Shown here piece by piece: positions 1 through 64,000 of a stretch of 64,000 bases of DNA; position 1 is the stretch's first letter; every line of letters starts with the position of its first letter. The DNA is from a virus: positions 1 to 64,000 of the IMG/VR virus record IMGVR_UViG_3300027823_000006; one strand, written 5' to 3'. The notes under the pieces were generated by a model. That model saw only the letters and a list, made by a program, of their open reading frames with translations, was not told the DNA's origin and searched no databases. Position numbers and translations under genes: made by a program.

Positions 1-78
1 CCCATCGATGGGTCCATGCCGGGCTGACCACCCATCGTCGGGTCCATGCCCATCGATGGGTCCATGCCGGGCTGACCA
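1..78. repeat. Coding tandem repeat (PGMDPSMG-type)
   Basis: A 30-nt unit at 1-30 is repeated exactly at 49-78, with a shorter related unit between (31-48). Degenerate copies continue to about 210. On the minus strand they encode Gly-Met-Asp-Pro-Ser-Met-Gly repeats near the C-terminus of the protein that leaves the window. The array may continue to the left. Confidence 0.85.
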
Positions 79-2402
79 CCGCCGGGCGGCTGTCCACCCA
101 TCATCGACGGGTCGTTCGCTGCAGGTGGAAACGCTCCACCCTGCATCGACGGATCCATGCCGGGCTGCTGCGGCTGACCCATGCTGGCGGTCATGCCGGG
201 CTGCATGCCTGGAGCGCCCGTCGCGAGGTTCATCGACGACGGAGGTGCGCCCATCGCTTGAGTCTGAACGGTAGGTGCGGGCGGTGCGCCGCCTGCAATC
301 TCACTCGAACGCTGCAGCAGCATCTGGATGGTCTGCTGTTTGTCGACCAGCTTCTGCATCTCCTGCTGGATGTGCTGGTCCATTTCCATTGCGGCGAGGT
401 CGAGCGGCGCTGGCTGCGGCGGTGCCGGCGGAGGGCCCATTGCAGCCATCGCCGCGTCCTGGCCGAGGTTTGGATCCATGCCCGGGTCCATGCCTGGATC
501 ACCGCCATCCGGAGGCGCTCCGGAATCGCTCGGAGGCGCCTTCTTCTTCGGCTTGTCGTCGGACTTCTTCTTGTCTCCGTCCTCGGCAAGCTTGTCGAGG
601 TGCATCTGCACCTGTGCGAGCTGCATCTTCGTGGCGATCCATGCGGTCGTTGATCGATCGGCCGCAGTCTTTTCGAGCAGTGCTTCAGCGTCATCGACCG
701 AGATGTTGCAACCGTGCGCAAGTTTCTTGAGCGCAGGGACGTAGCTGAGTGGTGCCATCCCGTTGATGGAGAACTGCTTGGCACCCGCGTCTTTGATCGC
801 GACCTTCTTCGCGCCTGCTGAAGCCAACATCGACGAAACGTGTGCCTGTAGGTCAAGTGCAGACCTGAACCAGGACTTCTCGTTGAGGCGCTCCTTGAGC
901 GGCACCCAGATGAAGTCCGCAGGGAGGTACGCGATGTCCGCGCCCTTGGGCATCCAGATCGTGTTGTACGGATGCTCGGGGTCTGTTGCGATCGTCTTCT
1001 CTTCGTAGCCACCCATGCTGGTCGCCTTGATGCGACGAACACCGTCCGAGCCCGTCGACATCGACTTGATCTCGATGGGCACCGTGGCTTGGTACGTCGT
1101 ACCCATCTGACGAACGAAGAAGCCCTTGCCGACCTTCGGCGCTCCGCTCACATCTGTGAACATCCGCTTGTGCAGTGACCCGCTGAGATCATCTGCAACG
1201 GAAGGACGTCCCACGAGCATCGACGGCTCGATGTAGTCTCCGTTGTCGAACACCGCGAGGAACGGTTCAGCGCCAAAACGCCGACGGGTTGCAAAGTCCC
1301 CCTCGTTTGGCCGACTGTGGGGGTACGTCTTGATCTGGTTCTCGGTACCAGGGTCTGTGTACGAGTTGTTGATGAGCGGGTTGTGTCCCGGCACTGCCGG
1401 ACGTCGGCCGTAGCGCGTGCCCTTGTCGAACAGGTCAATCGGGAAAGGCATCACAAACGCAGTGCGCTCCTTCGCATCAGAAGCGAAGAGCGTGTAGACG
1501 CCCGGCTGCTTGGGCTCGACCCACTGCGCGTAGGGTTGCTCTTGCACTGCCAGGTTGCGGTTCAGCCGCTCGTCCTTCGACGCGTAGCCCTTCACGCGCA
1601 CGCCTGCGTACGCTTCTCCGGCCTTGTCGCCGAAGATGCGTCTGAAATCAGTCGGTGTGTTGTCGGAGTCCGCGATCCAAAGCGCGCCACCGTGCTGCTG
1701 CTTGGCAGCGACCTTCTCGAGCCGGTGCTGCAACGCTGCAGCAAGTACGGACACGCCGTACGTTGCAGCTGCCTGCTTGAACAGCTGAGGGTTGCGTTCG
1801 AGCAGCTTGGTGTACGCCGTTTTCAGACGGTTCGGCGCAGCTGTGAGGAGCGACGGAAGCATGAGGCTTCCTTCGCTTGCGACCTTCTCGAGGGTCTCAG
1901 AGGACATCACACGTGCGACGTCAACGAGAGCCGCGGGAACCCACGCGGCGTACGAGAACCGACCCGTGATCGGGGGAACGACCACGTTGCGGATGTCGAC
2001 GTCCGTGTAGAGCGTCTCGGGCGTTTTGACACCAGAGCCGAGTGACGCGAGCGCCGTCTTTTCGATCTCATCCAGCCACCCCTTGGAGAGGGGCAGAAAG
2101 ACGCTCAGCGCCTTGTGGTAGAAAATTTCCAGCGGCTTGATGGCATTGTCGACCATCACGACCGGGACGTAGATCGGCGAGTCTTGGCGCAAGACCACGA
2201 ACGCACCAACACCAGATCCCTTGTCGATGTCGACGTTGAGCACCTTGAAGGTGACCACGTCCTGCATCAAGTCGGGCATGCGCGATGACAACAGGTTGTA
2301 TGCCATCTCGGACATGCCCTGCTCGAACAGAGCGGACTCTTGGTCCGGACCGGTATTCATGCCCGCTTGAAATTGCTGTGTGCGTGGGCTCATCGCCGGC
2401 AT
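1..2402 (-). CDS. Large probable virion protein, 3' end outside window
   Basis: An open frame of at least 800 residues runs off the left edge, so its C-terminus is not seen. I place the start at the ATG whose codon ends at 2402, because ACGAGG lies 6 nt upstream; in-frame ATGs at 2393 and 2360 are alternatives. The N-terminal 500 or so residues are a mixed fold with no motif I recognise. Next comes a Lys/Asp-rich linker (about residues 620-640), then a Pro/Met/Gly/Gln-rich tail with repeats of the type GMDPSMGGQP. It is the last visible gene of a minus-strand virion/transcription run, which suggests a structural or injected protein. The function is unknown; low-complexity tails of this kind are typical of virion linkers. 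Confidence 0.75.
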   Translation of the reverse strand, partial: MPAMSPRTQQFQAGMNTGPDQESALFEQGMSEMAYNLLSSRMPDLMQDVVTFKVLNVDIDKGSGVGAFVVLRQDSPIYVPVVMVDNAIKPLEIFYHKALSVFLPLSKGWLDEIEKTALASLGSGVKTPETLYTDVDIRNVVVPPITGRFSYAAWVPAALVDVARVMSSETLEKVASEGSLMLPSLLTAAPNRLKTAYTKLLERNPQLFKQAAATYGVSVLAAALQHRLEKVAAKQQHGGALWIADSDNTPTDFRRIFGDKAGEAYAGVRVKGYASKDERLNRNLAVQEQPYAQWVEPKQPGVYTLFASDAKERTAFVMPFPIDLFDKGTRYGRRPAVPGHNPLINNSYTDPGTENQIKTYPHSRPNEGDFATRRRFGAEPFLAVFDNGDYIEPSMLVGRPSVADDLSGSLHKRMFTDVSGAPKVGKGFFVRQMGTTYQATVPIEIKSMSTGSDGVRRIKATSMGGYEEKTIATDPEHPYNTIWMPKGADIAYLPADFIWVPLKERLNEKSWFRSALDLQAHVSSMLASAGAKKVAIKDAGAKQFSINGMAPLSYVPALKKLAHGCNISVDDAEALLEKTAADRSTTAWIATKMQLAQVQMHLDKLAEDGDKKKSDDKPKKKAPPSDSGAPPDGGDPGMDPGMDPNLGQDAAMAAMGPPPAPPQPAPLDLAAMEMDQHIQQEMQKLVDKQQTIQMLLQRSSEIAGGAPPAPTVQTQAMGAPPSSMNLATGAPGMQPGMTASMGQPQQPGMDPSMQGGAFPPAANDPSMMGGQPPGGGQPGMDPSMGMDPTMGGQPGMDPSM

Positions 2403-2414
2403 ATGGGACCTCGT

Positions 2415-2582
2415 CTACGCTGCGGGAAAAGAGACGACCTTGGGAAGATTTGCGTCAGGGAGGCCGCCTAGCTCCTTCGTCTTCTTCGCTTTGAGCGTGC
2501 CGAGGCTAGGGTTCAGGATCTCGGCGAGCTTGCTCTCGACGGCGAGACGACCTGCTTCTCGGATGTGACGCAGAAGGCTCAC
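2415..2582 (-). CDS. Small basic hypothetical protein (55 aa)
   Basis: A short frame fills the gap between its two neighbours. It starts with GTG in a 4-nt GTGA overlap with the stop of the upstream gene, and ends 12 nt before the next start, whose Shine-Dalgarno lies just after this stop. The product begins VSLLRHIREAGRLAVES and continues with a Lys-rich stretch; no domain was recognised. The overlap and exact gap filling argue that it is translated by coupling. It lacks a good ribosome binding site of its own, so it could be non-coding. Confidence 0.5.
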   Translation of the reverse strand: MSLLRHIREAGRLAVESKLAEILNPSLGTLKAKKTKELGGLPDANLPKVVSFPAA

Positions 2583-3883
2583 GCGCGCTGGGCCGCGTCG
2601 ATGCGACGGAAGAAGTCGCGCAACGAAGCTTCCTTCTTGTCGTCATCCTTCTTCTCGTCCTTGTTGCCGTCCTTCTTGTCGGCGTTGCGGGCGTCGATCT
2701 TGTCTTGGATGAATGCCGGCATTCCGCCCTTGCTCTCACCCTTGTCGTCGTCCTTCTTCTCGTCCTTCTTCTCGTCGTCGTCCTTCTTCATGAACGGCGG
2801 AAGGTCATCGGTCTGCTTGGTGCTCTGGTTGGCAGAGCGACCGTCGTAGGCACCGGGACGCGAGCGACCCATACCCGTGCGCGTTTCCGAACCAACCGAC
2901 GCGTCGGCCGCTTCCTTCTGCAAGCCACGGAGGTAGTACGCCTTCTCTTCGGTCGTCATGCCCATGCAGGCGCGAACCGCGGCGATCTTGCTGTCCTCGT
3001 GAAGACCGCCCGGAAGGTACTCGTGGATCTCGGACGCGACCTTCTTGAAGAGCGTGATGTACGGGTCTTCAGCAGCGGCCTTGGCCGAGTGCTCGGTGAG
3101 CGAGTTCGAACCGCTCGGCGACTCCTTCGGCATGTGCGGCTGCGGGGTCTCGCGACCGATCACTGCGGGGCCCGTGACCTGCTCCATCATGGCACCGAGG
3201 GCGCCCTGGTGGGGAAGGACGGCATAGCCCGGAGGACGCTGCGTCGCGTCCATCTTGCCTTCGCCAGTCGTCGGCTCCTTGTTGCCCTTGTCTCCGCCGA
3301 GGATCGTCGAACCCTCAGCCGACTTGCGGAACATGTCCGCGAGCGACGCGGTGCGCGAGTGCTCCACGACCGAGTTGTCCTTGTGGTCAGTCTCCTTGGG
3401 CTGAACCGGCTGCGGCTCTTCCTTGCCAACTGCGCCCGGACGGGTGTCGACGTCGGTCTTGCCGAGGCTGTTCTCGGCGTAGCCCGGAGGACGCTGGGTC
3501 GCGTCCATCTTGGTCTCACCAACAGGCGACTGGCCCTCGGTGTTTCCCTTGTCGCCACCTTCGATGGTGGAACCCTCGGCGGCCTTCGTCATCAACTGGG
3601 TCGCGTTGCGGTCCGCGACCTGCGCAACGTCTTCCCACGTCGCGAGCTTGTTGAACGATGCCGCCTTGAAGTTCGGCTGCTTCTTGATCCAATCCGAAGC
3701 AGCGACGATGTCAGTGGCGACCTTGTGGGTCAGCTCACGTGGCACCGCCGTCAGCGGGTCGATCTCGACACGCTCTGCGATGTAGTCCGCGACCTTGGCC
3801 GCGGTGGTCTCGTCGGGGAACACGGCTGCGCCGTTGTTGACCAACGCGGTCTGGATGCCTCGGACGTACGCATGCTTGAACAT
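2579..3883 (-). CDS. Probable virion protein with internal duplication and shared N-terminal peptide
   Basis: A 434-residue protein. It begins MFKHAYVRGIQTALVNNG, a variant of an N-terminal peptide shared with four nearby genes. Two copies of a module (about residues 104-135 and 188-221) contain AEGSTI-GGDKGN followed by KMDATQRPPGYA, each trailed by a Pro/Gln-rich stretch and a similar H-S-(R/A)-T/K-A segment. The C-terminal 100 residues are extremely rich in Lys and Asp (KKDDDEKKDEKK and similar), ending in a short predicted amphipathic helix. GAGG lies 5-9 nt upstream of the ATG. No enzymatic motif was seen. The disordered charged tail and position suggest a virion-internal or scaffold-like protein, but this is inference. 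Confidence 0.8.
   Translation of the reverse strand: MFKHAYVRGIQTALVNNGAAVFPDETTAAKVADYIAERVEIDPLTAVPRELTHKVATDIVAASDWIKKQPNFKAASFNKLATWEDVAQVADRNATQLMTKAAEGSTIEGGDKGNTEGQSPVGETKMDATQRPPGYAENSLGKTDVDTRPGAVGKEEPQPVQPKETDHKDNSVVEHSRTASLADMFRKSAEGSTILGGDKGNKEPTTGEGKMDATQRPPGYAVLPHQGALGAMMEQVTGPAVIGRETPQPHMPKESPSGSNSLTEHSAKAAAEDPYITLFKKVASEIHEYLPGGLHEDSKIAAVRACMGMTTEEKAYYLRGLQKEAADASVGSETRTGMGRSRPGAYDGRSANQSTKQTDDLPPFMKKDDDEKKDEKKDDDKGESKGGMPAFIQDKIDARNADKKDGNKDEKKDDDKKEASLRDFFRRIDAAQRA
3223..3577 (-). repeat. Internal duplication in the 434-aa gene
   Basis: Two roughly 100-bp copies, at about 3223-3322 and 3481-3577, share long matching stretches such as GGACGCTG(C/G)GTCGCGTCCATCTTG. They encode the repeated GGDKGN...KMDATQRPPGYA module. 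The copies are diverged but in frame. Confidence 0.75.
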
Positions 3884-3918
3884 TTTTGCCTCGGGGAAGT
3901 CGTACAGAGATTGACGAA

Positions 3919-3926
3919 ATGATAGG
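3919..3926 (-). promoter_or_regulatory. Candidate promoter, variant box CCTATCAT
   Basis: Read on the minus strand, CCCTATCATTT sits 35 nt upstream of the 434-aa gene. It differs by one base from the CCTATAAT box found before other minus-strand genes. No TTGACA-like -35 is visible at the usual distance. Confidence 0.35.
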
Positions 3927-3955
3927 GCGGGACTCTCAAATATCCAACAGTTGCA

Positions 3956-4168
3956 CTAACCGAGGGCGTGAGCCTTCGGAGCGGCTGCCGCCATTGGAGG
4001 AGCAGAAGAAGTTGGCGGCGCCAAAGAAGTGCCTGGCTGTGGTCGCGAACCTGTCGCGGCTTGACCGCCGAGCATCGGATTTGCGCCAGCTGCACCCGTT
4101 TGTATATTGCTGAGCTTGAAGCGTGTGAGTGCGTCAGCTCGGCCTTTGTTGTACGCGTCGTTGATCAT
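3956..4168 (-). CDS. Small Pro/Ala-rich protein with shared N-terminal peptide (70 aa)
   Basis: The product starts MINDAYNKGRADALTRFKLS, the clearest example of the N-terminal peptide shared by five neighbouring genes. The remainder is a Pro/Ala/Gly-rich tail containing SAPPMAAA, a string also present in the 135-aa paralogue at 6404-6811. It overlaps the stop of the upstream gene by 4 nt (ATGA) and is probably translationally coupled. It looks like a shortened relative of the 135-aa gene, lacking that protein's C-terminal helix-rich part. The function is unknown. Confidence 0.7.
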   Translation of the reverse strand: MINDAYNKGRADALTRFKLSNIQTGAAGANPMLGGQAATGSRPQPGTSLAPPTSSAPPMAAAAPKAHALG

Positions 4169-4611
4169 TGGTTTGGATTCTTTGGTTCACTGCTGAGCAA
4201 GTGGCCAACACCACGCCCGAGATGCGCACCCGCAGCTCCGAGCATAGGACCACCGATCATACCGAGCGCAGGGAAACCGTACGCGCTTCCTGCGATACCA
4301 CCAAGCGCACCAAGCGCGTTTGACAAAGTGCCTTCGTGTGGATTTGAGCGCATAGCAGACAATGCCATGAGGGGTGCGGCGACTGTACCCGCACGACCGA
4401 GCCAGTTCAGAGGCGCGCCTTTGACATCGGGCCACCAGACGTTCTTGTGTCCGAGTAGACCGCCGGGAGCGAACGCCTTGGGCCCTTCGACGAAGACACG
4501 TCCAGGTTGACCGATCGCCATACGTTTGACCGAATCAATAAAGCGTGACTCTTTGATCTGGAAACACGTGAGGGCATCGTCGATGCCCTTCGTATGTGCA
4601 CGCTCAAGCAT
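4165..4611 (-). CDS. Gly/Ala-rich small protein with shared N-terminal peptide (148 aa)
   Basis: It begins MLERAHTKGIDDALTCFQIK, again the shared N-terminal peptide. From about residue 75 it becomes Gly/Ala-rich and hydrophobic (GALGGIAGSAYGFPALGMIG and onward), the composition of glycine-zipper or membrane-inserting segments. Its start overlaps the stop of the beta' C-terminal gene, and its own stop overlaps the next start. A membrane-active virion protein used in DNA entry would fit, but that is inference only. Confidence 0.7.
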   Translation of the reverse strand: MLERAHTKGIDDALTCFQIKESRFIDSVKRMAIGQPGRVFVEGPKAFAPGGLLGHKNVWWPDVKGAPLNWLGRAGTVAAPLMALSAMRSNPHEGTLSNALGALGGIAGSAYGFPALGMIGGPMLGAAGAHLGRGVGHLLSSEPKNPNQ

Positions 4612-6392
4612 CAGTAATGGCCCTCTTCGCCTAAGCCAAACTCAGTGCCTGCAACGTACGCAGGTACGGGTGACGCTCCATGCAAGTTCGAAACATCACC
4701 ACGGTGGATGCCCGTCAACAGTGACTCTTTCAAGTAACGGTGTGCGAGACGTGCCATCCAATCAGGGTTGAGCAGCGGCGTACGTGACGCGGGCCGCATG
4801 AAAGGCAGTGCGCGCGGACCGGGATTCGCGGTCGCGACGGTCGTGATTCCGTGGCGAACGAGTTGATCGACCATCGGCTGCGTCATGGACGTGCCCGCAG
4901 TGTGATGTAGGACGCCTTCGGCAAGCGTTTCGCCGATCGCGTCTGCCGTCGGACGCCGTTGTTTCGACGCAGCGACCGCCGACTGGAACTGGTTGTAGTT
5001 GACGATGTCACCTTTGAGAAAGGCATCGTGCGGACCTGGGTCTGTGATCTGAACGTGGTTGAGCACGCTCTTGGCCAAGATTTCCAGGTGCCGTTTGTCG
5101 ATCTCGGAGCCGGCACGTTTGTAGACGTCCGAGAGCGCGTCGACGAGGTAACGCCGTCCTTCGCCGAGTCCCTTGTGTTGAACGATTTCGTCTGGCTTGG
5201 GAACGCCGTCTGAGAGCAGGTCGCCCGCGTACATTGACTGGCCGACGTTGACCGTCACCTTGTGCGCGGGCGGTACGTAGTGACTGCCGGCGCCGACGAA
5301 GACGAAGTGACCGCCTTGTGGTGCCTTGTCGATCTTTGACACCGACCCGTCACGATCCGAGAGCACGGCCTTGTGCGCGAACGACGATGGAATCTCGAGC
5401 AGTGCTCGCACGCCTTTGATGCCCTCGAGCCGCTTCTCGTCGTCGACACCAACCACACGTCCGCCGTGCTTGGCGTTGAGCGCGAACTGGGTGAGAGGTT
5501 CCGCGAGGGCCTGTGCCGCGCGTACGCCGATGTTCGTCCCGATGGGGTGGGCGTGTCCTGACGTCGACAAGCCCTGGCAGTGTTGACAGACACCGTGTGC
5601 GGCCTGACAAGTCATCGGTGAACGCACGATGACGTCCTTGCCTTCTTTGGCGAGGTGCGACGCAAGCTGCGGCGTGATCAGTTGATTCGTGCCTGCCAGG
5701 TACCGATCGATGATGTGGGCATCGGTCGGAAGCATCGCGAGACCATTGTGCGTTCCGCAGTCGACGGACGACACGAGCTGGTCGCCCATGTTGTTGACGA
5801 GAATTTTGGCAAGGTCTCCTGGTTCAACGACCGAAATGTTCGAGACCACCGCATTGACGCGCGCCTGCCCGCCCATCACCCATGCGTCTGCCGGCTTGAG
5901 TCCTTCGGAGAAGCTCTTGTTGACGAACCACGGGATGACTTTCCCTTTGGAATCTTCGGCAAACACCGGCGCTCCAACCGTACGCATGAGCTGCGCGGCG
6001 TTGCCGCGTCCGCCAGCACGTACCATCTCACCCATCGTGCCGGGGTGATTGCGCGCGAGGTTGAGCATCGCGTTCTGCCCGCCGATGAGGGCCTTGATCT
6101 TGTCGGGGTTGTTCGTCGCCTGGTGGAACGCGTCAGCGTGCGGCTTCAACGCGGCGTCACGGTCGGTTGCGTGCGGTGCAATGTCGTCGAGACCGACGGA
6201 AATTCCGTCGAGCGTAGCGACCTCGTCACCCAGCCTTTTGAGCCGTGTCACGACGTCGGGGTACTTGTGCACGTCGTCCTTGGCCACACCCAGAAGCATG
6301 GTGTTCAACGCGCCCTTGGTCAGAACGCCGCCACCCTTCCACTTCTGTGGAAGGATCGAATCGACGAGATGTTGGCCAAGGGTCGTCGGCAT
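4611..6392 (-). CDS. DNA-directed RNA polymerase beta' subunit, C-terminal part
   Basis: This 593-residue protein matches the second half of bacterial beta'. It starts in the segment before the bridge helix, with GISVGLDD (E. coli SVGIDD). It then has AGGRGNAAQL (E. coli SGARGSAAQI), an EGLKPADAW...QARVNAV bridge-helix equivalent (about residues 163-199), four zinc-binding cysteines (212, 262, 269, 272; DCGTH and TC-x6-C-x2-C), and IGTNIGVRAAQALAEP leading into a trigger-loop region with a conserved His (about 309). A SDVYKRAGSEIDKRHLEIL segment matches the C-terminal VYRLQGVKINDKHIEVI region. It supplies the bridge helix and trigger loop missing from the gene at 7186-11601. The Shine-Dalgarno is weak. 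It is separated from its partner by two small genes. Confidence 0.93.
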   Translation of the reverse strand: MPTTLGQHLVDSILPQKWKGGGVLTKGALNTMLLGVAKDDVHKYPDVVTRLKRLGDEVATLDGISVGLDDIAPHATDRDAALKPHADAFHQATNNPDKIKALIGGQNAMLNLARNHPGTMGEMVRAGGRGNAAQLMRTVGAPVFAEDSKGKVIPWFVNKSFSEGLKPADAWVMGGQARVNAVVSNISVVEPGDLAKILVNNMGDQLVSSVDCGTHNGLAMLPTDAHIIDRYLAGTNQLITPQLASHLAKEGKDVIVRSPMTCQAAHGVCQHCQGLSTSGHAHPIGTNIGVRAAQALAEPLTQFALNAKHGGRVVGVDDEKRLEGIKGVRALLEIPSSFAHKAVLSDRDGSVSKIDKAPQGGHFVFVGAGSHYVPPAHKVTVNVGQSMYAGDLLSDGVPKPDEIVQHKGLGEGRRYLVDALSDVYKRAGSEIDKRHLEILAKSVLNHVQITDPGPHDAFLKGDIVNYNQFQSAVAASKQRRPTADAIGETLAEGVLHHTAGTSMTQPMVDQLVRHGITTVATANPGPRALPFMRPASRTPLLNPDWMARLAHRYLKESLLTGIHRGDVSNLHGASPVPAYVAGTEFGLGEEGHY

Positions 6393-6403
6393 GGTTCAAC
6401 GTT

Positions 6404-6811
6404 TCAGAAACTGCCCGGCATCATCTGCTGCTGCCGCGCCTGCGCCTGCTCCTGCTTGTGCTTGTGCATCAAGTAGAGACCGCCGCCTGCGAGGAGCGAC
6501 GGCGCGAGAGTCTTGAGATTGCCGAGCGCAGCACCGCGAGCTGCCGCACCTAGCTCGGGGGACGCTGCTCCGCCGAGGCCTTGGCGCATATTGCCCAGAA
6601 GGTCCTTCGCGGCCCCGAGCTGGCCACTGCCGAACGCTTTGGCCTTGTCCATGAAACCGCCGCCGCCCGCACTGGCGGCAGCCGCAGCCGGTGCTGCTGC
6701 CATTGGCGGAGCGCTGAAGCGACTCCCGCCACCTGGTTTACCCAGCGACATGCTGACCTTGAAACGCACCATCGCGTCAATGCGACCCTGGTTAACAAAA
6801 CGATCGAGCAT
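6404..6811 (-). CDS. Small virion-type protein lodged between the two polymerase genes (135 aa)
   Basis: It begins MLDRFVNQGRIDAMVRFKVS, the shared N-terminal peptide. A Gly/Pro/Ala linker with SAPPMAAAP follows, then an Ala/Gly/Leu-rich part with a hydrophobic stretch (LAPSLLAGGGLYLM) and a Lys/Gln-rich end (HKHKQEQAQARQQQ). GGAGG lies 6-8 nt before the ATG, and the start overlaps the stop of the next upstream gene by one base. Its hydrophobic segment could insert in a membrane. The function is unknown. Its place inside the split beta' locus is the notable point. Confidence 0.72.
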   Translation of the reverse strand: MLDRFVNQGRIDAMVRFKVSMSLGKPGGGSRFSAPPMAAAPAAAAASAGGGGFMDKAKAFGSGQLGAAKDLLGNMRQGLGGAASPELGAAARGAALGNLKTLAPSLLAGGGLYLMHKHKQEQAQARQQQMMPGSF

Positions 6812-7179
6812 CAGACGCCTCCAAAGCCGGTTGGTTGTCCCATATCACTAACGCGGTTCCCCGCATCGCCGGCCGCAAGGTTCGACGGTGCGCCCCACGA
6901 CACTTGTCGATCGAGCGGGTCACGCGAGGCAAGCTGAACGGCGGGTGAAACACCCTCTTCGAGCTGCTTGAACATGTCCGCGAGGTTGTTCGCGTTGCCC
7001 TCGATCTCGTCAGCTGCTTTCTTCGCGCCGCGGTCCGCTTCTGTTTTGTGGGCCGCGTCGAATCCGTGAAACGTACGGCTCGGGATTTTCAGCCGCAGCT
7101 CCTCGGCTGCGTTCTTGAGACCGAACCGCACGAGAGCGGCGACCACGCCTCGACCGTGCGCGTTGCTGACGAAGGACAC
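6811..7179 (-). CDS. Small protein with shared N-terminal peptide, leaderless start (122 aa)
   Basis: A GTG start gives MSFVSNAHGRGVVAALVRFGLK, a slightly longer form of the shared N-terminal peptide. The rest is polar (RTFHGFDAAHKTEADRGAKKA and onward) with no recognised domain. There is no Shine-Dalgarno. A TATAAT box on the minus strand ends 5 nt before the GTG, so a transcript from it would be almost or fully leaderless. It begins 6 nt after the stop of the beta/beta' gene. Confidence 0.65.
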   Translation of the reverse strand: MSFVSNAHGRGVVAALVRFGLKNAAEELRLKIPSRTFHGFDAAHKTEADRGAKKAADEIEGNANNLADMFKQLEEGVSPAVQLASRDPLDRQVSWGAPSNLAAGDAGNRVSDMGQPTGFGGV

Positions 7180-7184
7180 GCTTT

Positions 7185-7192
7185 ATTATAGG
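7185..7192 (-). promoter_or_regulatory. CCTATAAT box, candidate phage promoter
   Basis: The minus strand reads GCACCTATAATAAAGC before the GTG of the 122-aa gene. The box includes the TAA stop of the beta/beta' gene (CTA TAA T). There is no -35-like hexamer, which would in any case lie inside the polymerase gene, and no Shine-Dalgarno. Distance from box to start codon is 5 nt. Confidence 0.5.
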
Positions 7193-10100
7193 TGCTTGCC
7201 TTTGATTTCGATGGGGTCGTTGAGGGTGATGTCCCCGCGGTGGTACGCCGCCATCGCTTCTTCTTGCGACTCGAAGTGCTTGAGCTTCTTATTGGTGGCC
7301 ACCTGCGTGGCACGGTGCAGCCCGAGCACGGCCTCCATGTCAGGCGCGATGTTCAAGACGCCGGGACGTTTGTCCGCGAAGATCAGGTGCGAGAGCGTCA
7401 TCTTTTTGACGTCTTCGATGCCTCCAGGTGTTACCGGAGCGTGGATCTGTAGCGCATCCCCATCGTAGTCCGCGTTCATCCCTTTTTCAGCGAACGGGTT
7501 TAGCTTGAGCGTCTTTCCCTCAACAATCTTGGGATACGCCCCCACGATGTTGAAACGATGCAATGACGGTGCTCGGTTGACCATGACCGGACGTTCATGT
7601 GATTCATTGATCAATTCATCCCGTGCAGTCGGGACACGATCATCCACCATCTTCTGCGCATCCGTTGCTGTATAGCCGCGTCGGACCAAGCGCCCGATGA
7701 CGAACTTTCCATACATGCCCCAGAGCATGCCTTCAGGCACGCCAATCTCGTCCATTGACAAGGTAGGGTCAGGCGCGATGGTCGCGCGACCACTGACGTC
7801 TTGTTGACGCTTCATGATCTTGGACTGGAAGAACCCACTTCCAGGGCGCGTACCTGTGATGGCCGCGAGGTAGCCTTTGGCTCCGCGCTTCTCTGCACCT
7901 GGGCTGACGGGGTCACCCACGCCGTAAAGCGCGCTCACCGCGTCGTAGAGATGTTGACGAGGCATCGGAAGTTCCGACGACGGCAACGTCTTCGCTGATT
8001 CTCGGAGTTGGTGGTTCGCGAGGAATGCATCCTTGTAGAGGAGGTTCGCATCGCTGACCTGCAGTCGCCCATCTTGAAGCGGAAGGATTGGACGAATCAC
8101 GGGCGGTGTCACGGGCACCATTGAGATGACGTAGGCGTCCGCAGGCTTGAGGCCACGTTCCTTTAGCGCCCCGAGATACTTGATCTGCTTCACCACACCA
8201 TCGAGCGCTGGTCCGCGCGCCTTCTTTGACTGTGCTGTCAGGTCCTTCAGTTTGTTGTCGACGTGAATCTCATTGAGTGCGGTTTTGAACCACTGCCCGC
8301 CTTTGCCGACGCGCTCCGTGAACTCCTTCTGCGTGAGCCCAAGCAGTCGACGGACCGGCTCTTCGAACACTGGGTTGACGATCGGTTCGTGCAAATCGAC
8401 GTGTGACCATTTCGTTCCTGCCATACCGCCGGTCATGCCGGGGTCGAACAGACCGTGTGTCTCGGGACGAAGGTCCTTGGCGCGAATGAGCTTGCTCGGA
8501 TCCTTGAGCGCACCTGAGGACATCGACTTGACGTCGGCGTCGGTCAAAGGTCCCAACGCGAGCCTCGAGCCTGTCTTTGTGACCTTGACGCCGGCGCCCG
8601 TAAGCATGCTCTGCAGCTTGTCGTAGGCGAACGGCGTCTTGGGCGAGGGTGTTGGAAGCCCGAGTTGAATTGCACGCCAGAACTCGTCGTTACGTTGGCT
8701 CTTGATGGACGCAGCTTCACGCAACACATTCCGGGCGTTGTGTGCCACGAGCCCGTCGAACTCCATCTTGCCGATGCCCTTGGCGCCTTCGTCACCACCA
8801 CGTGCGGGCTGCTGGTTGTAGTCGTACTTCTCGGCGCCGTGTGCTGCCCAGTTCGAGTCCGTCGTCTTGAACAGCTTGAGGATGTAGCTCTTGCCCACGA
8901 CGATGTTCGGGATTTTCTTTCCCGTCATCGGGTCGAGGACCGTTTCCTTGTCGGTGAGCCCGTGCTCCTTGAGCAGGTTCTTGGCGAACTGGATGTTGTC
9001 TCGGCCCGGCGTGTATTGCGGTACGACGATCGGTTTGCCGATCTTCTCAGCAACTTTGCCGAGCGCTGTCTCGATGACCTGCGCGGGGTTAATGCGCGAG
9101 ACGATGCCCGCGGAGGTGAACAGCAGGTCGACAGGGCGCCCGTGTTCGTCCTGGATCATCTGATGATCTGGGATGATCTTCGCGATGACGCCCTTGTTGC
9201 CGAATCGGTTGGACAGCTTGTCGCCGATTTGAAGCGTTTCTTGCGTACGAACAGATGCAGCGGCTTGCTTGGCGGTCTTGGCAACGTCGATCACCGTACC
9301 GGGATGGTCGTGCGTCCAGACTTGCGTGACTTCTTGATACGGCTTGACCAAGGACTTGGACAGCTTGCCAAGGAGGAGCGCGTCCCCCGTGACTTTGTTC
9401 TCTCGAATACCCGCGACAATCAAGTCACCCTTGTGCAATGTCGTACCGGGTTTGACGACACCGTCGTCGTCTAGCTTGTTGTACTGCTCTGCGGTGTAGC
9501 GACTGCCGAAGTACGTACGATGTTTTTCTCGACCTAGCTGAACATCACCGTCACGTGAGAGCGCGTGTTGGTACATGTGTTCGCTGGTGAGCTTGTCCGC
9601 AGCGCCTTGCGATACGACGATGCCATCGTTGGTGTTGAGGCCGCGGTAGGGCATGTACGCCACGCGCAGGTTGGTCCCGAGGGCGAGCGTTCCGTCCTTG
9701 GTGAAGTTCGAGTGCGCGAGGAGCTGGTCCTTTTCGACACGGTCGCCCACCTTCACGGTTAGCTCATTGTGGAGCATCGTCTTGGCAGCGAGCGGAAAGT
9801 GCACGTCGTAATGGAGTTTGTGAGGCTCCGTCGCTGCCACCTTCACACGTTCCAACCGCGTCTCGACTTCAGATGCGGCCTCAGATGCGTGTTTGTCTGT
9901 GTGCGGCGTGATGTGGATGTGATCGTCGTCGATCTTTGTGACCATGCCGGCGAAGCGCGCGGTTGGAACAATCAGTTTGACCATCTCTCGTTCGACAGAC
10001 GTCCCTGGCTTCCACGACGCGACCTGTACGAGCGGCGCTTCACGGTACGTGAGCGGCAATGCCTGGCCTTGGTGTTTGCTGGCCATGAGCACGCGGTTTG

Positions 10101-11601
10101 CCTGGATACCGTAGACCAACGGCAACAGGTTTGAGGTCGGCCCGTACTGATCAGCGACGTGTTCGAGCTGGTGCGTGACCTTGTCGGACGACACACGCGA
10201 CACCACTCCGTGCGCCATCGCATCGACCATTTTTCCTGGCCCGACATGTTCGCCAGGGAATGCGATGACGGACTTCGCCATGTCGCCCGCCTTGAGATAC
10301 GTCGCTGCGCCGCTCTTGATATCGCGCACGGGCGCGTAGAGGTTTCCCTTGTCATCACGCCGTGCGCCGATTGTTGCGCGCAGGTCCACGCCCACCTTGA
10401 AGCTTTCAGGCGTGCGTGCAGGGTCCAGAATTCCGAAGTGGGTTGGATGAACATCACGAGCCTCGAGGGGGATCGCGCGCTCGGACGCAATCGCACCTTC
10501 ACCAAGCATCGTGACGCGTGACGCCTCGTCGAGCAGCTCCATCGGATTGATCTGCATGGGGACCGCCGAAAGCGACGAGCCCACCAAGAGACCGTGCATC
10601 GAACGCGTGAACGGTCCTGCGGGCAGCGCCTTCTTCAGGTTGCCGTGGCTCGCGTCCAGTTTCCAGCCAAGCTTTGCGCGCATCGCACGCGCTTCCAGCT
10701 GAACCCGTTCTTTGACGAAGTCGTCTACGGAGTGAAACGTTTTGAACGCCAACGAGTCACGGTCGTCGACATCGGCGGCGGCCCTGTGCACGTTGAGCAG
10801 TTTCTTGGATGCCGCCAGGATCGACGATGACGAAGCTTTGTCGTACGGATAACCGAGCGTGTGTGCAGTGACCTCAGGGTCCATCGCCGTTGCACTGAAG
10901 TATTCACGCAACGCGTGTGCTCGATCTTCTGTGGTCGCTGCGACCTGTTTCGCGGGATGGATGAGCGTCTCGTAAAGCTTGCTGACGTGCTTGTCTGGAT
11001 TCTTCCAAGCGTCACGATTCATGCCCGCGATTTCGGAGCCCCATCCGGCCGCGATGTCCTGATGCGGCATCCCCAGCGCGCGTAGGATGGGATGCAACGG
11101 GATCTTGGTCGTCGTGTGTGACGGCTGCATGTAGAGGAGGCCCTTCTCGGGCTCCATCGACACACGGAAGTTGGCGCCCTTTGAAAGGTTGAACGTCGCC
11201 TCCAGCTCTTCGTTGCCGCGGCGACGGACGTACGCGCCTGGTTTGGTGCGCAGCTGATTCGATACGGAGTACTCTGTGCCGTCGAGGATGAACGTGTGTC
11301 GCGGCGTAAAGTACGGCAGCTGAAGCAGTGTGAAGTCCTTCGAGTGGTCGACGACACCGCCCGCCGCGTTCTTGACCGTGATGTCACCGCGTACACGTTC
11401 CGATAACGTCTTGCCTTCGAGCACCGCACGCTTCTGTTCGCGGGAGGAAAACTCCTGCGGGTCCACCCGAACGTTGGACAGCTCGACCATGTGTTTGCCC
11501 GCCTTCAGCGGGAACGATTGTTCGAGACCCTCGATGACCTTCTTGCGGATCATCTCGCGACGCGTGGCCGCGTCTTCGAGCATTGGGCGTAGCGGCACCA
11601 T
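7186..11601 (-). CDS. DNA-directed RNA polymerase, beta subunit fused to N-terminal part of beta'
   Basis: This 1471-residue protein joins two classical subunits. The beta part covers residues 1 to about 980. It has FILDGTEYSVSNQLRTKPG (~105), MPYRGLNTNDGIVVS (~650), the catalytic-site lysines in GDKLSNRFGNKGV (K795, K803), VDLLFTSAGIVSRINPAQ (~825), and the C-terminal anchor QQPARGG...GKMEFDGLVAH (~930-955). The beta' part follows: LRPETHGLFDPG (~1045), clamp helices (~1185-1225), VSGRATI (~1269), VNRAPSLHRF (~1341) and the Mg-binding NADYDGD (1376-1382). The match ends around E. coli beta' residue 550. The N-terminal zinc finger of beta' is missing. It makes RNA together with the 4611-6392 product and, by inference, a phage sigma factor; no alpha or omega gene was found here. 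Confidence 0.95.
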   Translation of the reverse strand: MVPLRPMLEDAATRREMIRKKVIEGLEQSFPLKAGKHMVELSNVRVDPQEFSSREQKRAVLEGKTLSERVRGDITVKNAAGGVVDHSKDFTLLQLPYFTPRHTFILDGTEYSVSNQLRTKPGAYVRRRGNEELEATFNLSKGANFRVSMEPEKGLLYMQPSHTTTKIPLHPILRALGMPHQDIAAGWGSEIAGMNRDAWKNPDKHVSKLYETLIHPAKQVAATTEDRAHALREYFSATAMDPEVTAHTLGYPYDKASSSSILAASKKLLNVHRAAADVDDRDSLAFKTFHSVDDFVKERVQLEARAMRAKLGWKLDASHGNLKKALPAGPFTRSMHGLLVGSSLSAVPMQINPMELLDEASRVTMLGEGAIASERAIPLEARDVHPTHFGILDPARTPESFKVGVDLRATIGARRDDKGNLYAPVRDIKSGAATYLKAGDMAKSVIAFPGEHVGPGKMVDAMAHGVVSRVSSDKVTHQLEHVADQYGPTSNLLPLVYGIQANRVLMASKHQGQALPLTYREAPLVQVASWKPGTSVEREMVKLIVPTARFAGMVTKIDDDHIHITPHTDKHASEAASEVETRLERVKVAATEPHKLHYDVHFPLAAKTMLHNELTVKVGDRVEKDQLLAHSNFTKDGTLALGTNLRVAYMPYRGLNTNDGIVVSQGAADKLTSEHMYQHALSRDGDVQLGREKHRTYFGSRYTAEQYNKLDDDGVVKPGTTLHKGDLIVAGIRENKVTGDALLLGKLSKSLVKPYQEVTQVWTHDHPGTVIDVAKTAKQAAASVRTQETLQIGDKLSNRFGNKGVIAKIIPDHQMIQDEHGRPVDLLFTSAGIVSRINPAQVIETALGKVAEKIGKPIVVPQYTPGRDNIQFAKNLLKEHGLTDKETVLDPMTGKKIPNIVVGKSYILKLFKTTDSNWAAHGAEKYDYNQQPARGGDEGAKGIGKMEFDGLVAHNARNVLREAASIKSQRNDEFWRAIQLGLPTPSPKTPFAYDKLQSMLTGAGVKVTKTGSRLALGPLTDADVKSMSSGALKDPSKLIRAKDLRPETHGLFDPGMTGGMAGTKWSHVDLHEPIVNPVFEEPVRRLLGLTQKEFTERVGKGGQWFKTALNEIHVDNKLKDLTAQSKKARGPALDGVVKQIKYLGALKERGLKPADAYVISMVPVTPPVIRPILPLQDGRLQVSDANLLYKDAFLANHQLRESAKTLPSSELPMPRQHLYDAVSALYGVGDPVSPGAEKRGAKGYLAAITGTRPGSGFFQSKIMKRQQDVSGRATIAPDPTLSMDEIGVPEGMLWGMYGKFVIGRLVRRGYTATDAQKMVDDRVPTARDELINESHERPVMVNRAPSLHRFNIVGAYPKIVEGKTLKLNPFAEKGMNADYDGDALQIHAPVTPGGIEDVKKMTLSHLIFADKRPGVLNIAPDMEAVLGLHRATQVATNKKLKHFESQEEAMAAYHRGDITLNDPIEIKGKHL

Positions 11602-11633
11602 GAGTTACGCGTCCTTTTTGGTACAAGACTCCA

Positions 11634-12011
11634 CTAGGGCAGCCGTCGCGGTCGTTCGACAGGCTCGGCATCGCCTGCGTCTCGATCGTGTGCTGGTGCT
11701 GGACGCGCAAGCGGCGTCAGGTAGACCAGCGCAACCATGAAGTCCCCCTCCTTGGAGAATGTACGGACCTCGTAGCGCATGATCGCTTCACCGCGCAGGA
11801 CTTGGTTCATGACGTCTTCGTAGGCTTCTCGATCAGCCGGGAGCGCAAAGACTTCGGAATGCGCCTCGTAGTCTTGGACAGGTCCTGCACGATTCGGCTG
11901 TTGCGCTTCGAACGCAACACGGCCGGGCCCGTTGAACAGGCTGCCCATGTCGCCACCGATGCGCTGGGCTTTCTCGATGACGTCGGCGAAGTCTTCAGAC
12001 TCTTGAGGCAT
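11634..12011 (-). CDS. Hypothetical protein between portal and RNA polymerase (125 aa)
   Basis: A small acidic/mixed protein beginning MPQESEDFADVIEKAQRI and ending in an Arg/Pro-rich tail. AGGA lies about 10 nt before the ATG. It sits 15 nt downstream of the portal gene and 32 nt upstream of the polymerase gene in the same direction, so it is probably co-transcribed with them. No domain was recognised. A head-assembly or polymerase accessory role is possible but unsupported. Confidence 0.65.
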   Translation of the reverse strand: MPQESEDFADVIEKAQRIGGDMGSLFNGPGRVAFEAQQPNRAGPVQDYEAHSEVFALPADREAYEDVMNQVLRGEAIMRYEVRTFSKEGDFMVALVYLTPLARPAPAHDRDAGDAEPVERPRRLP

Positions 12012-12026
12012 GGTGTGTTTATCCTA

Positions 12027-13817
12027 TCAACCCACGGCGCCTGGAGGGGGCACTCCGTTGGCTGCGGGATCGCCGCCTTGGCGGGCCGCTGCGATCGCTT
12101 GCTGGTTTTGCTGCGTGGTCTGGTCGTGCAGACGTTCCTTGACCACGGCGTACATCACCATGTCTTCGGTCTGAAGCGCGTGCATTTGCGATTGCCGCGT
12201 TCCCGGGTCCAACCCCATCAGTTGTTGCACGAGCTGATCTGCCTCTGCGATCACGGCCTGCTGGTCGTAGGACAGCCCTTGCTGACCTTGCTGAGCCTGC
12301 GCACGTGCCTGGGCTCCAAGGTTGTTCTGCCGCTTCTGCATCTCGACCTGCAGCTCTTGCGCGACACGCGCATCGTCGAGCGCCTCTTGCTTGCGCCACT
12401 TGCGCTCGTCGCTTGGATCGATGTCGAACGCCACGCCGATCGTGCGCTTGGAAATCCAAGGACCCGTCGATGGGTCTGCGCCGTTGAGCTGCAGCAGAAG
12501 GGATTTCTGTTGGACGTCGTCGATGAAACGGAACGGAGCGAGCGAGACCACCACGGTGCCACGTCCGAGCTGCTTCGCGGATTTGTCAGTGACCCATTGA
12601 AGAAGGTCATTGAGGTCGCCGGTTTGGTGGACGAGCTGATTCTCGAGGACGCGCAACTGAATGCCCGAGCCCATCGCGGAGAAACCTCCGTAGATGAACT
12701 CCTTGGGCAACCCCATCGCTGCAATGATGTTGTCTTCAGCCGCCTGGACTTCGCCGAGCGTCATGAGTGCGCGCGCCTGTCCACCGAGGTGTGTGACTTC
12801 GGCGGGGATTGGCGACCACATGATGTGCAGTGGATCGCGGCGCCACTTCTTGACCGACGTCTTCATCTCCTCGGACCACTTGGCCAAGGAGATGGTGGTC
12901 ATCGGATCAGCGTTTGCCGTCGACTGCTTCGGCGAGATGATGCGCAGGGGAACGATGTACTCGAGCGCGATGGCCTCGTTCGCCTTACGCAGCACAGCCG
13001 CGTAGAAGAACAGCTTGATCGTCGACGCGAGTGGCGGGAAGCCCCACTGCGCTTCGATACCCGCAGGCGCATCCATGCGCATGTGGAAGACTTGACCCTC
13101 GTCGAACTTGAAGATCTTGTCCTCGCGGATCGCCTTCAAGAACTCCATCGGCATGGTGTCGATGAGGTGCTTGTTCCCCTTGGCGCAACGCTCCTTAATT
13201 TCCTTGGGGATCGTGTAGTAGTACTCGCTGTGTCCGGTGATGGGGTTGTAGTCGATGTCCATCAGCTTCGGATCCCAGCGGATCACTGAGATACGATCCT
13301 TGCGTGTGATCTTGCGATCGATGACGTCCTTGTCAGTGACGTCGACGCGAACGCTGCAGCCCTTGCACGTGTAGTTGAACGCCAGCTTCTTCAACTTGAA
13401 CTTGTAGGTGACCTGCTGGATGTTGGTCAGCGTCGCGCACTTCGGACACTTGAGGAAGCGAACGAACGGCGCGTACATCGAGAAGAACGCGTTTCCGTAG
13501 ACGAACTTGTCGACGGCCGCACGGATCAAGATGCGTTTGGTCTTGAGCGTCTTGTTGTGTAGGTCTTCGTAGTAATCCTTGAGCGCTTCGTTCTGCGTCT
13601 CGTAGACGATGTCCGTGACGGGATACGTACAGAACTTCTGCAATGCCGCGTAGATCTGGGCGCTGTTGAAGTAGAGGTACTCGCAAAGACGAAAGAGGTC
13701 CTTGAGCTTCCTAGGCGCGAACGCCGTGAGGAAGTCGAACAGTGGACTACCGTGTGACGACGTGTTGTGCGTCGACAGATCGGAAACGCCCGAGTCGAAC
13801 ATTCCATCAATGGCCAT
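12027..13817 (-). CDS. Portal protein with inserted zinc ribbon
   Basis: The portal forms the dodecameric DNA channel at the capsid vertex. This 596-residue protein has the portal pattern. An N-terminal alpha/beta region is followed by a stretch with DEGQVFHMRMDAPAG, WGFPPLASTIKLFFYAAVLRK and EYIVPLRII (about 260-315). The crown/stem region includes AEDNIIAAMGLPKEFIYGG and LRVLENQL, and the C-terminus is a Gln/Ala-rich coiled region. Unusually, residues 124-154 carry CPKC...CKGC (C-x2-C-x23-C-x2-C), a probable zinc ribbon. A TATCAT box lies 21 nt upstream. The large terminase that should dock on it is encoded 15 kb away. Confidence 0.85.
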   Translation of the reverse strand: MAIDGMFDSGVSDLSTHNTSSHGSPLFDFLTAFAPRKLKDLFRLCEYLYFNSAQIYAALQKFCTYPVTDIVYETQNEALKDYYEDLHNKTLKTKRILIRAAVDKFVYGNAFFSMYAPFVRFLKCPKCATLTNIQQVTYKFKLKKLAFNYTCKGCSVRVDVTDKDVIDRKITRKDRISVIRWDPKLMDIDYNPITGHSEYYYTIPKEIKERCAKGNKHLIDTMPMEFLKAIREDKIFKFDEGQVFHMRMDAPAGIEAQWGFPPLASTIKLFFYAAVLRKANEAIALEYIVPLRIISPKQSTANADPMTTISLAKWSEEMKTSVKKWRRDPLHIMWSPIPAEVTHLGGQARALMTLGEVQAAEDNIIAAMGLPKEFIYGGFSAMGSGIQLRVLENQLVHQTGDLNDLLQWVTDKSAKQLGRGTVVVSLAPFRFIDDVQQKSLLLQLNGADPSTGPWISKRTIGVAFDIDPSDERKWRKQEALDDARVAQELQVEMQKRQNNLGAQARAQAQQGQQGLSYDQQAVIAEADQLVQQLMGLDPGTRQSQMHALQTEDMVMYAVVKERLHDQTTQQNQQAIAAARQGGDPAANGVPPPGAVG

Positions 13818-13838
13818 GGTTTACCCCGCAATCATCGC

Positions 13839-13845
13839 ATGATAG
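13839..13845 (-). promoter_or_regulatory. Candidate portal promoter, variant box CTATCAT
   Basis: The 43-bp gap between the divergent portal and helicase genes contains TTCTATCATG on the minus strand, 21 nt before the portal start. It resembles the CCTATCAT variant at 3919-3926. The plus strand of the same gap has TTTACC-17-TAGAAA, a weak sigma-70-like pair for the helicase gene. Confidence 0.3.
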
Positions 13846-13860
13846 AAAGGCGGACGCCTC

Positions 13861-15846
13861 ATGGGTCGAGCCCAAATGGAAATCCGTGTCGGTCGTGCGG
13901 GCAACGGAACGCCCGTCTTCCTGGTACACGGCCAGAACCAAACGTTCGGACGCGTGTTTGGTGCAACGTGGGACAGCGATCGCGCGCTGTGGATGTACCC
14001 CGCGTTCTATCCGGCATCCAGCAAGGTGCTTGCTGACTTCCAGGCCGTGTCCTCCGACGTCAACGTTGTGATCTCCGACGTTGCGCAACGGCACATCGAA
14101 GACCTCGAACAGGTTCGCCAACGGCTCGAGGCCCAAGCTCTGCCCGTCGGATTCGAGTACGTCACGTCGCCGTATCAGCATCAGGTCGAAGGACTCTGTC
14201 ACGTCTTCTACAACATGCGGGCAGCGTTGTTCTACGATCCAGGGCTCGGCAAGTCGAAGATCGCGATCGACCTCATCCGGCTTCTGCGCCATACCGGCAA
14301 TACAGCAACTGCACTCGTACTCGGCCCGCGTGTCACGGTCCGGAACTGGGGTCGTCAGATCGACCTTCACTCGGGCCGCCAGGTGACGTGGGCAGCGCTG
14401 GTCGGAACGCCCAAACAGAAGCGCGCGATCCTCGATCGCGCGGCGGCCGAGGGCACCGACATGGTTCTTTCGACGTACGACACTGCGAGAAGTTTAGTGG
14501 ATTTGCTCGTAGAACGGCTGCCTTACAGCATTCTGGTCTGCGATGAAAGCCACGGCGTGAAGACCTGGCAGTCCGAGCGGACGAAGACAACATGGGAGAT
14601 CGCACAGAAGGCGATGCGCCGAATCCTCATGACGGGCTCGCCTACCGAGGGCAATCCGCTGGACCTGTATGGCCCTTACAAGATCCTGGGCGATTGCTTC
14701 ATGCCCGAGACGTACTGGAAATACAAAAAAACGTTTGTCGTCACTCGCGGTCCCAACTCACCCATCGTGGTTGGTTACAAGAATCTCGACGTTATCAATG
14801 CACGTACCACGTTCTTGGCGATACGTCGTACTAAAGAGCAGTGTCTGGACCTGCCGGAACGCACGTTCGTAGACGTAGATTATTCACTATCTCGCGCCCA
14901 ATCGGTCGCCTACGACAAGATCGTCATTGATATGGGTATCGACCCTGCAGGTCTTGCGCAGCTCGGTATCCAGATTCGTTCTGGTGAACCTGGGGTGATA
15001 CCTCTATTGCCGCACCAACTCTCAGCGGTCGAGATGCCACACCGTGCGGCTGCGTTGATGAAACTTCTCCAGATCACGTCGGGCTTTCTCATCAAGAGCG
15101 AGAAGGACCCGTTCTATTGCGATACGATTCGTGATGGTACTCCGTGTGAACACCGTGACGATTGTACGGCGCGTCAGATCAACCCTCGAACCCCGCGTTG
15201 TCTGGTAGACCCGACACCTTGGCCTTCAACGACCATCGTATTCGATGAGAATCCCAAACTCGATGCGATCATGGAATTGCTTACCAGCATCCTCGATTCG
15301 TCGACTCATAAGGTGATCATCTGGTGCAACTTTCACATCGAGATGGATCTGATTGAAGAGCGTTTTACCAAAGAAGAGATTGGCCACGTTCGTGTTGACG
15401 GCAATACGCGTGACCCGATGGTCGCTGTCGATGCGTTCAATGACGATCCCGCCGTACGTGTTTACATTGGGCAAGTTACGACAGGCCTAGGCATCACGTT
15501 GAACTCCGCTACATACACGGTCTATAGCTCCTTGCCGTACTCGTTAAATTCGTACTCTCAGTGCTTGGACCGTAACTATCGAATCGGGCAAAACAACAAG
15601 GTTACCGTTAACCGGATGATCGGTCACGGCACGCTTGAACTCGCCGTGGCACATCTACTCGATCACAAGGTCGATGTTGACTCGATGCTCACGAACAAGA
15701 TCGAGTGCGCCTTGTGTCCACATACGGTGAAGTGCCTTGCTAAAGGTGTCGAACCCTTTCAAGAGGGGTGTGTTCACCCGAAGAAAGTGGACCGTCCCGT
15801 CATCAAGGCGTATGCCTTGCCCATGCTCCGTGAAAGGACCAAATGA
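13861..15846 (+). CDS. SNF2/SF2-type helicase
   Basis: An ATP-driven DNA translocase, 661 residues. After an N-terminal domain of about 95 residues comes SPYQHQVEGL (Q-motif-like, ~100), Walker A DPGLGKSK (~126), motif Ia LVLGPRVTVRNW, the DESH box (~227), MTGSPTEGNPLDLYG (motif III), and a second lobe with KVIIWCNFHIEMDLI, VTTGLGITLNSA and the diagnostic CLDRNYRIGQ (motif VI, ~566-575). A cysteine cluster (C-x8-C-x6-C-x13-C, ~419-449) lies between the lobes and another near the C-terminus (CALC...C...C, ~612-635), both possible zinc sites. It heads a plus-strand operon with overlapping genes. Remodelling of forks or recombination intermediates is likely; the exact role is unknown. Confidence 0.9.
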   Translation: MGRAQMEIRVGRAGNGTPVFLVHGQNQTFGRVFGATWDSDRALWMYPAFYPASSKVLADFQAVSSDVNVVISDVAQRHIEDLEQVRQRLEAQALPVGFEYVTSPYQHQVEGLCHVFYNMRAALFYDPGLGKSKIAIDLIRLLRHTGNTATALVLGPRVTVRNWGRQIDLHSGRQVTWAALVGTPKQKRAILDRAAAEGTDMVLSTYDTARSLVDLLVERLPYSILVCDESHGVKTWQSERTKTTWEIAQKAMRRILMTGSPTEGNPLDLYGPYKILGDCFMPETYWKYKKTFVVTRGPNSPIVVGYKNLDVINARTTFLAIRRTKEQCLDLPERTFVDVDYSLSRAQSVAYDKIVIDMGIDPAGLAQLGIQIRSGEPGVIPLLPHQLSAVEMPHRAAALMKLLQITSGFLIKSEKDPFYCDTIRDGTPCEHRDDCTARQINPRTPRCLVDPTPWPSTTIVFDENPKLDAIMELLTSILDSSTHKVIIWCNFHIEMDLIEERFTKEEIGHVRVDGNTRDPMVAVDAFNDDPAVRVYIGQVTTGLGITLNSATYTVYSSLPYSLNSYSQCLDRNYRIGQNNKVTVNRMIGHGTLELAVAHLLDHKVDVDSMLTNKIECALCPHTVKCLAKGVEPFQEGCVHPKKVDRPVIKAYALPMLRERTK

Positions 15847-16229
15847 AGATTGTGGTTACGTACGAGGAGAAAGACATCATCAAGATGGTGCGCTTGCGCC
15901 TCGCGAAGCGGGGCATTGAAGCAACCGCCGAGAACATCGTGTTCAAAAAGAATTCGGTAGTCGTCTCCGTCGATAACGTCGACGAAGGTGACGCGGATGA
16001 CGATGACCTTGAGGCAACACCTGTCGCGCCCGTAGCGTCTGCACCTGAAGTTACTGCGACGCCGACGCCTCCGCTCACCGTCGTCGATGGAGGCAATGCG
16101 CCTGTCGACATGGACGCGATTCTTCGTGCATCCCAAAAGAACGCTGCCAATCCCGGCAAGTTCCCTGTGCCCGAACGTCAGCTCATGGATGGGGAGTCCT
16201 TTGATTACCCCGGAGGGGATAAACGATGA
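15843..16229 (+). CDS. Hypothetical acidic protein (128 aa)
   Basis: It starts in a 4-nt ATGA overlap with the helicase gene and ends in an ATGA overlap with the nuclease gene, so the three are translationally linked. The N-terminal 45 residues look folded (MKIVVTYEEKDIIKMVRLRL, with alternating hydrophobics). A long acidic, Thr/Pro/Ala-rich linker follows, then a short C-terminal segment. It could be a small adaptor between the helicase and nuclease, but no family was recognised. Confidence 0.75.
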   Translation: MKIVVTYEEKDIIKMVRLRLAKRGIEATAENIVFKKNSVVVSVDNVDEGDADDDDLEATPVAPVASAPEVTATPTPPLTVVDGGNAPVDMDAILRASQKNAANPGKFPVPERQLMDGESFDYPGGDKR

Positions 16230-17143
16230 CTGTAGGAATGGAAGAAGTAGAAGCGTTCCTTGACCCCGCGGTCGAGGTTCCGGCCGACGTCGAGCCCGAG
16301 CTGGTCGACATCCTGCCGCGCGGGTACCTGTCGCCGTCACAGGTTGGCATGTTCCTCAAGTGCCCCCGGTCGTGGGAGCTGGCGTACCTTCAGCACAAAC
16401 CGCGTCGCACCGTTGCGCGCATGTTCCAGGGGATTCAAGTCCACAACGCGGTCGAAAAGGTCCTCAAGGAACGTCTCGCCACGGGCCTTCTTATGTCCCA
16501 GGAGATGGCGACGGACGCCTACTCGGATTCGTTCAACGAAACGAAGAAGTTGATCGAAGACTGGGAAGGCGAGGACGAAGGTTCGGTCAAGGACACCGGC
16601 GTGAAGTGCACGAAGGCCTACTACGATGAGGCCGCAATCGACGCGACCCCCATCGAAGTCGAAAAGACGTTCCACGCGGTGTTCAGAAGCGAGGACGGGA
16701 AAGTTCGTCTACCTGTGCTCGGTCGCATCGACAGCATCCAGGTGCAGTCACACACTGAACAGGAGTACCAAGACATCCGCGAAGCGTTGGGGTCCAAGCA
16801 GCCGAACAAGCCCAAACGTGTTCACGACCTCAAGGTGGTTACGGACAAGTGGTCCGAGACTGATCTGGCCAACGATCTCCAGTTCGCTATCTATGCGGGC
16901 GTTGAGCATGTGCCTGATGTCCAGGTCGACATGGTCGTGAAAGGGCGCGCGAAGACACCGCGTCCACGGTACGAGAAGCTGCCGGGCGTCATCTCAGACA
17001 GGATGGTCAAGCACGCAGAAGCGGTCGTCATCGGTGTCGCAAAGTCCGTGGCGTTGGGACACTTTCCCATGACCGATCCCTCCAACTGGTGGTGCGGTGA
17101 AAAGTGGTGCTCGATGTGGAGGCATTGTCGCGGCAAGCAGTAG
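16226..17143 (+). CDS. Cas4/RecB-like PD-(D/E)XK nuclease with Fe-S cysteines (first copy)
   Basis: A 305-residue nuclease of the RecB/Cas4 type. It has LSPSQVGMFLKCPRSWELAY (cysteine ~50), motif H in GIQVHNAVEKVL (~71), GRID (~166), the D-x-K of VHDLKV (~197), DLQFAIYAG (the Q-x3-Y element, ~215), and a C-terminal cysteine trio C-x4-C-x5-C in WWCGEKWCSMWRHC. The four cysteines match the 4Fe-4S arrangement of Cas4/AddB. The family are exonucleases acting on DNA ends. The gene is coupled to the helicase operon. A second member lies at 21276-22118, and the two differ widely. Confidence 0.87.
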   Translation: MTVGMEEVEAFLDPAVEVPADVEPELVDILPRGYLSPSQVGMFLKCPRSWELAYLQHKPRRTVARMFQGIQVHNAVEKVLKERLATGLLMSQEMATDAYSDSFNETKKLIEDWEGEDEGSVKDTGVKCTKAYYDEAAIDATPIEVEKTFHAVFRSEDGKVRLPVLGRIDSIQVQSHTEQEYQDIREALGSKQPNKPKRVHDLKVVTDKWSETDLANDLQFAIYAGVEHVPDVQVDMVVKGRAKTPRPRYEKLPGVISDRMVKHAEAVVIGVAKSVALGHFPMTDPSNWWCGEKWCSMWRHCRGKQ

Positions 17144-17176
17144 ACGTTTGATTCGACCGCGTGATACGACAGGTTT

Positions 17177-17515
17177 ATGACGCAAGCACAAACGAATCAG
17201 AAGCCTCTGGGTGTGCAGGCTGCTACGGCCGCCACCACCCCTGGAACTGCGAAGCCGGATGACAAGAAGACGGCGGCTGATGCCAAGCTGGTAACGGTCG
17301 TAACCGATGTCAAAACGGACGATAAGAAGGACGAGGCCGTGGATGATAAGAAGTTCCGCATGGCTCGCAAGGTCTTTGTCGTCGTCGGCGTGGTTCACGA
17401 GTTCGACTCGGTCAACAAGGCCGAGAAGTTCCTCAACGCCGAGGGGTCTCCGTCGGACTATACGGTCCTCCGCGGCAACCGAATCGGCACCAGCAAGAAG
17501 GTTTCCCTGCGCTAG
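17177..17515 (+). CDS. Hypothetical Lys/Asp-rich protein (112 aa)
   Basis: The N-terminal half is low complexity (Thr/Ala, then DDKK runs). The C-terminal half, from FRMARKVFVVVGVVHEF, looks like a small alpha/beta fold with hydrophobic strands and ends KKVSLR. No family was recognised. It lies 33 nt after the nuclease gene and starts the run of very small genes that continues to 19046. Confidence 0.65.
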   Translation: MTQAQTNQKPLGVQAATAATTPGTAKPDDKKTAADAKLVTVVTDVKTDDKKDEAVDDKKFRMARKVFVVVGVVHEFDSVNKAEKFLNAEGSPSDYTVLRGNRIGTSKKVSLR

Positions 17516-17523
17516 AGTAGCGC
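17509..17523. repeat. Perfect inverted repeat GCGCTA-GAG-TAGCGC
   Basis: A 6-bp perfect inverted repeat with a 3-nt centre spans the stop of the 112-aa gene and ends 1 nt before the next ATG. It could be a small hairpin affecting translation of the zinc-ribbon gene, or a protein binding site. It also contains TAGAGT, a possible -10. Confidence 0.4.
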
Positions 17524-17524
17524 T

Positions 17525-17683
17525 ATGGAGAAACTCGGTGTTGATGTCGAGACTGATGCCGCCAAGACTGCGTCCGAAAAGGCACACCCTACATGCCCGT
17601 CCTGCGCCAGGCCATTGCTGACAAACGTCAACGTCCCAACATGCCCGTCATGCGGAACCAAGCCGTTCGAGCCAAAGGCGTGA
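17525..17683 (+). CDS. Small zinc-ribbon protein (52 aa)
   Basis: A 52-residue product starting MEKLGVDVETDAAK. It has two CPSC knuckles (C-P-S-C...C-P-S-C, residues about 24-27 and 40-43) separated by a short loop with Arg-Pro and Asn-Val-Pro, a classic rubredoxin-type zinc ribbon. It is too short for routine gene calling, but the paired CPSC motifs are strong evidence for coding. Its stop overlaps the next start (GTGA). The role is unknown; such ribbons are common among small phage regulators. Confidence 0.8.
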   Translation: MEKLGVDVETDAAKTASEKAHPTCPSCARPLLTNVNVPTCPSCGTKPFEPKA

Positions 17684-17922
17684 GTAGGCGTCGCGGAGGT
17701 CGCAACGGAGTAAGCGCACGCGTCGCCAATGACGTGGTCGGACGCCTGCGTGACATCCGTGCTGTGTGGTGTGCCGTCCAGAACGACCCCAGCAAAACCG
17801 TGACGGACGTCGCCGCGGAGTTCTACTACGCCGTGGGTGAGATCTTGGAGGGGCGGACTCTCCGCTCACTTTCGCTGCGCAACATCGATCGCGAGCGCGT
17901 CATCGCGCACGCTGAGGAGTAG
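17680..17922 (+). CDS. Hypothetical basic protein (80 aa)
   Basis: I chose the GTG start in the GTGA overlap with the zinc-ribbon gene rather than an upstream ATG that would run inside that gene. The product starts VSRRRGGRNGVSARVANDVV and continues with a helical part (VGRLRDIRAVWCAVQ, AAEFYYAVGEIL). The basic N-terminus could contact nucleic acid. No family was recognised. Confidence 0.65.
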   Translation: MSRRRGGRNGVSARVANDVVGRLRDIRAVWCAVQNDPSKTVTDVAAEFYYAVGEILEGRTLRSLSLRNIDRERVIAHAEE

Positions 17923-17926
17923 TTCC

Positions 17927-18079
17927 ATGCGCATCATGACGTCGGCGCGACTTCGCGCCGTCGGGACCCTATTGCTTGAAGTGGCCGCATTCGCGGCCTT
18001 AGTCGCTCAACGTATCGGGGACGATCGTCCTCTTCGACTGTCTGCGAAAAGCCTGGTCAAGAAAGCACGATCGCTGTGA
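17927..18079 (+). CDS. Very small protein with one hydrophobic segment (50 aa)
   Basis: It starts 4 nt after the previous stop and ends in a GTGA overlap with the next gene. The sequence MRIMTSARLRAVGTLLLEV is followed by AAFAALVAQ, giving one hydrophobic stretch of about 18 residues, then a basic end (SLVKKARSL). A single-pass membrane protein is possible. Coding is supported mainly by the exact spacing to both neighbours. Confidence 0.5.
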   Translation: MRIMTSARLRAVGTLLLEVAAFAALVAQRIGDDRPLRLSAKSLVKKARSL

Positions 18080-18564
18080 GCATCGTATCGCTTGAAGACC
18101 TGGCAGGCACCGAGACGGACGAGGTGTTCAATCTCAAGCTGCCGCTGTCCGTTGAACTAACGTTGTCCGAATATCCAACACCGTCCGTGGTCAAGAATCT
18201 CGCGAAGCTGCAGAAGCTCGGCATCTTGACGGGCGAAGCCGTCATGTCCCTGGTCGGGCAGGCGCCCATCGATCCCATCAACCTGATGGGTACCCTCATG
18301 CAAATGCAGCCAGATGGATGGGCGTTTTCAGCAATCGACTTTTCGATGGTGCGTGTCCTTTCACGCAATCCCAAGAAGACCGTATCGGCAGCACTGCGCG
18401 TCGATCTCATGGGTACATCGATCTCAGGACTCGCCCTCAACAAAGCAGGTCAGCTGACGATCTTCAAGACACTCGAGATCGAACCAGGCCCGGACACCCT
18501 CAACAACATTCAAGCGCTGTGCGACGAGACTATCGCTGCATCGGCGCGTGAATCCAAACCCTAA
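18076..18564 (+). CDS. Hypothetical protein (162 aa)
   Basis: A GTG start overlaps the preceding stop. The protein is mixed alpha/beta (SIVSLEDLAGTETDEVFNL and onward; PLSVELTLSEYPTPSVVKNL) without recognisable catalytic residues. It shares the small-gene operon with its neighbours. No function can be assigned. Confidence 0.7.
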   Translation: MSIVSLEDLAGTETDEVFNLKLPLSVELTLSEYPTPSVVKNLAKLQKLGILTGEAVMSLVGQAPIDPINLMGTLMQMQPDGWAFSAIDFSMVRVLSRNPKKTVSAALRVDLMGTSISGLALNKAGQLTIFKTLEIEPGPDTLNNIQALCDETIAASARESKP

Positions 18565-18572
18565 GAGACGCC

Positions 18573-19046
18573 ATGCAGGTTCAGAGGATCGACAACATGT
18601 TCAATTTCACGTTCGAGAAGACCGCAGACGAGATTGTCACGGCCGCCAAGAAGAAGAAGAGCGTCGACATCCGCAACAAGATCGAAGAGCGCGGCGTACG
18701 CATTCAGAAGATGCGCACGAAACACAAGGTCACTGATGCCGTACTCATCGACATCCAGAACCAGATGCGCACACAGGAAAAAGCAAGGCAGCGTAACCGG
18801 ATGTCATACACGTCGAACGCTCAAACGAGCACTGGCGGCGTACAGGAGGAAGTCACCATCGGCACCGGCGTCATCAACTTCCTGCTCACCGAGCAGGACC
18901 ACATGGACGGCGAGAAGTCTCAGGTCGAATGGCTCGAGACGATCATCCGTAACTTGCGTGACGTGACGGGCTACACCGCGAACGGGACGCCCATCGTGGT
19001 CAAGCCAAAGCTCGGCTATGAAGAGCTGAAGTACCTCGGGTTCTAG
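18573..19046 (+). CDS. Hypothetical protein with basic helix (157 aa)
   Basis: A charged, probably helical N-terminal half (ADEIVTAAKKKKSVDIRNKI and onward) is followed by a more mixed C-terminal part (TGVINFLLTEQDHMDGEKS, GYEELKYLGF). It is the last gene of the plus-strand operon, and its stop overlaps the convergent sigma-factor stop by 4 nt. No family was recognised. Confidence 0.7.
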   Translation: MQVQRIDNMFNFTFEKTADEIVTAAKKKKSVDIRNKIEERGVRIQKMRTKHKVTDAVLIDIQNQMRTQEKARQRNRMSYTSNAQTSTGGVQEEVTIGTGVINFLLTEQDHMDGEKSQVEWLETIIRNLRDVTGYTANGTPIVVKPKLGYEELKYLGF

Positions 19047-19870
19047 AGATACGCGTCTTCGGCGGTCAGCAGCTCTTCTTCGAACTCAGCCTGAAGTAAG
19101 CGCATCCCGTTGGTCTTGATTTGCCGAACTCGCTCAGAGCACATGCCCATGATGGCCGCGATCTGGACCAAGTTCCGTGCATCGTCTTTGATGCCGTAGA
19201 AGAGGTTGAGGACGGTCTGCTCTCGGGAAGGCAGTCGACCAATGACCTCACGAACGATCGAACGAAGCCGATCCGACCCATAGGTAGACGTCGGCTCACT
19301 CTCGGTCGCATTGGTGGTGTAACGCGCCGCCTCGAGCGGCATGACGACGCTCTCGGACAGTCCGGGGTTCATCTTCTGCACCGAGGCAGCATCGGGTCCG
19401 TGCTCTTGGACCGCCGCGCGGAACTCCCGTGCGTTTCTGCGTTGTGCTTTCTGGCGATGGGCGGGGACGTGAACGAGCGTGGCCGTCGTGTAGTCCTGAT
19501 TCGACATCTCTTCGTAGACCCACCAACCCGCGTACGTCAGAAAGCGAATGTACGGTTTGCGTACCCAGTCAAACTTGTCGGTCGCCTTAAGGAGACCCAG
19601 GTTTCCTGCCGCGATGAAGTCCTTGACGGCTTCGGGATCCTTGCTGCGCTTGTGCGCCATCTTCACGACGAAGCGGAGATGGGTTTGCACGATGGCGTTG
19701 CGTGCCTTGACGTCTTGATGTTGCTGCCATCGTTGCAACAGGCGCCTCTCTTCGGTGGGGTCATCCACCAACGGCACCCGTGCGACTTCGGCGTAGTACA
19801 TCGAGGCGGTACGCGCCTGGGGGATCACCATATTCAAGAACACACTACCAAGCGTCTTACGAGTGATCAA
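19043..19870 (-). CDS. Sigma-70 family RNA polymerase sigma factor
   Basis: A 275-residue sigma factor. Region 2 spans about residues 50-140: ARNAIVQTHLRFVVKMAHKR, DFIAAGNLGLLKATDKFDW (region 2.1-2.2 core-binding), then FLTYAGWWVYEEMSNQDY (2.3-2.4, -10 recognition). Region 4 is near the C-terminus: LPSREQTVLNLFYGI and LVQIAAIMGMCSERVRQIK, a helix-turn-helix. The listed start is TTG without a clear Shine-Dalgarno; an ATG 13 codons in (MVIPQARTA) is an alternative. It is encoded alone on the minus strand between two plus-strand operons. It may direct host or phage core polymerase; the CCTATAAT boxes are candidate targets. Confidence 0.9.
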   Translation of the reverse strand: MITRKTLGSVFLNMVIPQARTASMYYAEVARVPLVDDPTEERRLLQRWQQHQDVKARNAIVQTHLRFVVKMAHKRSKDPEAVKDFIAAGNLGLLKATDKFDWVRKPYIRFLTYAGWWVYEEMSNQDYTTATLVHVPAHRQKAQRRNAREFRAAVQEHGPDAASVQKMNPGLSESVVMPLEAARYTTNATESEPTSTYGSDRLRSIVREVIGRLPSREQTVLNLFYGIKDDARNLVQIAAIMGMCSERVRQIKTNGMRLLQAEFEEELLTAEDAYL

Positions 19871-19989
19871 ATAGTTCCACGATCAGGCACTACCCGTTGG
19901 GTGCCGATCTCGGCGGGTACACCACCACCCTTGCGTAGCATTTCGTTACGCACCCCAGGAATAGCGCCAGATTTTCTTTCTGTGAGTGC

Positions 19990-20019
19990 TTGCCAAACAA
20001 ACATCGAAATCACTAGAGT
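19990..20019 (+). promoter_or_regulatory. Sigma-70-like promoter for the replication operon
   Basis: TTGCCA (19990-19995), an 18-bp spacer and TAGAGT (20014-20019) lie 33 nt upstream of the zinc-binding protein start. This is in the 182-bp gap after the divergent sigma-factor gene. AAAGGA precedes the ATG by about 7 nt. Nothing else was seen in this gap. Confidence 0.5.
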
Positions 20020-20052
20020 GACTTCCCTTCTAGCATTTCAAAAGGACATGAC

Positions 20053-21102
20053 ATGACTGATTCCCCCAACGGTTCCAATGACTCCAACGCATCCGTCGTC
20101 CCCGCCAAGGCCCTGGTCGTCAAGTCTTCCATGGGCGCTGCGGCTGCCGCCCTCGACCCCGCCGTTCTCGAAGCAACAGTCATCCGTAAGCGCGAGGAAC
20201 TGGCAAACCTTGCCGACGACACGACGATGCCCGACGTGGCGCGTCAGGCCGTGAAGACTCTCGCCGCTCTCGCCTCACCGAACAAGCCCGGCATGGAAGA
20301 GATGGTCGCTGCGTGGCGAGTTCCCCGCGTGAGCATCGTGCAGCCGACGTCACAGTCCGAGACCAAGCCGGAGGCCGCCAAGAACGGCGATCTCTACACC
20401 TCGTCGGGTCAGCTCCTCGAACGGCCAACGCCCGTCATCCCGCTCTACTTCTTCGAAGAGAACATCAACTTCCCGCAGCAGGGAAAGAACCCGGTGTGCC
20501 AGGCGCCTGATGCCAAGCTTGGTTCGCCGTTTGGTGAGTGTCTGAAGTGCCCCCACCTGCCGTTCGGCAAGCAGAACGCCGGCCGCGGTGAACAACACAA
20601 GACGGACTGCCAGAACAACATCGTCGCGATCGTGATGTCGACGGATCTCGTGAACCCGCAGGTCTACATGCTGCAGTTCGGCAAGACGTCACGCAAGGCG
20701 GGCTCGGCGCTACTCTCGCTCGCAGGGCAGCAGACCGCCGTGTGGCGCCAGAGTTACCTCCTCAACACCGAGAAGAAGACGGGCGATCTCGGCCTGTACT
20801 TCGTCTACAAGGTCGAGCCCACGGGCAAGGACAACCCGGAACATGTGATGCGTCTTGCCGAGGCGCTCTACGGCATGTACGTCGCGGGGCGCAAGCTGTT
20901 CCTCGCGGACTGTTACGCACGTCCGGCACGTGCCCCGCGGGCTGCAGCCGAGGCCGAGGGCCAGTTCGCGGCAGGTGCGCTCGAAGCGGGCCTCGCCAAC
21001 AACGGCATCGAGCCGGACCTGAGCCCCGTTGATGCAACGACGCCCGCAGGCGCCAAGCCCACCAAGGGCGGTGCGGCACGTTCTTCGTCGAAGCCCATGT
21101 GA
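20053..21102 (+). CDS. Zinc-binding replication-module protein, possibly ssDNA-binding
   Basis: A 349-residue protein. The first 110 residues are Ser/Ala-rich and probably flexible. The central part holds IPLYFFEENINFPQQGK, then a cysteine set (C-x13-C-x2-C...C in VCQAP...ECLKCPHLPFG...TDCQNN, residues about 155-193) that should bind zinc, and then a beta-rich segment (IVAIVMSTDLVNPQVYMLQF). The C-terminus is a Thr/Ala/Lys/Ser-rich tail. It is first in the operon with the nuclease, primase-helicase and polymerase. That position and the zinc/beta core would suit a single-strand-binding or replication mediator protein. I could not match it to a family, so the role is inference. Confidence 0.75.
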   Translation: MTDSPNGSNDSNASVVPAKALVVKSSMGAAAAALDPAVLEATVIRKREELANLADDTTMPDVARQAVKTLAALASPNKPGMEEMVAAWRVPRVSIVQPTSQSETKPEAAKNGDLYTSSGQLLERPTPVIPLYFFEENINFPQQGKNPVCQAPDAKLGSPFGECLKCPHLPFGKQNAGRGEQHKTDCQNNIVAIVMSTDLVNPQVYMLQFGKTSRKAGSALLSLAGQQTAVWRQSYLLNTEKKTGDLGLYFVYKVEPTGKDNPEHVMRLAEALYGMYVAGRKLFLADCYARPARAPRAAAEAEGQFAAGALEAGLANNGIEPDLSPVDATTPAGAKPTKGGAARSSSKPM

Positions 21103-21155
21103 CCTGAGAAGGTCGACGAGACCAAGGAAACGATTGAGCCTCGGGATAGTTGATG

Positions 21156-21260
21156 CCGGGTAGCGCCCGGTACGGAACAAGCCAATTGGTCGGCGCCCGG
21201 AATAGTCGTGACGGTTGGAGAGACAACTGACAGCCGGAAAGACGGCACTTTTCTTTTTCA
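21156..21260 (+). ncRNA. Candidate structured leader with several hairpins
   Basis: The 173-nt gap before the nuclease gene contains a series of stem-loops: CCGGG-TAGCG-CCCGG (21156-21170), the palindrome CCAATTGG (21182-21189), GTTG-GAGAGA-CAAC (21214-21227) and GCCG-GAAAGA-CGGC (21233-21246). The last is followed by ACTTTTCTTTTT, like a weak terminator. The nuclease Shine-Dalgarno GAGGAG lies just beyond. It could be an attenuator, a processing site or a small RNA. No known family was recognised. Confidence 0.4.
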
Positions 21261-21275
21261 CCAACGAGGAGTGCG

Positions 21276-22118
21276 ATGCCCGCGTTTGAGATTACGGAAC
21301 TCGCGCGAAAGTTCGCCCCTTGGTCCTTCTCCAAAATGGAGACCGCAGAGTCTTGTCCTGCGCAGTTCGGGCACAAGCACATTTCCAAGACGGCTGCGGG
21401 CTCGGCTCCGTCCGATACCAAAGTCGGAATCGTAGCGCATGCAGTGCTCGAACATCGCGTGCAAGGAACCGCTGCCGGCGCCGCAGAAAAACTGGCCACG
21501 GAGAAGACCCCGCTGACATCCAACGAGCAAGAGATGTTGCTCATGCTCAAGGAGAACATGGACGCGTTCCTCCGGCGCTTCGATGCCTTCTGCAAAGCGC
21601 AGGGTGTATCGAAGGTGTTCGTCGAAGCCGATTGGGGCTTCTCCGACACGTACAAGCCTGCGGGCTTCTTTGCCGAAGATGTGTTCTTCCGGGGCAAGCT
21701 CGATCTGGGTGCGCTCACGCGCGACAACGATCTCTATCTGATCGACCACAAGTCGGGCGTCGCCAAGCCTCTCGAGCGCGACCAGAAGAAGCGCCAGCAA
21801 CTACAGGCGTACGGCGTTCTCGCACTGCCCAACATGCCTGACATCGCAGGTGTTCGTGGCGGTATCAACTTCTTACAGGGCCCGCCCGAACGCCTGTTGC
21901 AGTGGACAACGTTCATCCCAGCGGAGCGGTTACGTGAGTTGTACACGCCGTGGTTGTTCGGACGCATCAATGCGGCTGCTGACAACCTGACCCTTCCGTT
22001 CGAGATGCGACCAGCAGAATCACGCATGAAGAAGAATAATCAACCAGGGTGGCCGTGCGGCTGGTGTCAGTACCAAGACCAGTGTTCAGCGTTCAAGGAG
22101 AAGTTTGGTGGCGCGTAA
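21276..22118 (+). CDS. Cas4/RecB-like PD-(D/E)XK nuclease with Fe-S cysteines (second copy)
   Basis: A 280-residue nuclease. Motifs are WSFSKMETAESCPAQFGHKH (first cysteine ~28), VGIVAHAVLEHR (motif H ~55), FFRGKLDLGAL (GKLD ~142), LIDHKSG (D-x-K, ~155), QQLQAYGVLA (~173), and CGWCQYQDQC (C-x2-C-x5-C, ~264-273). The four cysteines form a probable 4Fe-4S cluster as in Cas4. GAGGAG sits 5 nt before the ATG. Its end overlaps the primase-helicase start by 11 nt. Placed between the zinc-binding protein and primase-helicase, it probably acts at replication or recombination ends. Confidence 0.87.
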   Translation: MPAFEITELARKFAPWSFSKMETAESCPAQFGHKHISKTAAGSAPSDTKVGIVAHAVLEHRVQGTAAGAAEKLATEKTPLTSNEQEMLLMLKENMDAFLRRFDAFCKAQGVSKVFVEADWGFSDTYKPAGFFAEDVFFRGKLDLGALTRDNDLYLIDHKSGVAKPLERDQKKRQQLQAYGVLALPNMPDIAGVRGGINFLQGPPERLLQWTTFIPAERLRELYTPWLFGRINAAADNLTLPFEMRPAESRMKKNNQPGWPCGWCQYQDQCSAFKEKFGGA

Positions 22119-25100
22119 GGCCAAGAACACGGATTCGAAGGTGGCCTTCACCCGACTCAATCGGGTGTGGACCGACGTCCAGAACATGGACTGGATGTCG
22201 TGGCTTGCGGAGGTGAAGCCGGAGGCGGCTTTCCACATCTCAGGTCCGCACATCAAGGGGCGCTGTCCGTTCCATGCGGACGGTACTGCGTCATTCGTGG
22301 TCACGCCTTACAAGAATCGCGCGAGTTGCTTTGGCTGCCACCGTTCGTTCTGGAACCCCATCCATTTCATCGCCGCGATCAATGAGACGAGCGTTTCCGA
22401 CGCTCTTATCTACGCGAAGAAGCGTTGGGGTCTTTCCGCCGCGATTCCCAAGGAGCTGTTCGAAAAGGTCCGAGACCATGAGGTCTACCAGAAGAACAAG
22501 GACGCCCTGATGTCGTACTTCAGCGCCCTGCTCTACAAGGCGCTGCAGTCGTACGCTGCGGGTACGCTCGTCACGGACGACCTGAACTGGACCAAACCAA
22601 CGCTCGACTATCTGCTTACGCGACGGCTGGGACAGACGGCACCCAACGAGCTGGTTGCTGAAAAGGATCAACCCAACGGCTCGTTCGATCAACACGGCGT
22701 GTGGGTCACGTTGTTCGGTCGTGAACTGCTCGGCATCTTTCCGCGCATCGTCGACATCGCGAACCACTTCGGGGATACCTCTGAGGAGTACAAATTCTTC
22801 CGCAGCTACTTCGGCAAGTACACCGACGGGCAAACGTACATCGGGCATCTCGTGTTCCCTTATGACGATACGCCCACGACGATCTGTCGATTCAAGCTCC
22901 GTGAGCCGGTGTCACCCGCGGTCAGTCAGGCGTGGGTCGAGGATACCTACGAGCCTGAGATGGACGGGTTCCGTGGCTTCTACGGCCTACGCTACTACCG
23001 CACGTACCTGACGTCCGAAGAGCATGGAGCCGACGGGCCCGACAAGGGCTTCATCGGCCACTGCAAGGAAGGCGAGTTCGACGCGCTCGCGGCAATCGCA
23101 CAACAGATCCGACGCCAGTCCGATGACTACATCTCGCTCGCCCTCAGCGGCGGCGGGTCCCAGTCGGTAGACCGTCTCGCAACGTTCGGCATCAACCGTG
23201 TGTGGATCGTCCCTGACCGAGATCGCGGCGGTGACAATTTCGTCAAACAGATCCTCGATGCATCCAAGGCCAAGAACCTCTCGTTCCGCGTCTTTCGATG
23301 GCCGGATGAATACGTGGATTGGCATGACCCCACTCGACCCAACGTTTGGATCAAGGACCCCGACAACGCCATCAAGGAGATCGGGTACCCGCGCTGGGTT
23401 CGGTACGTCAACAACGAGAAGATGTACGCGTCTACAGACGAGTGGTGCTACGACCAGATGTCGGCGGAGATCGCCCAGAGCGGGACGACGGACGTCTCGG
23501 CGATCAGCCACGCCGCGAAACGCTGGGGCGCGCTGCTCAAGGACGAGCAGGTGTGCAACGCGTACTGCGTAGCTGTCGCCAAGGATCACAACCTCGACGC
23601 CGTGATTCTCCGTCGTGACATCCTGGTCAAGAACGACAACGAAGAGGAGTTCATCAAACGTCTGCACACGACGTTGCTCGAGAAGTACCACCCCGTCGGC
23701 ATTCAGAACGGTGAAGGACGCAAGCGCATCTTGTCGCTCTGGAACAAGGCAAGCCGAACGACTGACACGGTCATCTTGAACGACGAGCGCAGCGCCGAGA
23801 CGCTCATCTCGCGACACTACGGACCCATCTACGACTTCATCACTGCGACGGTTGGCGACCCGCCCTTCATTGTGGGTGATGACCCGGACGCGTCTCAGTT
23901 CAATGTAACGATGAAGGCGAAGAAGTACCGCGAGTATTTGAACTACGCGCTGCTCATGATGGCAAAGGACCTGCCGTCGATGGATCACGCCCCGATCAAG
24001 AGCCAAGGCATTCACATGATGGAAACGACGGAGGGGCGCATGCGCTCCTACCTCGTGAATGGCCGCGACGTGTACTGCCTGCTACACGACGGCGCGAACT
24101 ACACGGCGACGCCGCTCGACGGTCCGCGCCACGAAGGCACAATCTTCGACAACGCAGGCGCGCCTTGGCTCGACACCATCAAGGACGCAAAGGACCTGTC
24201 CTCGAACGTCGACCTGGTGGACTTATTCGTGCGCGTACGGGACATGGTCGAAACGGGCTGGGCCTTCCGCTATCAGCAGCTCGACTGCACGTTCTTGGCG
24301 GCCTACGTCATGTGCCTCTCGGTGATGACAGTGTTCACGCGCCAGACTGCGGTCATCCTCAACGCTGAGCACGAGTCGGGCAAGAGCAAGTTCACGGCAG
24401 GGTTCGTGGGCGGCGGCAGCGCCTCGCGCATCAATGTTGTGGCGCACGCGATCACAATGCAGGGCTACACCGCTGCATCCATTCGTCAGCAACGCAACAA
24501 CTCGAGCTTGACACTGTGCTTGGAGGAGTTCGAGGACTACGGCGGCAACGATGCGAAGTCGATCGCAGTCCGCAAGGTTCTCGAATTATGCCGTGACTTG
24601 ATCTCCGAGACCGCCGTCAACTGGTCGATCGGAACGACGACGGGCGAGAGCCGGACCTACCACCTACGGTTCCCGTTAGTGGCGTGCGCGATTCGTCCGC
24701 TTCGTGATGCTGCGTCCCTGTCGCGCTTCGTGCAGTTCGAGCTGGTCAAGGACGCGACCCACAAGGACCCTGTCCTGGCGCTCGCGGGCAAGTTCGGCGA
24801 CGACCTGATCAACAAGACGCGCCACGACATGGTGGTTGGGCTTTTGCCGCACATGATGACGTTGCGCGAGCATCAGACGGCGATCGAGCAGGAATACGTG
24901 TCGGGCGGTCGGTTGCCCGCGCACGCGTCGTCCCGGTTCCGTGAAGCGATGTTCCCGATCCTGGCGATGCTTCGTTTGCTCAACGGCTTGGCCAAGGAGC
25001 GTGGAGGCGAGAACCCGATTCCGAACTACCAGCAGTTCGCCTACGACTTCGCGGAGTCACGTCGCGAGCAGCTTGCACGGCTCAAGACGACGTCCGAGAA

Positions 25101-25611
25101 CGAGCAGATCTTCGAGACCATCCTGGGCTCAGCCATCCAGACAGCATCGGTCGGCACGCAGGACCAGATGTCCGGCATGACGACCATTCGCGTGATGCTC
25201 GGCGACTTGAACAAGCTCGACGACATCAACAAGACCAAGAAGGGCGTCTATCTCGATACCAAGATGGAGTGGCTCGTCGTGAACTGGGTCGAGGCTTCGC
25301 AGGGCCTCTTGGCGCAGACGCGGTACCGCACCGAGACCCCAACGTTCCTCAAGCAAGTGTCCGAGCGCTCGCCTCATCACATCGGCAACGATGAAGTGAA
25401 GCGTGCCCGTGTGCTGGAACGTCTGGTCGATGTGATGGGACCGTGTCAGCCCATCGATCTGATTTCGGTGTTCTCGATCAAGCACCTGCTCGATGCAACC
25501 CGCGCACGTCGTGACGAAGCGATGGCGAAGGTTGCAACGCCTGTTGATACGGTGGCCGAGATCGACCCGAACAAAGCACAAGGAACAGACGACGGAGAAA
25601 TCGTCGCGTAG
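22108..25611 (+). CDS. DNA primase-helicase fusion
   Basis: About 1167 residues combining primer synthesis and strand unwinding. The N-terminus has a CHC2-type zinc finger (CPFH...CFGC, residues about 53-77), as in DnaG. A TOPRIM-like region follows (GHCKEGEFDAL ~310, then PDRDRGGDN ~370). The C-terminal half carries Walker A AEHESGKSK (~755) and a Walker B-like LTLCLEEFEDYG (~802), with a large C-terminal domain to 1167. I chose GTG at 22108 because AAGGAG lies 8 nt upstream; a TTG three bases earlier is the alternative. It is coupled to the nuclease gene by overlap. The helicase class is uncertain. Confidence 0.88.
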   Translation: MARKAKNTDSKVAFTRLNRVWTDVQNMDWMSWLAEVKPEAAFHISGPHIKGRCPFHADGTASFVVTPYKNRASCFGCHRSFWNPIHFIAAINETSVSDALIYAKKRWGLSAAIPKELFEKVRDHEVYQKNKDALMSYFSALLYKALQSYAAGTLVTDDLNWTKPTLDYLLTRRLGQTAPNELVAEKDQPNGSFDQHGVWVTLFGRELLGIFPRIVDIANHFGDTSEEYKFFRSYFGKYTDGQTYIGHLVFPYDDTPTTICRFKLREPVSPAVSQAWVEDTYEPEMDGFRGFYGLRYYRTYLTSEEHGADGPDKGFIGHCKEGEFDALAAIAQQIRRQSDDYISLALSGGGSQSVDRLATFGINRVWIVPDRDRGGDNFVKQILDASKAKNLSFRVFRWPDEYVDWHDPTRPNVWIKDPDNAIKEIGYPRWVRYVNNEKMYASTDEWCYDQMSAEIAQSGTTDVSAISHAAKRWGALLKDEQVCNAYCVAVAKDHNLDAVILRRDILVKNDNEEEFIKRLHTTLLEKYHPVGIQNGEGRKRILSLWNKASRTTDTVILNDERSAETLISRHYGPIYDFITATVGDPPFIVGDDPDASQFNVTMKAKKYREYLNYALLMMAKDLPSMDHAPIKSQGIHMMETTEGRMRSYLVNGRDVYCLLHDGANYTATPLDGPRHEGTIFDNAGAPWLDTIKDAKDLSSNVDLVDLFVRVRDMVETGWAFRYQQLDCTFLAAYVMCLSVMTVFTRQTAVILNAEHESGKSKFTAGFVGGGSASRINVVAHAITMQGYTAASIRQQRNNSSLTLCLEEFEDYGGNDAKSIAVRKVLELCRDLISETAVNWSIGTTTGESRTYHLRFPLVACAIRPLRDAASLSRFVQFELVKDATHKDPVLALAGKFGDDLINKTRHDMVVGLLPHMMTLREHQTAIEQEYVSGGRLPAHASSRFREAMFPILAMLRLLNGLAKERGGENPIPNYQQFAYDFAESRREQLARLKTTSENEQIFETILGSAIQTASVGTQDQMSGMTTIRVMLGDLNKLDDINKTKKGVYLDTKMEWLVVNWVEASQGLLAQTRYRTETPTFLKQVSERSPHHIGNDEVKRARVLERLVDVMGPCQPIDLISVFSIKHLLDATRARRDEAMAKVATPVDTVAEIDPNKAQGTDDGEIVA

Positions 25612-25646
25612 AGTATGTTTATGCCGCCAACACCGGAGGAAACGTA

Positions 25647-28601
25647 GTGGCCGAGAAGAAGATCAAGCTTCCGGTCATTCCAATCGACAATCCGTCGTTG
25701 GACCCGGACAGTCAGAACAAGACCAAAGGCTTCGGCTGCCAGAACTGCGAACTGCTGCCCAAGCAGCGGGTTCTCGGGCAGGGCACACGCGGCAAAGTCG
25801 ACATCATGTTCGTGTCCGAGTCGCCGTCGTCCTGGTCGACCAACAATCAGGAGGTGTTCTACGGACGCGGTGGTCGCATCATCCGCAATGTATGGAAGGA
25901 ACTGAAGGAGCTGGACAGACGCTCGGGCGGCAATCTGAAGATGAACCACCTGTCGAAGTGGGACACCTACGCAGTCAAGTGCCAGGTCGAAGAGGGTCGC
26001 GATCAGAACGCGACTGCGTCGGCTGGCACGATTCGCCAGTGCTCGAGTTACCTGCAACGTGAGCTGCTCGATCGATCACCCACGATCGTCGTGGCGTTTG
26101 GTGCAACCGCACTCAAGTCACTGGGCTATAAAGGCGACAGGTTCATGGAGTCGCGCGGGCGGCTTCTCGACATCGACGTTGCAGGCAGGACCTACAAGGT
26201 CTTGCCGACGTTTTCGACGAAACACCTTGTGGCCAAGACCGGCCTCTACAACCTGTTCTATGCCGACGTTGTCCGTGCGGTGCGTATCGCCGGCGGCGTC
26301 GACGAAGCGGGAACGCACGCGACTATCGAAGAGGTCACCAAGGACTACCGGATTCCGCAAACGGTGGCGGAGGTCAAAGAGATCTGCGACACGATGATCG
26401 ACTACGTGGTCGAGGGCGCCAAGACCGCATCGCAATGCGCGCTCGCGGTGGACACCGAGACCAACACCGTCAATCCTCATCGCAAGGACGCCAAGATCCT
26501 GTGCATCTCGTTCTCATGGGACACAGGACGGGCGACCGCAATTCCGTTGTTCCATCGGGAAGCGACGTGGACGGACGAGGAGTTGGAAGAAGTCATCGGG
26601 CACGTTCAGCGAGTGCTCGAGTGTGCGAAGCCCAAGGTCTTCCACAACGCCAAGTTCGATCTCAAGATGATCGAGCTGAGACATGGTTGGCGCGTCAATA
26701 ACGTCGCGTGGGATTCGCTGCTCGGCGAGCACCTCCTGCGCGAGGACATGACGGGCTCCTACGGCCTCAAGGTCTTGGGTCGCAGCTACTTCCCGATGTT
26801 CAGCAACTACGCCGACAAGGTGCAGGAGCTGGCGGAGCAGCTGACGCCCGAAGAAGAAGGTGTCCGCACCGTGCTCATCAAGACACGCAAGGGCAAACCG
26901 AAGAAAGGCATCCCGGGTATCGAAGACGGCCTGACGATGGAGCTGAGCAAAAAGGAACTAGAGTCCTACTTGTTTGGTACCAAGCGCGACCGCAAGAAGC
27001 GATCGATGGACGAAGGCTACGAACGCGTTGCCCTCGACACCTTGCTCATCTATGCCGCCGTCGACACCGACCTGACGCGACGTCTCCTGCGTCACCAGTT
27101 TGTGCGAATGCAGCAAGAGGGCTTCCAGCAGAACGCGCGCGCCCTGATGTCCTCCCACTGCGTGCCGGCCTCGCGTGTGCTTGGAAAGATGGAGTTCGAC
27201 GGCTTTCGTGTCGATCGGCCTTACATCGAGAAGCTCGAAATCGACCTCGCCAAGATTGTTGACGAGAAGAAGGCCATGCTTGCGAGCATGTGGGACCCCG
27301 ACAAGAAGGCCAAGGGGATCGAATTCAACCCAAACTCCACGGCAGACATCGCGACGATCCTTTACGGCATCGGCGTACCGCAGCCCGAGGGCGGACGGCG
27401 TGCTTACGCAGAGGATTGGATCGAGCGGAACAAGAAATCGAACAAGTACAAGACCGACAAGAAGATGCTCAAGGCGTTCGTCGAACGCATGAAGTGTCCG
27501 TTCTCGAAGACGCTGCTCGAGTACCGTGCTGCGCACAAGGCACTGACGGGCTTCGTTCACGACATTAAGGCACTGTCTGAGTACGACGGCTACCTGCACA
27601 CCAGCTTCCACTTGCACGGCACGTCGACGGGACGTCTGTCTTCGTCGAACGTCAACATGCAGAACCAGCCCAAGAAGCTGGCAGGTGTGAACATCAAGAA
27701 GATCTTCATCCCGGACGACCCCGAGGAGGAGCTGATCTTCAACGTTGACTGGAAGGGCGCCGAGATTCGCGTGTTCACGGCGTATGCGCCCGACGAACAA
27801 CTCATCACGGCGTTGAACGCGGGACTCGACGTTCACAGCTGGTTCACGCAGGAGATCTTCGGGATTCCCTACGAAGAGGTCGAGGCCCAGAAGGACATCA
27901 GTGACGAGATGTCCAAGACGCGCACCACGGTCAAGCGCGTCGTGTTCGGCATTCTCTACGGCGCTATGGCGAAGAAGATTGCCGAGACCGCCGGCATCTC
28001 GGAAGAGGCTGCACAAAACGTCATCGACAAGCTGTTCAACCGCTTCCCGTCCCTGAAGAACTACATGGACGAGGTCGTGGCTCAGATCCACACGAAGGGC
28101 TTCGTCGAGACCTTGTTCGGGCGCCGCCGTCGGTTCCCGCTCCAGACGGTCAACGGCTTTTTCCGTGGCCAAGCTGAACGGCGTGGCAAGAACATGAAGA
28201 TTCAGTCGACGTCGTCAGACATCGTTGTGGCGCAGCTCATTGAAATCTTCGAGAACATTGGACAGCTCGGCGGTCGTTGCTGCATTACGGTTCACGACTC
28301 GATCGTCGGAACCATCAAGAAGAAGTACATCGGGCAGGCTCAAGCGTTCTTCGACTACTACTGCGTGGAACGTGTCAGCCAGAAGTTCCCATGGCTGCCG
28401 GTCGCGTTCGCACACGACGTGAGCGTGGGGTCCAACTACGGCGAGACGATCGCCTTGGCGGACTACATCGCTCGAAACCCGCCCAAGCCGATGACGCTTG
28501 ACCAGGAGTTCCTCCAGGTTCTCGATGAAGAGTCCCTGGAGGAGCTGCGGGAAGATGAAGAAGAAGCTGCGCTGGCGTCCGTCGTTAGTGCTAAAGCGTG
28601 A
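25647..28601 (+). CDS. DNA polymerase (family A) with N-terminal uracil-DNA-glycosylase-like domain
   Basis: A 984-residue replicative polymerase. Residues 25-215 resemble family 4 UDG: C31-x2-C34 and C112...C132 give the Fe-S cysteines, but the usual GEAPG is SESPS (57-61) and HPS is altered. The 3'-5' exonuclease has VDTET (268-272), HNAKFD (333-338) and YAAVDTD (469-475). The polymerase core has motif A DWKGAEIR (701-708), motif B KRVVFGILYG (763-772) and motif C VHDS (882-885), where Pol I normally has HDE. The GTG start has a near-perfect GGAGGAAAC Shine-Dalgarno. UDG-polymerase fusions are known in SPO1-type phages. The glycosylase part may have lost activity and serve another role. Confidence 0.93.
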   Translation: MAEKKIKLPVIPIDNPSLDPDSQNKTKGFGCQNCELLPKQRVLGQGTRGKVDIMFVSESPSSWSTNNQEVFYGRGGRIIRNVWKELKELDRRSGGNLKMNHLSKWDTYAVKCQVEEGRDQNATASAGTIRQCSSYLQRELLDRSPTIVVAFGATALKSLGYKGDRFMESRGRLLDIDVAGRTYKVLPTFSTKHLVAKTGLYNLFYADVVRAVRIAGGVDEAGTHATIEEVTKDYRIPQTVAEVKEICDTMIDYVVEGAKTASQCALAVDTETNTVNPHRKDAKILCISFSWDTGRATAIPLFHREATWTDEELEEVIGHVQRVLECAKPKVFHNAKFDLKMIELRHGWRVNNVAWDSLLGEHLLREDMTGSYGLKVLGRSYFPMFSNYADKVQELAEQLTPEEEGVRTVLIKTRKGKPKKGIPGIEDGLTMELSKKELESYLFGTKRDRKKRSMDEGYERVALDTLLIYAAVDTDLTRRLLRHQFVRMQQEGFQQNARALMSSHCVPASRVLGKMEFDGFRVDRPYIEKLEIDLAKIVDEKKAMLASMWDPDKKAKGIEFNPNSTADIATILYGIGVPQPEGGRRAYAEDWIERNKKSNKYKTDKKMLKAFVERMKCPFSKTLLEYRAAHKALTGFVHDIKALSEYDGYLHTSFHLHGTSTGRLSSSNVNMQNQPKKLAGVNIKKIFIPDDPEEELIFNVDWKGAEIRVFTAYAPDEQLITALNAGLDVHSWFTQEIFGIPYEEVEAQKDISDEMSKTRTTVKRVVFGILYGAMAKKIAETAGISEEAAQNVIDKLFNRFPSLKNYMDEVVAQIHTKGFVETLFGRRRRFPLQTVNGFFRGQAERRGKNMKIQSTSSDIVVAQLIEIFENIGQLGGRCCITVHDSIVGTIKKKYIGQAQAFFDYYCVERVSQKFPWLPVAFAHDVSVGSNYGETIALADYIARNPPKPMTLDQEFLQVLDEESLEELREDEEEAALASVVSAKA

Positions 28602-28631
28602 TTGTTAGAAACGCCACGTTTACGGTATAAG
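28602..28631 (+). promoter_or_regulatory. Sigma-70-like promoter for the exonuclease gene
   Basis: TTGTTA (28602-28607), 18-bp spacer, TATAAG (28626-28631), placed 17 nt before the ATG of the DnaQ-like gene, with GAGG in between. Confidence 0.5.
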
Positions 28632-28647
28632 CTTTAGCTGAGGACCT

Positions 28648-29214
28648 ATGCCACAACGCCCTGCCATGAAGGACTGCAACCTCTTCTTCTTCGACTGTGA
28701 GACAGGAGGATTGAATCCTGCTGCCGCAGACATGGTCGAGGTGGCCTGTATCGTGACGGACCCGTCAGGACAAAAAGTCCTCAACGAGTACCACACGAAG
28801 GTCCACCCGAAGAAGCCGGTCGATCCCGGGGCAGCGCGGGTCAATGGTTACAACACGGAGAAGTGGGCATCCGAGGCCATCAATCTCGATGTTGCAATGG
28901 TAACGATGTTGGGGATGGGACGTGACTCTGTCTTCGTCGCACACAACACTCCCTTTGACTGGGGATTCTTCGAGATGGCGATGGCTGCGCGTGGCCAGCG
29001 CTGGAACGGCGACTACCACAAGATCGATACCGTCGCACTGGCCACACCCCTCCTGAAGGCAGGACACGTCCCCAACCTCAAGTTGGTCACGCTGGCCGCA
29101 CACTTCGGTATTGAACATGAAGCTCACCGTGCGATGGGTGACGCAAAGGCGTGTCGCGGCGTCTATCTGAAGTTGATGGAGATGTACAACACGGTGTTCC
29201 CAACTGTGCACTGA
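28648..29214 (+). CDS. DnaQ-like 3'-5' exonuclease
   Basis: A 188-residue DEDDh exonuclease: FFDCETGG (D16, E18; ExoI), AHNTPFDWGFF (ExoII, with the second Asp) and HRAMGDAKA (ExoIII, with His and final Asp). Spacing and length are those of stand-alone DnaQ/RNase T-type enzymes. It follows the polymerase gene, with its own promoter. Because the polymerase has a complete exonuclease domain, this enzyme is probably for repair, end trimming or nucleotide recycling rather than the only proofreader. Confidence 0.92.
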   Translation: MPQRPAMKDCNLFFFDCETGGLNPAAADMVEVACIVTDPSGQKVLNEYHTKVHPKKPVDPGAARVNGYNTEKWASEAINLDVAMVTMLGMGRDSVFVAHNTPFDWGFFEMAMAARGQRWNGDYHKIDTVALATPLLKAGHVPNLKLVTLAAHFGIEHEAHRAMGDAKACRGVYLKLMEMYNTVFPTVH

Positions 29215-29217
29215 CGA

Positions 29218-31896
29218 CTACAGGAACCGATAGTTCTGCGTCAGGATGATGTGTGCGAACCAGCCAAACAGCTGGGCGTGCAGGCAGTCGTCCGGCTGCG
29301 TGGGCGCGTGACGCCACACCTTACGGCCTTGCATCGTGACCTCCTCGTAGACGTTGAGGATGTCGTTGATAGCCGGACTTGCCTGCTTCAGGTTCGGATA
29401 GAGCATCTGCTTGTGCAGCAGTTGTCGCGCAAAGTTGTCGATCATTGTGGTGCGGTCGGCGCTGTAGACCATCGCGTTCGGGTTCCACTCGTACGGCTTC
29501 GACAGCGACATGTAACGAATGGACGTGACGCGATGGTCTCCGAGCTTCGCACGCAGGTACGAGTTGCCGATGGCGCCTTCACCGGCGTCACCGACCAACA
29601 TCTGGACGCCCCATGCGTTGCACAGTTCGACGATCTCGTCGACCCAGCCGACCGCGTGACCGTTGGGGAAGATCTTGTAGAAGAGCGTCTTGAGACGACC
29701 GTCGGCGAGCTGGCCCCAGATATGGAGCACCGTGCGCGACTTGAACATACCTTCGCTGCCCTTGATCTCGGCGCCTCCGCCAGACCAGTCGACGCCGGCA
29801 GTCACGCGAACGATGCCCTCCTTGGAAAGGGGCAGCGGCAACCGCGTCATCTCGTGATTCTCGTCGCACAGGGCTTCGAGGATCTCCTTGGTGAGAAGAC
29901 GAACACCTGTCGACGTACTGACGCCGATGCACTCGTTTAGAAAACGGGACTCGCCATAGAGAGGCGATTCCATCTTGTAGAGGAGCTTTCCCCAACGCTC
30001 GAGGGCCCCTTCGTATCCCACGGACCCCGGCTGCCATGACGCGGGCACGTTGACAGGCATGATCGCCTGGGAGATGTGGAAGCCTTTGATGCCAACAGCC
30101 TTGTCCTTGGACATGTCGACCCACTGACCCTTACGAGGGTCGAGATAGGTACCACAACCAATACAGATAGGACCCAGCTTACCCAAGCCCTTGGTGCTGT
30201 CGATAAACGTCCACTTACCACACCCCTTGCACCGCATGCACCATTCGGTCTGCGACGACTGAGACCACAAGAACTCAATGGTGTTCTCCATCGTCTTGGG
30301 TGTGCCTGCGTAGGCCGAATACTGATATGGCGAGTTAGCCATACACTGACCTGTAATGAGCGGACGCAGTCCTGGACCGCCGCGGACGACAGGCCGATGA
30401 TGAGGAACCGTAAAACAATACACGGGCTCATCTGTTACGTGTTCAGTAGTTGTACTGTTCTTGCGCCGATAAAAGACAAAGAAATTGTCGACGTAAGCGC
30501 ATATTTCGTAAGCGATCTTGTCAGGCACGTATTCACGTACACGTTGATTAGGTGACCGTCCACACAAGGTCCAAGCGCGATGGACACTGTCGGCCAAAGA
30601 CTTGGAAACGGTAAACAACGTCCAACGGTCCCAAGACATACCTTCTCGGGCAGTTGCATTTCCGAGGTAAATGCCTGCGAGCACTTGGCGAAGTAGGTCC
30701 TCCGACATGAAGAACTCGTCGGGAATGTACTTTTCAAAGGTGTTTCCGAGACGATGAAAATACTCACCGAGAATTCGCGAGTTGATCGTAACGTGTTTGA
30801 TGTACGGTTTTTTCGAGTTCGAAGCGATGGAATACGTTAGCCCGCAACGCTCGATCGTTTCGATAATATCCGACAGGTAGCGCCCCTCGCTTTGTGTAAT
30901 ACAGGGGCGTGGACAGGTCTTAACACCTCTACGTTTAGCCCAACGTATAGAGCCTTCCGAAAGATACCAACCAACAAGACGCGCGAAGGCATCGTAGGGT
31001 AAATCGATTCCGTGAGCGTTCTGACCGTGCGCACCTAAAATGCCGGGAAACGTTCGACGAAGTGGTGTTGTTGATGTCCGAAGGCCTGCGGGACCCGTTA
31101 GTCGAAATGCTTCGCCTTTATCTGTTGCGATACTGCGAGCACTCGAGAACCGCCACGATGCTCGCGACATGGACCGTGTCTCGCCCTTCGGGTGCACCCA
31201 CATCATATGGTCGCCGGTCACACGGATAGACATTTGGTCGTGATTGAACGAAACCATCTGACCTGTATGGCGTTTCTGAATCAGTTGCGTCGGATGATGC
31301 CACTCGATTCGACCGTCTTCGTCGACATCCGCAATTTCGTCCGCGAGATTTACTTCCGCTACAGAAATCCAACCTCGTTTACATAGAACTTCTGTACGTG
31401 AATCGAAACATTCTTCGATGACGGGAATGACGGACTCGTAAAGGATGTCCTGCACTTCGTCGAAGTTGCATCGGTCTGCCGAGTAACCACGTGCACGGTC
31501 CGGATCATCGAGAGCGTATGTGAACGCCATCTCGGAACCGTTTGTGAACATACGCAGAAGCACGTTGTCGATCGAATTCGCGTTGACGAACCCCCTCCGA
31601 AGGTCGGGGCTGTACGCGAGGATCTTGGCAACGCGTGTATGCGAGAACTTTCGAGTCTGTTCTTGCGTCGGTGAAACGTAGTAGGACTTGAAGTTTGGCG
31701 TCGCGACCGCCTCGGCGATCATGAACGCGGCCAGGGTGGTCGACTTGGTGACCTGCCGCCCCGTCTTCAACAGAAGCCGAGGGTACTTACCGTCGTAGAC
31801 CGCGCCGAACATTGGGTAGTCCTGTAGCGACAACGGCTTGCCGTCGACGTAGAACATCCCCTGCGCGATGGTTGAACGATAAACCTCTTCCGACAT
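29218..31896 (-). CDS. Terminase large subunit precursor containing an intein
   Basis: The DNA-packaging motor precursor is 892 residues, with a 355-residue intein at 163-517. The exteins give a 537-residue terminase. The ATPase has TGRQVTKST (Walker A-like, 45-53), NFDEVQD (Walker B, 144-150) and, just after the intein, SAYAGTPKT (coupling motif, 527-535). A zinc ribbon follows (C556-x2-C559...C578-x2-C581). The nuclease has AGVDWSGG (D703), LVGDAGEG (D770) and QPDDCLHA (~869). The intein splits the ATPase between Walker B and the coupling motif, so splicing is needed for function. The gene lies alone on the minus strand between plus-strand genes, away from the portal. Confidence 0.93.
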   Translation of the reverse strand: MSEEVYRSTIAQGMFYVDGKPLSLQDYPMFGAVYDGKYPRLLLKTGRQVTKSTTLAAFMIAEAVATPNFKSYYVSPTQEQTRKFSHTRVAKILAYSPDLRRGFVNANSIDNVLLRMFTNGSEMAFTYALDDPDRARGYSADRCNFDEVQDILYESVIPVIEECFDSRTEVLCKRGWISVAEVNLADEIADVDEDGRIEWHHPTQLIQKRHTGQMVSFNHDQMSIRVTGDHMMWVHPKGETRSMSRASWRFSSARSIATDKGEAFRLTGPAGLRTSTTPLRRTFPGILGAHGQNAHGIDLPYDAFARLVGWYLSEGSIRWAKRRGVKTCPRPCITQSEGRYLSDIIETIERCGLTYSIASNSKKPYIKHVTINSRILGEYFHRLGNTFEKYIPDEFFMSEDLLRQVLAGIYLGNATAREGMSWDRWTLFTVSKSLADSVHRAWTLCGRSPNQRVREYVPDKIAYEICAYVDNFFVFYRRKNSTTTEHVTDEPVYCFTVPHHRPVVRGGPGLRPLITGQCMANSPYQYSAYAGTPKTMENTIEFLWSQSSQTEWCMRCKGCGKWTFIDSTKGLGKLGPICIGCGTYLDPRKGQWVDMSKDKAVGIKGFHISQAIMPVNVPASWQPGSVGYEGALERWGKLLYKMESPLYGESRFLNECIGVSTSTGVRLLTKEILEALCDENHEMTRLPLPLSKEGIVRVTAGVDWSGGGAEIKGSEGMFKSRTVLHIWGQLADGRLKTLFYKIFPNGHAVGWVDEIVELCNAWGVQMLVGDAGEGAIGNSYLRAKLGDHRVTSIRYMSLSKPYEWNPNAMVYSADRTTMIDNFARQLLHKQMLYPNLKQASPAINDILNVYEEVTMQGRKVWRHAPTQPDDCLHAQLFGWFAHIILTQNYRFL
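30346..31410 (-). other. Intein with degenerate LAGLIDADG endonuclease, Gln at C-terminus
   Basis: A 355-residue protein intron inside the terminase. Block A is CFDSRTEVLCKRGWISVAEV, starting with the splicing Cys163. Block B is VTGDHMMW (Thr/His). Block F is VYCFTVPHHRPVVRGG, and block G is PLITGQ followed by Cys518 of the extein. The usual His-Asn end is Gly-Gln. The endonuclease domain has LVGWYLSEG (first LAGLIDADG, acid kept as Glu) and LAGIYLGNA (second, acid replaced by Asn), so cleavage may be lost. Base composition is visibly more AT-rich than the flanking extein, a sign of acquisition. Boundaries rest on Cys codons at 31408-31410 and 30343-30345. Confidence 0.92.
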
Positions 31897-31901
31897 ATCA
31901 A
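31872..31901 (+). promoter_or_regulatory. Sigma-70-like promoter for the MoxR-type ATPase
   Basis: TTGAAC (31872-31877), 18-bp spacer, TATCAA (31896-31901), 20 nt before the ATG. It overlaps the start codon of the divergent terminase gene. AGGAG precedes the ATPase ATG. Confidence 0.4.
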
Positions 31902-31921
31902 CGGGAACCTAGGAGAATGAA

Positions 31922-33208
31922 ATGAGCAAAGCTGACACCAAGACGTCGATGGAAGAAACCTTCGCATCCAAGCTCGGCGTCGAGATGGTTACGCCCCGCG
32001 TCTTCGAAGAGCTGATTGAACTGAATGCGGGGACGCGCAACGTGGTGTGCGCGATCGGTCCGTCGGGCATCGGTAAGACCGCGATCCCGACGCAGGTGGC
32101 GAAACGCAGGAACGGCGGCAAGGGCGTTCCCTACGTCGCCCTCCACATGCCGACCGCAACGCAGGAAGGTTTCTTCATTCCGACCACGGCCGCCGACACG
32201 AAGCTGTATTTCGACCAACGCGTGCCGCGCCTGTTTCAGCCGCTCATCGAGTGGGCCGCGGAGGTGACCAAGAAGTACAAGGGCAAGGTTCCCAAGGACC
32301 AGTGCCCGATTCTCTCGATCGAAGAACTGAATCGCGCCGTCGACAAGTCGGTCACGCGCGCTGCTTTCGTTCTGATCGGCGACCGCATGATCGGCGACAT
32401 CAAGCTGCTCGACTGCATCCAGATCGTGGTGACGATGAACCCGTCGGGCGGCGGGATGAACGTCAACGAGTTCGAGCGTGACCCCGCGATGCGACGCCGG
32501 CTCTTGCCGATCGGTGTTGCGTACAACTACGGCGACTTCATGAAGTACGCCATCGACGCAGAGTTCCACGAGCACGTCATCGGGCATCTCGGCGCTCAGC
32601 CAAGCCATGGGTACGACGACCAAGCTGCGCTGGCCGGCAAGGCGTTCGCGTGCCCTGCAACCTGGGAGACGGTCTCGCGTCTGTGTGTTCAGTTCGACGA
32701 AGCAAAGATTCCGCTGAACAGTTCGATCGGTCGAGCTGCGATCGCAGGTGCGGTGGGTTCTGCATCGGCGACCGCGTTCCTCGATTTCGTTCGAGACAAC
32801 ACACTCGTCGTCACGCCCGACGATGTGCTGAACAACTACGGCATCGACTCGGAGACGCGTCGGCGCTTCAAAGCCTACATCCCAAAGGACGGTGAAGGTC
32901 GGCTCGACAAGGTTACCGAGCTGGCCATGGGTCTGGCCACTCGCCTCTTCTCGGACCTCTCTAAGAAGCCGGAGGCATTGGTCAAGCAGCTGTCGATCTT
33001 CATCGGTGATCTGCCCGAGGAGATCCTGGTCTCGTTCATCCAAAAGATGACGGACGAAGCCAACCGGATGGGCAACGAAGCGAAGAGCTTCCTCCAGACG
33101 TTGAACCAAAAGCTGGGGCAGGAGCCCAACTTCATGGACGGTCTCAAGAGACTGCACCACGCCAAGATCGCGGCGCAGAAGGCAGCGTTGGACGCCAGCC
33201 CGTCGTGA
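31922..33208 (+). CDS. MoxR-type AAA+ ATPase
   Basis: A 428-residue AAA+ protein: Walker A GPSGIGKT (46-53), Walker B-like CPILSIEELNRA (~127-138), sensor-1-like VTMNPSGGGMN (~171) and a helical C-terminal half. The arrangement matches MoxR/RavA-like ATPases that work with VWA-domain partners as protein-remodelling or metal-insertion machines. The probable partner, a VWA/HExxH protein, is encoded 2.1 kb downstream at 35349-36782. Two minus-strand genes and an HNH gene now lie between them. Confidence 0.85.
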   Translation: MSKADTKTSMEETFASKLGVEMVTPRVFEELIELNAGTRNVVCAIGPSGIGKTAIPTQVAKRRNGGKGVPYVALHMPTATQEGFFIPTTAADTKLYFDQRVPRLFQPLIEWAAEVTKKYKGKVPKDQCPILSIEELNRAVDKSVTRAAFVLIGDRMIGDIKLLDCIQIVVTMNPSGGGMNVNEFERDPAMRRRLLPIGVAYNYGDFMKYAIDAEFHEHVIGHLGAQPSHGYDDQAALAGKAFACPATWETVSRLCVQFDEAKIPLNSSIGRAAIAGAVGSASATAFLDFVRDNTLVVTPDDVLNNYGIDSETRRRFKAYIPKDGEGRLDKVTELAMGLATRLFSDLSKKPEALVKQLSIFIGDLPEEILVSFIQKMTDEANRMGNEAKSFLQTLNQKLGQEPNFMDGLKRLHHAKIAAQKAALDASPS

Positions 33209-33210
33209 CG

Positions 33211-33855
33211 TCATGTAACCCGAGCCAGATCCCGTTCAGCTTGAACTCGACGTTCACGGACGTGAAGTTCGACCGCCGCGAGACGGGCGATCTGAACATC
33301 GACAGGTGTTTCCTGAAGGCTCAGCGCCGTGAGGTTGTCTTTGCTGACGTGAGACCAGCGTTCCTTGACCTCGTCGATGAGGTGCGTGTGGTGACGTTCT
33401 CGATTCAACGCAGGCTGTGCGAACGCGAGCTGCTCAGGCGCGAGTACAAACCCTGCACGGTTCAAGATCACGCCGGCGTAGCCACGCGGCTCGTTATTGA
33501 ACTCCCACGACGCGTCTTTCGATGCACGAAGGATCCAGGCCGCCTCGGTGACGGCCCAGGCAAGACGGGCAGGAGATGCTTCTTCGAGCGTGTCGGGATT
33601 GGGCTGAGAACCGTCGAAGGCGATGGCCGTTTTCTCGAACGTGATGGCGTCCCAGTAGAACGAGGGGACGAGGCGCAACGTCAACGCCGCCATGATCTTG
33701 GCCCGATTTCCGTCGGGCAGCTCAACACCCTGATGTTGCAGTTCGAGCCAAATCGACTCGGGCTCCCACGCAAGGAAGTCTCCGAGCAATCCATACGCGG
33801 CTTTCATCAGAACAATGGCGGCAGTGTCCGGATCACGGAGAAGGTCTTTGCTCAC
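33211..33855 (-). CDS. Probable virion-associated protein (214 aa)
   Basis: Starts with GTG (MSKDLLRDPDTAAIVLMKAA) with AGAGGT 6 nt upstream. The protein is mostly helical with Trp-rich spots (WEPESIW, WAVTEAAWILRASKDASWEF). No known family was recognised. It lies 9 nt downstream of the 329-aa gene on the same strand, so both are probably expressed from the CCTATAAT box at 34861. A virion role is inferred from this shared promoter type. Confidence 0.65.
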   Translation of the reverse strand: MSKDLLRDPDTAAIVLMKAAYGLLGDFLAWEPESIWLELQHQGVELPDGNRAKIMAALTLRLVPSFYWDAITFEKTAIAFDGSQPNPDTLEEASPARLAWAVTEAAWILRASKDASWEFNNEPRGYAGVILNRAGFVLAPEQLAFAQPALNRERHHTHLIDEVKERWSHVSKDNLTALSLQETPVDVQIARLAAVELHVRERRVQAERDLARVT

Positions 33856-33864
33856 GCAAGACCT

Positions 33865-34854
33865 CTACCGCATCTGCGCCGACAACATGCGCTGCATGTC
33901 GACGGGCAGTGTCTCGAGCACCTGCGCGAGGCGTTGGTGGTCCATGTGACCCGCCTTGTCGGACGCTTCGCGAACGATGTCGGGGCCGAGGATGTCGGAG
34001 TAGAACGTCGAGGGGTACGACGCGACGCGATCGATCGGCAGGAAGCGGCCTGCGAGGGTGACACCCTGGCCGGCGACCTTGCTCGAGTTGAACACCGTCA
34101 TCAGCGGATCGGGCAGCTTGCGATCGTAGTGACGCGCGAGTCCAGAGAGCTGGTCCATTTCACCGATGGCTTCAGCGAGCTTGATCTGTTCCTGGCGATT
34201 GCGAAGCTCCAGCGGCATACGCTTCACGGCGTTGGCGAGCTTCTGGTAGCCGTCCTTGTGTTCGATGGGCGCGGCTTCGCGGCGTGCCTCAAGCCAGTCG
34301 ACCAACGGCTGACGATCGGTGACGGTCAAACCCGCCATCTTGCGGATCTCGTCACGTACGCTGACACCGTAGAACGCAGCCTTCTCGACCAGGCGACGAC
34401 TCGCGAGCGCACGATGCTCGATGGAGAGGTTCTTGCCTTCGTTACGAAGCTTCTCCTCGGCAAGCTTGACGTGGCTGGCCTGCGTCACGCGGATCCGGCG
34501 AATGTCGGGCAGGAGAAACGCGTTGGGGGACTCGACGGCTGCCGCGACCTTGGGGCGCGCGTAGAGAGTGTCGTCGACGTTGTAGACCTCGCAGGCCTCT
34601 TTGATGGCTCGAGTGACGTGCGATGGGAGGTTCGGAAGGCCCTCGCTGTAGACCCGCGAGAGCATCGCATGCTCGCGCGTGTGAACAGGGAAAGCTCGCT
34701 TTTCCGACCATGCGAACGCCGTGTTGGGGAGCTTGTCGTACTCCTCACCGTCCACGTCGAAGTCCTGGATCGCGGCGGCGAGCTTCGGACGGTCGGAAAC
34801 ACGACGCACGAGGTGCGCCATCACAGGGTCAGAGAACTGGTCCACAACGGCCAT
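33865..34854 (-). CDS. Probable virion-associated protein, leaderless start (329 aa)
   Basis: I place the start at the ATG ending at 34854 (MAVVDQFSDPVMAHLVRRVS) rather than at upstream in-frame codons that run into the HNH gene. A TATAAT box ends 6 nt before this ATG and there is no Shine-Dalgarno. The protein is helical and charged (LAEEKLRNEGKNL, LVDWLEARREAAP, LEXLPVDMQRMLSAQ-type end). No domain was recognised. Together with the 214-aa gene it forms a two-gene unit inserted, in orientation terms, between the plus-strand MoxR and VWA genes. Confidence 0.7.
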   Translation of the reverse strand: MAVVDQFSDPVMAHLVRRVSDRPKLAAAIQDFDVDGEEYDKLPNTAFAWSEKRAFPVHTREHAMLSRVYSEGLPNLPSHVTRAIKEACEVYNVDDTLYARPKVAAAVESPNAFLLPDIRRIRVTQASHVKLAEEKLRNEGKNLSIEHRALASRRLVEKAAFYGVSVRDEIRKMAGLTVTDRQPLVDWLEARREAAPIEHKDGYQKLANAVKRMPLELRNRQEQIKLAEAIGEMDQLSGLARHYDRKLPDPLMTVFNSSKVAGQGVTLAGRFLPIDRVASYPSTFYSDILGPDIVREASDKAGHMDHQRLAQVLETLPVDMQRMLSAQMR

Positions 34855-34860
34855 GCTGCA

Positions 34861-34868
34861 ATTATAGG
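34861..34868 (-). promoter_or_regulatory. CCTATAAT box, candidate phage promoter
   Basis: The minus strand reads CGCCTATAATTGCAGC and then ATG. The box includes the TAA stop of the HNH gene (CTA TAA T). Anything at -35 would be inside the HNH coding sequence. No Shine-Dalgarno; box-to-start distance is 6 nt. Confidence 0.55.
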
Positions 34869-35377
34869 CGTTTAGGTGAACAATCAAGAAATTCAAAGAT
34901 GGTGCGGCCACCCTTCGCCAGGTTGCAACGTTGGCAGGCTGGATGGAGATTCGCGGGCCAGTTCGTCCCACCACGCGACAATGAAATCGCGTGCTCAAGA
35001 TGATCGTACGTACCACCGCAATACGCGCAGACCCCTCCAAAGAAGGCGACCCTCGCTTCAATTTGTTCGGCGGTTGCGAACCCCGGGGCTGTACACGCGC
35101 GGTAACTATATCGAAGGCTGTATTCTCGGTTTTTCTCAGGATGTACGAGAAACCAATTTCGTAAATACTGCCGTAGGCGCGATCTATTTGCTTCTCGCCA
35201 TGCGCGCATATTCTCTTTGCGCGTCTCTTTGTTATCTAGAACCCATTGCTTGGAACGAGCAATGCCTCGTTCTCGATTTACGAGATACCACTCCCGTGCA
35301 CGGTTGCGTTCGGGATTACCACCGCCGCCCATCAACTCAGTGGATAACATGAAACTGAAACTTTCAGAATTCTTCAT
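34862..35377 (-). CDS. HNH homing endonuclease (171 aa)
   Basis: The C-terminal half is an HNH nuclease: CAYCGG, then DHLEHAISLSRGGTNWPANL and HPACQRCNLAKGG, with two C-x2-C zinc knuckles around the catalytic His and Asn. The N-terminal half is a string of Arg/Trp/Asn-rich repeats (AREWYLVNRE, KQWVLDNKE, RAWREANRS, RNWFLVHPE) typical of DNA-contacting regions in free-standing phage HNH enzymes. More AT-rich than its surroundings. Its 5' end overlaps the divergent VWA gene start by 29 nt; inner ATGs at 35350 and about 35335 are alternatives. It probably spreads by cutting a related intergenic site. Confidence 0.9.
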   Translation of the reverse strand: MKNSESFSFMLSTELMGGGGNPERNRAREWYLVNRERGIARSKQWVLDNKETRKENMRAWREANRSRLRQYLRNWFLVHPEKNREYSLRYSYRACTAPGFATAEQIEARVAFFGGVCAYCGGTYDHLEHAISLSRGGTNWPANLHPACQRCNLAKGGRTIFEFLDCSPKRL

Positions 35378-36782
35378 CTATCTAATCCAGAAGAAAAGTT
35401 TCTACGGACGTCTGGCTTCGAGCCTGGAACGCGTTGCACGTCCGGGGATGGGCACCATTGCTGTGGGTATCCGCGAGGGTCGTGCGGTGTTGTTCTACGA
35501 CCCGGAGTTCATCGCCGCCCTGACCTTGAAGTCGGCGTTGTTCGTCCTCGAGCACGAGATGTTGCATCTGATGCTCGACCACATCCCGCGCTACCTCGAA
35601 CTGCTGGCGCTTTGTCGTAGTGAGCTGGAGCGTACCAAAGCAGGTGCAGTGGCCAACGTCAGCATGGACTGCGCCATCAACACGATGCTGCGAAAACATG
35701 AAGGGTTCGACGAAACCGAAGCTCTCGTGATCAAGATGATCAAGGAGAAGAACCCGGAGGCCCCCGACAATCCGCGCAACGGGATGTGTCTGCCGGAGAA
35801 GTTCGATCTACCGCTCGAAGGATCGTTCGAGTTCTACCAGTGGTCCTTGATGCGCAAGGTCAAGGTCATCGACATCGAGAGTTTGCTCGGGGGCACCGAC
35901 CACTCGATGTGGATCAAGGGCGAAGACGAAAACGACGGGCAGGACCAGGGCGCAGGTAGCGGCGACGGCAAACCGGGTGAGGAACCCGGTGACGGGAAAG
36001 GGCAAGGGTTCGGCGGTTCCACATTCAAGGACCTGACGTCCGACGAGCTGCTTTCTCAAGCACACCGCATCCGCGAGCAACTCAAGCAAACAATGCGTTC
36101 GGTCGTTCGTTCCATGGGCGGCGTCGGGCGCGGGACGTTGCCGAGCGGTATGCAGGAGTGGCTCGAGGCCTACCTGGCTGAGCCGATTGTTCCGTGGTGG
36201 GAAATCTTTGCGACGCGAGCACGGATGTCGCGTACGTCGAAGTATCGCCGGAGCGTTGCGCAACCCAACCGCATGCTGCTGGCCTTGGCGGAGGAAGACG
36301 TCTGCATCATCCCAACGCCTGGCCGCGTACGGGACAAAGCGTGGCGCGTGTTTCTCTATGTCGATACGTCTGGCTCAATGTCTACGGAGTCACTTGAAAT
36401 CGTCAAGAGCGAGTTACAGCACATGCTCGCGGTTGATGACAACATGGAGATTCGTTACATGCAGGGCGATGCTGCGACACATATGGACGTCTTGCTGCAT
36501 TCTGGCGATGAGATTCCCAAGAACATGGTGGGTCGTGGTGGTACGGATTTCGACGCGTACTTCATCCACATGAAACAGTACACCAAGGACGACGATAAGA
36601 TGCCCGACATCGTCGTGGTCTACACGGACGGTTATGCGCCTGCCGTCGACCCTCAGAACCATCTACCTCACGAAATTCCGGTGTTGTGGCTCGTGACACC
36701 TCAACACAGCGAGCATTTCCACGAGGGGTACGGCGAGATCATCGTCTGCGACCCGGAACACAACGAGCGCTATAAGAGCTGA
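35349..36782 (+). CDS. VWA-domain protein with HExxH metallopeptidase-like N-terminus
   Basis: A 477-residue protein of the DUF2201 type. The N-terminal domain has LEHEMLHLMLDH (HExxH, ~66-75), a zinc-protease-like signature. The middle is a flexible Gly/Asp-rich linker (DENDGQDQGAGSGDGKPG). The C-terminal von Willebrand A domain has the MIDAS set DTSGSMS (~338), GGTDFDAY and VVYTDGYAP. The start MKLKLSEFF was preferred over upstream codons that fall in the HNH gene. In bacteria such proteins pair with MoxR ATPases, and one is encoded at 31922-33208. A phage function is unknown; virion maturation or host-protein remodelling is possible. Confidence 0.85.
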   Translation: MKLKLSEFFIYLIQKKSFYGRLASSLERVARPGMGTIAVGIREGRAVLFYDPEFIAALTLKSALFVLEHEMLHLMLDHIPRYLELLALCRSELERTKAGAVANVSMDCAINTMLRKHEGFDETEALVIKMIKEKNPEAPDNPRNGMCLPEKFDLPLEGSFEFYQWSLMRKVKVIDIESLLGGTDHSMWIKGEDENDGQDQGAGSGDGKPGEEPGDGKGQGFGGSTFKDLTSDELLSQAHRIREQLKQTMRSVVRSMGGVGRGTLPSGMQEWLEAYLAEPIVPWWEIFATRARMSRTSKYRRSVAQPNRMLLALAEEDVCIIPTPGRVRDKAWRVFLYVDTSGSMSTESLEIVKSELQHMLAVDDNMEIRYMQGDAATHMDVLLHSGDEIPKNMVGRGGTDFDAYFIHMKQYTKDDDKMPDIVVVYTDGYAPAVDPQNHLPHEIPVLWLVTPQHSEHFHEGYGEIIVCDPEHNERYKS

Positions 36783-36785
36783 GAC

Positions 36786-36947
36786 ATGAACTGGATGGAT
36801 GACAGAGGGATCATTCACTGCGGAATCTCCATGTATCGGTCCCCAGAACATCCACGCATCGGCAAGACCCGTAAATCACATCAAATCGTGACGTGCCTAT
36901 GGTGCGTTATCGAATTCACCAAGAAGAAGAAAAAGAGAAGAAAATGA
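36786..36947 (+). CDS. Small Cys/His protein (53 aa)
   Basis: Starts 3 nt after the VWA gene stop: MNWMDDRGIIHCGISMYRS. It continues with a basic part, then CLWC and a Lys/Arg-rich C-terminus; its TGA overlaps the ATG of the next gene. His-Cys near residue 11-12 and C-x2-C near residue 37-40 could make a zinc knuckle, a layout seen in many tiny phage proteins. Coding is supported by the tight spacing and the start of the downstream gene. The function is unknown. Confidence 0.6.
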   Translation: MNWMDDRGIIHCGISMYRSPEHPRIGKTRKSHQIVTCLWCVIEFTKKKKKRRK

Positions 36948-38095
36948 TCCACCACAGCGAAAAGGATTACGACGTAGCTCTCGGTGAGGCCACCGCAGGC
37001 TTCAAGGTCAAGCTCGAGGAGATGATCCACAAGACGCAGGCATCTGCGATGTCCGTCATCGAGAAGGTCCAGCGCGAGACGCCGGTTGACCGGGTTGCCG
37101 ACTCGACGTCGCTGCAGTTCATGGTCGACGGCAATGACACCAAGACCATCGTGATGGGCTTGCGCAACAAGAAGGCCAAGAACTACTTCGAGGAGGGGTT
37201 GCACAAGAACGCGCTCGACCAAGTCTGCGAGCGCGCCGGCGTCCCTGGTACCTACGTCAACCGTCTGCTCGAGAGGCCCTACGGCCGCGAGCTGATCGTC
37301 GAGAACCTGTCACGCATCTTCAAGGAGGAGGAGAACAAGAAGTTCCTCGTCCGGTCGGTCAATGACCAGGTCCGCGGCGTGCTGTCGAACTCGTTCAAGC
37401 GCATGGACTCGGGACCCATCATCGAAGCGTTCGCGAAGGCGTGTGGAAAGATCGGTGCGGTGCCTGTCGAGGGCATTGGCGGTGACCTGCGCTGGGCGGT
37501 GAAGGCCATCTTGCCGATGGTGTTTCAGCCGGCGGCCAAGCGTGGCATGGAGGAGGTCCTTGCGTTCGGGTTGCAGTTGTCGAATTCCGACTTCGGCAAG
37601 GGTGTGCTCGGGCTCAACGCGTTCTGCACGCGTCTCGTGTGCACCAACACGGCGACCCTCGAGCAGGTCATGCGCCAAGTTCACCTCGGCAAACGTCTGT
37701 CGGACGACATGGAGTTCAGCAAGGAGACCTACCTGCTCGACACCAAGACACAGGTCTCGGCCATTCAGGACATGGTCCAGCAGGTGCTCGCACCCGACAA
37801 GGTGAACGCGCTCGTGGGCTGCATCGGTGAAGCACTCGAGACGCGCATCGACCCGAAGCAGGCGTGGCAGGAGCTGCCCAAGATGGGCTTGCTCAAGGGC
37901 GAGGTCGACAAGATCAAGGAGGTCTTCATGGACGGAGACGTCGAGGTGCTACCGCGTGGAACCACACAAGCGCGTCTCTCGAACGCGGTGTCGTGGTTCG
38001 CCAAGAGCGCTCCGACGGCAGAGCGTCGACTCGAGCTGGAGGAGATCGCCGGCCAGTTGTTGCTCGCCCCGCCCAAGGAGAAAATCGCAGCGTGA
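36944..38095 (+). CDS. DUF932-like phage protein (383 aa)
   Basis: The start MIHHSEKDYDVALGEATAGF was chosen because it overlaps the preceding stop (ATGA) and follows a purine-rich AAGAGAAGAAA. An in-frame ATG 17 codons upstream lies inside the small gene. The central part (LSNSDFGKGVLGLNAFCTRLVCTN) resembles the DUF932 phage/plasmid family, which typically reads ...G..V.CTNG. The ends are helical and charged. DUF932 proteins are common in phage and plasmid genomes, but their role is not known. Confidence 0.75.
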   Translation: MIHHSEKDYDVALGEATAGFKVKLEEMIHKTQASAMSVIEKVQRETPVDRVADSTSLQFMVDGNDTKTIVMGLRNKKAKNYFEEGLHKNALDQVCERAGVPGTYVNRLLERPYGRELIVENLSRIFKEEENKKFLVRSVNDQVRGVLSNSFKRMDSGPIIEAFAKACGKIGAVPVEGIGGDLRWAVKAILPMVFQPAAKRGMEEVLAFGLQLSNSDFGKGVLGLNAFCTRLVCTNTATLEQVMRQVHLGKRLSDDMEFSKETYLLDTKTQVSAIQDMVQQVLAPDKVNALVGCIGEALETRIDPKQAWQELPKMGLLKGEVDKIKEVFMDGDVEVLPRGTTQARLSNAVSWFAKSAPTAERRLELEEIAGQLLLAPPKEKIAA

Positions 38096-38268
38096 GTGCA
38101 TGCGCCGCGACACGCCTGAAGAAGCTTGCGCGCGAACTGCAGAGGGTTGACCGGCGATTCACCGAAGAAGAGCTGTCTCAGATCCTCGAAGATGCAGACG
38201 CAGCGCTGACGTCAGGAATTGCGCTTCTAGTGAAGCAGCTGGTGTGGCAGATTCGTGTGATGAAGTAA
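38092..38268 (+). CDS. Small helical protein (58 aa)
   Basis: GTG start in a GTGA overlap with the DUF932-like gene. The product, VSACAATRLKKLARELQRVD followed by RRFTEEELSQILEDADAAL and a hydrophobic end, looks like two or three helices. No family was recognised. It is the last gene before a convergent gap with a structured terminator. Confidence 0.6.
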   Translation: MSACAATRLKKLARELQRVDRRFTEEELSQILEDADAALTSGIALLVKQLVWQIRVMK

Positions 38269-38293
38269 GCGTTTTGGGCAAACGTTTGTGTGG

Positions 38294-38323
38294 TTGGCAG
38301 ACACATGAACGTGGTGATATAGG
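38294..38323 (+). promoter_or_regulatory. Candidate promoter in the convergent gap
   Basis: TTGGCA (38294-38299), 18-bp spacer, TATAGG (38318-38323) with an extended TGA just before it. It points into the 38324-38446 region, which has no open frame but strong hairpins. The -10 abuts hairpin GTGTCG-TTTCTGCC-CGACAC (38324-38343), so the exact start is unclear. The opposite strand of the -10 reads CCCTATATC, similar to the CCTATAAT box. Confidence 0.35.
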
Positions 38324-38369
38324 GTGTCGTTTCTGCCCGACACTTGTCCTGTTTCACCAGCCCTCTTTT

Positions 38370-38446
38370 GGCCGGCGCACGCCACGGTTCCCACCGTGTA
38401 GAGCAACGTTCCACCCGCGTTACTCTTGCGGGCGCCGGTTTTTTTT
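38370..38446 (+). terminator. Branched stem-loop followed by T8; terminator or 3' end of a small RNA
   Basis: CCGGCGC (38372-38378) pairs with GCGCCGG (38432-38438), extendable by two G-U pairs. It encloses hairpin CACGGT-TCCC-ACCGTG (38383-38398) and a second CCGC...GCGG hairpin (38415-38431), and runs straight into eight T residues (38439-38446). This is a plausible intrinsic terminator for the plus-strand genes ending at 38268. The three-way shape is more elaborate than a simple terminator needs. Confidence 0.6.
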
Positions 38447-38448
38447 GA

Positions 38449-39429
38449 TCAGCCCGGGACGAGCGCGATGGTCGTCGCGTCGAAATCTGGACAGATGGCG
38501 ATGACTGCCGCAAGAGCCGCAGTCGTTGTCGCGTTCGCAGCCGTGAGAAGTTGCGTCTGTGTGATGGCGTTGGACTGCGCGGTTGCTTGAACCGTGCCTG
38601 CCGCATTCATGTCGTTTTGACGATTGGTCAGATAGCTGGTGGCATTGGTGATCGCAGCCAACGCGTCCGCCAGGTAGCCCGGCATGGCCGTCTGTTGAGC
38701 ATTCGCCGTCGAGATGGCAGCGGCCATTGCCGCGGCACCAGCGCCACCCGTGTTCAACGAGTAGAACGTGTTGGCCGCGGTGAGAAGCGAGCCGTACTGC
38801 GTGACCGTAGATATGAACTTGTTGCTGACATTGGTCGTGTCAGAAACCGTGGTCGTCGCACCTTGGACCAGGCTTTGTTTGTATGTGAAATCCGCTTGTG
38901 CAAGGAGCAGCGTGTTGTCAGCAGCGAGTTTCGTTTGTAGCTGGGCGTAGCCGAATTGCTTGGCTGCGGCGTACGCTGCAATCAACGCGTTCAACTGAGA
39001 CGGATCGACAGTGGGGAACGTGTAGAGCGCGGGTGTCGGCTCAGGCGCGTTGAACTCGGTTCGGAACGTAATCCACGCTTGGATGAGCGCGTTGACGCGG
39101 TCCTGGAAGGCCACGGCCGCATCGTTGGCGGTCTCGAGGGTGGTGTACGTACTCGTTGATGTATCGGCCAGGTACTCGATGCCGTTGATCCCGGGAGCAG
39201 CGATCCCAGGGTCCCGTCCAATTGGGATCAGCGTAAGGTCTGCCAGGTTGGCAACGCGAGCGAGCACGTCTTGGGTCGGGTCGAGGACGTTGGAAACCGA
39301 GAGAACAAAAACGTTCAGGTGCGGGAGTTGGTCCGGGATAACCGCAGACACTATCCGGCTCGTAACGAAGAAGAGCTGATCAGCGCTCTCGACCAGTTCG
39401 ACGTGCCGCTCTTGTTCAAAGAGAGCCAT
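38449..39429 (-). CDS. Probable virion protein, Ala/Thr-rich (326 aa)
   Basis: GGGAG lies 6 nt before the ATG. The N-terminal 100 residues are mixed (HVELVESADQLFFVTSRIVS, LADLTLIPIGRDPG). The rest is a long Ala/Thr/Asn/Gln-rich helical region (AAAMAAAISTANAQQTA, ITNATSYLTNRQNDMNAAG) like an extended coiled coil. Such composition is frequent in tail-fibre or whisker shafts. It starts 1 nt after the stop of the 122-aa gene, with which it shares a promoter. The exact role is unknown. Confidence 0.7.
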   Translation of the reverse strand: MALFEQERHVELVESADQLFFVTSRIVSAVIPDQLPHLNVFVLSVSNVLDPTQDVLARVANLADLTLIPIGRDPGIAAPGINGIEYLADTSTSTYTTLETANDAAVAFQDRVNALIQAWITFRTEFNAPEPTPALYTFPTVDPSQLNALIAAYAAAKQFGYAQLQTKLAADNTLLLAQADFTYKQSLVQGATTTVSDTTNVSNKFISTVTQYGSLLTAANTFYSLNTGGAGAAAMAAAISTANAQQTAMPGYLADALAAITNATSYLTNRQNDMNAAGTVQATAQSNAITQTQLLTAANATTTAALAAVIAICPDFDATTIALVPG

Positions 39430-39430
39430 C

Positions 39431-39799
39431 TCAGGCTCCCTGAACCAGGGTTGTACGGTCCACGATGAGAGCGCCCTGCTGAGCGTTCATCTCGTCCGCG
39501 AGGAACTGAAGCCTCCGGAGCGACATGGCCAAGTCCTCGTTCATAAGGACCACGGTGTCCCATGTCCGGATGACACTAGGCAAGCGGTAGAAGGCCGCTC
39601 CCGCGAGCTGTGCCAAGGCATAACTGTCAGGCCACTGTGTCATATCAGCAGGCGTTGCGTAGTGGCTAAACGCCTGGTCAACTGTTTTGAACACGTATGT
39701 TGCGACACTCGCGCCGGTTGCAGCAGTGACCTCGTTGGTTACCTGGTACGCCGGCCCATCAACAATGGCCGTAACTTGGTGAAGCGTGAAACTAACCAC
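39431..39799 (-). CDS. Probable virion protein (122 aa)
   Basis: I prefer the GTG ending at 39799 (VVSFTLHQVTAIVDGPAYQV), because GGGAG lies 5 nt upstream; a TTG at 39811 is the alternative. The protein is beta-rich at the N-terminus, then helical (YALAQLAGAAFYRLPSV, LRRLQFLADEMNAQQGAL). No family was recognised. A CCTATAAT box lies 60 nt upstream. Confidence 0.65.
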   Translation of the reverse strand: MVSFTLHQVTAIVDGPAYQVTNEVTAATGASVATYVFKTVDQAFSHYATPADMTQWPDSYALAQLAGAAFYRLPSVIRTWDTVVLMNEDLAMSLRRLQFLADEMNAQQGALIVDRTTLVQGA

Positions 39800-39859
39800 G
39801 AGATCTCCCAACTTTTTCGGTGATGCGAGCGCGCTTTGCTTGCGACGCTACGCCTGGAA

Positions 39860-39867
39860 ATTATAGG
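39860..39867 (-). promoter_or_regulatory. CCTATAAT box, candidate phage promoter (divergent)
   Basis: The minus strand reads CACCCTATAATTTCC, 60 nt before the 122-aa gene, giving a leader with a Shine-Dalgarno, unlike the other copies. On the plus strand the same bases give TATAGGGT with TTGCGA 16 nt upstream, pointing to the resolvase gene. The site may therefore act in both directions. Confidence 0.5.
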
Positions 39868-39888
39868 GTGGCAGGCTCTTAGGGTGGC

Positions 39889-40440
39889 ATGGCGTTCCTG
39901 GGGATCGATCAATCGCTGACGGGCACCGGCATCTGCATCCTTTCGGATGCAGGGGACCTGGTTGCGTCCGCAACGGTCACCACAGACGACCTCCGGGACG
40001 GAGAACGCCTGGTTTACATCAAGACCGCAGTGGCGAACTTTCTCGCCGGCGTCGAGTTTGCGACGCTGGAGGGCTACTCCTATGATTCTGTGGGGCGCGT
40101 GTTTGAACTCGGCGAGATAGGCGGAGTCCTCAAAGTGCTGCTCCACGAGCACCACGTTCCCTACGTCGTGGTAGCGCCCGTGCTTGTCAAGAAATTTGCT
40201 ACGGGATCGGTTCACGCTAGCAAGGACGCCATGCTGGCTGCAGCCGCCAGCCAGGGCCACGATTTCGGTGCCAACGACGATCAAGCCGACGCCTTTTTTT
40301 TGGCCTGTATCGCTCGGACCTATGCGAAGAACATTGCCCGTCATCGTTGCGAAATGGACGTTCTCCATACGCTTCGAAACCCCGGGAAAAACAAGAAGCC
40401 CCGACGCCACCTGCGTCGTTTGATCAAGAACGCGATCTGA
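39889..40440 (+). CDS. RuvC-like Holliday-junction resolvase
   Basis: A 183-residue RNase-H-fold nuclease. The acidic set is GIDQSLTGTG (Asp ~6), ATLEGYSYD (Glu ~60) and ANDDQADAFFLA (Asp pair ~131-135), as in RuvC and phage resolvases. The C-terminus is basic (NKKPRRHLRRLIKN). Such enzymes cut branched DNA before packaging or during recombination. It is followed by the ribonucleotide reductase on the same strand. Confidence 0.87.
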   Translation: MAFLGIDQSLTGTGICILSDAGDLVASATVTTDDLRDGERLVYIKTAVANFLAGVEFATLEGYSYDSVGRVFELGEIGGVLKVLLHEHHVPYVVVAPVLVKKFATGSVHASKDAMLAAAASQGHDFGANDDQADAFFLACIARTYAKNIARHRCEMDVLHTLRNPGKNKKPRRHLRRLIKNAI

Positions 40441-40459
40441 CAACCGAAGGAGCCCCATC

Positions 40460-42712
40460 GTGCAATCTGCTGACACAACGTTCACCCTTCCCGTCATTCA
40501 ACCAGGAACCGTGCGCAAGCGCGATGGACAAACGGTTCAGCCCTTCGACGTGGGAAAGATTGTGAGCGCGGTGCGGAAAGCGTGGTTGGAGGCTGAAGGC
40601 GCTGTCGACGAGGAAGGACTCCAGCGCGTCGCAACGTTCGTTGCAGCAACGCTGCGTGCGGACATCGCCAACGTCGAGCAGATTCAGGATGCCGTCGAAG
40701 TTGCGCTCATGCGCGCCAAGCAATTCAAGGTTGCCAAGGCGTACATCATCTACCGTCAGAAGCGGACCGAGGCGCGCGCAGCCCAACGCAAGCCTGACGC
40801 TACCGCGGTCGCCGACTACATCCACGCGAGCAAGTACGCACGGTACGTCCCCGATCTGCTGCGCCGCGAAGTTTACGACGAGACAGTCGACCGCGAAGAA
40901 GGCATGCACCTGCGGCGCTTCGCTCACATACCCGAACTGCTGCCGCTCATCAAACGAGCGCACGAAGCAGTCCGTCGCAAAGAAGTTCTTCCGTCGATGC
41001 GTTCGATGCAATTTGGCGGAACAGCTATCGAAGCCAACCACAACCGCATCTACAACTGCTCCGCATCGCTCGTTGACCGCCCTCGCGTTTTCGCTGAAGC
41101 GATGTTCCTGCTCTTATCAGGCTGCGGTGTTGGGTACTCCGTGCAGATCGAGCACGTCGAGAAGTTGCCTGCACTTGCCGACGTCGACGAGAAGAAGGTC
41201 GTCCACCACCTCATCGACGACACTATCGAAGGCTGGGCCAACGCACTCGATGCGTTGATCAACGGCTACATCGGCGGCTACCACGTCGAATTCGCGTACA
41301 ACCAAATCCGTGCGGCAGGCACGCCGCTCAAGACCAGCGGCGGCCGAGCACCCGGACATCGCAAGCTCAAGCTCGCCCTCGAACAGATCCGCAAGATCCT
41401 CCACAGCGCGCAAGGCCGGCAGCTCCGTCCCGTCGAATGCCATCGCATCCTGTGCCACGCGGCAGATGCTGTGCTCTCGGGCGGCATTCGTCGCAGTGCG
41501 ATGATCTGTTTGTTCTCGATCGAGGACAGCGAATTGATGCACATCAAGACGGACCGTGATTGGTACGCCAAGGAACCATGGCTGGCCAACGCCAACAACT
41601 CCGTCGTGCTCAAACGTGACGAGGTCAAGGAGAAGCAGTTCAAACGCATCTTCGGGATGACGCGGAACTTCGGCGAGCCAGGCGTCCTGTTCGTCAGCGA
41701 CTACAACCACGTCACCAACCCCTGCGCCGAAATCGGCCTCGACCCGCTCCTCGTCAATGACGACGGCTCGACGTCAACCGGCTGGGCGATGTGCAACCTC
41801 TGCGAGATCAACGCGGCGAAGCTCACTTCATTCGAGGACTTCTCCGAGGCTGCCTGGGCGGCAACGCTCATCGGCACGATGCAGGCGACGTACACCGATA
41901 TGCCGTTTCTGGGCAAGGTCACCGAAGCGATCGTCCGTCGTGATGCGCTGCTCGGCATCGGCATGACGGGGATGCAGGATGCGCCTCACATCGCGTGTGA
42001 CCCAGAGTTCCAGCGCAAGGTTGCCGCACAGGTTGTCGAATGGAACCGTGAGTACGCCGCTCTCCTTGGTATCAATCAGGCAGCGCGCACGACGTGCGTG
42101 AAGCCGTCAGGCACGACGTCTCTCGAGCTAGGCAACGTCGGCTCGGGCATCCATCCACACCACGCACGGCGCTACATCCGTCGCGTCACCGCTGACGCTC
42201 TTGAGACTGTGTTCCAAGCGTTCCAAACAGTGAACCCTGCAATGTGTGTTCGTAAACCGGACGGAAAGTGGGTCATTGAATTTCCGGTCGAGGCCCCTGA
42301 GGGTGCAGCCCTCAAAGAGGACCTCTCGGCCGAGGTGTTCATGGACACAGTGCGATCAACCCAGCAAAACTGGGTGGTCCCCGGAGCGACTCGTCCAAGT
42401 CAGGTACCTGGACTCTCGCACAACGTCTCAAACACCATCACCGTCCGTCCAGACGAGTGGGCGTCGGTTGCCGACTACCTGTGGACGCACCGTAACGACT
42501 TCACAGGCGTGTCACTACTTCCGGACTCCGGGGACATGCTTTATGCCTTTGCTCCGTTTGAGGCGGTCAAAACGGAGGCACAAGAACGACGCTGGAACGA
42601 GTTGGTCGCCAGCTACACGCCAATCGACTACCTCTCGGTGTTCGAGGCCGAAGACGGCACGAACCTGACGGGCGAGGCCGCATGTGCAGGCGGCGCATGC
42701 AGCATTGCATAA
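40460..42712 (+). CDS. Class II (adenosylcobalamin-dependent) ribonucleotide reductase
   Basis: A 750-residue enzyme making deoxynucleotides. It has an N-terminal ATP-cone-like segment (VRKRDGQTVQPFDVGKIVSA), YNCSAS (~198, first redox Cys), the active-site NPCAEIGL (~420), VKPSGTTSLELGNVGSGIHP (substrate loop) and a C-terminal redox pair in CAGGACSIA. The pattern and length fit monomeric class II enzymes, which need vitamin B12 but no oxygen and no separate small subunit; no small-subunit gene is near. A B12-making or B12-importing host is implied. An HNH gene follows directly. Confidence 0.9.
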   Translation: MQSADTTFTLPVIQPGTVRKRDGQTVQPFDVGKIVSAVRKAWLEAEGAVDEEGLQRVATFVAATLRADIANVEQIQDAVEVALMRAKQFKVAKAYIIYRQKRTEARAAQRKPDATAVADYIHASKYARYVPDLLRREVYDETVDREEGMHLRRFAHIPELLPLIKRAHEAVRRKEVLPSMRSMQFGGTAIEANHNRIYNCSASLVDRPRVFAEAMFLLLSGCGVGYSVQIEHVEKLPALADVDEKKVVHHLIDDTIEGWANALDALINGYIGGYHVEFAYNQIRAAGTPLKTSGGRAPGHRKLKLALEQIRKILHSAQGRQLRPVECHRILCHAADAVLSGGIRRSAMICLFSIEDSELMHIKTDRDWYAKEPWLANANNSVVLKRDEVKEKQFKRIFGMTRNFGEPGVLFVSDYNHVTNPCAEIGLDPLLVNDDGSTSTGWAMCNLCEINAAKLTSFEDFSEAAWAATLIGTMQATYTDMPFLGKVTEAIVRRDALLGIGMTGMQDAPHIACDPEFQRKVAAQVVEWNREYAALLGINQAARTTCVKPSGTTSLELGNVGSGIHPHHARRYIRRVTADALETVFQAFQTVNPAMCVRKPDGKWVIEFPVEAPEGAALKEDLSAEVFMDTVRSTQQNWVVPGATRPSQVPGLSHNVSNTITVRPDEWASVADYLWTHRNDFTGVSLLPDSGDMLYAFAPFEAVKTEAQERRWNELVASYTPIDYLSVFEAEDGTNLTGEAACAGGACSIA

Positions 42713-42715
42713 GGT

Positions 42716-43282
42716 ATGCGTTTCATTGACCTGACCGGACAGATTTACACAAAACTAACGGTTGTAGAAAAGACCAATCCAAACGGACGTAGCTGCATGT
42801 GGGTATGTCGCTGTGAATGCGGAAACACCACGCGCGTGGCTGCGCACCATTTGAAAAGTGGTCGAACTAAGAGTTGTGGTTGTTTACGGCGTTCGAAGTC
42901 TCGACAAAACGGACTCAGAACTCCGCCGACATCTTTTCGATACGCCGACCCTGTGGTTCCTGCTCTTAACCATGTGATCGGCGTCTACATGACGAATGCG
43001 CGACGTAGGAATCATGTCTGGGAGTTGTCTTGGGAAGACGCAGCCCGTCTTCTAATGAATAAATGCCACTACTGCGGCAGGGCTCCGTTGCGGAACACCC
43101 GTAAGGAACATATCAAGTGCAACGGTATCGATCGAATCGATAATACAACCGGGTATACGAACGCGAACACGGTCCCGAGTTGTGCGTTGTGTAACCGGGC
43201 CAAAGGCGTAATGTCTTACGCCGACTTCGTTCGTTGGTTGGACGATGTCGTTTCGTTTCGTTCTGCTTGCAACATGTTGTGA
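42716..43282 (+). CDS. HNH homing endonuclease with N-terminal zinc knuckles (188 aa)
   Basis: The N-terminus has CRCECGNTTRVAAHHLKSG and CGCLRR, a zinc-knuckle DNA-binding module common in phage HNH proteins. The C-terminal HNH core has CHYCGRAP, CNGIDRIDNTTGYT and PSCALCNRAKG. Visibly more AT-rich than its neighbours. It begins 3 nt after the ribonucleotide reductase stop without a strong Shine-Dalgarno. It is a free-standing homing enzyme; intron-less or intein-less alleles of a nearby gene are the usual targets of this type. Confidence 0.93.
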   Translation: MRFIDLTGQIYTKLTVVEKTNPNGRSCMWVCRCECGNTTRVAAHHLKSGRTKSCGCLRRSKSRQNGLRTPPTSFRYADPVVPALNHVIGVYMTNARRRNHVWELSWEDAARLLMNKCHYCGRAPLRNTRKEHIKCNGIDRIDNTTGYTNANTVPSCALCNRAKGVMSYADFVRWLDDVVSFRSACNML

Positions 43283-43302
43283 TTGCGCGGTAAACGTACT
43301 AG

Positions 43303-43527
43303 ATGCATACTTGCTCCAACTGTAACGTGCCGTTTGACGCCAGCAACGATGGCGTCGTCGTCACATCCAAGGGCAAGACCGCGACTGCCATTTGTGATGG
43401 CTGCATGACAAATGCGAGACTCATCAAGCTGGTGATTCGCCGGGGTGACATCGGTAGCTTCACCTACGAGCAGTTCTCCGTCATTGAGACGGTCGGGGGC
43501 ATGACTACCGCCAAGCGCGCAGGATGA
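43303..43527 (+). CDS. Small zinc-ribbon protein (74 aa)
   Basis: MHTCSNCNVPFDASNDGVVV leads to ICDGCMTNARL, giving C-x2-C...C-x2-C (residues 4, 7, 32, 35). The rest is a helix and a short tail. Its stop overlaps the next start by 4 nt. A small nucleic-acid- or protein-binding factor is likely, but no family was recognised. Confidence 0.75.
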   Translation: MHTCSNCNVPFDASNDGVVVTSKGKTATAICDGCMTNARLIKLVIRRGDIGSFTYEQFSVIETVGGMTTAKRAG

Positions 43528-43811
43528 CGTCTCGGATCGACCACAAGCTGGGCCTGACCCCCATGTTGAAACGGCACGCGTTCCACTACCTGCAGAAAGG
43601 CCTCGGTTGCTACGAGAGCGACCATCCGGCCTACGACAGTGTCATCGTAAAGTCGCTGTACGACTGGCAGACGCCGATGAACGAAGAGCTGCCCAGCCAG
43701 GGCGGCGTCGTTGTCGAGTTCCACCGGGCAGGGAAGCGAGTGCGCTGGGTGGAGTTTGGTTGCCGGGTGGTCGGTGGTGGCGGCGAACCGATCGTTCGTG
43801 AAGTTCCTTAG
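43524..43811 (+). CDS. Hypothetical protein (95 aa)
   Basis: Starts in an ATGA overlap with the zinc-ribbon gene. Mixed sequence with HAFHYLQKGLGCYESDHP and a strand-rich C-terminus (GGVVVEFHRAGKRVRWVEFG). Its stop overlaps the convergent 191-aa gene by 4 nt. No function recognised. Confidence 0.65.
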   Translation: MTSRIDHKLGLTPMLKRHAFHYLQKGLGCYESDHPAYDSVIVKSLYDWQTPMNEELPSQGGVVVEFHRAGKRVRWVEFGCRVVGGGGEPIVREVP

Positions 43812-44383
43812 GCAGGAAGAGTCGGGCCGTGCTTCTCGAGCGCAGTCCACACGTCCGAACGAAACTCGTCGAGCACTTCGTCCATTGTCTTCGATTCGGC
43901 GACTGATGCAGCTTGCGCGCACCATTGCGCCAACACCATCACAGCGGCCAGTAGCCGCTCCATGTCCGGAACCGTCTCAGCGAACTTGCCTGCGAATGCG
44001 GCAGCAGCGTATCCAACACCCGCGGTTGCAGTAGCAGCAACGTCTGTAGCGGCTACCGCACGACGCTCAATGAGACGTGCACTCAACTGCAACGCAGCGG
44101 CTGACAGTTCAGGTGTTTGGATCAACGTACGGAGCGCCGTCTTCCACGTCGGGGTCTGAGCGGTCAAGGCACGGTCGTACCAGGACAGCGCGAGCGCTAT
44201 TTGCTGCTCTCGTGACAGCAGCGCTGTCCCCCAAAAGACCTGAACCTTCTTGTCTTGAAGTTCAGGGAAGTGTTCCGCATCAAACGCGACCACTCCGTTC
44301 GGGAAGATTTCGCGCAGTTTGATGCAGTGCGGGCGGCACGCGCCGATTTGTTCAAGCAGGTCGATGTTGATGCTGTGGGACAT
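43808..44383 (-). CDS. Hypothetical tail-block protein (191 aa)
   Basis: AGAGGTG lies about 6 nt before the ATG. The protein is mainly helical and Ala-rich (AATDVAATATAGVGYAAAAF, AAVMVLAQWCAQAASVAES), with a Cys/His pair early on (IGACRPHCIKL). It is the most promoter-distal gene of the tail block, 10 nt after the 1103-aa gene. It could be a chaperone or minor tail protein; no family was seen. Confidence 0.7.
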   Translation of the reverse strand: MSHSINIDLLEQIGACRPHCIKLREIFPNGVVAFDAEHFPELQDKKVQVFWGTALLSREQQIALALSWYDRALTAQTPTWKTALRTLIQTPELSAAALQLSARLIERRAVAATDVAATATAGVGYAAAAFAGKFAETVPDMERLLAAVMVLAQWCAQAASVAESKTMDEVLDEFRSDVWTALEKHGPTLPA

Positions 44384-44393
44384 GTTTCACCTC

Positions 44394-47300
44394 TTACAAC
44401 GAGAAGTTGCTCTTGCCGCCAAGACTCACGCGATCGATGACAACCAACGCGCCGTTTTGAGCGTCCGCACGCCACACACGACCGGCGCCCGGATTGACAA
44501 CAGTTCCGCCTGGCGTAAACACACCGCCTCCACTGCCCTTTTTGGCCTGGATACGCCAGAAGACGGATGTTGTTGTGATCAGGCCTGTTCCACCGCGTGC
44601 AAATACACGCATCTTGACCCAGTCATCCGCGATTGTTGAAACGTTGATGCCGGTGTTGAGAACCTGGAGTCCGGCGCCTGTACGCACGACCAATCGGATA
44701 TTTTCATCACCGTAAACTGCACTGTCCTGCAAGAACGCGATGTCTGGATTTGCCGCGCTGTCCATGTAGCCGATTTGCGACTTGCCGAGCACGTTGACGT
44801 ATCGCATCTCGATCGTGAAGGAGCTGTACGCAGCCTGAAACACCAATCCATTGGTTCGGATTCCAGCCGAATCAGAAGCGCCTGGGTTCAACCGGATGCG
44901 AGAAAGGTTTTCGTAGTTGAATTCGACGACACCTGCGCCTGATGTCGCGGCCTGCCAACCGCTGGGCGCAACGTTGTTGAAGAACTCCTCGAAGATCATT
45001 CCGCCGTTGGACCAGAGGTCGCCGTAGGTTCCTACCGCGACGTTCGGGGTCTCAATGCACTCGAGCGAATCGATAACGAACGAGGACGATGTGACGCCGT
45101 CGCCAAACCCGTCAGGCGCTGCAGTGAGTCGGCCTTGCGGGTTGGGTGTGCTGCCCGTTGCCGTGGCCCCGCCATACACACGTCCTGTGATGAGCGTGCC
45201 GCCCGTTCCCGTCGGTGTTGCCGTGGTCGGCGACGCCGTCCAATCAGACTCTGGGAACGTATCCGTCGTCTTGCACGTCTGATGGTAGATGTTGAGTCGG
45301 CTTGTATCTGCAGACGTTGCACCAAGAGAGCCTATGTAGATACGTGTTGAAACTTTGCCCGAGGTGTCCTTGACCCAGCCAGTCCCGTTCCACTGTGCAT
45401 TGAACGTTAGAGCAAGGTCGACGTTGTCAGTCAGGTGCCCAACGTAAAGTCGGAGCGTGTACCCTGTGAAATTGAGGGCGAACAACTGAGTGAACTCGTT
45501 AACAGAAGCACCGTCGAACCCCGTCATCGTCATGCGCGGAGTGCGTGCGTCGGATGCGCTTTCGAGCGGATTCGTGAATCGGTACGTGGCTGCCCATGCT
45601 GCATCATTCCACGCGACATCACTGACCCGCGTTTGAATACGCAGTCCGTCCTTGCCCATGCCGAACTTGGTGGCAGGTTGCCCCGCGACATCTTTGGTCC
45701 AAGTAGCGCCGCCCCACGCGGCATTGGACGTGTGAATCCACTGCCCGTCGTTTGATGTGTAAAGACGGGTTACAGGCTGCGTGTACGTACCCGCAACTTC
45801 ACCTTCACGACCAGATTCCCACATGAGCGTAAAGTCCACGCCCGCGAGCGCGGCAAAGTCCGCGGACACACGCGGCTTGAGTGCGTGAGCTTCCGAATCC
45901 AGCAACTTGGATCCGAGTTGGAACAGACGGCCGAACAGCGCTAGCGCCGGCGGCAGATTCCCGGCGGTGTAATCCTGGTCCTTACGCTCGAGGATCGTTC
46001 GACCCTCCAACGCAGGCACGGCCTTGTCCATACGCAGCAACGCGGCGAGCTGACCAAGTGCGTAGGTTGTCGGGTCCTCGACGATCACGGCGTCCACGGT
46101 CTGAGGACGCATGAGCACGTTGTCGACTGCGGGCGTCATGCCCGTCTGCGTCTCAACGACGACCTGGATATCGTCAACAAGCAGCGATACACCGGGCACG
46201 CCGAGGGTGACGCCCGTGACTTCGATAGTCACGTGCTTCAAGAAGTGCTTGCCCGCGGGCACCACGACCGTCTGCGCGATCTGGCGGTATGTCGGGTCCG
46301 TGGACGCAAGCACCTGAAGCGCGATGGTCGTATTGCCCGACGCACCGCTGTTCGTATCGCCCCAGTACAAAACAACGGAGTACTGCCCAGCCGTTGGGGC
46401 AATCAGCTGCCGTACGGCGGCAGTGACGCGAATGTTCTGTCCTGGATTGACGGCGATTTCCTGTGGCTGTTCGATGCGTCCAGTGGCCGCCGAAGCACTT
46501 GTTTGGTTGAACTCGAGCTGCTTGGCGCCTGTGAGCGGTGTCGTCGTATTCAAACGAAAGCCGCCGTTGACTGCCAAGTCCGAACGGTTCTCCCAGTCGG
46601 AGATACCGAACCGCGCGGTGCTGAGCGTGACGCCGTGCTCGAACCCCGCGTTTCGCATGATGCGCGAACCCAGGTCTTCCGTGCTGAGCGACACGTTGGT
46701 GGCGCCCGCAGGGATCTCAACGCCAGTGCCGAACACCAGGTTGCCGTTGATAACCTTGCAGATGGGCAGCGCGTTGACGAGGTTCTCGGGATGGACGCGA
46801 CTGTTGAAAAAAGCACCCGACGCAATCGCGGTGTTCGAATTCTCAGGGAGGGCTTGTCGACGTCCGCCCACGGATGCAGTGTCCGAGACCATAGGGAAGT
46901 TGACGCAAAGGCTGTCGCCTTCGCCCAAAGCCTGCAGCGGGTTCGTAACAAAGAAGCCCGCGAGATTCATGGGGGTGATGGTGTGCCCTTCACCGTCGTA
47001 GTTGCCCGTGACGTACTGCTTGGCCTGCGTCGTCAGCAGGAGGTCTGATCCAATGGCACCACCCTCGAGTGCAGCGAGTACGAGCTGTGTGTTGTCGGGA
47101 GCGGTCGGCGTGAGCCCGTTGAGGGCCGTGATCGTCTGTGCGAGCGTTGTCACGCCAACCACACCGACGATCTTGATCGTCCGTTGATACGTCGTCTCGA
47201 CGTCAAGCACACACGAGAACGCGGCGCCCGGCGTGACGACGACGTTGATCTGATCACCCGCCGCGTAGCTCCGGCGCTGGCTGGTGACCGAGATCGAATT

Positions 47301-47705
47301 CATGCTGTCGCTGGCGCGCTTGAGGTGGAGCGCACCGAAGGCGGACGCCACCGGCGGAACCGGCGTGACCTGCGGAAATCCCGGTGTGAGCATCGGGAGC
47401 AGGAAGAGGTTGTTGTCGATGACAGGAATGCCGGAGGCCGCCGCGGTCGTGCTTCCCGGCCAGGTGACCTTGCCGGGGCCCGCAAGGATGAGCTGCCGGT
47501 CCGCGTCTCGCAGATAGAGGCTGTCCGCCTCAAGGTTGCGGATCGCTTCCGTGCGTTGACGCAAACTTTCGCCGGGCCGGTTTAGAACAGTTTGTTCAAC
47601 GGTCTCGCCGTTGGCAATCGGCTGGACTGACGCAGCGTTGTTCTCGCCGGTGTCGTTCGCCGTGTTCGAAGAGTAGTCAAGGAACTGTTTCACAGGGCCG
47701 GGCAT
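44394..47705 (-). CDS. Large tail-fibre-like protein (1103 aa)
   Basis: The N-terminus (MPGPVKQFLDYSSNTANDTG, later VLNRPGESLRQRTEAIRNLE) has the look of a baseplate-attachment region. Several beta-rich modules follow, including a carbohydrate-binding-like segment around 370-490 (GFEHGVTLSTARFGISDWEN, RIEQPQEIAVNPGQNIRVTA) and a LamG-like end (FTIEMRYVNVLGKSQIGYMD, DDWVKMRVFARGG). Low charge and many Thr/Ser/Gly fit an exposed fibre or adsorption protein. AGAGGT precedes the ATG. Its neighbours are the 178-aa fibre-type gene and baseplate genes. Confidence 0.75.
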   Translation of the reverse strand: MPGPVKQFLDYSSNTANDTGENNAASVQPIANGETVEQTVLNRPGESLRQRTEAIRNLEADSLYLRDADRQLILAGPGKVTWPGSTTAAASGIPVIDNNLFLLPMLTPGFPQVTPVPPVASAFGALHLKRASDSMNSISVTSQRRSYAAGDQINVVVTPGAAFSCVLDVETTYQRTIKIVGVVGVTTLAQTITALNGLTPTAPDNTQLVLAALEGGAIGSDLLLTTQAKQYVTGNYDGEGHTITPMNLAGFFVTNPLQALGEGDSLCVNFPMVSDTASVGGRRQALPENSNTAIASGAFFNSRVHPENLVNALPICKVINGNLVFGTGVEIPAGATNVSLSTEDLGSRIMRNAGFEHGVTLSTARFGISDWENRSDLAVNGGFRLNTTTPLTGAKQLEFNQTSASAATGRIEQPQEIAVNPGQNIRVTAAVRQLIAPTAGQYSVVLYWGDTNSGASGNTTIALQVLASTDPTYRQIAQTVVVPAGKHFLKHVTIEVTGVTLGVPGVSLLVDDIQVVVETQTGMTPAVDNVLMRPQTVDAVIVEDPTTYALGQLAALLRMDKAVPALEGRTILERKDQDYTAGNLPPALALFGRLFQLGSKLLDSEAHALKPRVSADFAALAGVDFTLMWESGREGEVAGTYTQPVTRLYTSNDGQWIHTSNAAWGGATWTKDVAGQPATKFGMGKDGLRIQTRVSDVAWNDAAWAATYRFTNPLESASDARTPRMTMTGFDGASVNEFTQLFALNFTGYTLRLYVGHLTDNVDLALTFNAQWNGTGWVKDTSGKVSTRIYIGSLGATSADTSRLNIYHQTCKTTDTFPESDWTASPTTATPTGTGGTLITGRVYGGATATGSTPNPQGRLTAAPDGFGDGVTSSSFVIDSLECIETPNVAVGTYGDLWSNGGMIFEEFFNNVAPSGWQAATSGAGVVEFNYENLSRIRLNPGASDSAGIRTNGLVFQAAYSSFTIEMRYVNVLGKSQIGYMDSAANPDIAFLQDSAVYGDENIRLVVRTGAGLQVLNTGINVSTIADDWVKMRVFARGGTGLITTTSVFWRIQAKKGSGGGVFTPGGTVVNPGAGRVWRADAQNGALVVIDRVSLGGKSNFSL

Positions 47706-47729
47706 GGGGAGACCTCTTGAAGGCGAAGA

Positions 47730-48266
47730 TCAGGGAACAGCAGTGAATGCGATGGTCCAGCTGTAATCGATCACGATTGCAACTGTCTTGGGCACGTCCG
47801 GATAGACCTGACGCGCGAACATACGGGTGACGCCTGGCGTGTTACCCGGGGCGTCGTTCGTTGAAGGCGTCGCCCCTGCCGTGAAAAGGCCCGCTTCTCG
47901 GAGTGTGAAACCGTTGGCATCACCTGAATCAAGCGTCGCGATGAACTTGATCTCGCCAGGGGCGCCGGTGACCTTACCGACGTCACCGATCACCTTGCCG
48001 ACGACGAATGCACCAAGGTTCGTGTCCGAGCGCGCAGCTGCAGTGTTTGAACTGCCCATGCGCATCGAGTAGATGAGGTCCCGGCCAGGAACGGGGTCCG
48101 TGGCGCGTTGTGCGATCAGCTCGACCAGAAGGTCTGCTGCAAGGAAGGTGATTTTGTTGCGGATCGTGATCCGCTTCTGCACCTTCAATGTTTTCGCGTC
48201 GCGAATGACCATGCTGATGGTCCCCATCATCGGAAGGCCTTCGCTGGCGTGTAGGGTTTTTCGCAT
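47730..48266 (-). CDS. Tail-fibre-type protein, leaderless start (178 aa)
   Basis: MRKTLHASEGLPMMGTISMV is followed by a beta-rich body with FTLREAGLFTAG, a phrase typical of the N-terminal domain of phage tail-fibre proteins, and RMFARQVYPDVPK. A TATAAT box ends 11 nt before the ATG and no Shine-Dalgarno precedes it. An inner ATG (residue 13) has AAGG upstream and could be the true start. It lies next to the 1103-aa fibre gene. Confidence 0.75.
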   Translation of the reverse strand: MRKTLHASEGLPMMGTISMVIRDAKTLKVQKRITIRNKITFLAADLLVELIAQRATDPVPGRDLIYSMRMGSSNTAAARSDTNLGAFVVGKVIGDVGKVTGAPGEIKFIATLDSGDANGFTLREAGLFTAGATPSTNDAPGNTPGVTRMFARQVYPDVPKTVAIVIDYSWTIAFTAVP

Positions 48267-48277
48267 GGTTCCGGGTA

Positions 48278-48285
48278 ATTATAGG
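48278..48285 (-). promoter_or_regulatory. CCTATAAT box, candidate phage promoter
   Basis: The minus strand reads AACCCTATAATTACC, 11 nt before the 178-aa gene and 1 nt after the stop of the 797-aa gene. No -35-like hexamer is present at 16-18 nt upstream. Confidence 0.55.
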
Positions 48286-48286
48286 G

Positions 48287-50680
48287 TTACGGGTGTGCGT
48301 ACACGATGAGCGCGCGTTCCACCATGCCGATGTCCCGCGGAGCAGATGGTGGCGTTGTAACACCATCCCAACCAGCCGCGGAAGCACTGAACGCACCCGT
48401 GATGTGCGCGGGATCGACGCCGTTCACCAAGAGCGGCATATTGGCGACGGCGATCGGAGCGTCAGCGAGATTCCCGATGTTGAGCTGGGTATAGGTCACG
48501 TTGACCGTGTCCGTCGTCCATGCGGTCAGCCGCGTGATTTGGCGTGCCGCATAGTTGACGGTGTAGTCGACGTTTTCGACGAGCGCGACACCTGCGACAT
48601 CTCCAGCGATAAACGCGCGGACCAAACGTCCGAAATGTGGCAATGCCGGTGTATTTGCCAATGTCACGGGCACTGCCAAAGGCAACAAAGTCAACACTGT
48701 GAACGACTCGTACTTGAAGTAGTCACCCACGTTCCAGATACCTGCACCAACCACCGGCGGATCGTCAGTGAAAAGGACCTTGTCAGGACCGTAAACACGG
48801 GAACCGACCAATCGATTGAAGGATATGGAATCTTCCTTGACTTGTATTTCGTCACGAAACGCAGTTGTGGGCGTGGTGAACACGTATGTGTGCGACGGCT
48901 TTGCCGATAACACCAACTCATTCAAGTCACGCAGACTTTGCGCAAAGCCGCCACCACCAGATGCGGACAGTGCAAGCGCGTCGAACTTGACCGAGAACGT
49001 ATGGTATTTGAGATATCGGTCCATCAACACGAACGCCATACGGTGTCGATAGATTCGTGTCGGTGTCGGTACCAAGGGGACGCCCGTTTCGTCAGTACCT
49101 ACGTGAAGACCCGGGTCTCCGACTTGGGGATCGTCAGGAGCGCCGACCACATTCTCGACGTAGTACGGGCTCGCGATACGTCGAAAGATCGGGGGCACAC
49201 TTCCGGCAACTGGCGAAAACAAGTTTTCTGGGATGATCTCGCCGTACCACCACGACGGCGATTGAACATAGTCCGTTACGGCGACGGCGGTCGTAAAGGG
49301 CTCGAACGATTCGAGCACAAGGCCGGGCACTAGGTCGACGCGGAACGGTGTTCCCTTGGGAAACTCATACGTCGCGGTCTGGTTGGTAGAAGGCCGTGTC
49401 GTCAAGACTCGATCGACGATCGAATCAGAGAAATCGGTGGCGATGTAGACCTCACCGTCATCACGAACCACTGGAAGGTTGAGCACTACGTTGAGCGCGC
49501 TCTCGATGCGCTCGAGTACAGGTCCAAGGATGTAGAGCTGGAAAATCCCCTCGAGAAACGAGCGGTACAACTCGCTGCTATCAGACTGACGTCCAATGAG
49601 CGCGCCGAAGTTGTTAGCGAGCGTCCGACGATCAACCAACGTCTCGGGGGTCCACGCCGCCATCTGCAGAACGCGAACGACCGTCGAGGATGCGACGATC
49701 CTTCCTGTCATGGACAGACGGGGCACCGGACCTGCAATCGGATAGACCTCCTTCATCCACGTATAGTCAACTGCGTAAGGACTCGCGCCTTGCCACGCCG
49801 TGACCTGGAAGATCAACCCGCCTTCGTAATTGATGATGTAATCGACATCCTCAACTACGTCCTGGCCGTCCGAAAGCCTCTTGGCAAACACGCGCACCGA
49901 TTTGTAATGGATGCGCGTGTGCGCCAGTTGCGCGTAGTTATATGGAACACCTGCAACGAGAGTGAACGGTTCGGCTATAACTACAGGGTTCGCCGGGCAT
50001 CGTAGAATGACGTAGTTGATATTGGACGCAGGAGGAGGAAGCGCTACATCTTTGGACACGAAGATGGCAGGTTCTCGCACGACGACGATTTGGTAATCCT
50101 GACGACGTCGCTGTGCTCCGTCGGTTCCAACGTCAAGAAGACGTAGTGTGTCGCCCTTCTTAACGGGTGTGGTTGATGCCCACGCTGCGACAAACGGATC
50201 GGTGAAACTTCCACCGACGGACACATCGAGGGACCTTCGAGCATAGCCCGCCAAGGGCAGACCGTTGTTGGTTGGGTTCGTGGGGTCGACCTTGAATAGG
50301 ACCACACGGTTGACGACGTCGTAGTCACGCTGGTCTTCGAGAGACGCGGTGGGTTCGATAACACGGTTGTCAATCGAGACGAAGGCGACAACAGGATCTG
50401 GAAGAGTGTAGGCCCAACGGTCAGCGTTGACCGTAGCGCCTTCGACGAAACGGATCTCGTCTTCGCGCATCGCGAGCAGGTGATAAAATTCGCGATCAAG
50501 CGCAACAGAATCTCGAAGAGAGATGCCGAGCGTCGCTGACATTAGGTCCAGATACGCCTGACCAATAAGAATCGCAGAGCCGTGATAGAGCGTCTCGAGC
50601 TGGTCTGCATCCGCAAAGAAACGCTGCCAGAAATCCGACAGACCTAAGATGAAATTGTATTGATATCCGACGGCTGGCAT
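48287..50680 (-). CDS. Baseplate-associated protein (797 aa)
   Basis: Mostly beta-rich with repeated (V)D-Y-(V/I)-(I/T)-N-Y segments (VEDVDYIINYEGGLIFQVTA, VENVDYTVNYAARQITRLTA), each followed by a similar strand, which suggests duplicated domains. The N-terminus (FWQRFFADADQLETLYHG) is helical. Its start directly overlaps the stop of the baseplate-J-like gene, so the two are coupled. By position it is a baseplate wedge or fibre-connector protein. No specific family was recognised. Confidence 0.7.
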   Translation of the reverse strand: MPAVGYQYNFILGLSDFWQRFFADADQLETLYHGSAILIGQAYLDLMSATLGISLRDSVALDREFYHLLAMREDEIRFVEGATVNADRWAYTLPDPVVAFVSIDNRVIEPTASLEDQRDYDVVNRVVLFKVDPTNPTNNGLPLAGYARRSLDVSVGGSFTDPFVAAWASTTPVKKGDTLRLLDVGTDGAQRRRQDYQIVVVREPAIFVSKDVALPPPASNINYVILRCPANPVVIAEPFTLVAGVPYNYAQLAHTRIHYKSVRVFAKRLSDGQDVVEDVDYIINYEGGLIFQVTAWQGASPYAVDYTWMKEVYPIAGPVPRLSMTGRIVASSTVVRVLQMAAWTPETLVDRRTLANNFGALIGRQSDSSELYRSFLEGIFQLYILGPVLERIESALNVVLNLPVVRDDGEVYIATDFSDSIVDRVLTTRPSTNQTATYEFPKGTPFRVDLVPGLVLESFEPFTTAVAVTDYVQSPSWWYGEIIPENLFSPVAGSVPPIFRRIASPYYVENVVGAPDDPQVGDPGLHVGTDETGVPLVPTPTRIYRHRMAFVLMDRYLKYHTFSVKFDALALSASGGGGFAQSLRDLNELVLSAKPSHTYVFTTPTTAFRDEIQVKEDSISFNRLVGSRVYGPDKVLFTDDPPVVGAGIWNVGDYFKYESFTVLTLLPLAVPVTLANTPALPHFGRLVRAFIAGDVAGVALVENVDYTVNYAARQITRLTAWTTDTVNVTYTQLNIGNLADAPIAVANMPLLVNGVDPAHITGAFSASAAGWDGVTTPPSAPRDIGMVERALIVYAHP

Positions 50681-52713
50681 TAGGTTCCGTCCTGCTGCGC
50701 AACGATGCTGGTCTCATTGGCAATATAGCGAAGCGTGCGGTTGGTAACGCCGAGACTCTCGAGTGTTACGGGAGACCCGTTAAACAGCCACGTTGGAGGA
50801 ATAGGCCCCGCGACCTGTTTACTCAATTCAACACTCACAACATCCGCCGTACTGTACGAAAGCACGTCACCTGTGGGTGCCCGCAACGCGTAGTCAATCT
50901 GCAACAACGGAAGACCAAGCGCAGACGGTACAATGTTGGCAATGTCAGGGTACGTGTTCTTGACGAGCTGAATCACAGTTGAGACATCGATCGAGGAGAT
51001 CGATGCGTCGAATGCGTTGACGTAATCGATGATGGTCAGGGCGATGGCATCGTTATCAAGCGTCGTCACAGCCGTACTCTTGAGCGTGTACGTCAAGAAC
51101 ATGGACACCAAGACAGGGTGGTGTCCTCGAGGCAACTGGAAGGCCGCGCTTACCCGCTCACGGGTTCCGCGCACGAATGAATCAATGACCGCAAACGACT
51201 GCAGGGTACGGTAGCGGACCCGCAGCCGGTAGGTATCAAACCGCGTCGGGAACATGTCCGTACCAACGACGACCTCCATCCACTGGAGAGTGCTTTGCGC
51301 TTCGAGCGGCGCATGGACGACCGTTTGAAACTGTAGCCCTTGCGTCGGCGACGCGGATTGCTGCGGCGTCTGATTGACGTGGTTGGGGTAGTGCACGAAT
51401 CCGTCGAGCGTCGACTTGTATGCAGCTTCGGGCGGCGGAGGGTTGATGAGGGCGACGTCCAAAATGTCCATGACGGGACCGCCCGGCATCGTGATACGGC
51501 CCGGCGTACCGATCTGACGTGACGTCGAACCCGTCGTGTAAGGAAGTCCGCCTAGACCGAACACAACATCGTTGTACGTCGGGCCGATACGTCCAATCAC
51601 ATAATTCACGGTCGTGGGCGGCGAGCCTTCGTCTGTCGCGATTGGAAAGGGCGACTGGCTACTTACGACGAGATTTGAACTGGCATTCTCTACGACGAGA
51701 AATTCTGCAGGGACGGAGGGCAGGCCTGCGGTGACCCGGATGATGTCGCCTGGAAGTACGGCCGCGAAGCTCACCGAACCATCTCGGAAGATCGTCGAGA
51801 CTCCATTAGGACGCGCGAACGCCCCGCCTACTGCGCCTGTGAACGACGTCTCAACGAGCGCCGTGCGTAGGTAGATGTCGACAGCGCCACCAACGTGAAA
51901 CTTGAGGTTGGGTGCGATCGTTGGAACGATGTCCCGTTGCATTTCACGGTCGCCCATTCCAATCACAAGAATGTTTTCGATGCTGTCAAAATTGTCTTCG
52001 AGGGTCGCGTTTATGGATCTCGAGTTGATCAGATTGCGAACCGCGACGACGGTGGGGGCGCGCGCGAGCACCTCCTCGACCGTCTCAGGCCCACGACCCC
52101 CTGAAAATTCAGCAGTGGTCTCGATGCGTGTGATGTACGGGTTGAATCGATCGAACGCTGAGAACAGCCCTGGCTGGATGTTGTAGTCCGCGCCAGAGGT
52201 GACTGCGACGAGTGGAATCCGAAACTCGTAATCCAGGACCGTGTTGTCTGCGTCGATGATCGGTGTCAGCTCGGACTTCGGGATAAACAACGTGTCCGCC
52301 GCATCAACCGAGAACACAATCCCACGGCTGTACGTAAAGCGGACGGTCGTTGCAATGAAGATATCGACCTGTTGTGACGCGTGTCCAATGGCGTAGCCAC
52401 GTGCCGTCGTACCGCTCTTGGGCGTGACGAAGAAGTTGGACAAGATCGCAGTGACGGCATCCGTCAACGCTTCGGAGTCACCTCCGACCGAGTTCACCGC
52501 CTCCCGTACCGACAAGAGCGACTGCATCTTGCGGATCTGTGCAGCATCACTGCGTAGAAATGTGACGACGGCGGCAACCGCTTGCACGGTTAGATCGCGT
52601 AGTGCCGTTCCGCGACTGAAATCCCCGTCAGTGACCTGATCCGAGAGGAACTGTTCCAGGAAGTCGGCAGCGGTCGATACGTCCGAGGGGTTGATGGTTA
52701 TCGTCGTACTCAT
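50680..52713 (-). CDS. Baseplate J-like wedge protein
   Basis: A 677-residue protein of the baseplate J/gp6 type, which forms the ring of contractile-tail baseplates. Features are the N-terminal helical region (AADFLEQFLSDQV, GTALRDLTVQAVAAVVTFLR), the conserved FSGGRGPETVEEVLARAP motif with VAVRNLINSRSI, and a DNFDSIENILVIGMGD stretch. GAGGT lies about 8 nt before the ATG. Its start overlaps the stop of the gp25-like gene by 4 nt. A contractile tail is the main inference from this gene. Confidence 0.88.
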   Translation of the reverse strand: MSTTITINPSDVSTAADFLEQFLSDQVTDGDFSRGTALRDLTVQAVAAVVTFLRSDAAQIRKMQSLLSVREAVNSVGGDSEALTDAVTAILSNFFVTPKSGTTARGYAIGHASQQVDIFIATTVRFTYSRGIVFSVDAADTLFIPKSELTPIIDADNTVLDYEFRIPLVAVTSGADYNIQPGLFSAFDRFNPYITRIETTAEFSGGRGPETVEEVLARAPTVVAVRNLINSRSINATLEDNFDSIENILVIGMGDREMQRDIVPTIAPNLKFHVGGAVDIYLRTALVETSFTGAVGGAFARPNGVSTIFRDGSVSFAAVLPGDIIRVTAGLPSVPAEFLVVENASSNLVVSSQSPFPIATDEGSPPTTVNYVIGRIGPTYNDVVFGLGGLPYTTGSTSRQIGTPGRITMPGGPVMDILDVALINPPPPEAAYKSTLDGFVHYPNHVNQTPQQSASPTQGLQFQTVVHAPLEAQSTLQWMEVVVGTDMFPTRFDTYRLRVRYRTLQSFAVIDSFVRGTRERVSAAFQLPRGHHPVLVSMFLTYTLKSTAVTTLDNDAIALTIIDYVNAFDASISSIDVSTVIQLVKNTYPDIANIVPSALGLPLLQIDYALRAPTGDVLSYSTADVVSVELSKQVAGPIPPTWLFNGSPVTLESLGVTNRTLRYIANETSIVAQQDGT

Positions 52714-53156
52714 TGGCGGACCTCGAGCGTGGGAAGCACGATCTGCATTTGCTGGTTCGCGACGTTAGTTATCAGGACCTGAGCAGCGAAACCAGGACCG
52801 TCTGGAATCGCAATGTAGTCGGTCACGACGGCAGATGCGAGACGTTCGTCGTCATCTACTGACGTCTGCAACGATTGGTACGCTTGCACGCCCTGGGCGG
52901 CACTCTCGACCGCCATGTCCAAAACTTCCCTGGCGTCATTTAAGGACACATTGGACCCGATGAGGTTGGTCAGATTGGTTCCGTAAGTGATGTCCAGAGG
53001 ATCGGTACCTACAGGCGTCAACAGGTACTTTGCAAAGATGTTCACCAGTTTCTGGATTCCCCGTACACCCAGAGAACGTGTTTGACCGAACGAATAAAAC
53101 GCAGTTCCGGTATACCGCGAGGCGGGGACGATCTGAATGTTGATGTCAAACGCCAT
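52710..53156 (-). CDS. gp25-like baseplate wedge protein (148 aa)
   Basis: The core IQKLVNIFAKYLLTPVGTDPLD followed by YGTNLTNLIG matches the gp25/baseplate-W family of contractile injection systems. Length is also typical. It is flanked by the baseplate-J-like gene (4-nt overlap) and the degenerate M23 protein (1-nt overlap), the usual wedge neighbourhood. Confidence 0.82.
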   Translation of the reverse strand: MAFDINIQIVPASRYTGTAFYSFGQTRSLGVRGIQKLVNIFAKYLLTPVGTDPLDITYGTNLTNLIGSNVSLNDAREVLDMAVESAAQGVQAYQSLQTSVDDDERLASAVVTDYIAIPDGPGFAAQVLITNVANQQMQIVLPTLEVRQ

Positions 53157-54226
53157 TAGAGAGGTCCTTGTTCAATACCGCCAACCACCCACACACCCTT
53201 TTCGAAGTCGAACACCATTGGAGCGGTCACCTTAGAGAATGGCTGCTCCTTAAACGCGGCCGTCGCCGCATACAGCGTGCTCTGTCGATTGTTGAGCGTC
53301 TGTTGGATAAAGGTGTCGTGCCGTGATTGCGCCAATTTGGTGGCAGACGTGTCTTGGTTCTGTAACGACGTCGCCCGGTCTAAGCTCTGGATAATAACGG
53401 CGGCGTCGCTCGCCATTGTTTGTGCACCGAATGCATTCAAAATAGGCATCACAATACTGCTGCCTAACCCTGTACCTGACGTCGAGTCCTGATGTCCGGG
53501 CCAGGCATTCGGAACGAAGGCAGTTGGACGAACGATGGTTACGATGGGGCCCGATACGAACGAGACTTGGATGGGCAGCACGGGATTTTTCTTCGAAAAT
53601 CCTGCGGGACCGCCGGTACCGCCGGCCTTTCCAATTTGCTGACCCTCGGTTACTTGGTTGCCCGGGGCGATGGCTGAGACGCTGACGCTGTCGAGGCGGA
53701 AGTACTCGGTGCGATAGCCTTCGAAATCCCCGCTGTGGAGGATTTGGATGATGATGCCACCTTCACCAACATCACGAGGCGTCGCGACGGCGTCGGACCC
53801 GCCTCCGTAGATGTTGCCCTTGGAATCCGCGTGCGCGCTCTCCAAGTTCACGAGCCCGATCGTTTTTGACTGGAATCCGACGAAGACGACCGTGCCATCG
53901 GCCATCGCGAAGACGGGCTCGCCCGAGACGGCGTTGAAGTCCAGCGACCGATGTCCTGAATCCCAACCGCGCACCAATGACCGTTCACGCTGCTTTCCGA
54001 TCGAGAACGGACCTGTGGGCGCGAGCGGGGAGCCTAGCAAACGTTTGGTAGGGACCGGCGCTGTATCGTAGAAGCGCTGTTTGGTATCGGGGTCGTACTC
54101 GATGCCCGGTCGCTGCGCGTTGGCATCTGATGACGACTTATCACCCTGCGCTGAAGACGCGCGAGCGAGCCCCGTCCCCATTTCTTTGACGGATTCCCAC
54201 GGATCGGGCGGCTTTGGATCAGCCAT
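53156..54226 (-). CDS. M23-like baseplate protein, catalytic residues partly lost (356 aa)
   Basis: The central part follows the LytM/M23 fold: GHRSLDFNAVSGEPVFAMAD (H-x3-D, ~92), GTVVFVGF, GGIIIQILH, and GNQVTEGQQIGKAGGTGG. The active-site HxH is replaced (EYFRL where YAHL is usual) and the later P-LHFE is PIQVSF, so it should be inactive. Flexible N- and C-terminal parts flank this domain. A complete M23 domain is present in the hub protein at 54976-58602. This copy probably keeps a structural or binding role at the baseplate. Confidence 0.75.
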   Translation of the reverse strand: MADPKPPDPWESVKEMGTGLARASSAQGDKSSSDANAQRPGIEYDPDTKQRFYDTAPVPTKRLLGSPLAPTGPFSIGKQRERSLVRGWDSGHRSLDFNAVSGEPVFAMADGTVVFVGFQSKTIGLVNLESAHADSKGNIYGGGSDAVATPRDVGEGGIIIQILHSGDFEGYRTEYFRLDSVSVSAIAPGNQVTEGQQIGKAGGTGGPAGFSKKNPVLPIQVSFVSGPIVTIVRPTAFVPNAWPGHQDSTSGTGLGSSIVMPILNAFGAQTMASDAAVIIQSLDRATSLQNQDTSATKLAQSRHDTFIQQTLNNRQSTLYAATAAFKEQPFSKVTAPMVFDFEKGVWVVGGIEQGPL

Positions 54227-54971
54227 GGACCTTCTCCACGTGTTCGATGAGTTTCGCCTTGGCGTAGGAGTATTGCCCCTGCGTCATGCCGAGCTTCTTC
54301 TGGATCTCTTGATTCGAGAGCTGCTCGGCACCTCCGTAACCTGTCAAGTGCTCGAAGATGGCTTTGTGTTGCGGCGTCAGGGCGTGGTGAATGAAGTCGA
54401 CAACATGCTCCTGCTTGTCTCCATCATAGAGCCCTGCGTCACCCGTCTCGAACAGACCGCCTGACTCGAGCAGCTCCCTGCGGCCAATCGACTTCCGATA
54501 CGCCTCCACATGAGGGATTGGCCATCCGAGATGATCCGCAAGCTCGTCGGTCGTCGGTGCGCGTCCGTGCGCGTCCGAGAGGTCCGAGTGCGCAACGTTG
54601 TAGCTGTGGTAGAGCAGCATCTTGTTCTCAGGGAGCCGTGCAACGTTCTGATTCGCGTACGACAACCGAGACATCCGCTGAAGTTGGTTAACGACATGGG
54701 TGCCGAGCGCCGCACCCTTGTTCGGATCGTAGTTGTGGAACGCCTCCATCGCGAGACGCTTGCCTTCAGATTCCAAGAGAGGACGAGCCATCGTGCCCGC
54801 CCATTTGTTCGCCTCACGATGAATGAGCGGCGAAACGTGCGAGAGCAAAGCAGACGCGTTTGCGTCCGTCGGACTCTTCTTCCACGCATGCCACGCATCA
54901 ATGTCTTGCGTCTGGCGATTCGTTACCGCCAGCTTTGCAAAACGAGACAGCGTGTTCGTCATAGAGGCCAT
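54219..54971 (-). CDS. Second sigma-factor-like protein, encoded inside the baseplate block
   Basis: A 250-residue protein with sigma-70 organisation. Region 2-like: ALLSHVSPLIHREANKWAG and AFHNYDPNKGAALGTHVVNQ, then YANQNVARLPENKM. Region 3-like: HGRAPTTDELADHLGWPIPH. Region 4-like helix-turn-helix: LTPQHKAIFEHLTGYGGAE, LSNQEIQKKLGMTQGQYSYA. The RLPENK and GRxPTxxELAxxLG phrases are typical of FliA/WhiG-type factors. It overlaps its downstream neighbour by 8 nt and starts 4 nt after the hub gene. This is unusual company for a transcription factor and suggests late expression or packaging in the virion. Confidence 0.8.
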   Translation of the reverse strand: MASMTNTLSRFAKLAVTNRQTQDIDAWHAWKKSPTDANASALLSHVSPLIHREANKWAGTMARPLLESEGKRLAMEAFHNYDPNKGAALGTHVVNQLQRMSRLSYANQNVARLPENKMLLYHSYNVAHSDLSDAHGRAPTTDELADHLGWPIPHVEAYRKSIGRRELLESGGLFETGDAGLYDGDKQEHVVDFIHHALTPQHKAIFEHLTGYGGAEQLSNQEIQKKLGMTQGQYSYAKAKLIEHVEKVHG

Positions 54972-54975
54972 CGTA

Positions 54976-57900
54976 CTAGGTTCTCGGCGTCTTGATGGCC
55001 AGGACGTTGTTGCGATAGGCGAGCAGTGCCGTATCCCAGTCGCTACGTGTTTGGGAGAAGCTTGTCGACGTCAAACCCGTGACGGCAGGTGAGTCCAGGC
55101 CCGTAACGCCCGGCGGGGGATCCAAAGGCAACGGCTGGTATTCGATACGTCGAATACGTTGGAAATATCGAGCACCAACACTGTGTGCATGGCCAAACGA
55201 AGGCACGGCTCCTTCCCCCGCAGAATTGAGGAAAACGACGTACTCATCAAGTGTGCAGATCGGGCGCCAGTTGTAACGCATCGCCGCATCTCGGCTGTTG
55301 AAGAACTGCGCTGAGCGTGGTGTAGGAACCAGCTCTCGGTTCGCGTTCGCACCACCGAGGTTGTGCGATACACGTGTTACGGAGTTCACCGACGTCTGGT
55401 TTTTGACCAACAACGTACTGTTGATGCGTGTATCAAGAGCAGCAAGGTCTGCTTGTGCGCGTTTGAGTTGTGGATTCAGGTCAGCGAGGGTTGTGTCGGC
55501 TGTCGCTGTTTGCTGCTCCTTAATGATGGAGACCAAAGCGTTTGGATTGTTGTTTGCATCGAGCGGCGAACTATCGCTTGTTTGAGTTGATCCAAACGAT
55601 AACGTGTTGACAAAGATAATATCCAGTTGAATCTGGATCTGGCTTTGAAGCAACACGACCTTTTCACTGAGCGGTGTCCGTTCAGCCAATAAATTCGCGT
55701 AGACCTGGGTCGCTTGAACAACCGCATCGTCGACTACCGCATCGGGTCCGTCGACATAGATTTGTTCCGGAGAGGCGCCTGGTACCTTAGGTGCGTACGC
55801 AAGCATGTTTCGGAAATCGAAAGACGCGTCCTTACCGTAAAGAGGCTGCGCACCGTAGAACAGGTTTTGATAGTACGTTTCAGCCTGTGGGAACGACTGA
55901 AGCACCTTGCTGACATCACGAATGGGCTCCTGGGGGGCCGATCCTCGTGCAGTCGCGTCGTTCAACGAGAACTCGTCACTCAGTTGCTGGAACATCTCCT
56001 GGAGTTGGCGTCCGTACGAAAATGAAAGTTGCGTTCCACGACGCCCGTCGTGAGACATAGTCTGCTGCACTGTTGTGATGTAACAGAACAGGTCAACGCG
56101 CGACGCGCGTTGATCAAGAATGACGCCGGGAAAGCCTGCAACAACGTATGGATTCCACGCAACAGAGGCTGAGCCGTTCCGCTTGGCGTAACGTTCACGG
56201 AAGTACTCGAACTTAGCGTAAAGCTTGTAGACTGTATCGCTTGCCTCTTGAGCTGTGTCATAGGCAGCCGGTGAAGGCGCAGGAGACGTGGGTGCCGCGG
56301 GTGGGGGCTGAACAGACGTTGACGACTGCGGCGTAGCGGGCGGCGGCGCTGCTGCGGGCAGCGGTTGCCCCGCCGTCATGTATTCCCAGTTCTTCTGGAA
56401 ACGCGCGGGATCGACGAAGTCTGTTGCACCACCGAACCACAGCTCAAAATGCAGGTGCATCAGCTTGGCTTCATCCGTCGGACTGTATCCGATGATGCCG
56501 AGGGGCGTGCCTGCCTTGACGCGTTGACCTGAGTTCGCACGTTGTGTAGGTTCCACAAACATGGATGTCATGTGTGTATAATACGTTGCGACCTTGAGCG
56601 GTTCGTGACTGATAACAATACTATAACCGACCCCCGTCTTACCTGCTGACCAGATGACTCCGTCAGCCGCAGCAAGGACCGACACGCCATTGGGCATGAC
56701 GAAGTTCTTGGACCGATTGGGCGTGCGGTCAGGGTATGGGTCTGACCGAATTCGTTCGAAGAAGAAGTCTTGTCCCGGATGTATGACGCCGCGTTCGCTT
56801 CCTGGATTCCGATTGAAACCTTGGCTAACGATGGGCTTTCGGCCGTTGTACATCGAGACGGGCCAAACCCAACGACCTTGAAGCGGTAACGTCGGATTGG
56901 TGTTTCCGGTGGCCACGGTCGGCAGAGGCGGTGCGGGTGTGAACGGTTGTGGAGGCGGCGTCGCGCTCGTGCGTGCGGGCGGCGGGGACGCAGGCGCGCT
57001 TCCGTCCGCGGGCTTTGGATTGATGTGGTTTTCCTGTGCGCTGAGAAAGAACATCCACGGGGGGATGTCGCGACGGTCCATTACGGGACCTTTGAAGAAC
57101 TCCTCGGGGAAGATGAGAAAATTCTTCGCGTTGTAGGTGGCAGATGCTGGGCGCTGACGTTCAAGCAGGTCTACTTCAGGCGGATACCCGATCGCGAGCG
57201 CATCCATGACGGCATTCGCATAAGGGCCCACCTGGTGCAGGAGCCGATTGATGGTGCCGTCGTTGAAGTACAGACGCGTCGGCTGCGTCGCGTAGTTCTC
57301 CTGGTAGCTCATGTCGAGGAGCTGCGACGGGAAGATCGCATTACAGGACGGTGGGATGCTGAACAGGCTCTGCGGCTTCACAAAGTAGTTTGGGATCCGC
57401 TTGGGGGCCGTTTTACGGCTGTCGATGCTGAGCGCGGGAACCCACTTCCGAGCGTTCGCCTTCGCTGAAGCGCTCTCGAGCGTATCGCTGTACTCGATGG
57501 GCGCGCCCGTTACCCCGTCGGTGGCCGCACCTGTGAATGGATCGACGTCAATAGCGTGCCCGTTGACGAGTCCTGTGATCGGTGTGCCGCCGAACGTACG
57601 AACCTGACCACCGATCACGGTAAGCAGCTCATCCGTGTACCCAGGCGCCTGAACGAGGATGTGTTCGTTGAAGTTGGTCGGAAGGATGAGACTCGTCGCA
57701 AGGTCGACCGTAACCAGCGGCATCGACGGAATCATCGCGATCTCGGTCAAGAGGGTCTGGATGACCACCTCGAGCATGTCCCAGATGGACCCCGAGTTCT
57801 GAACGTTCGGGATGAGGTTTTTGACGATTGCGCTAACAGCCGAGACGCTCTGCACCGCCTTCAAGACCGGGAAGATGTTGTCACTGCCTGCCGCGACCTC

Positions 57901-58602
57901 ATCGAAGAACGGGGACGCTACGAACCGATTGTGGAAGTTCGTCAGCCTCGACCAACGTGCGAAGAAGTTCGAGGCGGGGATGGCCTGATGCGCTTCTGGA
58001 ATGCGCGCGTCGATCATTCCGCGAACAGTGTTGTAGAGGAAGTCGAAGGGCCGTTTGATGAAATCAGCCTTCGCATCACCTGTCTCGAGAAGCCCTTGCG
58101 TAAACAGCGCGAGCGGGTAGACCAGACGCGACGATGGTGTTGAAAGATTTATTACACCTCGCGCGGGGTCGCGCGCATCGCCAACGAGGTCCTCGAACGT
58201 GTTCAGAAAACTGACCGTCAACTGCGTGTAGATCGCAATCTGATTGACGACCGTGAACATGATCGAGCGGCTAGCGCCCGTGTTGCGGTAGCCCCATCCA
58301 GTGATTTCGCCTTCGCCAAACAGACGAAACTCAGGTTTAACTCCGGGCACGACGTCGCAGTCATCGAGGTAGAACACCACAACCTGAACACGGTCTTCTG
58401 CGCCCAAGCGCATTAGCACCGGGTCCGCGGTCATCTCGATTTGCATCTCGGGCATCTGCCAGACGCCGAACCGCAGGTTCACGGACTTCGCGGGGACTTC
58501 GATGCCGTTGATGTAAACGATGAACGCAGCCTGTCTTGGCTGACTCGCTGCAAAGGATGTCTTGCTGATGGGCGCGGTCACTGCACTGCCTTCGCTGTGC
58601 AA
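54976..58602 (-). CDS. Baseplate hub protein with M23 peptidase domain (1208 aa)
   Basis: The N-terminal 550 residues (FIVYINGIEVPAKSVNLRFG and onward, MPEMQIEMTADPVLMRLGAE) resemble hub/late-control-type proteins in having strand-rich domains that define an interface. After a Pro-rich linker comes an intact LytM/M23 metallopeptidase domain: IHPGQDFF (~604), YYTHMTSM (~677) and LMHLHFELW (~719), which carry the zinc and catalytic residues. A second Pro/Ala linker and a helical C-terminal region follow. The peptidase should cut peptidoglycan during infection. The upstream 164-aa gene overlaps its start by 25 nt. Confidence 0.85.
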   Translation of the reverse strand: MHSEGSAVTAPISKTSFAASQPRQAAFIVYINGIEVPAKSVNLRFGVWQMPEMQIEMTADPVLMRLGAEDRVQVVVFYLDDCDVVPGVKPEFRLFGEGEITGWGYRNTGASRSIMFTVVNQIAIYTQLTVSFLNTFEDLVGDARDPARGVINLSTPSSRLVYPLALFTQGLLETGDAKADFIKRPFDFLYNTVRGMIDARIPEAHQAIPASNFFARWSRLTNFHNRFVASPFFDEVAAGSDNIFPVLKAVQSVSAVSAIVKNLIPNVQNSGSIWDMLEVVIQTLLTEIAMIPSMPLVTVDLATSLILPTNFNEHILVQAPGYTDELLTVIGGQVRTFGGTPITGLVNGHAIDVDPFTGAATDGVTGAPIEYSDTLESASAKANARKWVPALSIDSRKTAPKRIPNYFVKPQSLFSIPPSCNAIFPSQLLDMSYQENYATQPTRLYFNDGTINRLLHQVGPYANAVMDALAIGYPPEVDLLERQRPASATYNAKNFLIFPEEFFKGPVMDRRDIPPWMFFLSAQENHINPKPADGSAPASPPPARTSATPPPQPFTPAPPLPTVATGNTNPTLPLQGRWVWPVSMYNGRKPIVSQGFNRNPGSERGVIHPGQDFFFERIRSDPYPDRTPNRSKNFVMPNGVSVLAAADGVIWSAGKTGVGYSIVISHEPLKVATYYTHMTSMFVEPTQRANSGQRVKAGTPLGIIGYSPTDEAKLMHLHFELWFGGATDFVDPARFQKNWEYMTAGQPLPAAAPPPATPQSSTSVQPPPAAPTSPAPSPAAYDTAQEASDTVYKLYAKFEYFRERYAKRNGSASVAWNPYVVAGFPGVILDQRASRVDLFCYITTVQQTMSHDGRRGTQLSFSYGRQLQEMFQQLSDEFSLNDATARGSAPQEPIRDVSKVLQSFPQAETYYQNLFYGAQPLYGKDASFDFRNMLAYAPKVPGASPEQIYVDGPDAVVDDAVVQATQVYANLLAERTPLSEKVVLLQSQIQIQLDIIFVNTLSFGSTQTSDSSPLDANNNPNALVSIIKEQQTATADTTLADLNPQLKRAQADLAALDTRINSTLLVKNQTSVNSVTRVSHNLGGANANRELVPTPRSAQFFNSRDAAMRYNWRPICTLDEYVVFLNSAGEGAVPSFGHAHSVGARYFQRIRRIEYQPLPLDPPPGVTGLDSPAVTGLTSTSFSQTRSDWDTALLAYRNNVLAIKTPRT

Positions 58603-59072
58603 AGCGCTGCCGCCAACGCACAGGTTCGATAACGGGCGTAGTTCGCCATTGCGTACCTACGGATCAGCTCAACGTACGATACCGGGATCGCTGGAATCGT
58701 TGCGAGCGACTCAATCGCAGGGCCAACCAAGTAACGCTGCAACCGCATGTCCTTATCGATATCCAGAAACCGACGACGTTCACACACTTTGGACTGCGGC
58801 ACCTCGAGCGGAAGATCGATGAGCTTGTTCAAGTATGAGCGTGTATCGATCTCAAACGCCATCTGTAGACAAACACGTGCACCTTTGATGCGGTCATGGT
58901 TGGTAGTCAACGCAAACATGAAACGCTGACGCAGTTGTTCAAGTGGGTATGTTGCCATCGGTTGCAGCAACAGAACCTCGAACTCGGTTGGCAACCCAAT
59001 CCAACAGCCGTCCGCGTCTACAGTGGGCTGAGGCCCGCCGAAGAAGAATGGTATCGTCAGTGGATATTGCAT
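58578..59072 (-). CDS. Hypothetical tail-block protein (164 aa)
   Basis: MQYPLTIPFFFGGPQPTVDA leads into a mixed alpha/beta protein with several Cys (CWIG, RVCLQMAF, KVCERRRF, CALAAALCTA) and basic Arg/Tyr-rich C-terminal helices (RRYAMANYARYRTC). It overlaps the hub gene start by 25 nt and follows the 372-aa gene by 19 nt. A baseplate assembly role is likely from position; no family was seen. Confidence 0.7.
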   Translation of the reverse strand: MQYPLTIPFFFGGPQPTVDADGCWIGLPTEFEVLLLQPMATYPLEQLRQRFMFALTTNHDRIKGARVCLQMAFEIDTRSYLNKLIDLPLEVPQSKVCERRRFLDIDKDMRLQRYLVGPAIESLATIPAIPVSYVELIRRYAMANYARYRTCALAAALCTAKAVQ

Positions 59073-59091
59073 GACCTATCCTTATCGCGGA

Positions 59092-60210
59092 TCAGAGCCT
59101 CGCGAATGAAGGCGTGGGAGCCAGAAAGTTGCTGGCTGGATTGGCAGAGGCGAACGACGGAGGCGGATTGGGCGGAGGTGTCTGAACCGTGCCTTTGATG
59201 TTCGAGGTCGGGCTTTGCGGGGTTTTAGCGGTGTTCCCTGCGGTGGTCAGCTGCTGCATAGTGTTGACACTCGTGTCGACGACCGTTGTAGGCGGAGGAG
59301 AGCCTGCGATCGACTGGCCTGCGGGCGACGGTGTAGTGACTGAGATGGTACGCACACGCACATCATTGGCCACGCCCGTCGGTCCGAGCTTGGTGACTTC
59401 CGCCTGCGCCGCGAGCTTCACATAGTCCTCGGGACGCATCTTCGTGAACTTCGCGTTGGGCAGGATGATGTATTCCTTCACCAAGAAGGTGAAAGAGAAC
59501 TGGACCGCAAGTTCGTTCTCGGCGACCAACACCTGCTGGTGTGTGTTCATCGTGCCGGACACGATGACCGAGTCATAACGAAGACGTGCAAGTGCGCCGC
59601 GACGTGCGAGTTGTGTTCCACGAAGTAGCTCGAGGTACGCACGCGCAAACCCTGATCGGTGGTCGTCCTGCATCGAGTTGAGCAGGACGCCCGAGTACTG
59701 AAAAATCGGCGGGCTCTGTCCGTAGTAGAAAGCCACATAGTCGTCGGCCAAGACCTTGTCGACCTGCATCACCTCTTGGAACGCTTCGTTGGCTGACGTC
59801 AGGAAAAAGTCGATGAAGCCAGTGCCGCCTGAGCCTTTGTTGTTACTGGCGAGCAAGACCTGCGCGAGCGCCTTCGTCTGCTGATCGGGCAATCCCGCGA
59901 GGTAGTTCGAGATGGCCGTTGAACCAACGTCCGCGAGGGAGATGTAGAGCCGCGCCATCGTCTCGCGGTACTCGGCATCACGAGCAACACCGTTGCTGTT
60001 GTTGCGCGCGTACTTCGGCGTCATCAACGGGTTGGCCCCGAAGACGCCCTGCTGGCCCGGGTTGTACATCGACGGGCGTTCGCGCGACGCCGCGAGCGCG
60101 TTGGTCACGCGACCCTGTGTGAAGGCTCCACCGACGGTGCCGTCGTCGAGCGCATCGCGCCCTTTGACGTTTGCGGGCTCGTACTGTCCGAAGTCCAACG
60201 GATTTGCCAT
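59092..60210 (-). CDS. Probable tail or baseplate protein (372 aa)
   Basis: The start MANPLDFGQYEPANVKGRDA was chosen because AGGAGGTGAT, an almost full complement of the 16S 3' end, lies 4-13 nt upstream. A GTG nine bases earlier lies within that site. The central part (FYYGQSPPIFQYSGVLLNSM, SGFARAYLELLRGTQLARRG, FSFTFLVKEYIILP) is a folded mixed domain. The C-terminal 100 residues are Pro/Thr/Ser-rich. The very strong ribosome binding site implies high expression, as expected for an abundant virion protein. It could be a tail-tube or baseplate initiator. Confidence 0.72.
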   Translation of the reverse strand: MANPLDFGQYEPANVKGRDALDDGTVGGAFTQGRVTNALAASRERPSMYNPGQQGVFGANPLMTPKYARNNSNGVARDAEYRETMARLYISLADVGSTAISNYLAGLPDQQTKALAQVLLASNNKGSGGTGFIDFFLTSANEAFQEVMQVDKVLADDYVAFYYGQSPPIFQYSGVLLNSMQDDHRSGFARAYLELLRGTQLARRGALARLRYDSVIVSGTMNTHQQVLVAENELAVQFSFTFLVKEYIILPNAKFTKMRPEDYVKLAAQAEVTKLGPTGVANDVRVRTISVTTPSPAGQSIAGSPPPTTVVDTSVNTMQQLTTAGNTAKTPQSPTSNIKGTVQTPPPNPPPSFASANPASNFLAPTPSFARL

Positions 60211-60215
60211 AGTTA

Positions 60216-63200
60216 TCACCTCCTCGACTGGAAGTTCGGGTGAGCGATCACTTGCGCGAGCGTCGTGATCGATTCGTGGAAGTCCTTCACCGAGGACGAG
60301 AACAGCACTGACGAATCCGCCTGCGCCTGCGCAATGTCTGTATCGCTCGCGTCGCCACCTTTTTTGGCCAGTTCGTCTCGTGCCCGCGTCACCGCATCAA
60401 TTTGAGCGTCGATTGCAGATGTTGCAGCGCCTTCACCGCCGCCATGCACCGTCTTCATGGTCTTAGGTGCTTCACTGACGAGCATGTCCTCGACCTCTGC
60501 ATCGCCACCGCCTGCAGCGAGCGCCTTCTTGGCCTTCTCGAGCTTATCCGCGCGAGCGCCCTGACCCCTCTCACGAAGGGCATCAATGGACGCGAACGAC
60601 AACTTCCCGAGCGCCTCCTTGATGTCATCCGAACCGCTCAATCCTGATTGCACGTCTTCGAGGTTCTCGAGCGCCTCCTCCTGTGCGGCGCCGAGCATCT
60701 CCTTGCCAAACCGATTGCGCAGATTCTTGCCAATGAGGCCTGACATCGCGTCAGCACTCACGGTTCCGGTCGTCGTCACCGTGTTGGTGAGCGCGTCCTT
60801 CGCGTCCTCGCTCATGTTCATCATGAGGTCGGTCGCTTCAGCTCTCTTCTTGGAGTAGTCACCGCCGAGCTTCGCTTCATAGCTCTTGAGAAGCTGCTGT
60901 CCTAACTCCTGCGTCCGCTCGTCCTTGGAGTTGGACGCGTTCAGGGCGCCAGCCAATCCAACGACGTCGTCGTCACCGCGCTTGAGGACCGCCTTGATCT
61001 CAAGCATCGTCTCGCTGCTCTCGTCATCGAGGCCGAGCATCTCGTCGGTGAGCTTGATGTCGTCGCTGATCGCTTCACGGCTACGCAGCTGGCTGACTGT
61101 ACCTGCCTCTGAAGCAAGCTCTTGAGCCTTGGCGCCGACCTCGATCAACTTCTCGTCGCCGCTCGCCAAGACGTCCTTCGCCATGAAGGCGCCGAACTTG
61201 TGCTTGCTCTTCTCGTACATTGCTTCGGCTTCAGCACGCGACATCTTGTTGTCGGTGCCCGCCTTGATGACAGCCTCACGGATGTCATTCTCTGATGCAG
61301 CAGTCGCGCCCTTGATAGTCCCGGCTTTGTAGCCCTTCAACGTACGAATGAAGTTGTTGGACGCGGCCTCCATGATCTGTGCGCCTGACACGCCCTTCAT
61401 CTTGTCTCCGTCCATGCCGCGGATGTGAGCTTCAACCTCGGCTGTGGCTGCGACAGATTTGGCCGCAGAGAACGATTCTGCGTCTGTGAACGCGCGTGCT
61501 GCGCCGACAACTCCTTGCACGCGTTTCATCGCTTCCTGCGGATCACCGAACGTCGAGAACGGATGCAAGCCGGTGTACGAACCGTCGATCCGGCTCGCGA
61601 TGTCTGTGATGCGGTTCTCGTTGCTGAGAGAAGACAAACCCAAAAAACTACCCATACGGTTCAACTGCCGGCCTGCGGACCGCTTGAACGCACCGCCGAG
61701 TGATCCATCCTGCTCGTCCATGAAGTTGGAGCCCGCCTGTTTCAGGGTGCGCTGGAAATCTCGGTCACGATACGCGGCGCGCATCATCATGCGGTCTGAG
61801 TCGTCCTTGACGACCTGCAGCTCGCTGTAGCGATTGATACGCAGTCCGCGACCTGCCGCCTCTTCGTTCTCGTTCGTGCGATCCATGTGTTCGGAGAGCA
61901 AACGGAACGGAGAAGACACGGTGTCGCTGGCGTCATTGAAAAAGCCGCGAACACCACGATCCATTCGGAGCATCACGCCCGGTGTGCGGTACTGCTCCCG
62001 CTTCGCCGAGTCTTGCTCGGACGCCGTGATCCGTTGGACTTTGAGCTGTTCGATTTCACCGTCCCAAAACTTCCGACTCTCGCCTATCTTGCCTATGGTG
62101 CGGGCTTCGGTCTCGGACATACCCATCTCACGGAATCCCGCGGCGAGGTCAGCACCGTTTCCGATCTTCTGCGCCAGGACCTGTGCCTGACGAAACGCCA
62201 TCGTCTGCTTCTCGAGCGGGTCGAGCTTCTGTGAAATCTGATCCTTGAATTCTGCGATCCGGTTCGCGAACTCGAGGTTGCCCGAAACACCAATCTCCCG
62301 AAGTTTCGTCGCAGCCATCTGCGAGACTTCTTGGAACGAAAGACCATGAGCTTTGCGATAAAGGTTCGGATCGACCGTCATCGCGCCGTTCTTGTCGCGC
62401 GTCAACGACGCCGCAAGATAAGGGCTGTTGTCCATTGCGTCGAGTTGGGCCTTCGTCATGATCTGGGCGACACCCTCCTTGCCGCCCGCACGTGAGAGCT
62501 GTAGATCGTTGAGTGCGCTGGTGGAAACCGCGATGTTCGCAGAAGCGGCGCCGACCATGCCCGCGCCATAACCTGTTGCGCCAGCGAGCCCCATGCCCTG
62601 CGCCATGCCCGCGCCCATCTGACCGTATTGATGCATCTGGCCTTGGGAGACGCCGGCCATACGCGCGAACGCGGTGCGGTTCGCGACAGCGCCGCCTTGC
62701 GCCGCGAGCCCCTGGAAACCCATGTCACGCATTTGCCCAAGTGATTGGATGGCGCTCTGCACATCCGGATCGCCGGTGATTTTCATCAAGACCTTGATGG
62801 TCTTTGAGATGTCTTTCACCTTCTGAACAAGTTGATCGGGTGACTGGGCACCGGACAGCAGTCCTTGCTGTCCGGACTGCTGCATGATCTTCATGGTGTC
62901 CTGGGTGTTGAACCCAGTCCGCTCGAAGTCATGATCGCGCTGAAGATTGCGAATGCCTGTCGCAGTCTGGCGCGCAGAATGCGCATCCATACCTTGGCCA
63001 GTCATCGTATTCATTGAATGTCCAGACACCATGAACGGTGATGTCATCTGTTGAATCTGGCGACCGCGTGCGAAGTCCTGTGTGACGGGGCCCGTCATCA
63101 TCCCGGAAACAGCGCCGCCAATCTTCCCGCCAAGCCACGCACCTGCAGCGGTACCCATTGGGCCGAAGGCGGACCCGAGAAGGCCACCGGCGACAGCGCC

Positions 63201-63797
63201 GCCAACACCCATCACACCCTCGGTGACGCCAGCCATCGTACCCATCGTCGACGACTGAGCGTGCTGCATGATCTGCAGGTTGCGCATCGCAGGTGACGCG
63301 AAGTGAGACGTCGGGTGCGTTGGTGCAAATGGATTGAACACCGACGGCATACGCGGCGGTCCGCCACCCGCGAATCCACCACTAGCAAACGTGCCACCGC
63401 CGGCAAATCCGCCGCCACCACCGAAGCCACCGCCTCCGCCGCCACCACCAGGACTCGAGAAGCCACCGCCGACAGGCGGCGCCATGAACGGATTCATCGC
63501 GCCCATTCCAACCATCGCGCTGACCGAGGGCGTCGGTGCCGATGGGGGTGGCTGGTATCGCGTGACCTGAGCAGCTTGCAGCGACTGTTGCACCATCGCG
63601 TCGTGTCGCTGCATCGCCTGTTGCCCGTAGTCGCCAGGGCTCATGATCGGCGGCGGAGGCGGCGGAGCTTGGAACTGCGAACCTGCACCACCCATCGCTT
63701 GGGCTTGCGGCATCGGCAGCAATCCAAGATTGAATTGCATCGCCGAGAACCCCGACATCATCTGGCGAATGGTGTCGTTCGACTGTTGGTCAGCCAT
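60216..63797 (-). CDS. Large Gly/Ala-rich virion protein, tape-measure-like (1193 aa)
   Basis: MADQQSNDTIRQMMSGFSAM is followed by a Pro-rich segment, a poly-Gly tract (about residues 112-150), a glycine-zipper-like hydrophobic region (GVGGAVAGGLLGSAFGPMGT, AAGAWLGGKIGGAVSG; ~190-230), and about 850 residues of mainly charged helices. Length, helical content and the hydrophobic segment fit a tape-measure or other long internal virion protein. A TATAAT box ends 8 nt before the ATG, with no Shine-Dalgarno. Its stop overlaps the strong ribosome binding site of the next gene. Confidence 0.7.
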   Translation of the reverse strand: MADQQSNDTIRQMMSGFSAMQFNLGLLPMPQAQAMGGAGSQFQAPPPPPPIMSPGDYGQQAMQRHDAMVQQSLQAAQVTRYQPPPSAPTPSVSAMVGMGAMNPFMAPPVGGGFSSPGGGGGGGGFGGGGGFAGGGTFASGGFAGGGPPRMPSVFNPFAPTHPTSHFASPAMRNLQIMQHAQSSTMGTMAGVTEGVMGVGGAVAGGLLGSAFGPMGTAAGAWLGGKIGGAVSGMMTGPVTQDFARGRQIQQMTSPFMVSGHSMNTMTGQGMDAHSARQTATGIRNLQRDHDFERTGFNTQDTMKIMQQSGQQGLLSGAQSPDQLVQKVKDISKTIKVLMKITGDPDVQSAIQSLGQMRDMGFQGLAAQGGAVANRTAFARMAGVSQGQMHQYGQMGAGMAQGMGLAGATGYGAGMVGAASANIAVSTSALNDLQLSRAGGKEGVAQIMTKAQLDAMDNSPYLAASLTRDKNGAMTVDPNLYRKAHGLSFQEVSQMAATKLREIGVSGNLEFANRIAEFKDQISQKLDPLEKQTMAFRQAQVLAQKIGNGADLAAGFREMGMSETEARTIGKIGESRKFWDGEIEQLKVQRITASEQDSAKREQYRTPGVMLRMDRGVRGFFNDASDTVSSPFRLLSEHMDRTNENEEAAGRGLRINRYSELQVVKDDSDRMMMRAAYRDRDFQRTLKQAGSNFMDEQDGSLGGAFKRSAGRQLNRMGSFLGLSSLSNENRITDIASRIDGSYTGLHPFSTFGDPQEAMKRVQGVVGAARAFTDAESFSAAKSVAATAEVEAHIRGMDGDKMKGVSGAQIMEAASNNFIRTLKGYKAGTIKGATAASENDIREAVIKAGTDNKMSRAEAEAMYEKSKHKFGAFMAKDVLASGDEKLIEVGAKAQELASEAGTVSQLRSREAISDDIKLTDEMLGLDDESSETMLEIKAVLKRGDDDVVGLAGALNASNSKDERTQELGQQLLKSYEAKLGGDYSKKRAEATDLMMNMSEDAKDALTNTVTTTGTVSADAMSGLIGKNLRNRFGKEMLGAAQEEALENLEDVQSGLSGSDDIKEALGKLSFASIDALRERGQGARADKLEKAKKALAAGGGDAEVEDMLVSEAPKTMKTVHGGGEGAATSAIDAQIDAVTRARDELAKKGGDASDTDIAQAQADSSVLFSSSVKDFHESITTLAQVIAHPNFQSRR
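63345..63465 (-). repeat. Gly-rich coding repeat
   Basis: CCACCG(CC)-type repeats on the plus strand encode runs of Gly with interspersed Phe and Ala (GGGGGFGGGGGFAGGG-like) in the 1193-aa protein. Simple-sequence DNA of this kind can change length by slippage. Confidence 0.7.
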
Positions 63798-63805
63798 TTG
63801 GGGTT

Positions 63806-63813
63806 ATTATAGG
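63806..63813 (-). promoter_or_regulatory. CCTATAAT box, candidate phage promoter
   Basis: The minus strand reads CCCCTATAATAACCCCAA and then ATG of the 1193-aa gene. It lies 12 nt after the stop of the preceding gene. No Shine-Dalgarno and no -35 hexamer. Confidence 0.55.
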
Positions 63814-63825
63814 GGAATCAAGCAG

Positions 63826-64000
63826 TTACTTGGCATTCTTGGGGTTTTGGCGATCGTAGTACTCACCCATCCGATTTAGTCGCTGGATCAACTCCTCGTC
63901 GCGTCGGCGTTTGGCCACGATCTCGGCCTGCGCAACCTTCCGGCGGAAGACCTTCGCCTTCAAGATCTCTGGGTCGTACGTCTCCTGGAACACCTCGGAC
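63826..64000 (-). CDS. C-terminal end of a protein entering from the right edge
   Basis: Fifty-eight codons ending at TAA (63826-63828); the start is outside the window. The visible part is charged and helical: DPEILKAKVFRRKVAQAEIV, AKRRRDEELIQRLNRMGEYY, ending RQNPKNAK. It is upstream of the 1193-aa gene on the same strand, so probably another tail-block gene. No family can be assigned from the fragment. Confidence 0.65.
   Translation of the reverse strand, partial: SEVFQETYDPEILKAKVFRRKVAQAEIVAKRRRDEELIQRLNRMGEYYDRQNPKNAK

What the first reader, a model, noticed from the sequence alone, without database searches (positions are those of the whole stretch)
4611..11601. RNA polymerase in an unusual fused-and-split form, with two small genes inside the beta' break
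One gene encodes all of beta plus beta' up to about E. coli residue 550, including NADYDGD. The rest of beta' (bridge helix, zinc site, trigger loop) is a second gene. The order on the strand is beta-beta'N, two small genes of the shared-peptide family, then beta'C. Beta/beta' fusions are known in a few bacteria and split beta' in others; this combination with inserted genes is not one I know.
Basis: partly seen in the sequence, partly recalled or inferred. Interest (0 to 1): 0.8.

Follow-up and report, generated by a model that had tools for sequence, protein, structure and literature searches.

The report
Phage RNA polymerase, fused then split
A large group of bacterial viruses makes a cell-type RNA polymerase from only two protein chains, one joining all of the beta subunit to the front of beta-prime and one carrying the rest of beta-prime, and in the one cultured relative studied by mass spectrometry both chains are found in the virus particle.

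Summary
Confirmed. On the minus strand, 7186-11601 encodes beta joined to beta' up to about E. coli residue 555; a separate gene, 4611-6392, encodes beta' from about 570 on. The layout is not a local oddity: of 160 related loci with all parts, 160 have beta+beta'N in one ORF and beta'C in another (92 non-redundant contigs, gap 477-5716 bp). Salmonella phage Arash and Vibrio phages D69/D148/D181 share it. In one Desulfovibrio isolate the two genes are at least 26 kb apart. One divergent relative (L353) has all three parts in one ~2030-aa ORF, nested inside the group. A second group, probably mReC, has separate beta and unbroken beta' in 67 of 72 loci. Genes in the break are variable passengers. 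Published mass spectrometry of Arash virions detects the homologues of both chains (3516 and 1210 spectra) and of a sigma-like protein that the window also encodes. Most likely this is a virion-packaged, alpha-less, two-chain core using a packaged sigma first and a second sigma later (inferred). The parts are known kinds; the clade-wide combination was not found in print in the searches made. New variant of a known kind.

The parts
7186..11601 (-). beta-beta'N fusion, 1471 aa: all of beta, then beta' to about E. coli residue 555 (NADYDGD at residues 1376-1382, about 7456-7476)
4611..6392 (-). beta'C, 593 aa: beta' from about E. coli residue 570 on (zinc site, bridge helix, trigger loop)
6811..7179 (-). 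small gene 1 in the break, GTG start, 122 aa, N-terminal AHxxG...AL..F motif, WG-type tail at the C-terminus; passenger
6404..6811 (-). small gene 2 in the break, 135 aa, same N-terminal motif; passenger
12027..13817 (-). portal protein homologue (28% to Arash portal Gp204), upstream neighbour of the fused gene
11634..12011 (-). small gene between portal and fused gene, same place as Arash gp205
54219..54971 (-). sigma-like protein (Pfam: only region 3, just under its cut-off), homologue of Arash Gp10 (33% over 228 aa), which is annotated as sigma and detected in Arash virions
19043..19870 (-). second sigma factor (regions 2 and 4), homologue of Arash gp196, which is not in the Arash virion list
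13861..15846 (+). SNF2-type helicase; closest to Arash gp198, which is not in the virion list, and only weakly like the virion helicase Gp217

Best explanation
The two genes encode the whole catalytic core of a phage-encoded, cell-type RNA polymerase as two polypeptides: beta fused to beta'N (both double-psi barrels in one chain) and beta'C (zinc site, bridge helix, trigger loop). The chains are translated separately and assemble in trans (inferred). No alpha subunit was found in the genomes tested, so the covalent beta-beta'N link probably does the job that alpha2 does in bacteria, holding beta to beta' (inferred). The core is made with the structural genes and packaged in the virion with a sigma-like protein (published mass spectrometry for the homologues in Arash; inferred for the window), injected, and transcribes early genes; a second phage sigma would later redirect the same core (inferred). 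In Arash an SNF2 helicase is packaged too; its counterpart in the window's phage was not identified. The break behaves as a site that tolerates passenger genes. The fusion-plus-split most likely arose once at the base of the clade; how the split arose is not shown, though mobile introns and inteins repeatedly hit this gene.
For: 160 of 160 loci with all parts are fused and split by six-frame HMM search. Control: 75 of 75 bacterial loci (L199-L273) are called separate and continuous by the same method (in one, L210, the beta' frame is broken inside the beta'C part). 21 fused taxa are separated from 9 others by a branch of SH-like support 1.000 (read from the Newick string). In Desulfovibrio sp. 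An276 beta'C is on another contig and no second copy lies in the 26 kb after the fused gene. No Rfam match in 3800-12200 at E<=1, while the same library detects group I introns in phage D181. Published Arash virion MS (section read): Gp206 3516 spectra, the most of any protein, 128 unique peptides; Gp216 1210; sigma Gp10 467; helicase Gp217 1148. Per residue (my arithmetic) about 2.3, 2.0, 2.0 and 2.4. No alpha (PF01000) in 12 of 12 genomes, 13 of 14 controls ringing. One full beta'C per genome in 12 of 12, with one weak extra fragment in Arash. Gp10-type sigma in 11 of 12.
Against: The virion data come from a distant relative (34% in the fused protein). The Arash authors note that abundant enzymes may merely be carried over, and their list of 116 proteins holds other cytoplasmic enzymes. 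No activity, copurification or promoter evidence exists here. Absence of alpha by sequence does not exclude a diverged alpha or use of host alpha, and the records may be incomplete. The second sigma was not found in 3 of 12 genomes, and its profile is general enough to match other sigmas. The window's SNF2 protein resembles Arash gp198, not the packaged Gp217. In D. piger and a third Desulfovibrio assembly the genes are on different contigs too, but close enough to contig ends that they could be a few kb apart.
Confidence: 0.75

Rival explanations
1. The halves are rejoined at RNA or protein level (intron, trans-splicing or split intein), so beta' is really one chain and the small genes sit in an intervening sequence.
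For: Group I introns occur in the same gene of Vibrio phage D181, and intein-like insertions at conserved sites are common in the fused gene.
Against: No intron family match in the window stretch. The AF2 beta'C model aligns with beta' from its residue 1 and the fused protein ends where its homology to beta' ends, leaving little room for intein halves. In Arash six of the nine annotated gap genes are on the opposite strand. In Desulfovibrio sp. An276 the halves are at least 26 kb apart; this does not by itself exclude trans-splicing.
Confidence: 0.05
2. The polymerase is an intracellular, non-virion enzyme; its presence in Arash particles is carry-over.
For: The Arash authors raise this for the packaged enzymes; 116 proteins were detected, including ribonucleotide reductase and DNA ligase.
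Against: The fused chain has the highest spectrum count of all Arash proteins; both chains, a helicase and a sigma occur at similar counts per residue (my arithmetic); the genes follow the portal gene.
Confidence: 0.17
3. The genes in the break encode extra subunits or assembly factors of this polymerase.
For: The gap is at least 477 bp in 92 of 92 contigs. A WG-type C-terminal tail recurs in a number of gap genes near beta'C. The N-terminal motif is in gap ORFs of 35 of 92 contigs against 5 shuffled and 3 antisense.
Against: Gap content changes between lineages. L026 shows no plus-strand ORF of 50 aa or more in its gap, and L353 has no gap. The N-terminal motif is also in genes far from the polymerase and was not seen at the start of the Arash gap genes. 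The two Arash gap products found in virions have low counts (Gp210 111, Gp213 143).
Confidence: 0.12
4. The single chain seen in L353 is the ancestral form, and the split arose from it more than once at the same place.
For: L353 holds beta, beta'N and beta'C in one ORF.
Against: In the FastTree tree two groups of fused-and-split phages branch outside L353 with SH-like support 0.989 and 0.982, so re-fusion is the simpler reading. L353 has a long branch, and the maximum-likelihood run with bootstraps did not finish.
Confidence: 0.15

Closest known systems
[quoted passage not shown] 2020, PMC7598289; passages and section 7 read)
   Same: Cell-type core without alpha or omega; beta' split after the catalytic double-psi barrel domain; virion form packaged.
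   Different: There beta is itself split, the cores have at least four or five polypeptides, two polymerases occur per phage, and no recognisable initiation factors are encoded. Here beta is whole and joined to beta'N, two polypeptides, one full beta'C per genome tested, plus phage sigma-like proteins.
mReC phages (Weinheimer & Aylward 2020, PMC7481178; abstract, Results part 1, detection methods and passages read)
   Same: Phage-encoded beta and beta' close enough to cellular enzymes to align.
   Different: A group found with RHph_Y65/Va2 beta', including two contigs (L304, L319) of the metagenome that holds mReC1 and mReC3, has separate beta and unbroken beta' in 67 of 72 loci. That it is mReC rests on the metagenome number, not on identical contigs. 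Gp23-type capsid protein was found in 4 of 8 of these records, but not in L304 or L319, and in none of 13 fused-clade records.
Salmonella phage Arash polymerase Gp206/Gp216 (PMC10585845; section 16 and passages read)
   Same: Same clade, same fused and split layout, both chains detected in virions.
   Different: Annotated simply as beta and beta' subunits; the main text does not use the words fused, fusion or split. Nine annotated genes, six on the other strand, lie in the break.
Yersinia phage YerA41 (annotation read)
   Same: beta' in two genes.
   Different: beta is a separate gene, order beta'N, beta'C, beta, and the split lies further towards the C-terminus.
Cyanobacterial split beta' (RpoC1/RpoC2)
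   Same: Split just after the double-psi barrel domain of beta'; model residue 16 pairs with residue 6 of RpoC2 (9dvs_F).
   Different: Split point differs by roughly 10 residues; beta is not fused, and alpha and omega are present (recalled).
crAss-like and YonO-type single-chain two-barrel polymerases (passages in PMC7481178, PMC7824862 and PMC10770324)
   Same: Both barrels in one chain.
   Different: Those are single-chain and very diverged; here the jaw and trigger-loop part is a separate chain and similarity to bacterial subunits is plain.

Membership tests
Cell-type (multisubunit) RNA polymerase | beta and beta' catalytic motifs: two beta lysines, NADxDGD aspartates, second zinc site, trigger-loop histidine | tested here: met
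Cell-type (multisubunit) RNA polymerase | alpha subunit | tested here: not met
   PF01000 absent in 12 of 12 genomes, controls 13 of 14; records may be incomplete and a diverged alpha could be missed
phiKZ/AR9-type jumbo phage polymerase | beta' split after the barrel domain | tested here: met
phiKZ/AR9-type jumbo phage polymerase | beta split into two or more polypeptides | tested here: not met
   beta and beta'N in one ORF in 160 of 160 loci. Outside that set, beta is interrupted in L358 and, by an intron, in D181
phiKZ/AR9-type jumbo phage polymerase | two polymerases per phage | tested here: not met
   one full beta'C per genome in 12 of 12; a very diverged second polymerase could be missed
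mReC | separate beta and beta' proteins, beta' unbroken (inferred from contigs of the same metagenome) | tested here: not met
mReC | major capsid protein of family PF07068 (stated for the eight detected in 97 contigs) | tested here: not met
   0 of 12 and none in D181; the same search rings in RHph_Y65, YerA41, Va2 (under cut-off) and 4 of 8 mReC-like records, though not in L304 and L319
Arash-type clade | portal, small gene, beta-beta'N in that order, separate beta'C | tested here: met
Virion RNA polymerase | present in purified particles and active there | not testable with these tools
   presence is published for the Arash homologues; activity unknown

The most novel reading that the evidence does not exclude
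A separate structural class of cell-type RNA polymerase: a two-chain, alpha-free core in which a covalent beta-beta'N joint replaces alpha2 as the assembly platform, delivered by the virion as a ready holoenzyme with its own sigma, then switched to later promoters by a second phage sigma. The clade holds a natural single-chain descendant (L353), so subunit fusion, splitting and re-fusion can be followed within one group.
Probability: 0.45. Interest if true: 0.78.

Novelty: new variant of a known kind. Interest (0 to 1): 0.63.

Why it matters
Phage polymerases are used to argue how the universal two-barrel enzyme was put together and whether split forms are ancient or derived (passages of PMC7824862, and PMC7598289). 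This clade adds a form between the many-chain jumbo-phage enzymes and the single-chain ones: both barrels in one chain, the moving parts in another, and one lineage with everything in one chain. With cultured members (Arash, Vibrio D69) it can be purified, and it makes the question of how a core assembles without alpha directly testable with two genes.

Tried and rejected
Assembly error: rejected. Intron in the break: no Rfam match at E<=1. The mReC-like group as the home of this phage: rejected on layout, with the capsid as weaker support. Saccharibacteria, the cellular matches that filled the genome scan (a pattern-limited list cut at 80): ordinary separate and unbroken genes. Linking the shared N-terminal peptide to virion packaging through Arash failed: a loosened pattern gave no match at the start of the gap or structural genes examined, its one match in 30 genes being inside Gp216. 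Pfam and PHROGs gave nothing for the two small genes at E<=0.1. A scan with the RHph_Y65 beta' alone found no relatives; the two-sequence profile did. The model of the junction fragment (707 aa) is weak overall (mean pLDDT 64.5), so it was used only as side evidence. IQ-TREE did not finish (first try stopped by a thread setting; then the time limit); trees are FastTree with SH-like support. RHph_Y65 and Va2 enter the trees without beta.

One search counts loci, and several loci can come from one contig; L001 was dropped. One search drops duplicates by the last 300 aa of the fused ORF and drops the window itself, which L012 represents. The 18 loci without beta'C end at most about 2.2 kb after the fused gene or inside it. 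Gap ORFs were chosen by a rough longest-ORF rule, and 119 of them, picked by hand's list plus two, went to Pfam. The N-terminal motif pattern was written from window examples, so its count in the window's own genome is partly circular. After checking, confidence in the best explanation was lowered from a first 0.78 because the window's SNF2 protein is not the counterpart of the packaged one and only one Desulfovibrio genome shows the two genes far apart.
Full report
What is there. The minus strand of the window carries, in order, a portal homologue (12027-13817, 28% to the Arash portal), a small gene, a 1471-aa ORF (7186-11601), two small ORFs and a 593-aa ORF (4611-6392). Pfam places Rpb2 domains and then Rpb1 domains in the long ORF, and Rpb1 domain 5 in the last one. 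PDB sequence matches are to bacterial beta and beta'; residue 1466 of the fused protein pairs with beta' residues 550-551 of two of these chains. A predicted model of beta'C (mean pLDDT 79.7) matches bacterial beta' (Foldseek E 9e-29; VIA Z 30.3, rmsd 4.3, 491 residues for 9a4w_B), and its residue 1 pairs with E. coli 570. One structural row pairs the end of the fused protein with E. coli 555; most rows do not reach that end. Catalytic residues are invariant in the alignments. The window is the same sequence as part of a 175,415-base phage record, with 9 mismatches.

How general it is. Two direct scans and two profile scans of viral contigs plus two phage records gave the set for a six-frame HMM test. 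In one search, 160 of 160 loci with beta, beta'N and beta'C have the first two in one ORF and the third in another; 18 more have the fused gene at a contig end without beta'C. Removing duplicates leaves 92 contigs with both genes, gap 477-5716 bp, median 1475. The same test of 75 bacterial loci separate and unbroken, one of them (L210) with a broken frame. Cultured phages with the layout are Salmonella phage Arash and Vibrio phages D69, D181 (a group I intron sits in its fused gene) and, by tblastn of both proteins, D148. Four of 50,697 phage records hold the fused protein over at least 80% of its length. Five bacterial assemblies contain a fused gene. Three of them, all Desulfovibrio, have a phage-type beta'C on another contig. 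In Desulfovibrio sp. An276 the fused gene lies more than 26 kb from either end of its 64-kb contig, so the two genes are at least that far apart; in the other two, contig ends lie close enough that they could be neighbours a few kb apart. The Cloacimonadota assembly gave no beta'C match, and the Actinomycetota one only a match in a 1419-aa host-type ORF.

Exceptions and neighbours. A search with beta' of RHph_Y65 and Va2 found 72 loci, 67 with separate beta and unbroken beta'. Two of these contigs (L304, L319) come from metagenome 3300017989, the source of mReC1 and mReC3; I could not match contigs themselves. Gp23-type capsid protein, reported for mReC, is in 4 of 8 records tested but not in L304 or L319; the fused clade gave no such match in 13 records. 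Of the remaining five loci, L356 is fused and split, L358 is fused with beta also interrupted and no beta'C found, L360 and L361 are weak beta' matches, and L353 has beta, beta'N and beta'C in one ORF of about 2030 aa, with some 30 model positions missing at the usual break and no linker. In a FastTree tree L353 lies inside the fused clade (SH-like supports 0.989 and 0.982 for the groups outside it), on a long branch. An earlier 30-taxon tree separates 21 fused from 9 non-fused taxa with support 1.000 (the re-rooted drawing shifts this label, the Newick string was used). The reading is one origin of fusion plus split and one later re-fusion.

The break. It is not an intron by Rfam. Its genes vary: among 119 gap proteins Pfam finds LigD 3'-phosphoesterase in 18, LigD primase-polymerase in 15, ferritin-like in 12, LLH holin in 4, SNF2 in 3 and endonuclease VII in 2. 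One gap, L026, shows no plus-strand ORF of 50 aa or more. A short N-terminal peptide motif recurs in gap ORFs of 35 of 92 contigs, against 5 for shuffled and 3 for antisense ORFs, and in other late genes of the window's phage. Its role is unknown. The fused gene carries intein-like insertions of more than 200 aa at conserved sites in 22 of the 24 ORFs longer than 1700 aa, out of 111 distinct fused ORFs (my reading of the ends, no family search of the inserts was made).

How it most likely works. Shown by others, section read (PMC10585845): in Arash virions the homologue of the fused chain has the most spectra of all proteins (3516, 128 unique peptides), the homologue of beta'C has 1210, the SNF2 helicase Gp217 1148 and the sigma Gp10 467. 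My division by length (lengths) gives about 2.3, 2.0, 2.4 and 2.0 spectra per residue, compatible with similar copy numbers; the portal gives about 1.5 and the major capsid protein about 4.3, so spectrum counts are only a rough guide. The authors suggest early transcription and also allow carry-over. The window has a homologue of Gp10 at 54219-54971 (33%), and this family is in 11 of 12 genomes tested. A second sigma at 19043-19870 matches Arash gp196, which is absent from the virion table; this profile matches in 9 of 12. The window's SNF2 protein is closest to Arash gp198, not to the packaged Gp217, although 12 of 12 genomes have some SNF2 protein. No alpha is found in 12 of 12, and there is one full beta'C per genome in 12 of 12. 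Inferred from this: one two-chain core, packaged with a sigma for early genes, redirected later by a second sigma, with the covalent joint doing the work of alpha.

Novelty. Splits after the barrel domain and beta-beta' fusions are known separately (jumbo phages and cyanobacteria, PMC7598289 section 7 read; bacterial rpoB-rpoC fusions recalled, one literature search listed nothing that I opened). Paper searches listed no description of the combination in what I saw; only some listed papers were opened. The Arash main text does not use the words fused, fusion or split, and in the mReC paper 'fused' and 'fusion' occur once each, both about crAssphage. The library holds only openly licensed papers, and supplementary files could not be read.

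Noticed in passing
L353:4602-10700: One ORF of about 2030 aa holds beta, beta'N and beta'C without a gap: a single-chain relative nested among two-chain phages.
   Followed up: partly
L079, L132, L141, L153 and others; fused gene at window-protein residues ~412, ~797, ~1382: Intein-like in-frame insertions sit in the most conserved motifs, including directly after NADYDGD; L145 has three such insertions over 200 aa in one gene.
   Followed up: partly
L183:7458-7738 and 3661-3868: Group I introns in Vibrio phage D181, one in the polymerase gene that is uninterrupted in the sister phage D69.
   Followed up: partly
window 29218-31896 (-): Large terminase gene with an insertion matching LAGLIDADG_3 weakly (under its cut-off), probably an intein.
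   Followed up: no
gaps of L046, L047, L049, L055, L063 and others: LigD-like genes (primase-polymerase and 3'-phosphoesterase domains) between the two polymerase genes in a number of contigs: 18 of 119 gap proteins match LigD_N. Which loci carry them is my reading of the sequences.
   Followed up: partly
L196, L284, L286, L287: Cultured Desulfovibrio isolates carry phage-type portal and fused polymerase on one contig and beta'C on another: a resident or contaminating large phage.
   Followed up: partly
L021:15077-18400, L026:15245-18439, L028:6360-9287: beta'C ORF extended to 975-1107 aa; in the two scanned (L021, L026) the C-terminal extension has no Pfam match.
   Followed up: no
window 2579-4611 (-) and 6404-7179 (-): Five neighbouring late genes share an N-terminal peptide of the type AYxxGxxxALxRF (read); six of 232 rough ORFs of the window's phage match a strict pattern, mean 0.25 in shuffles.
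   Followed up: partly
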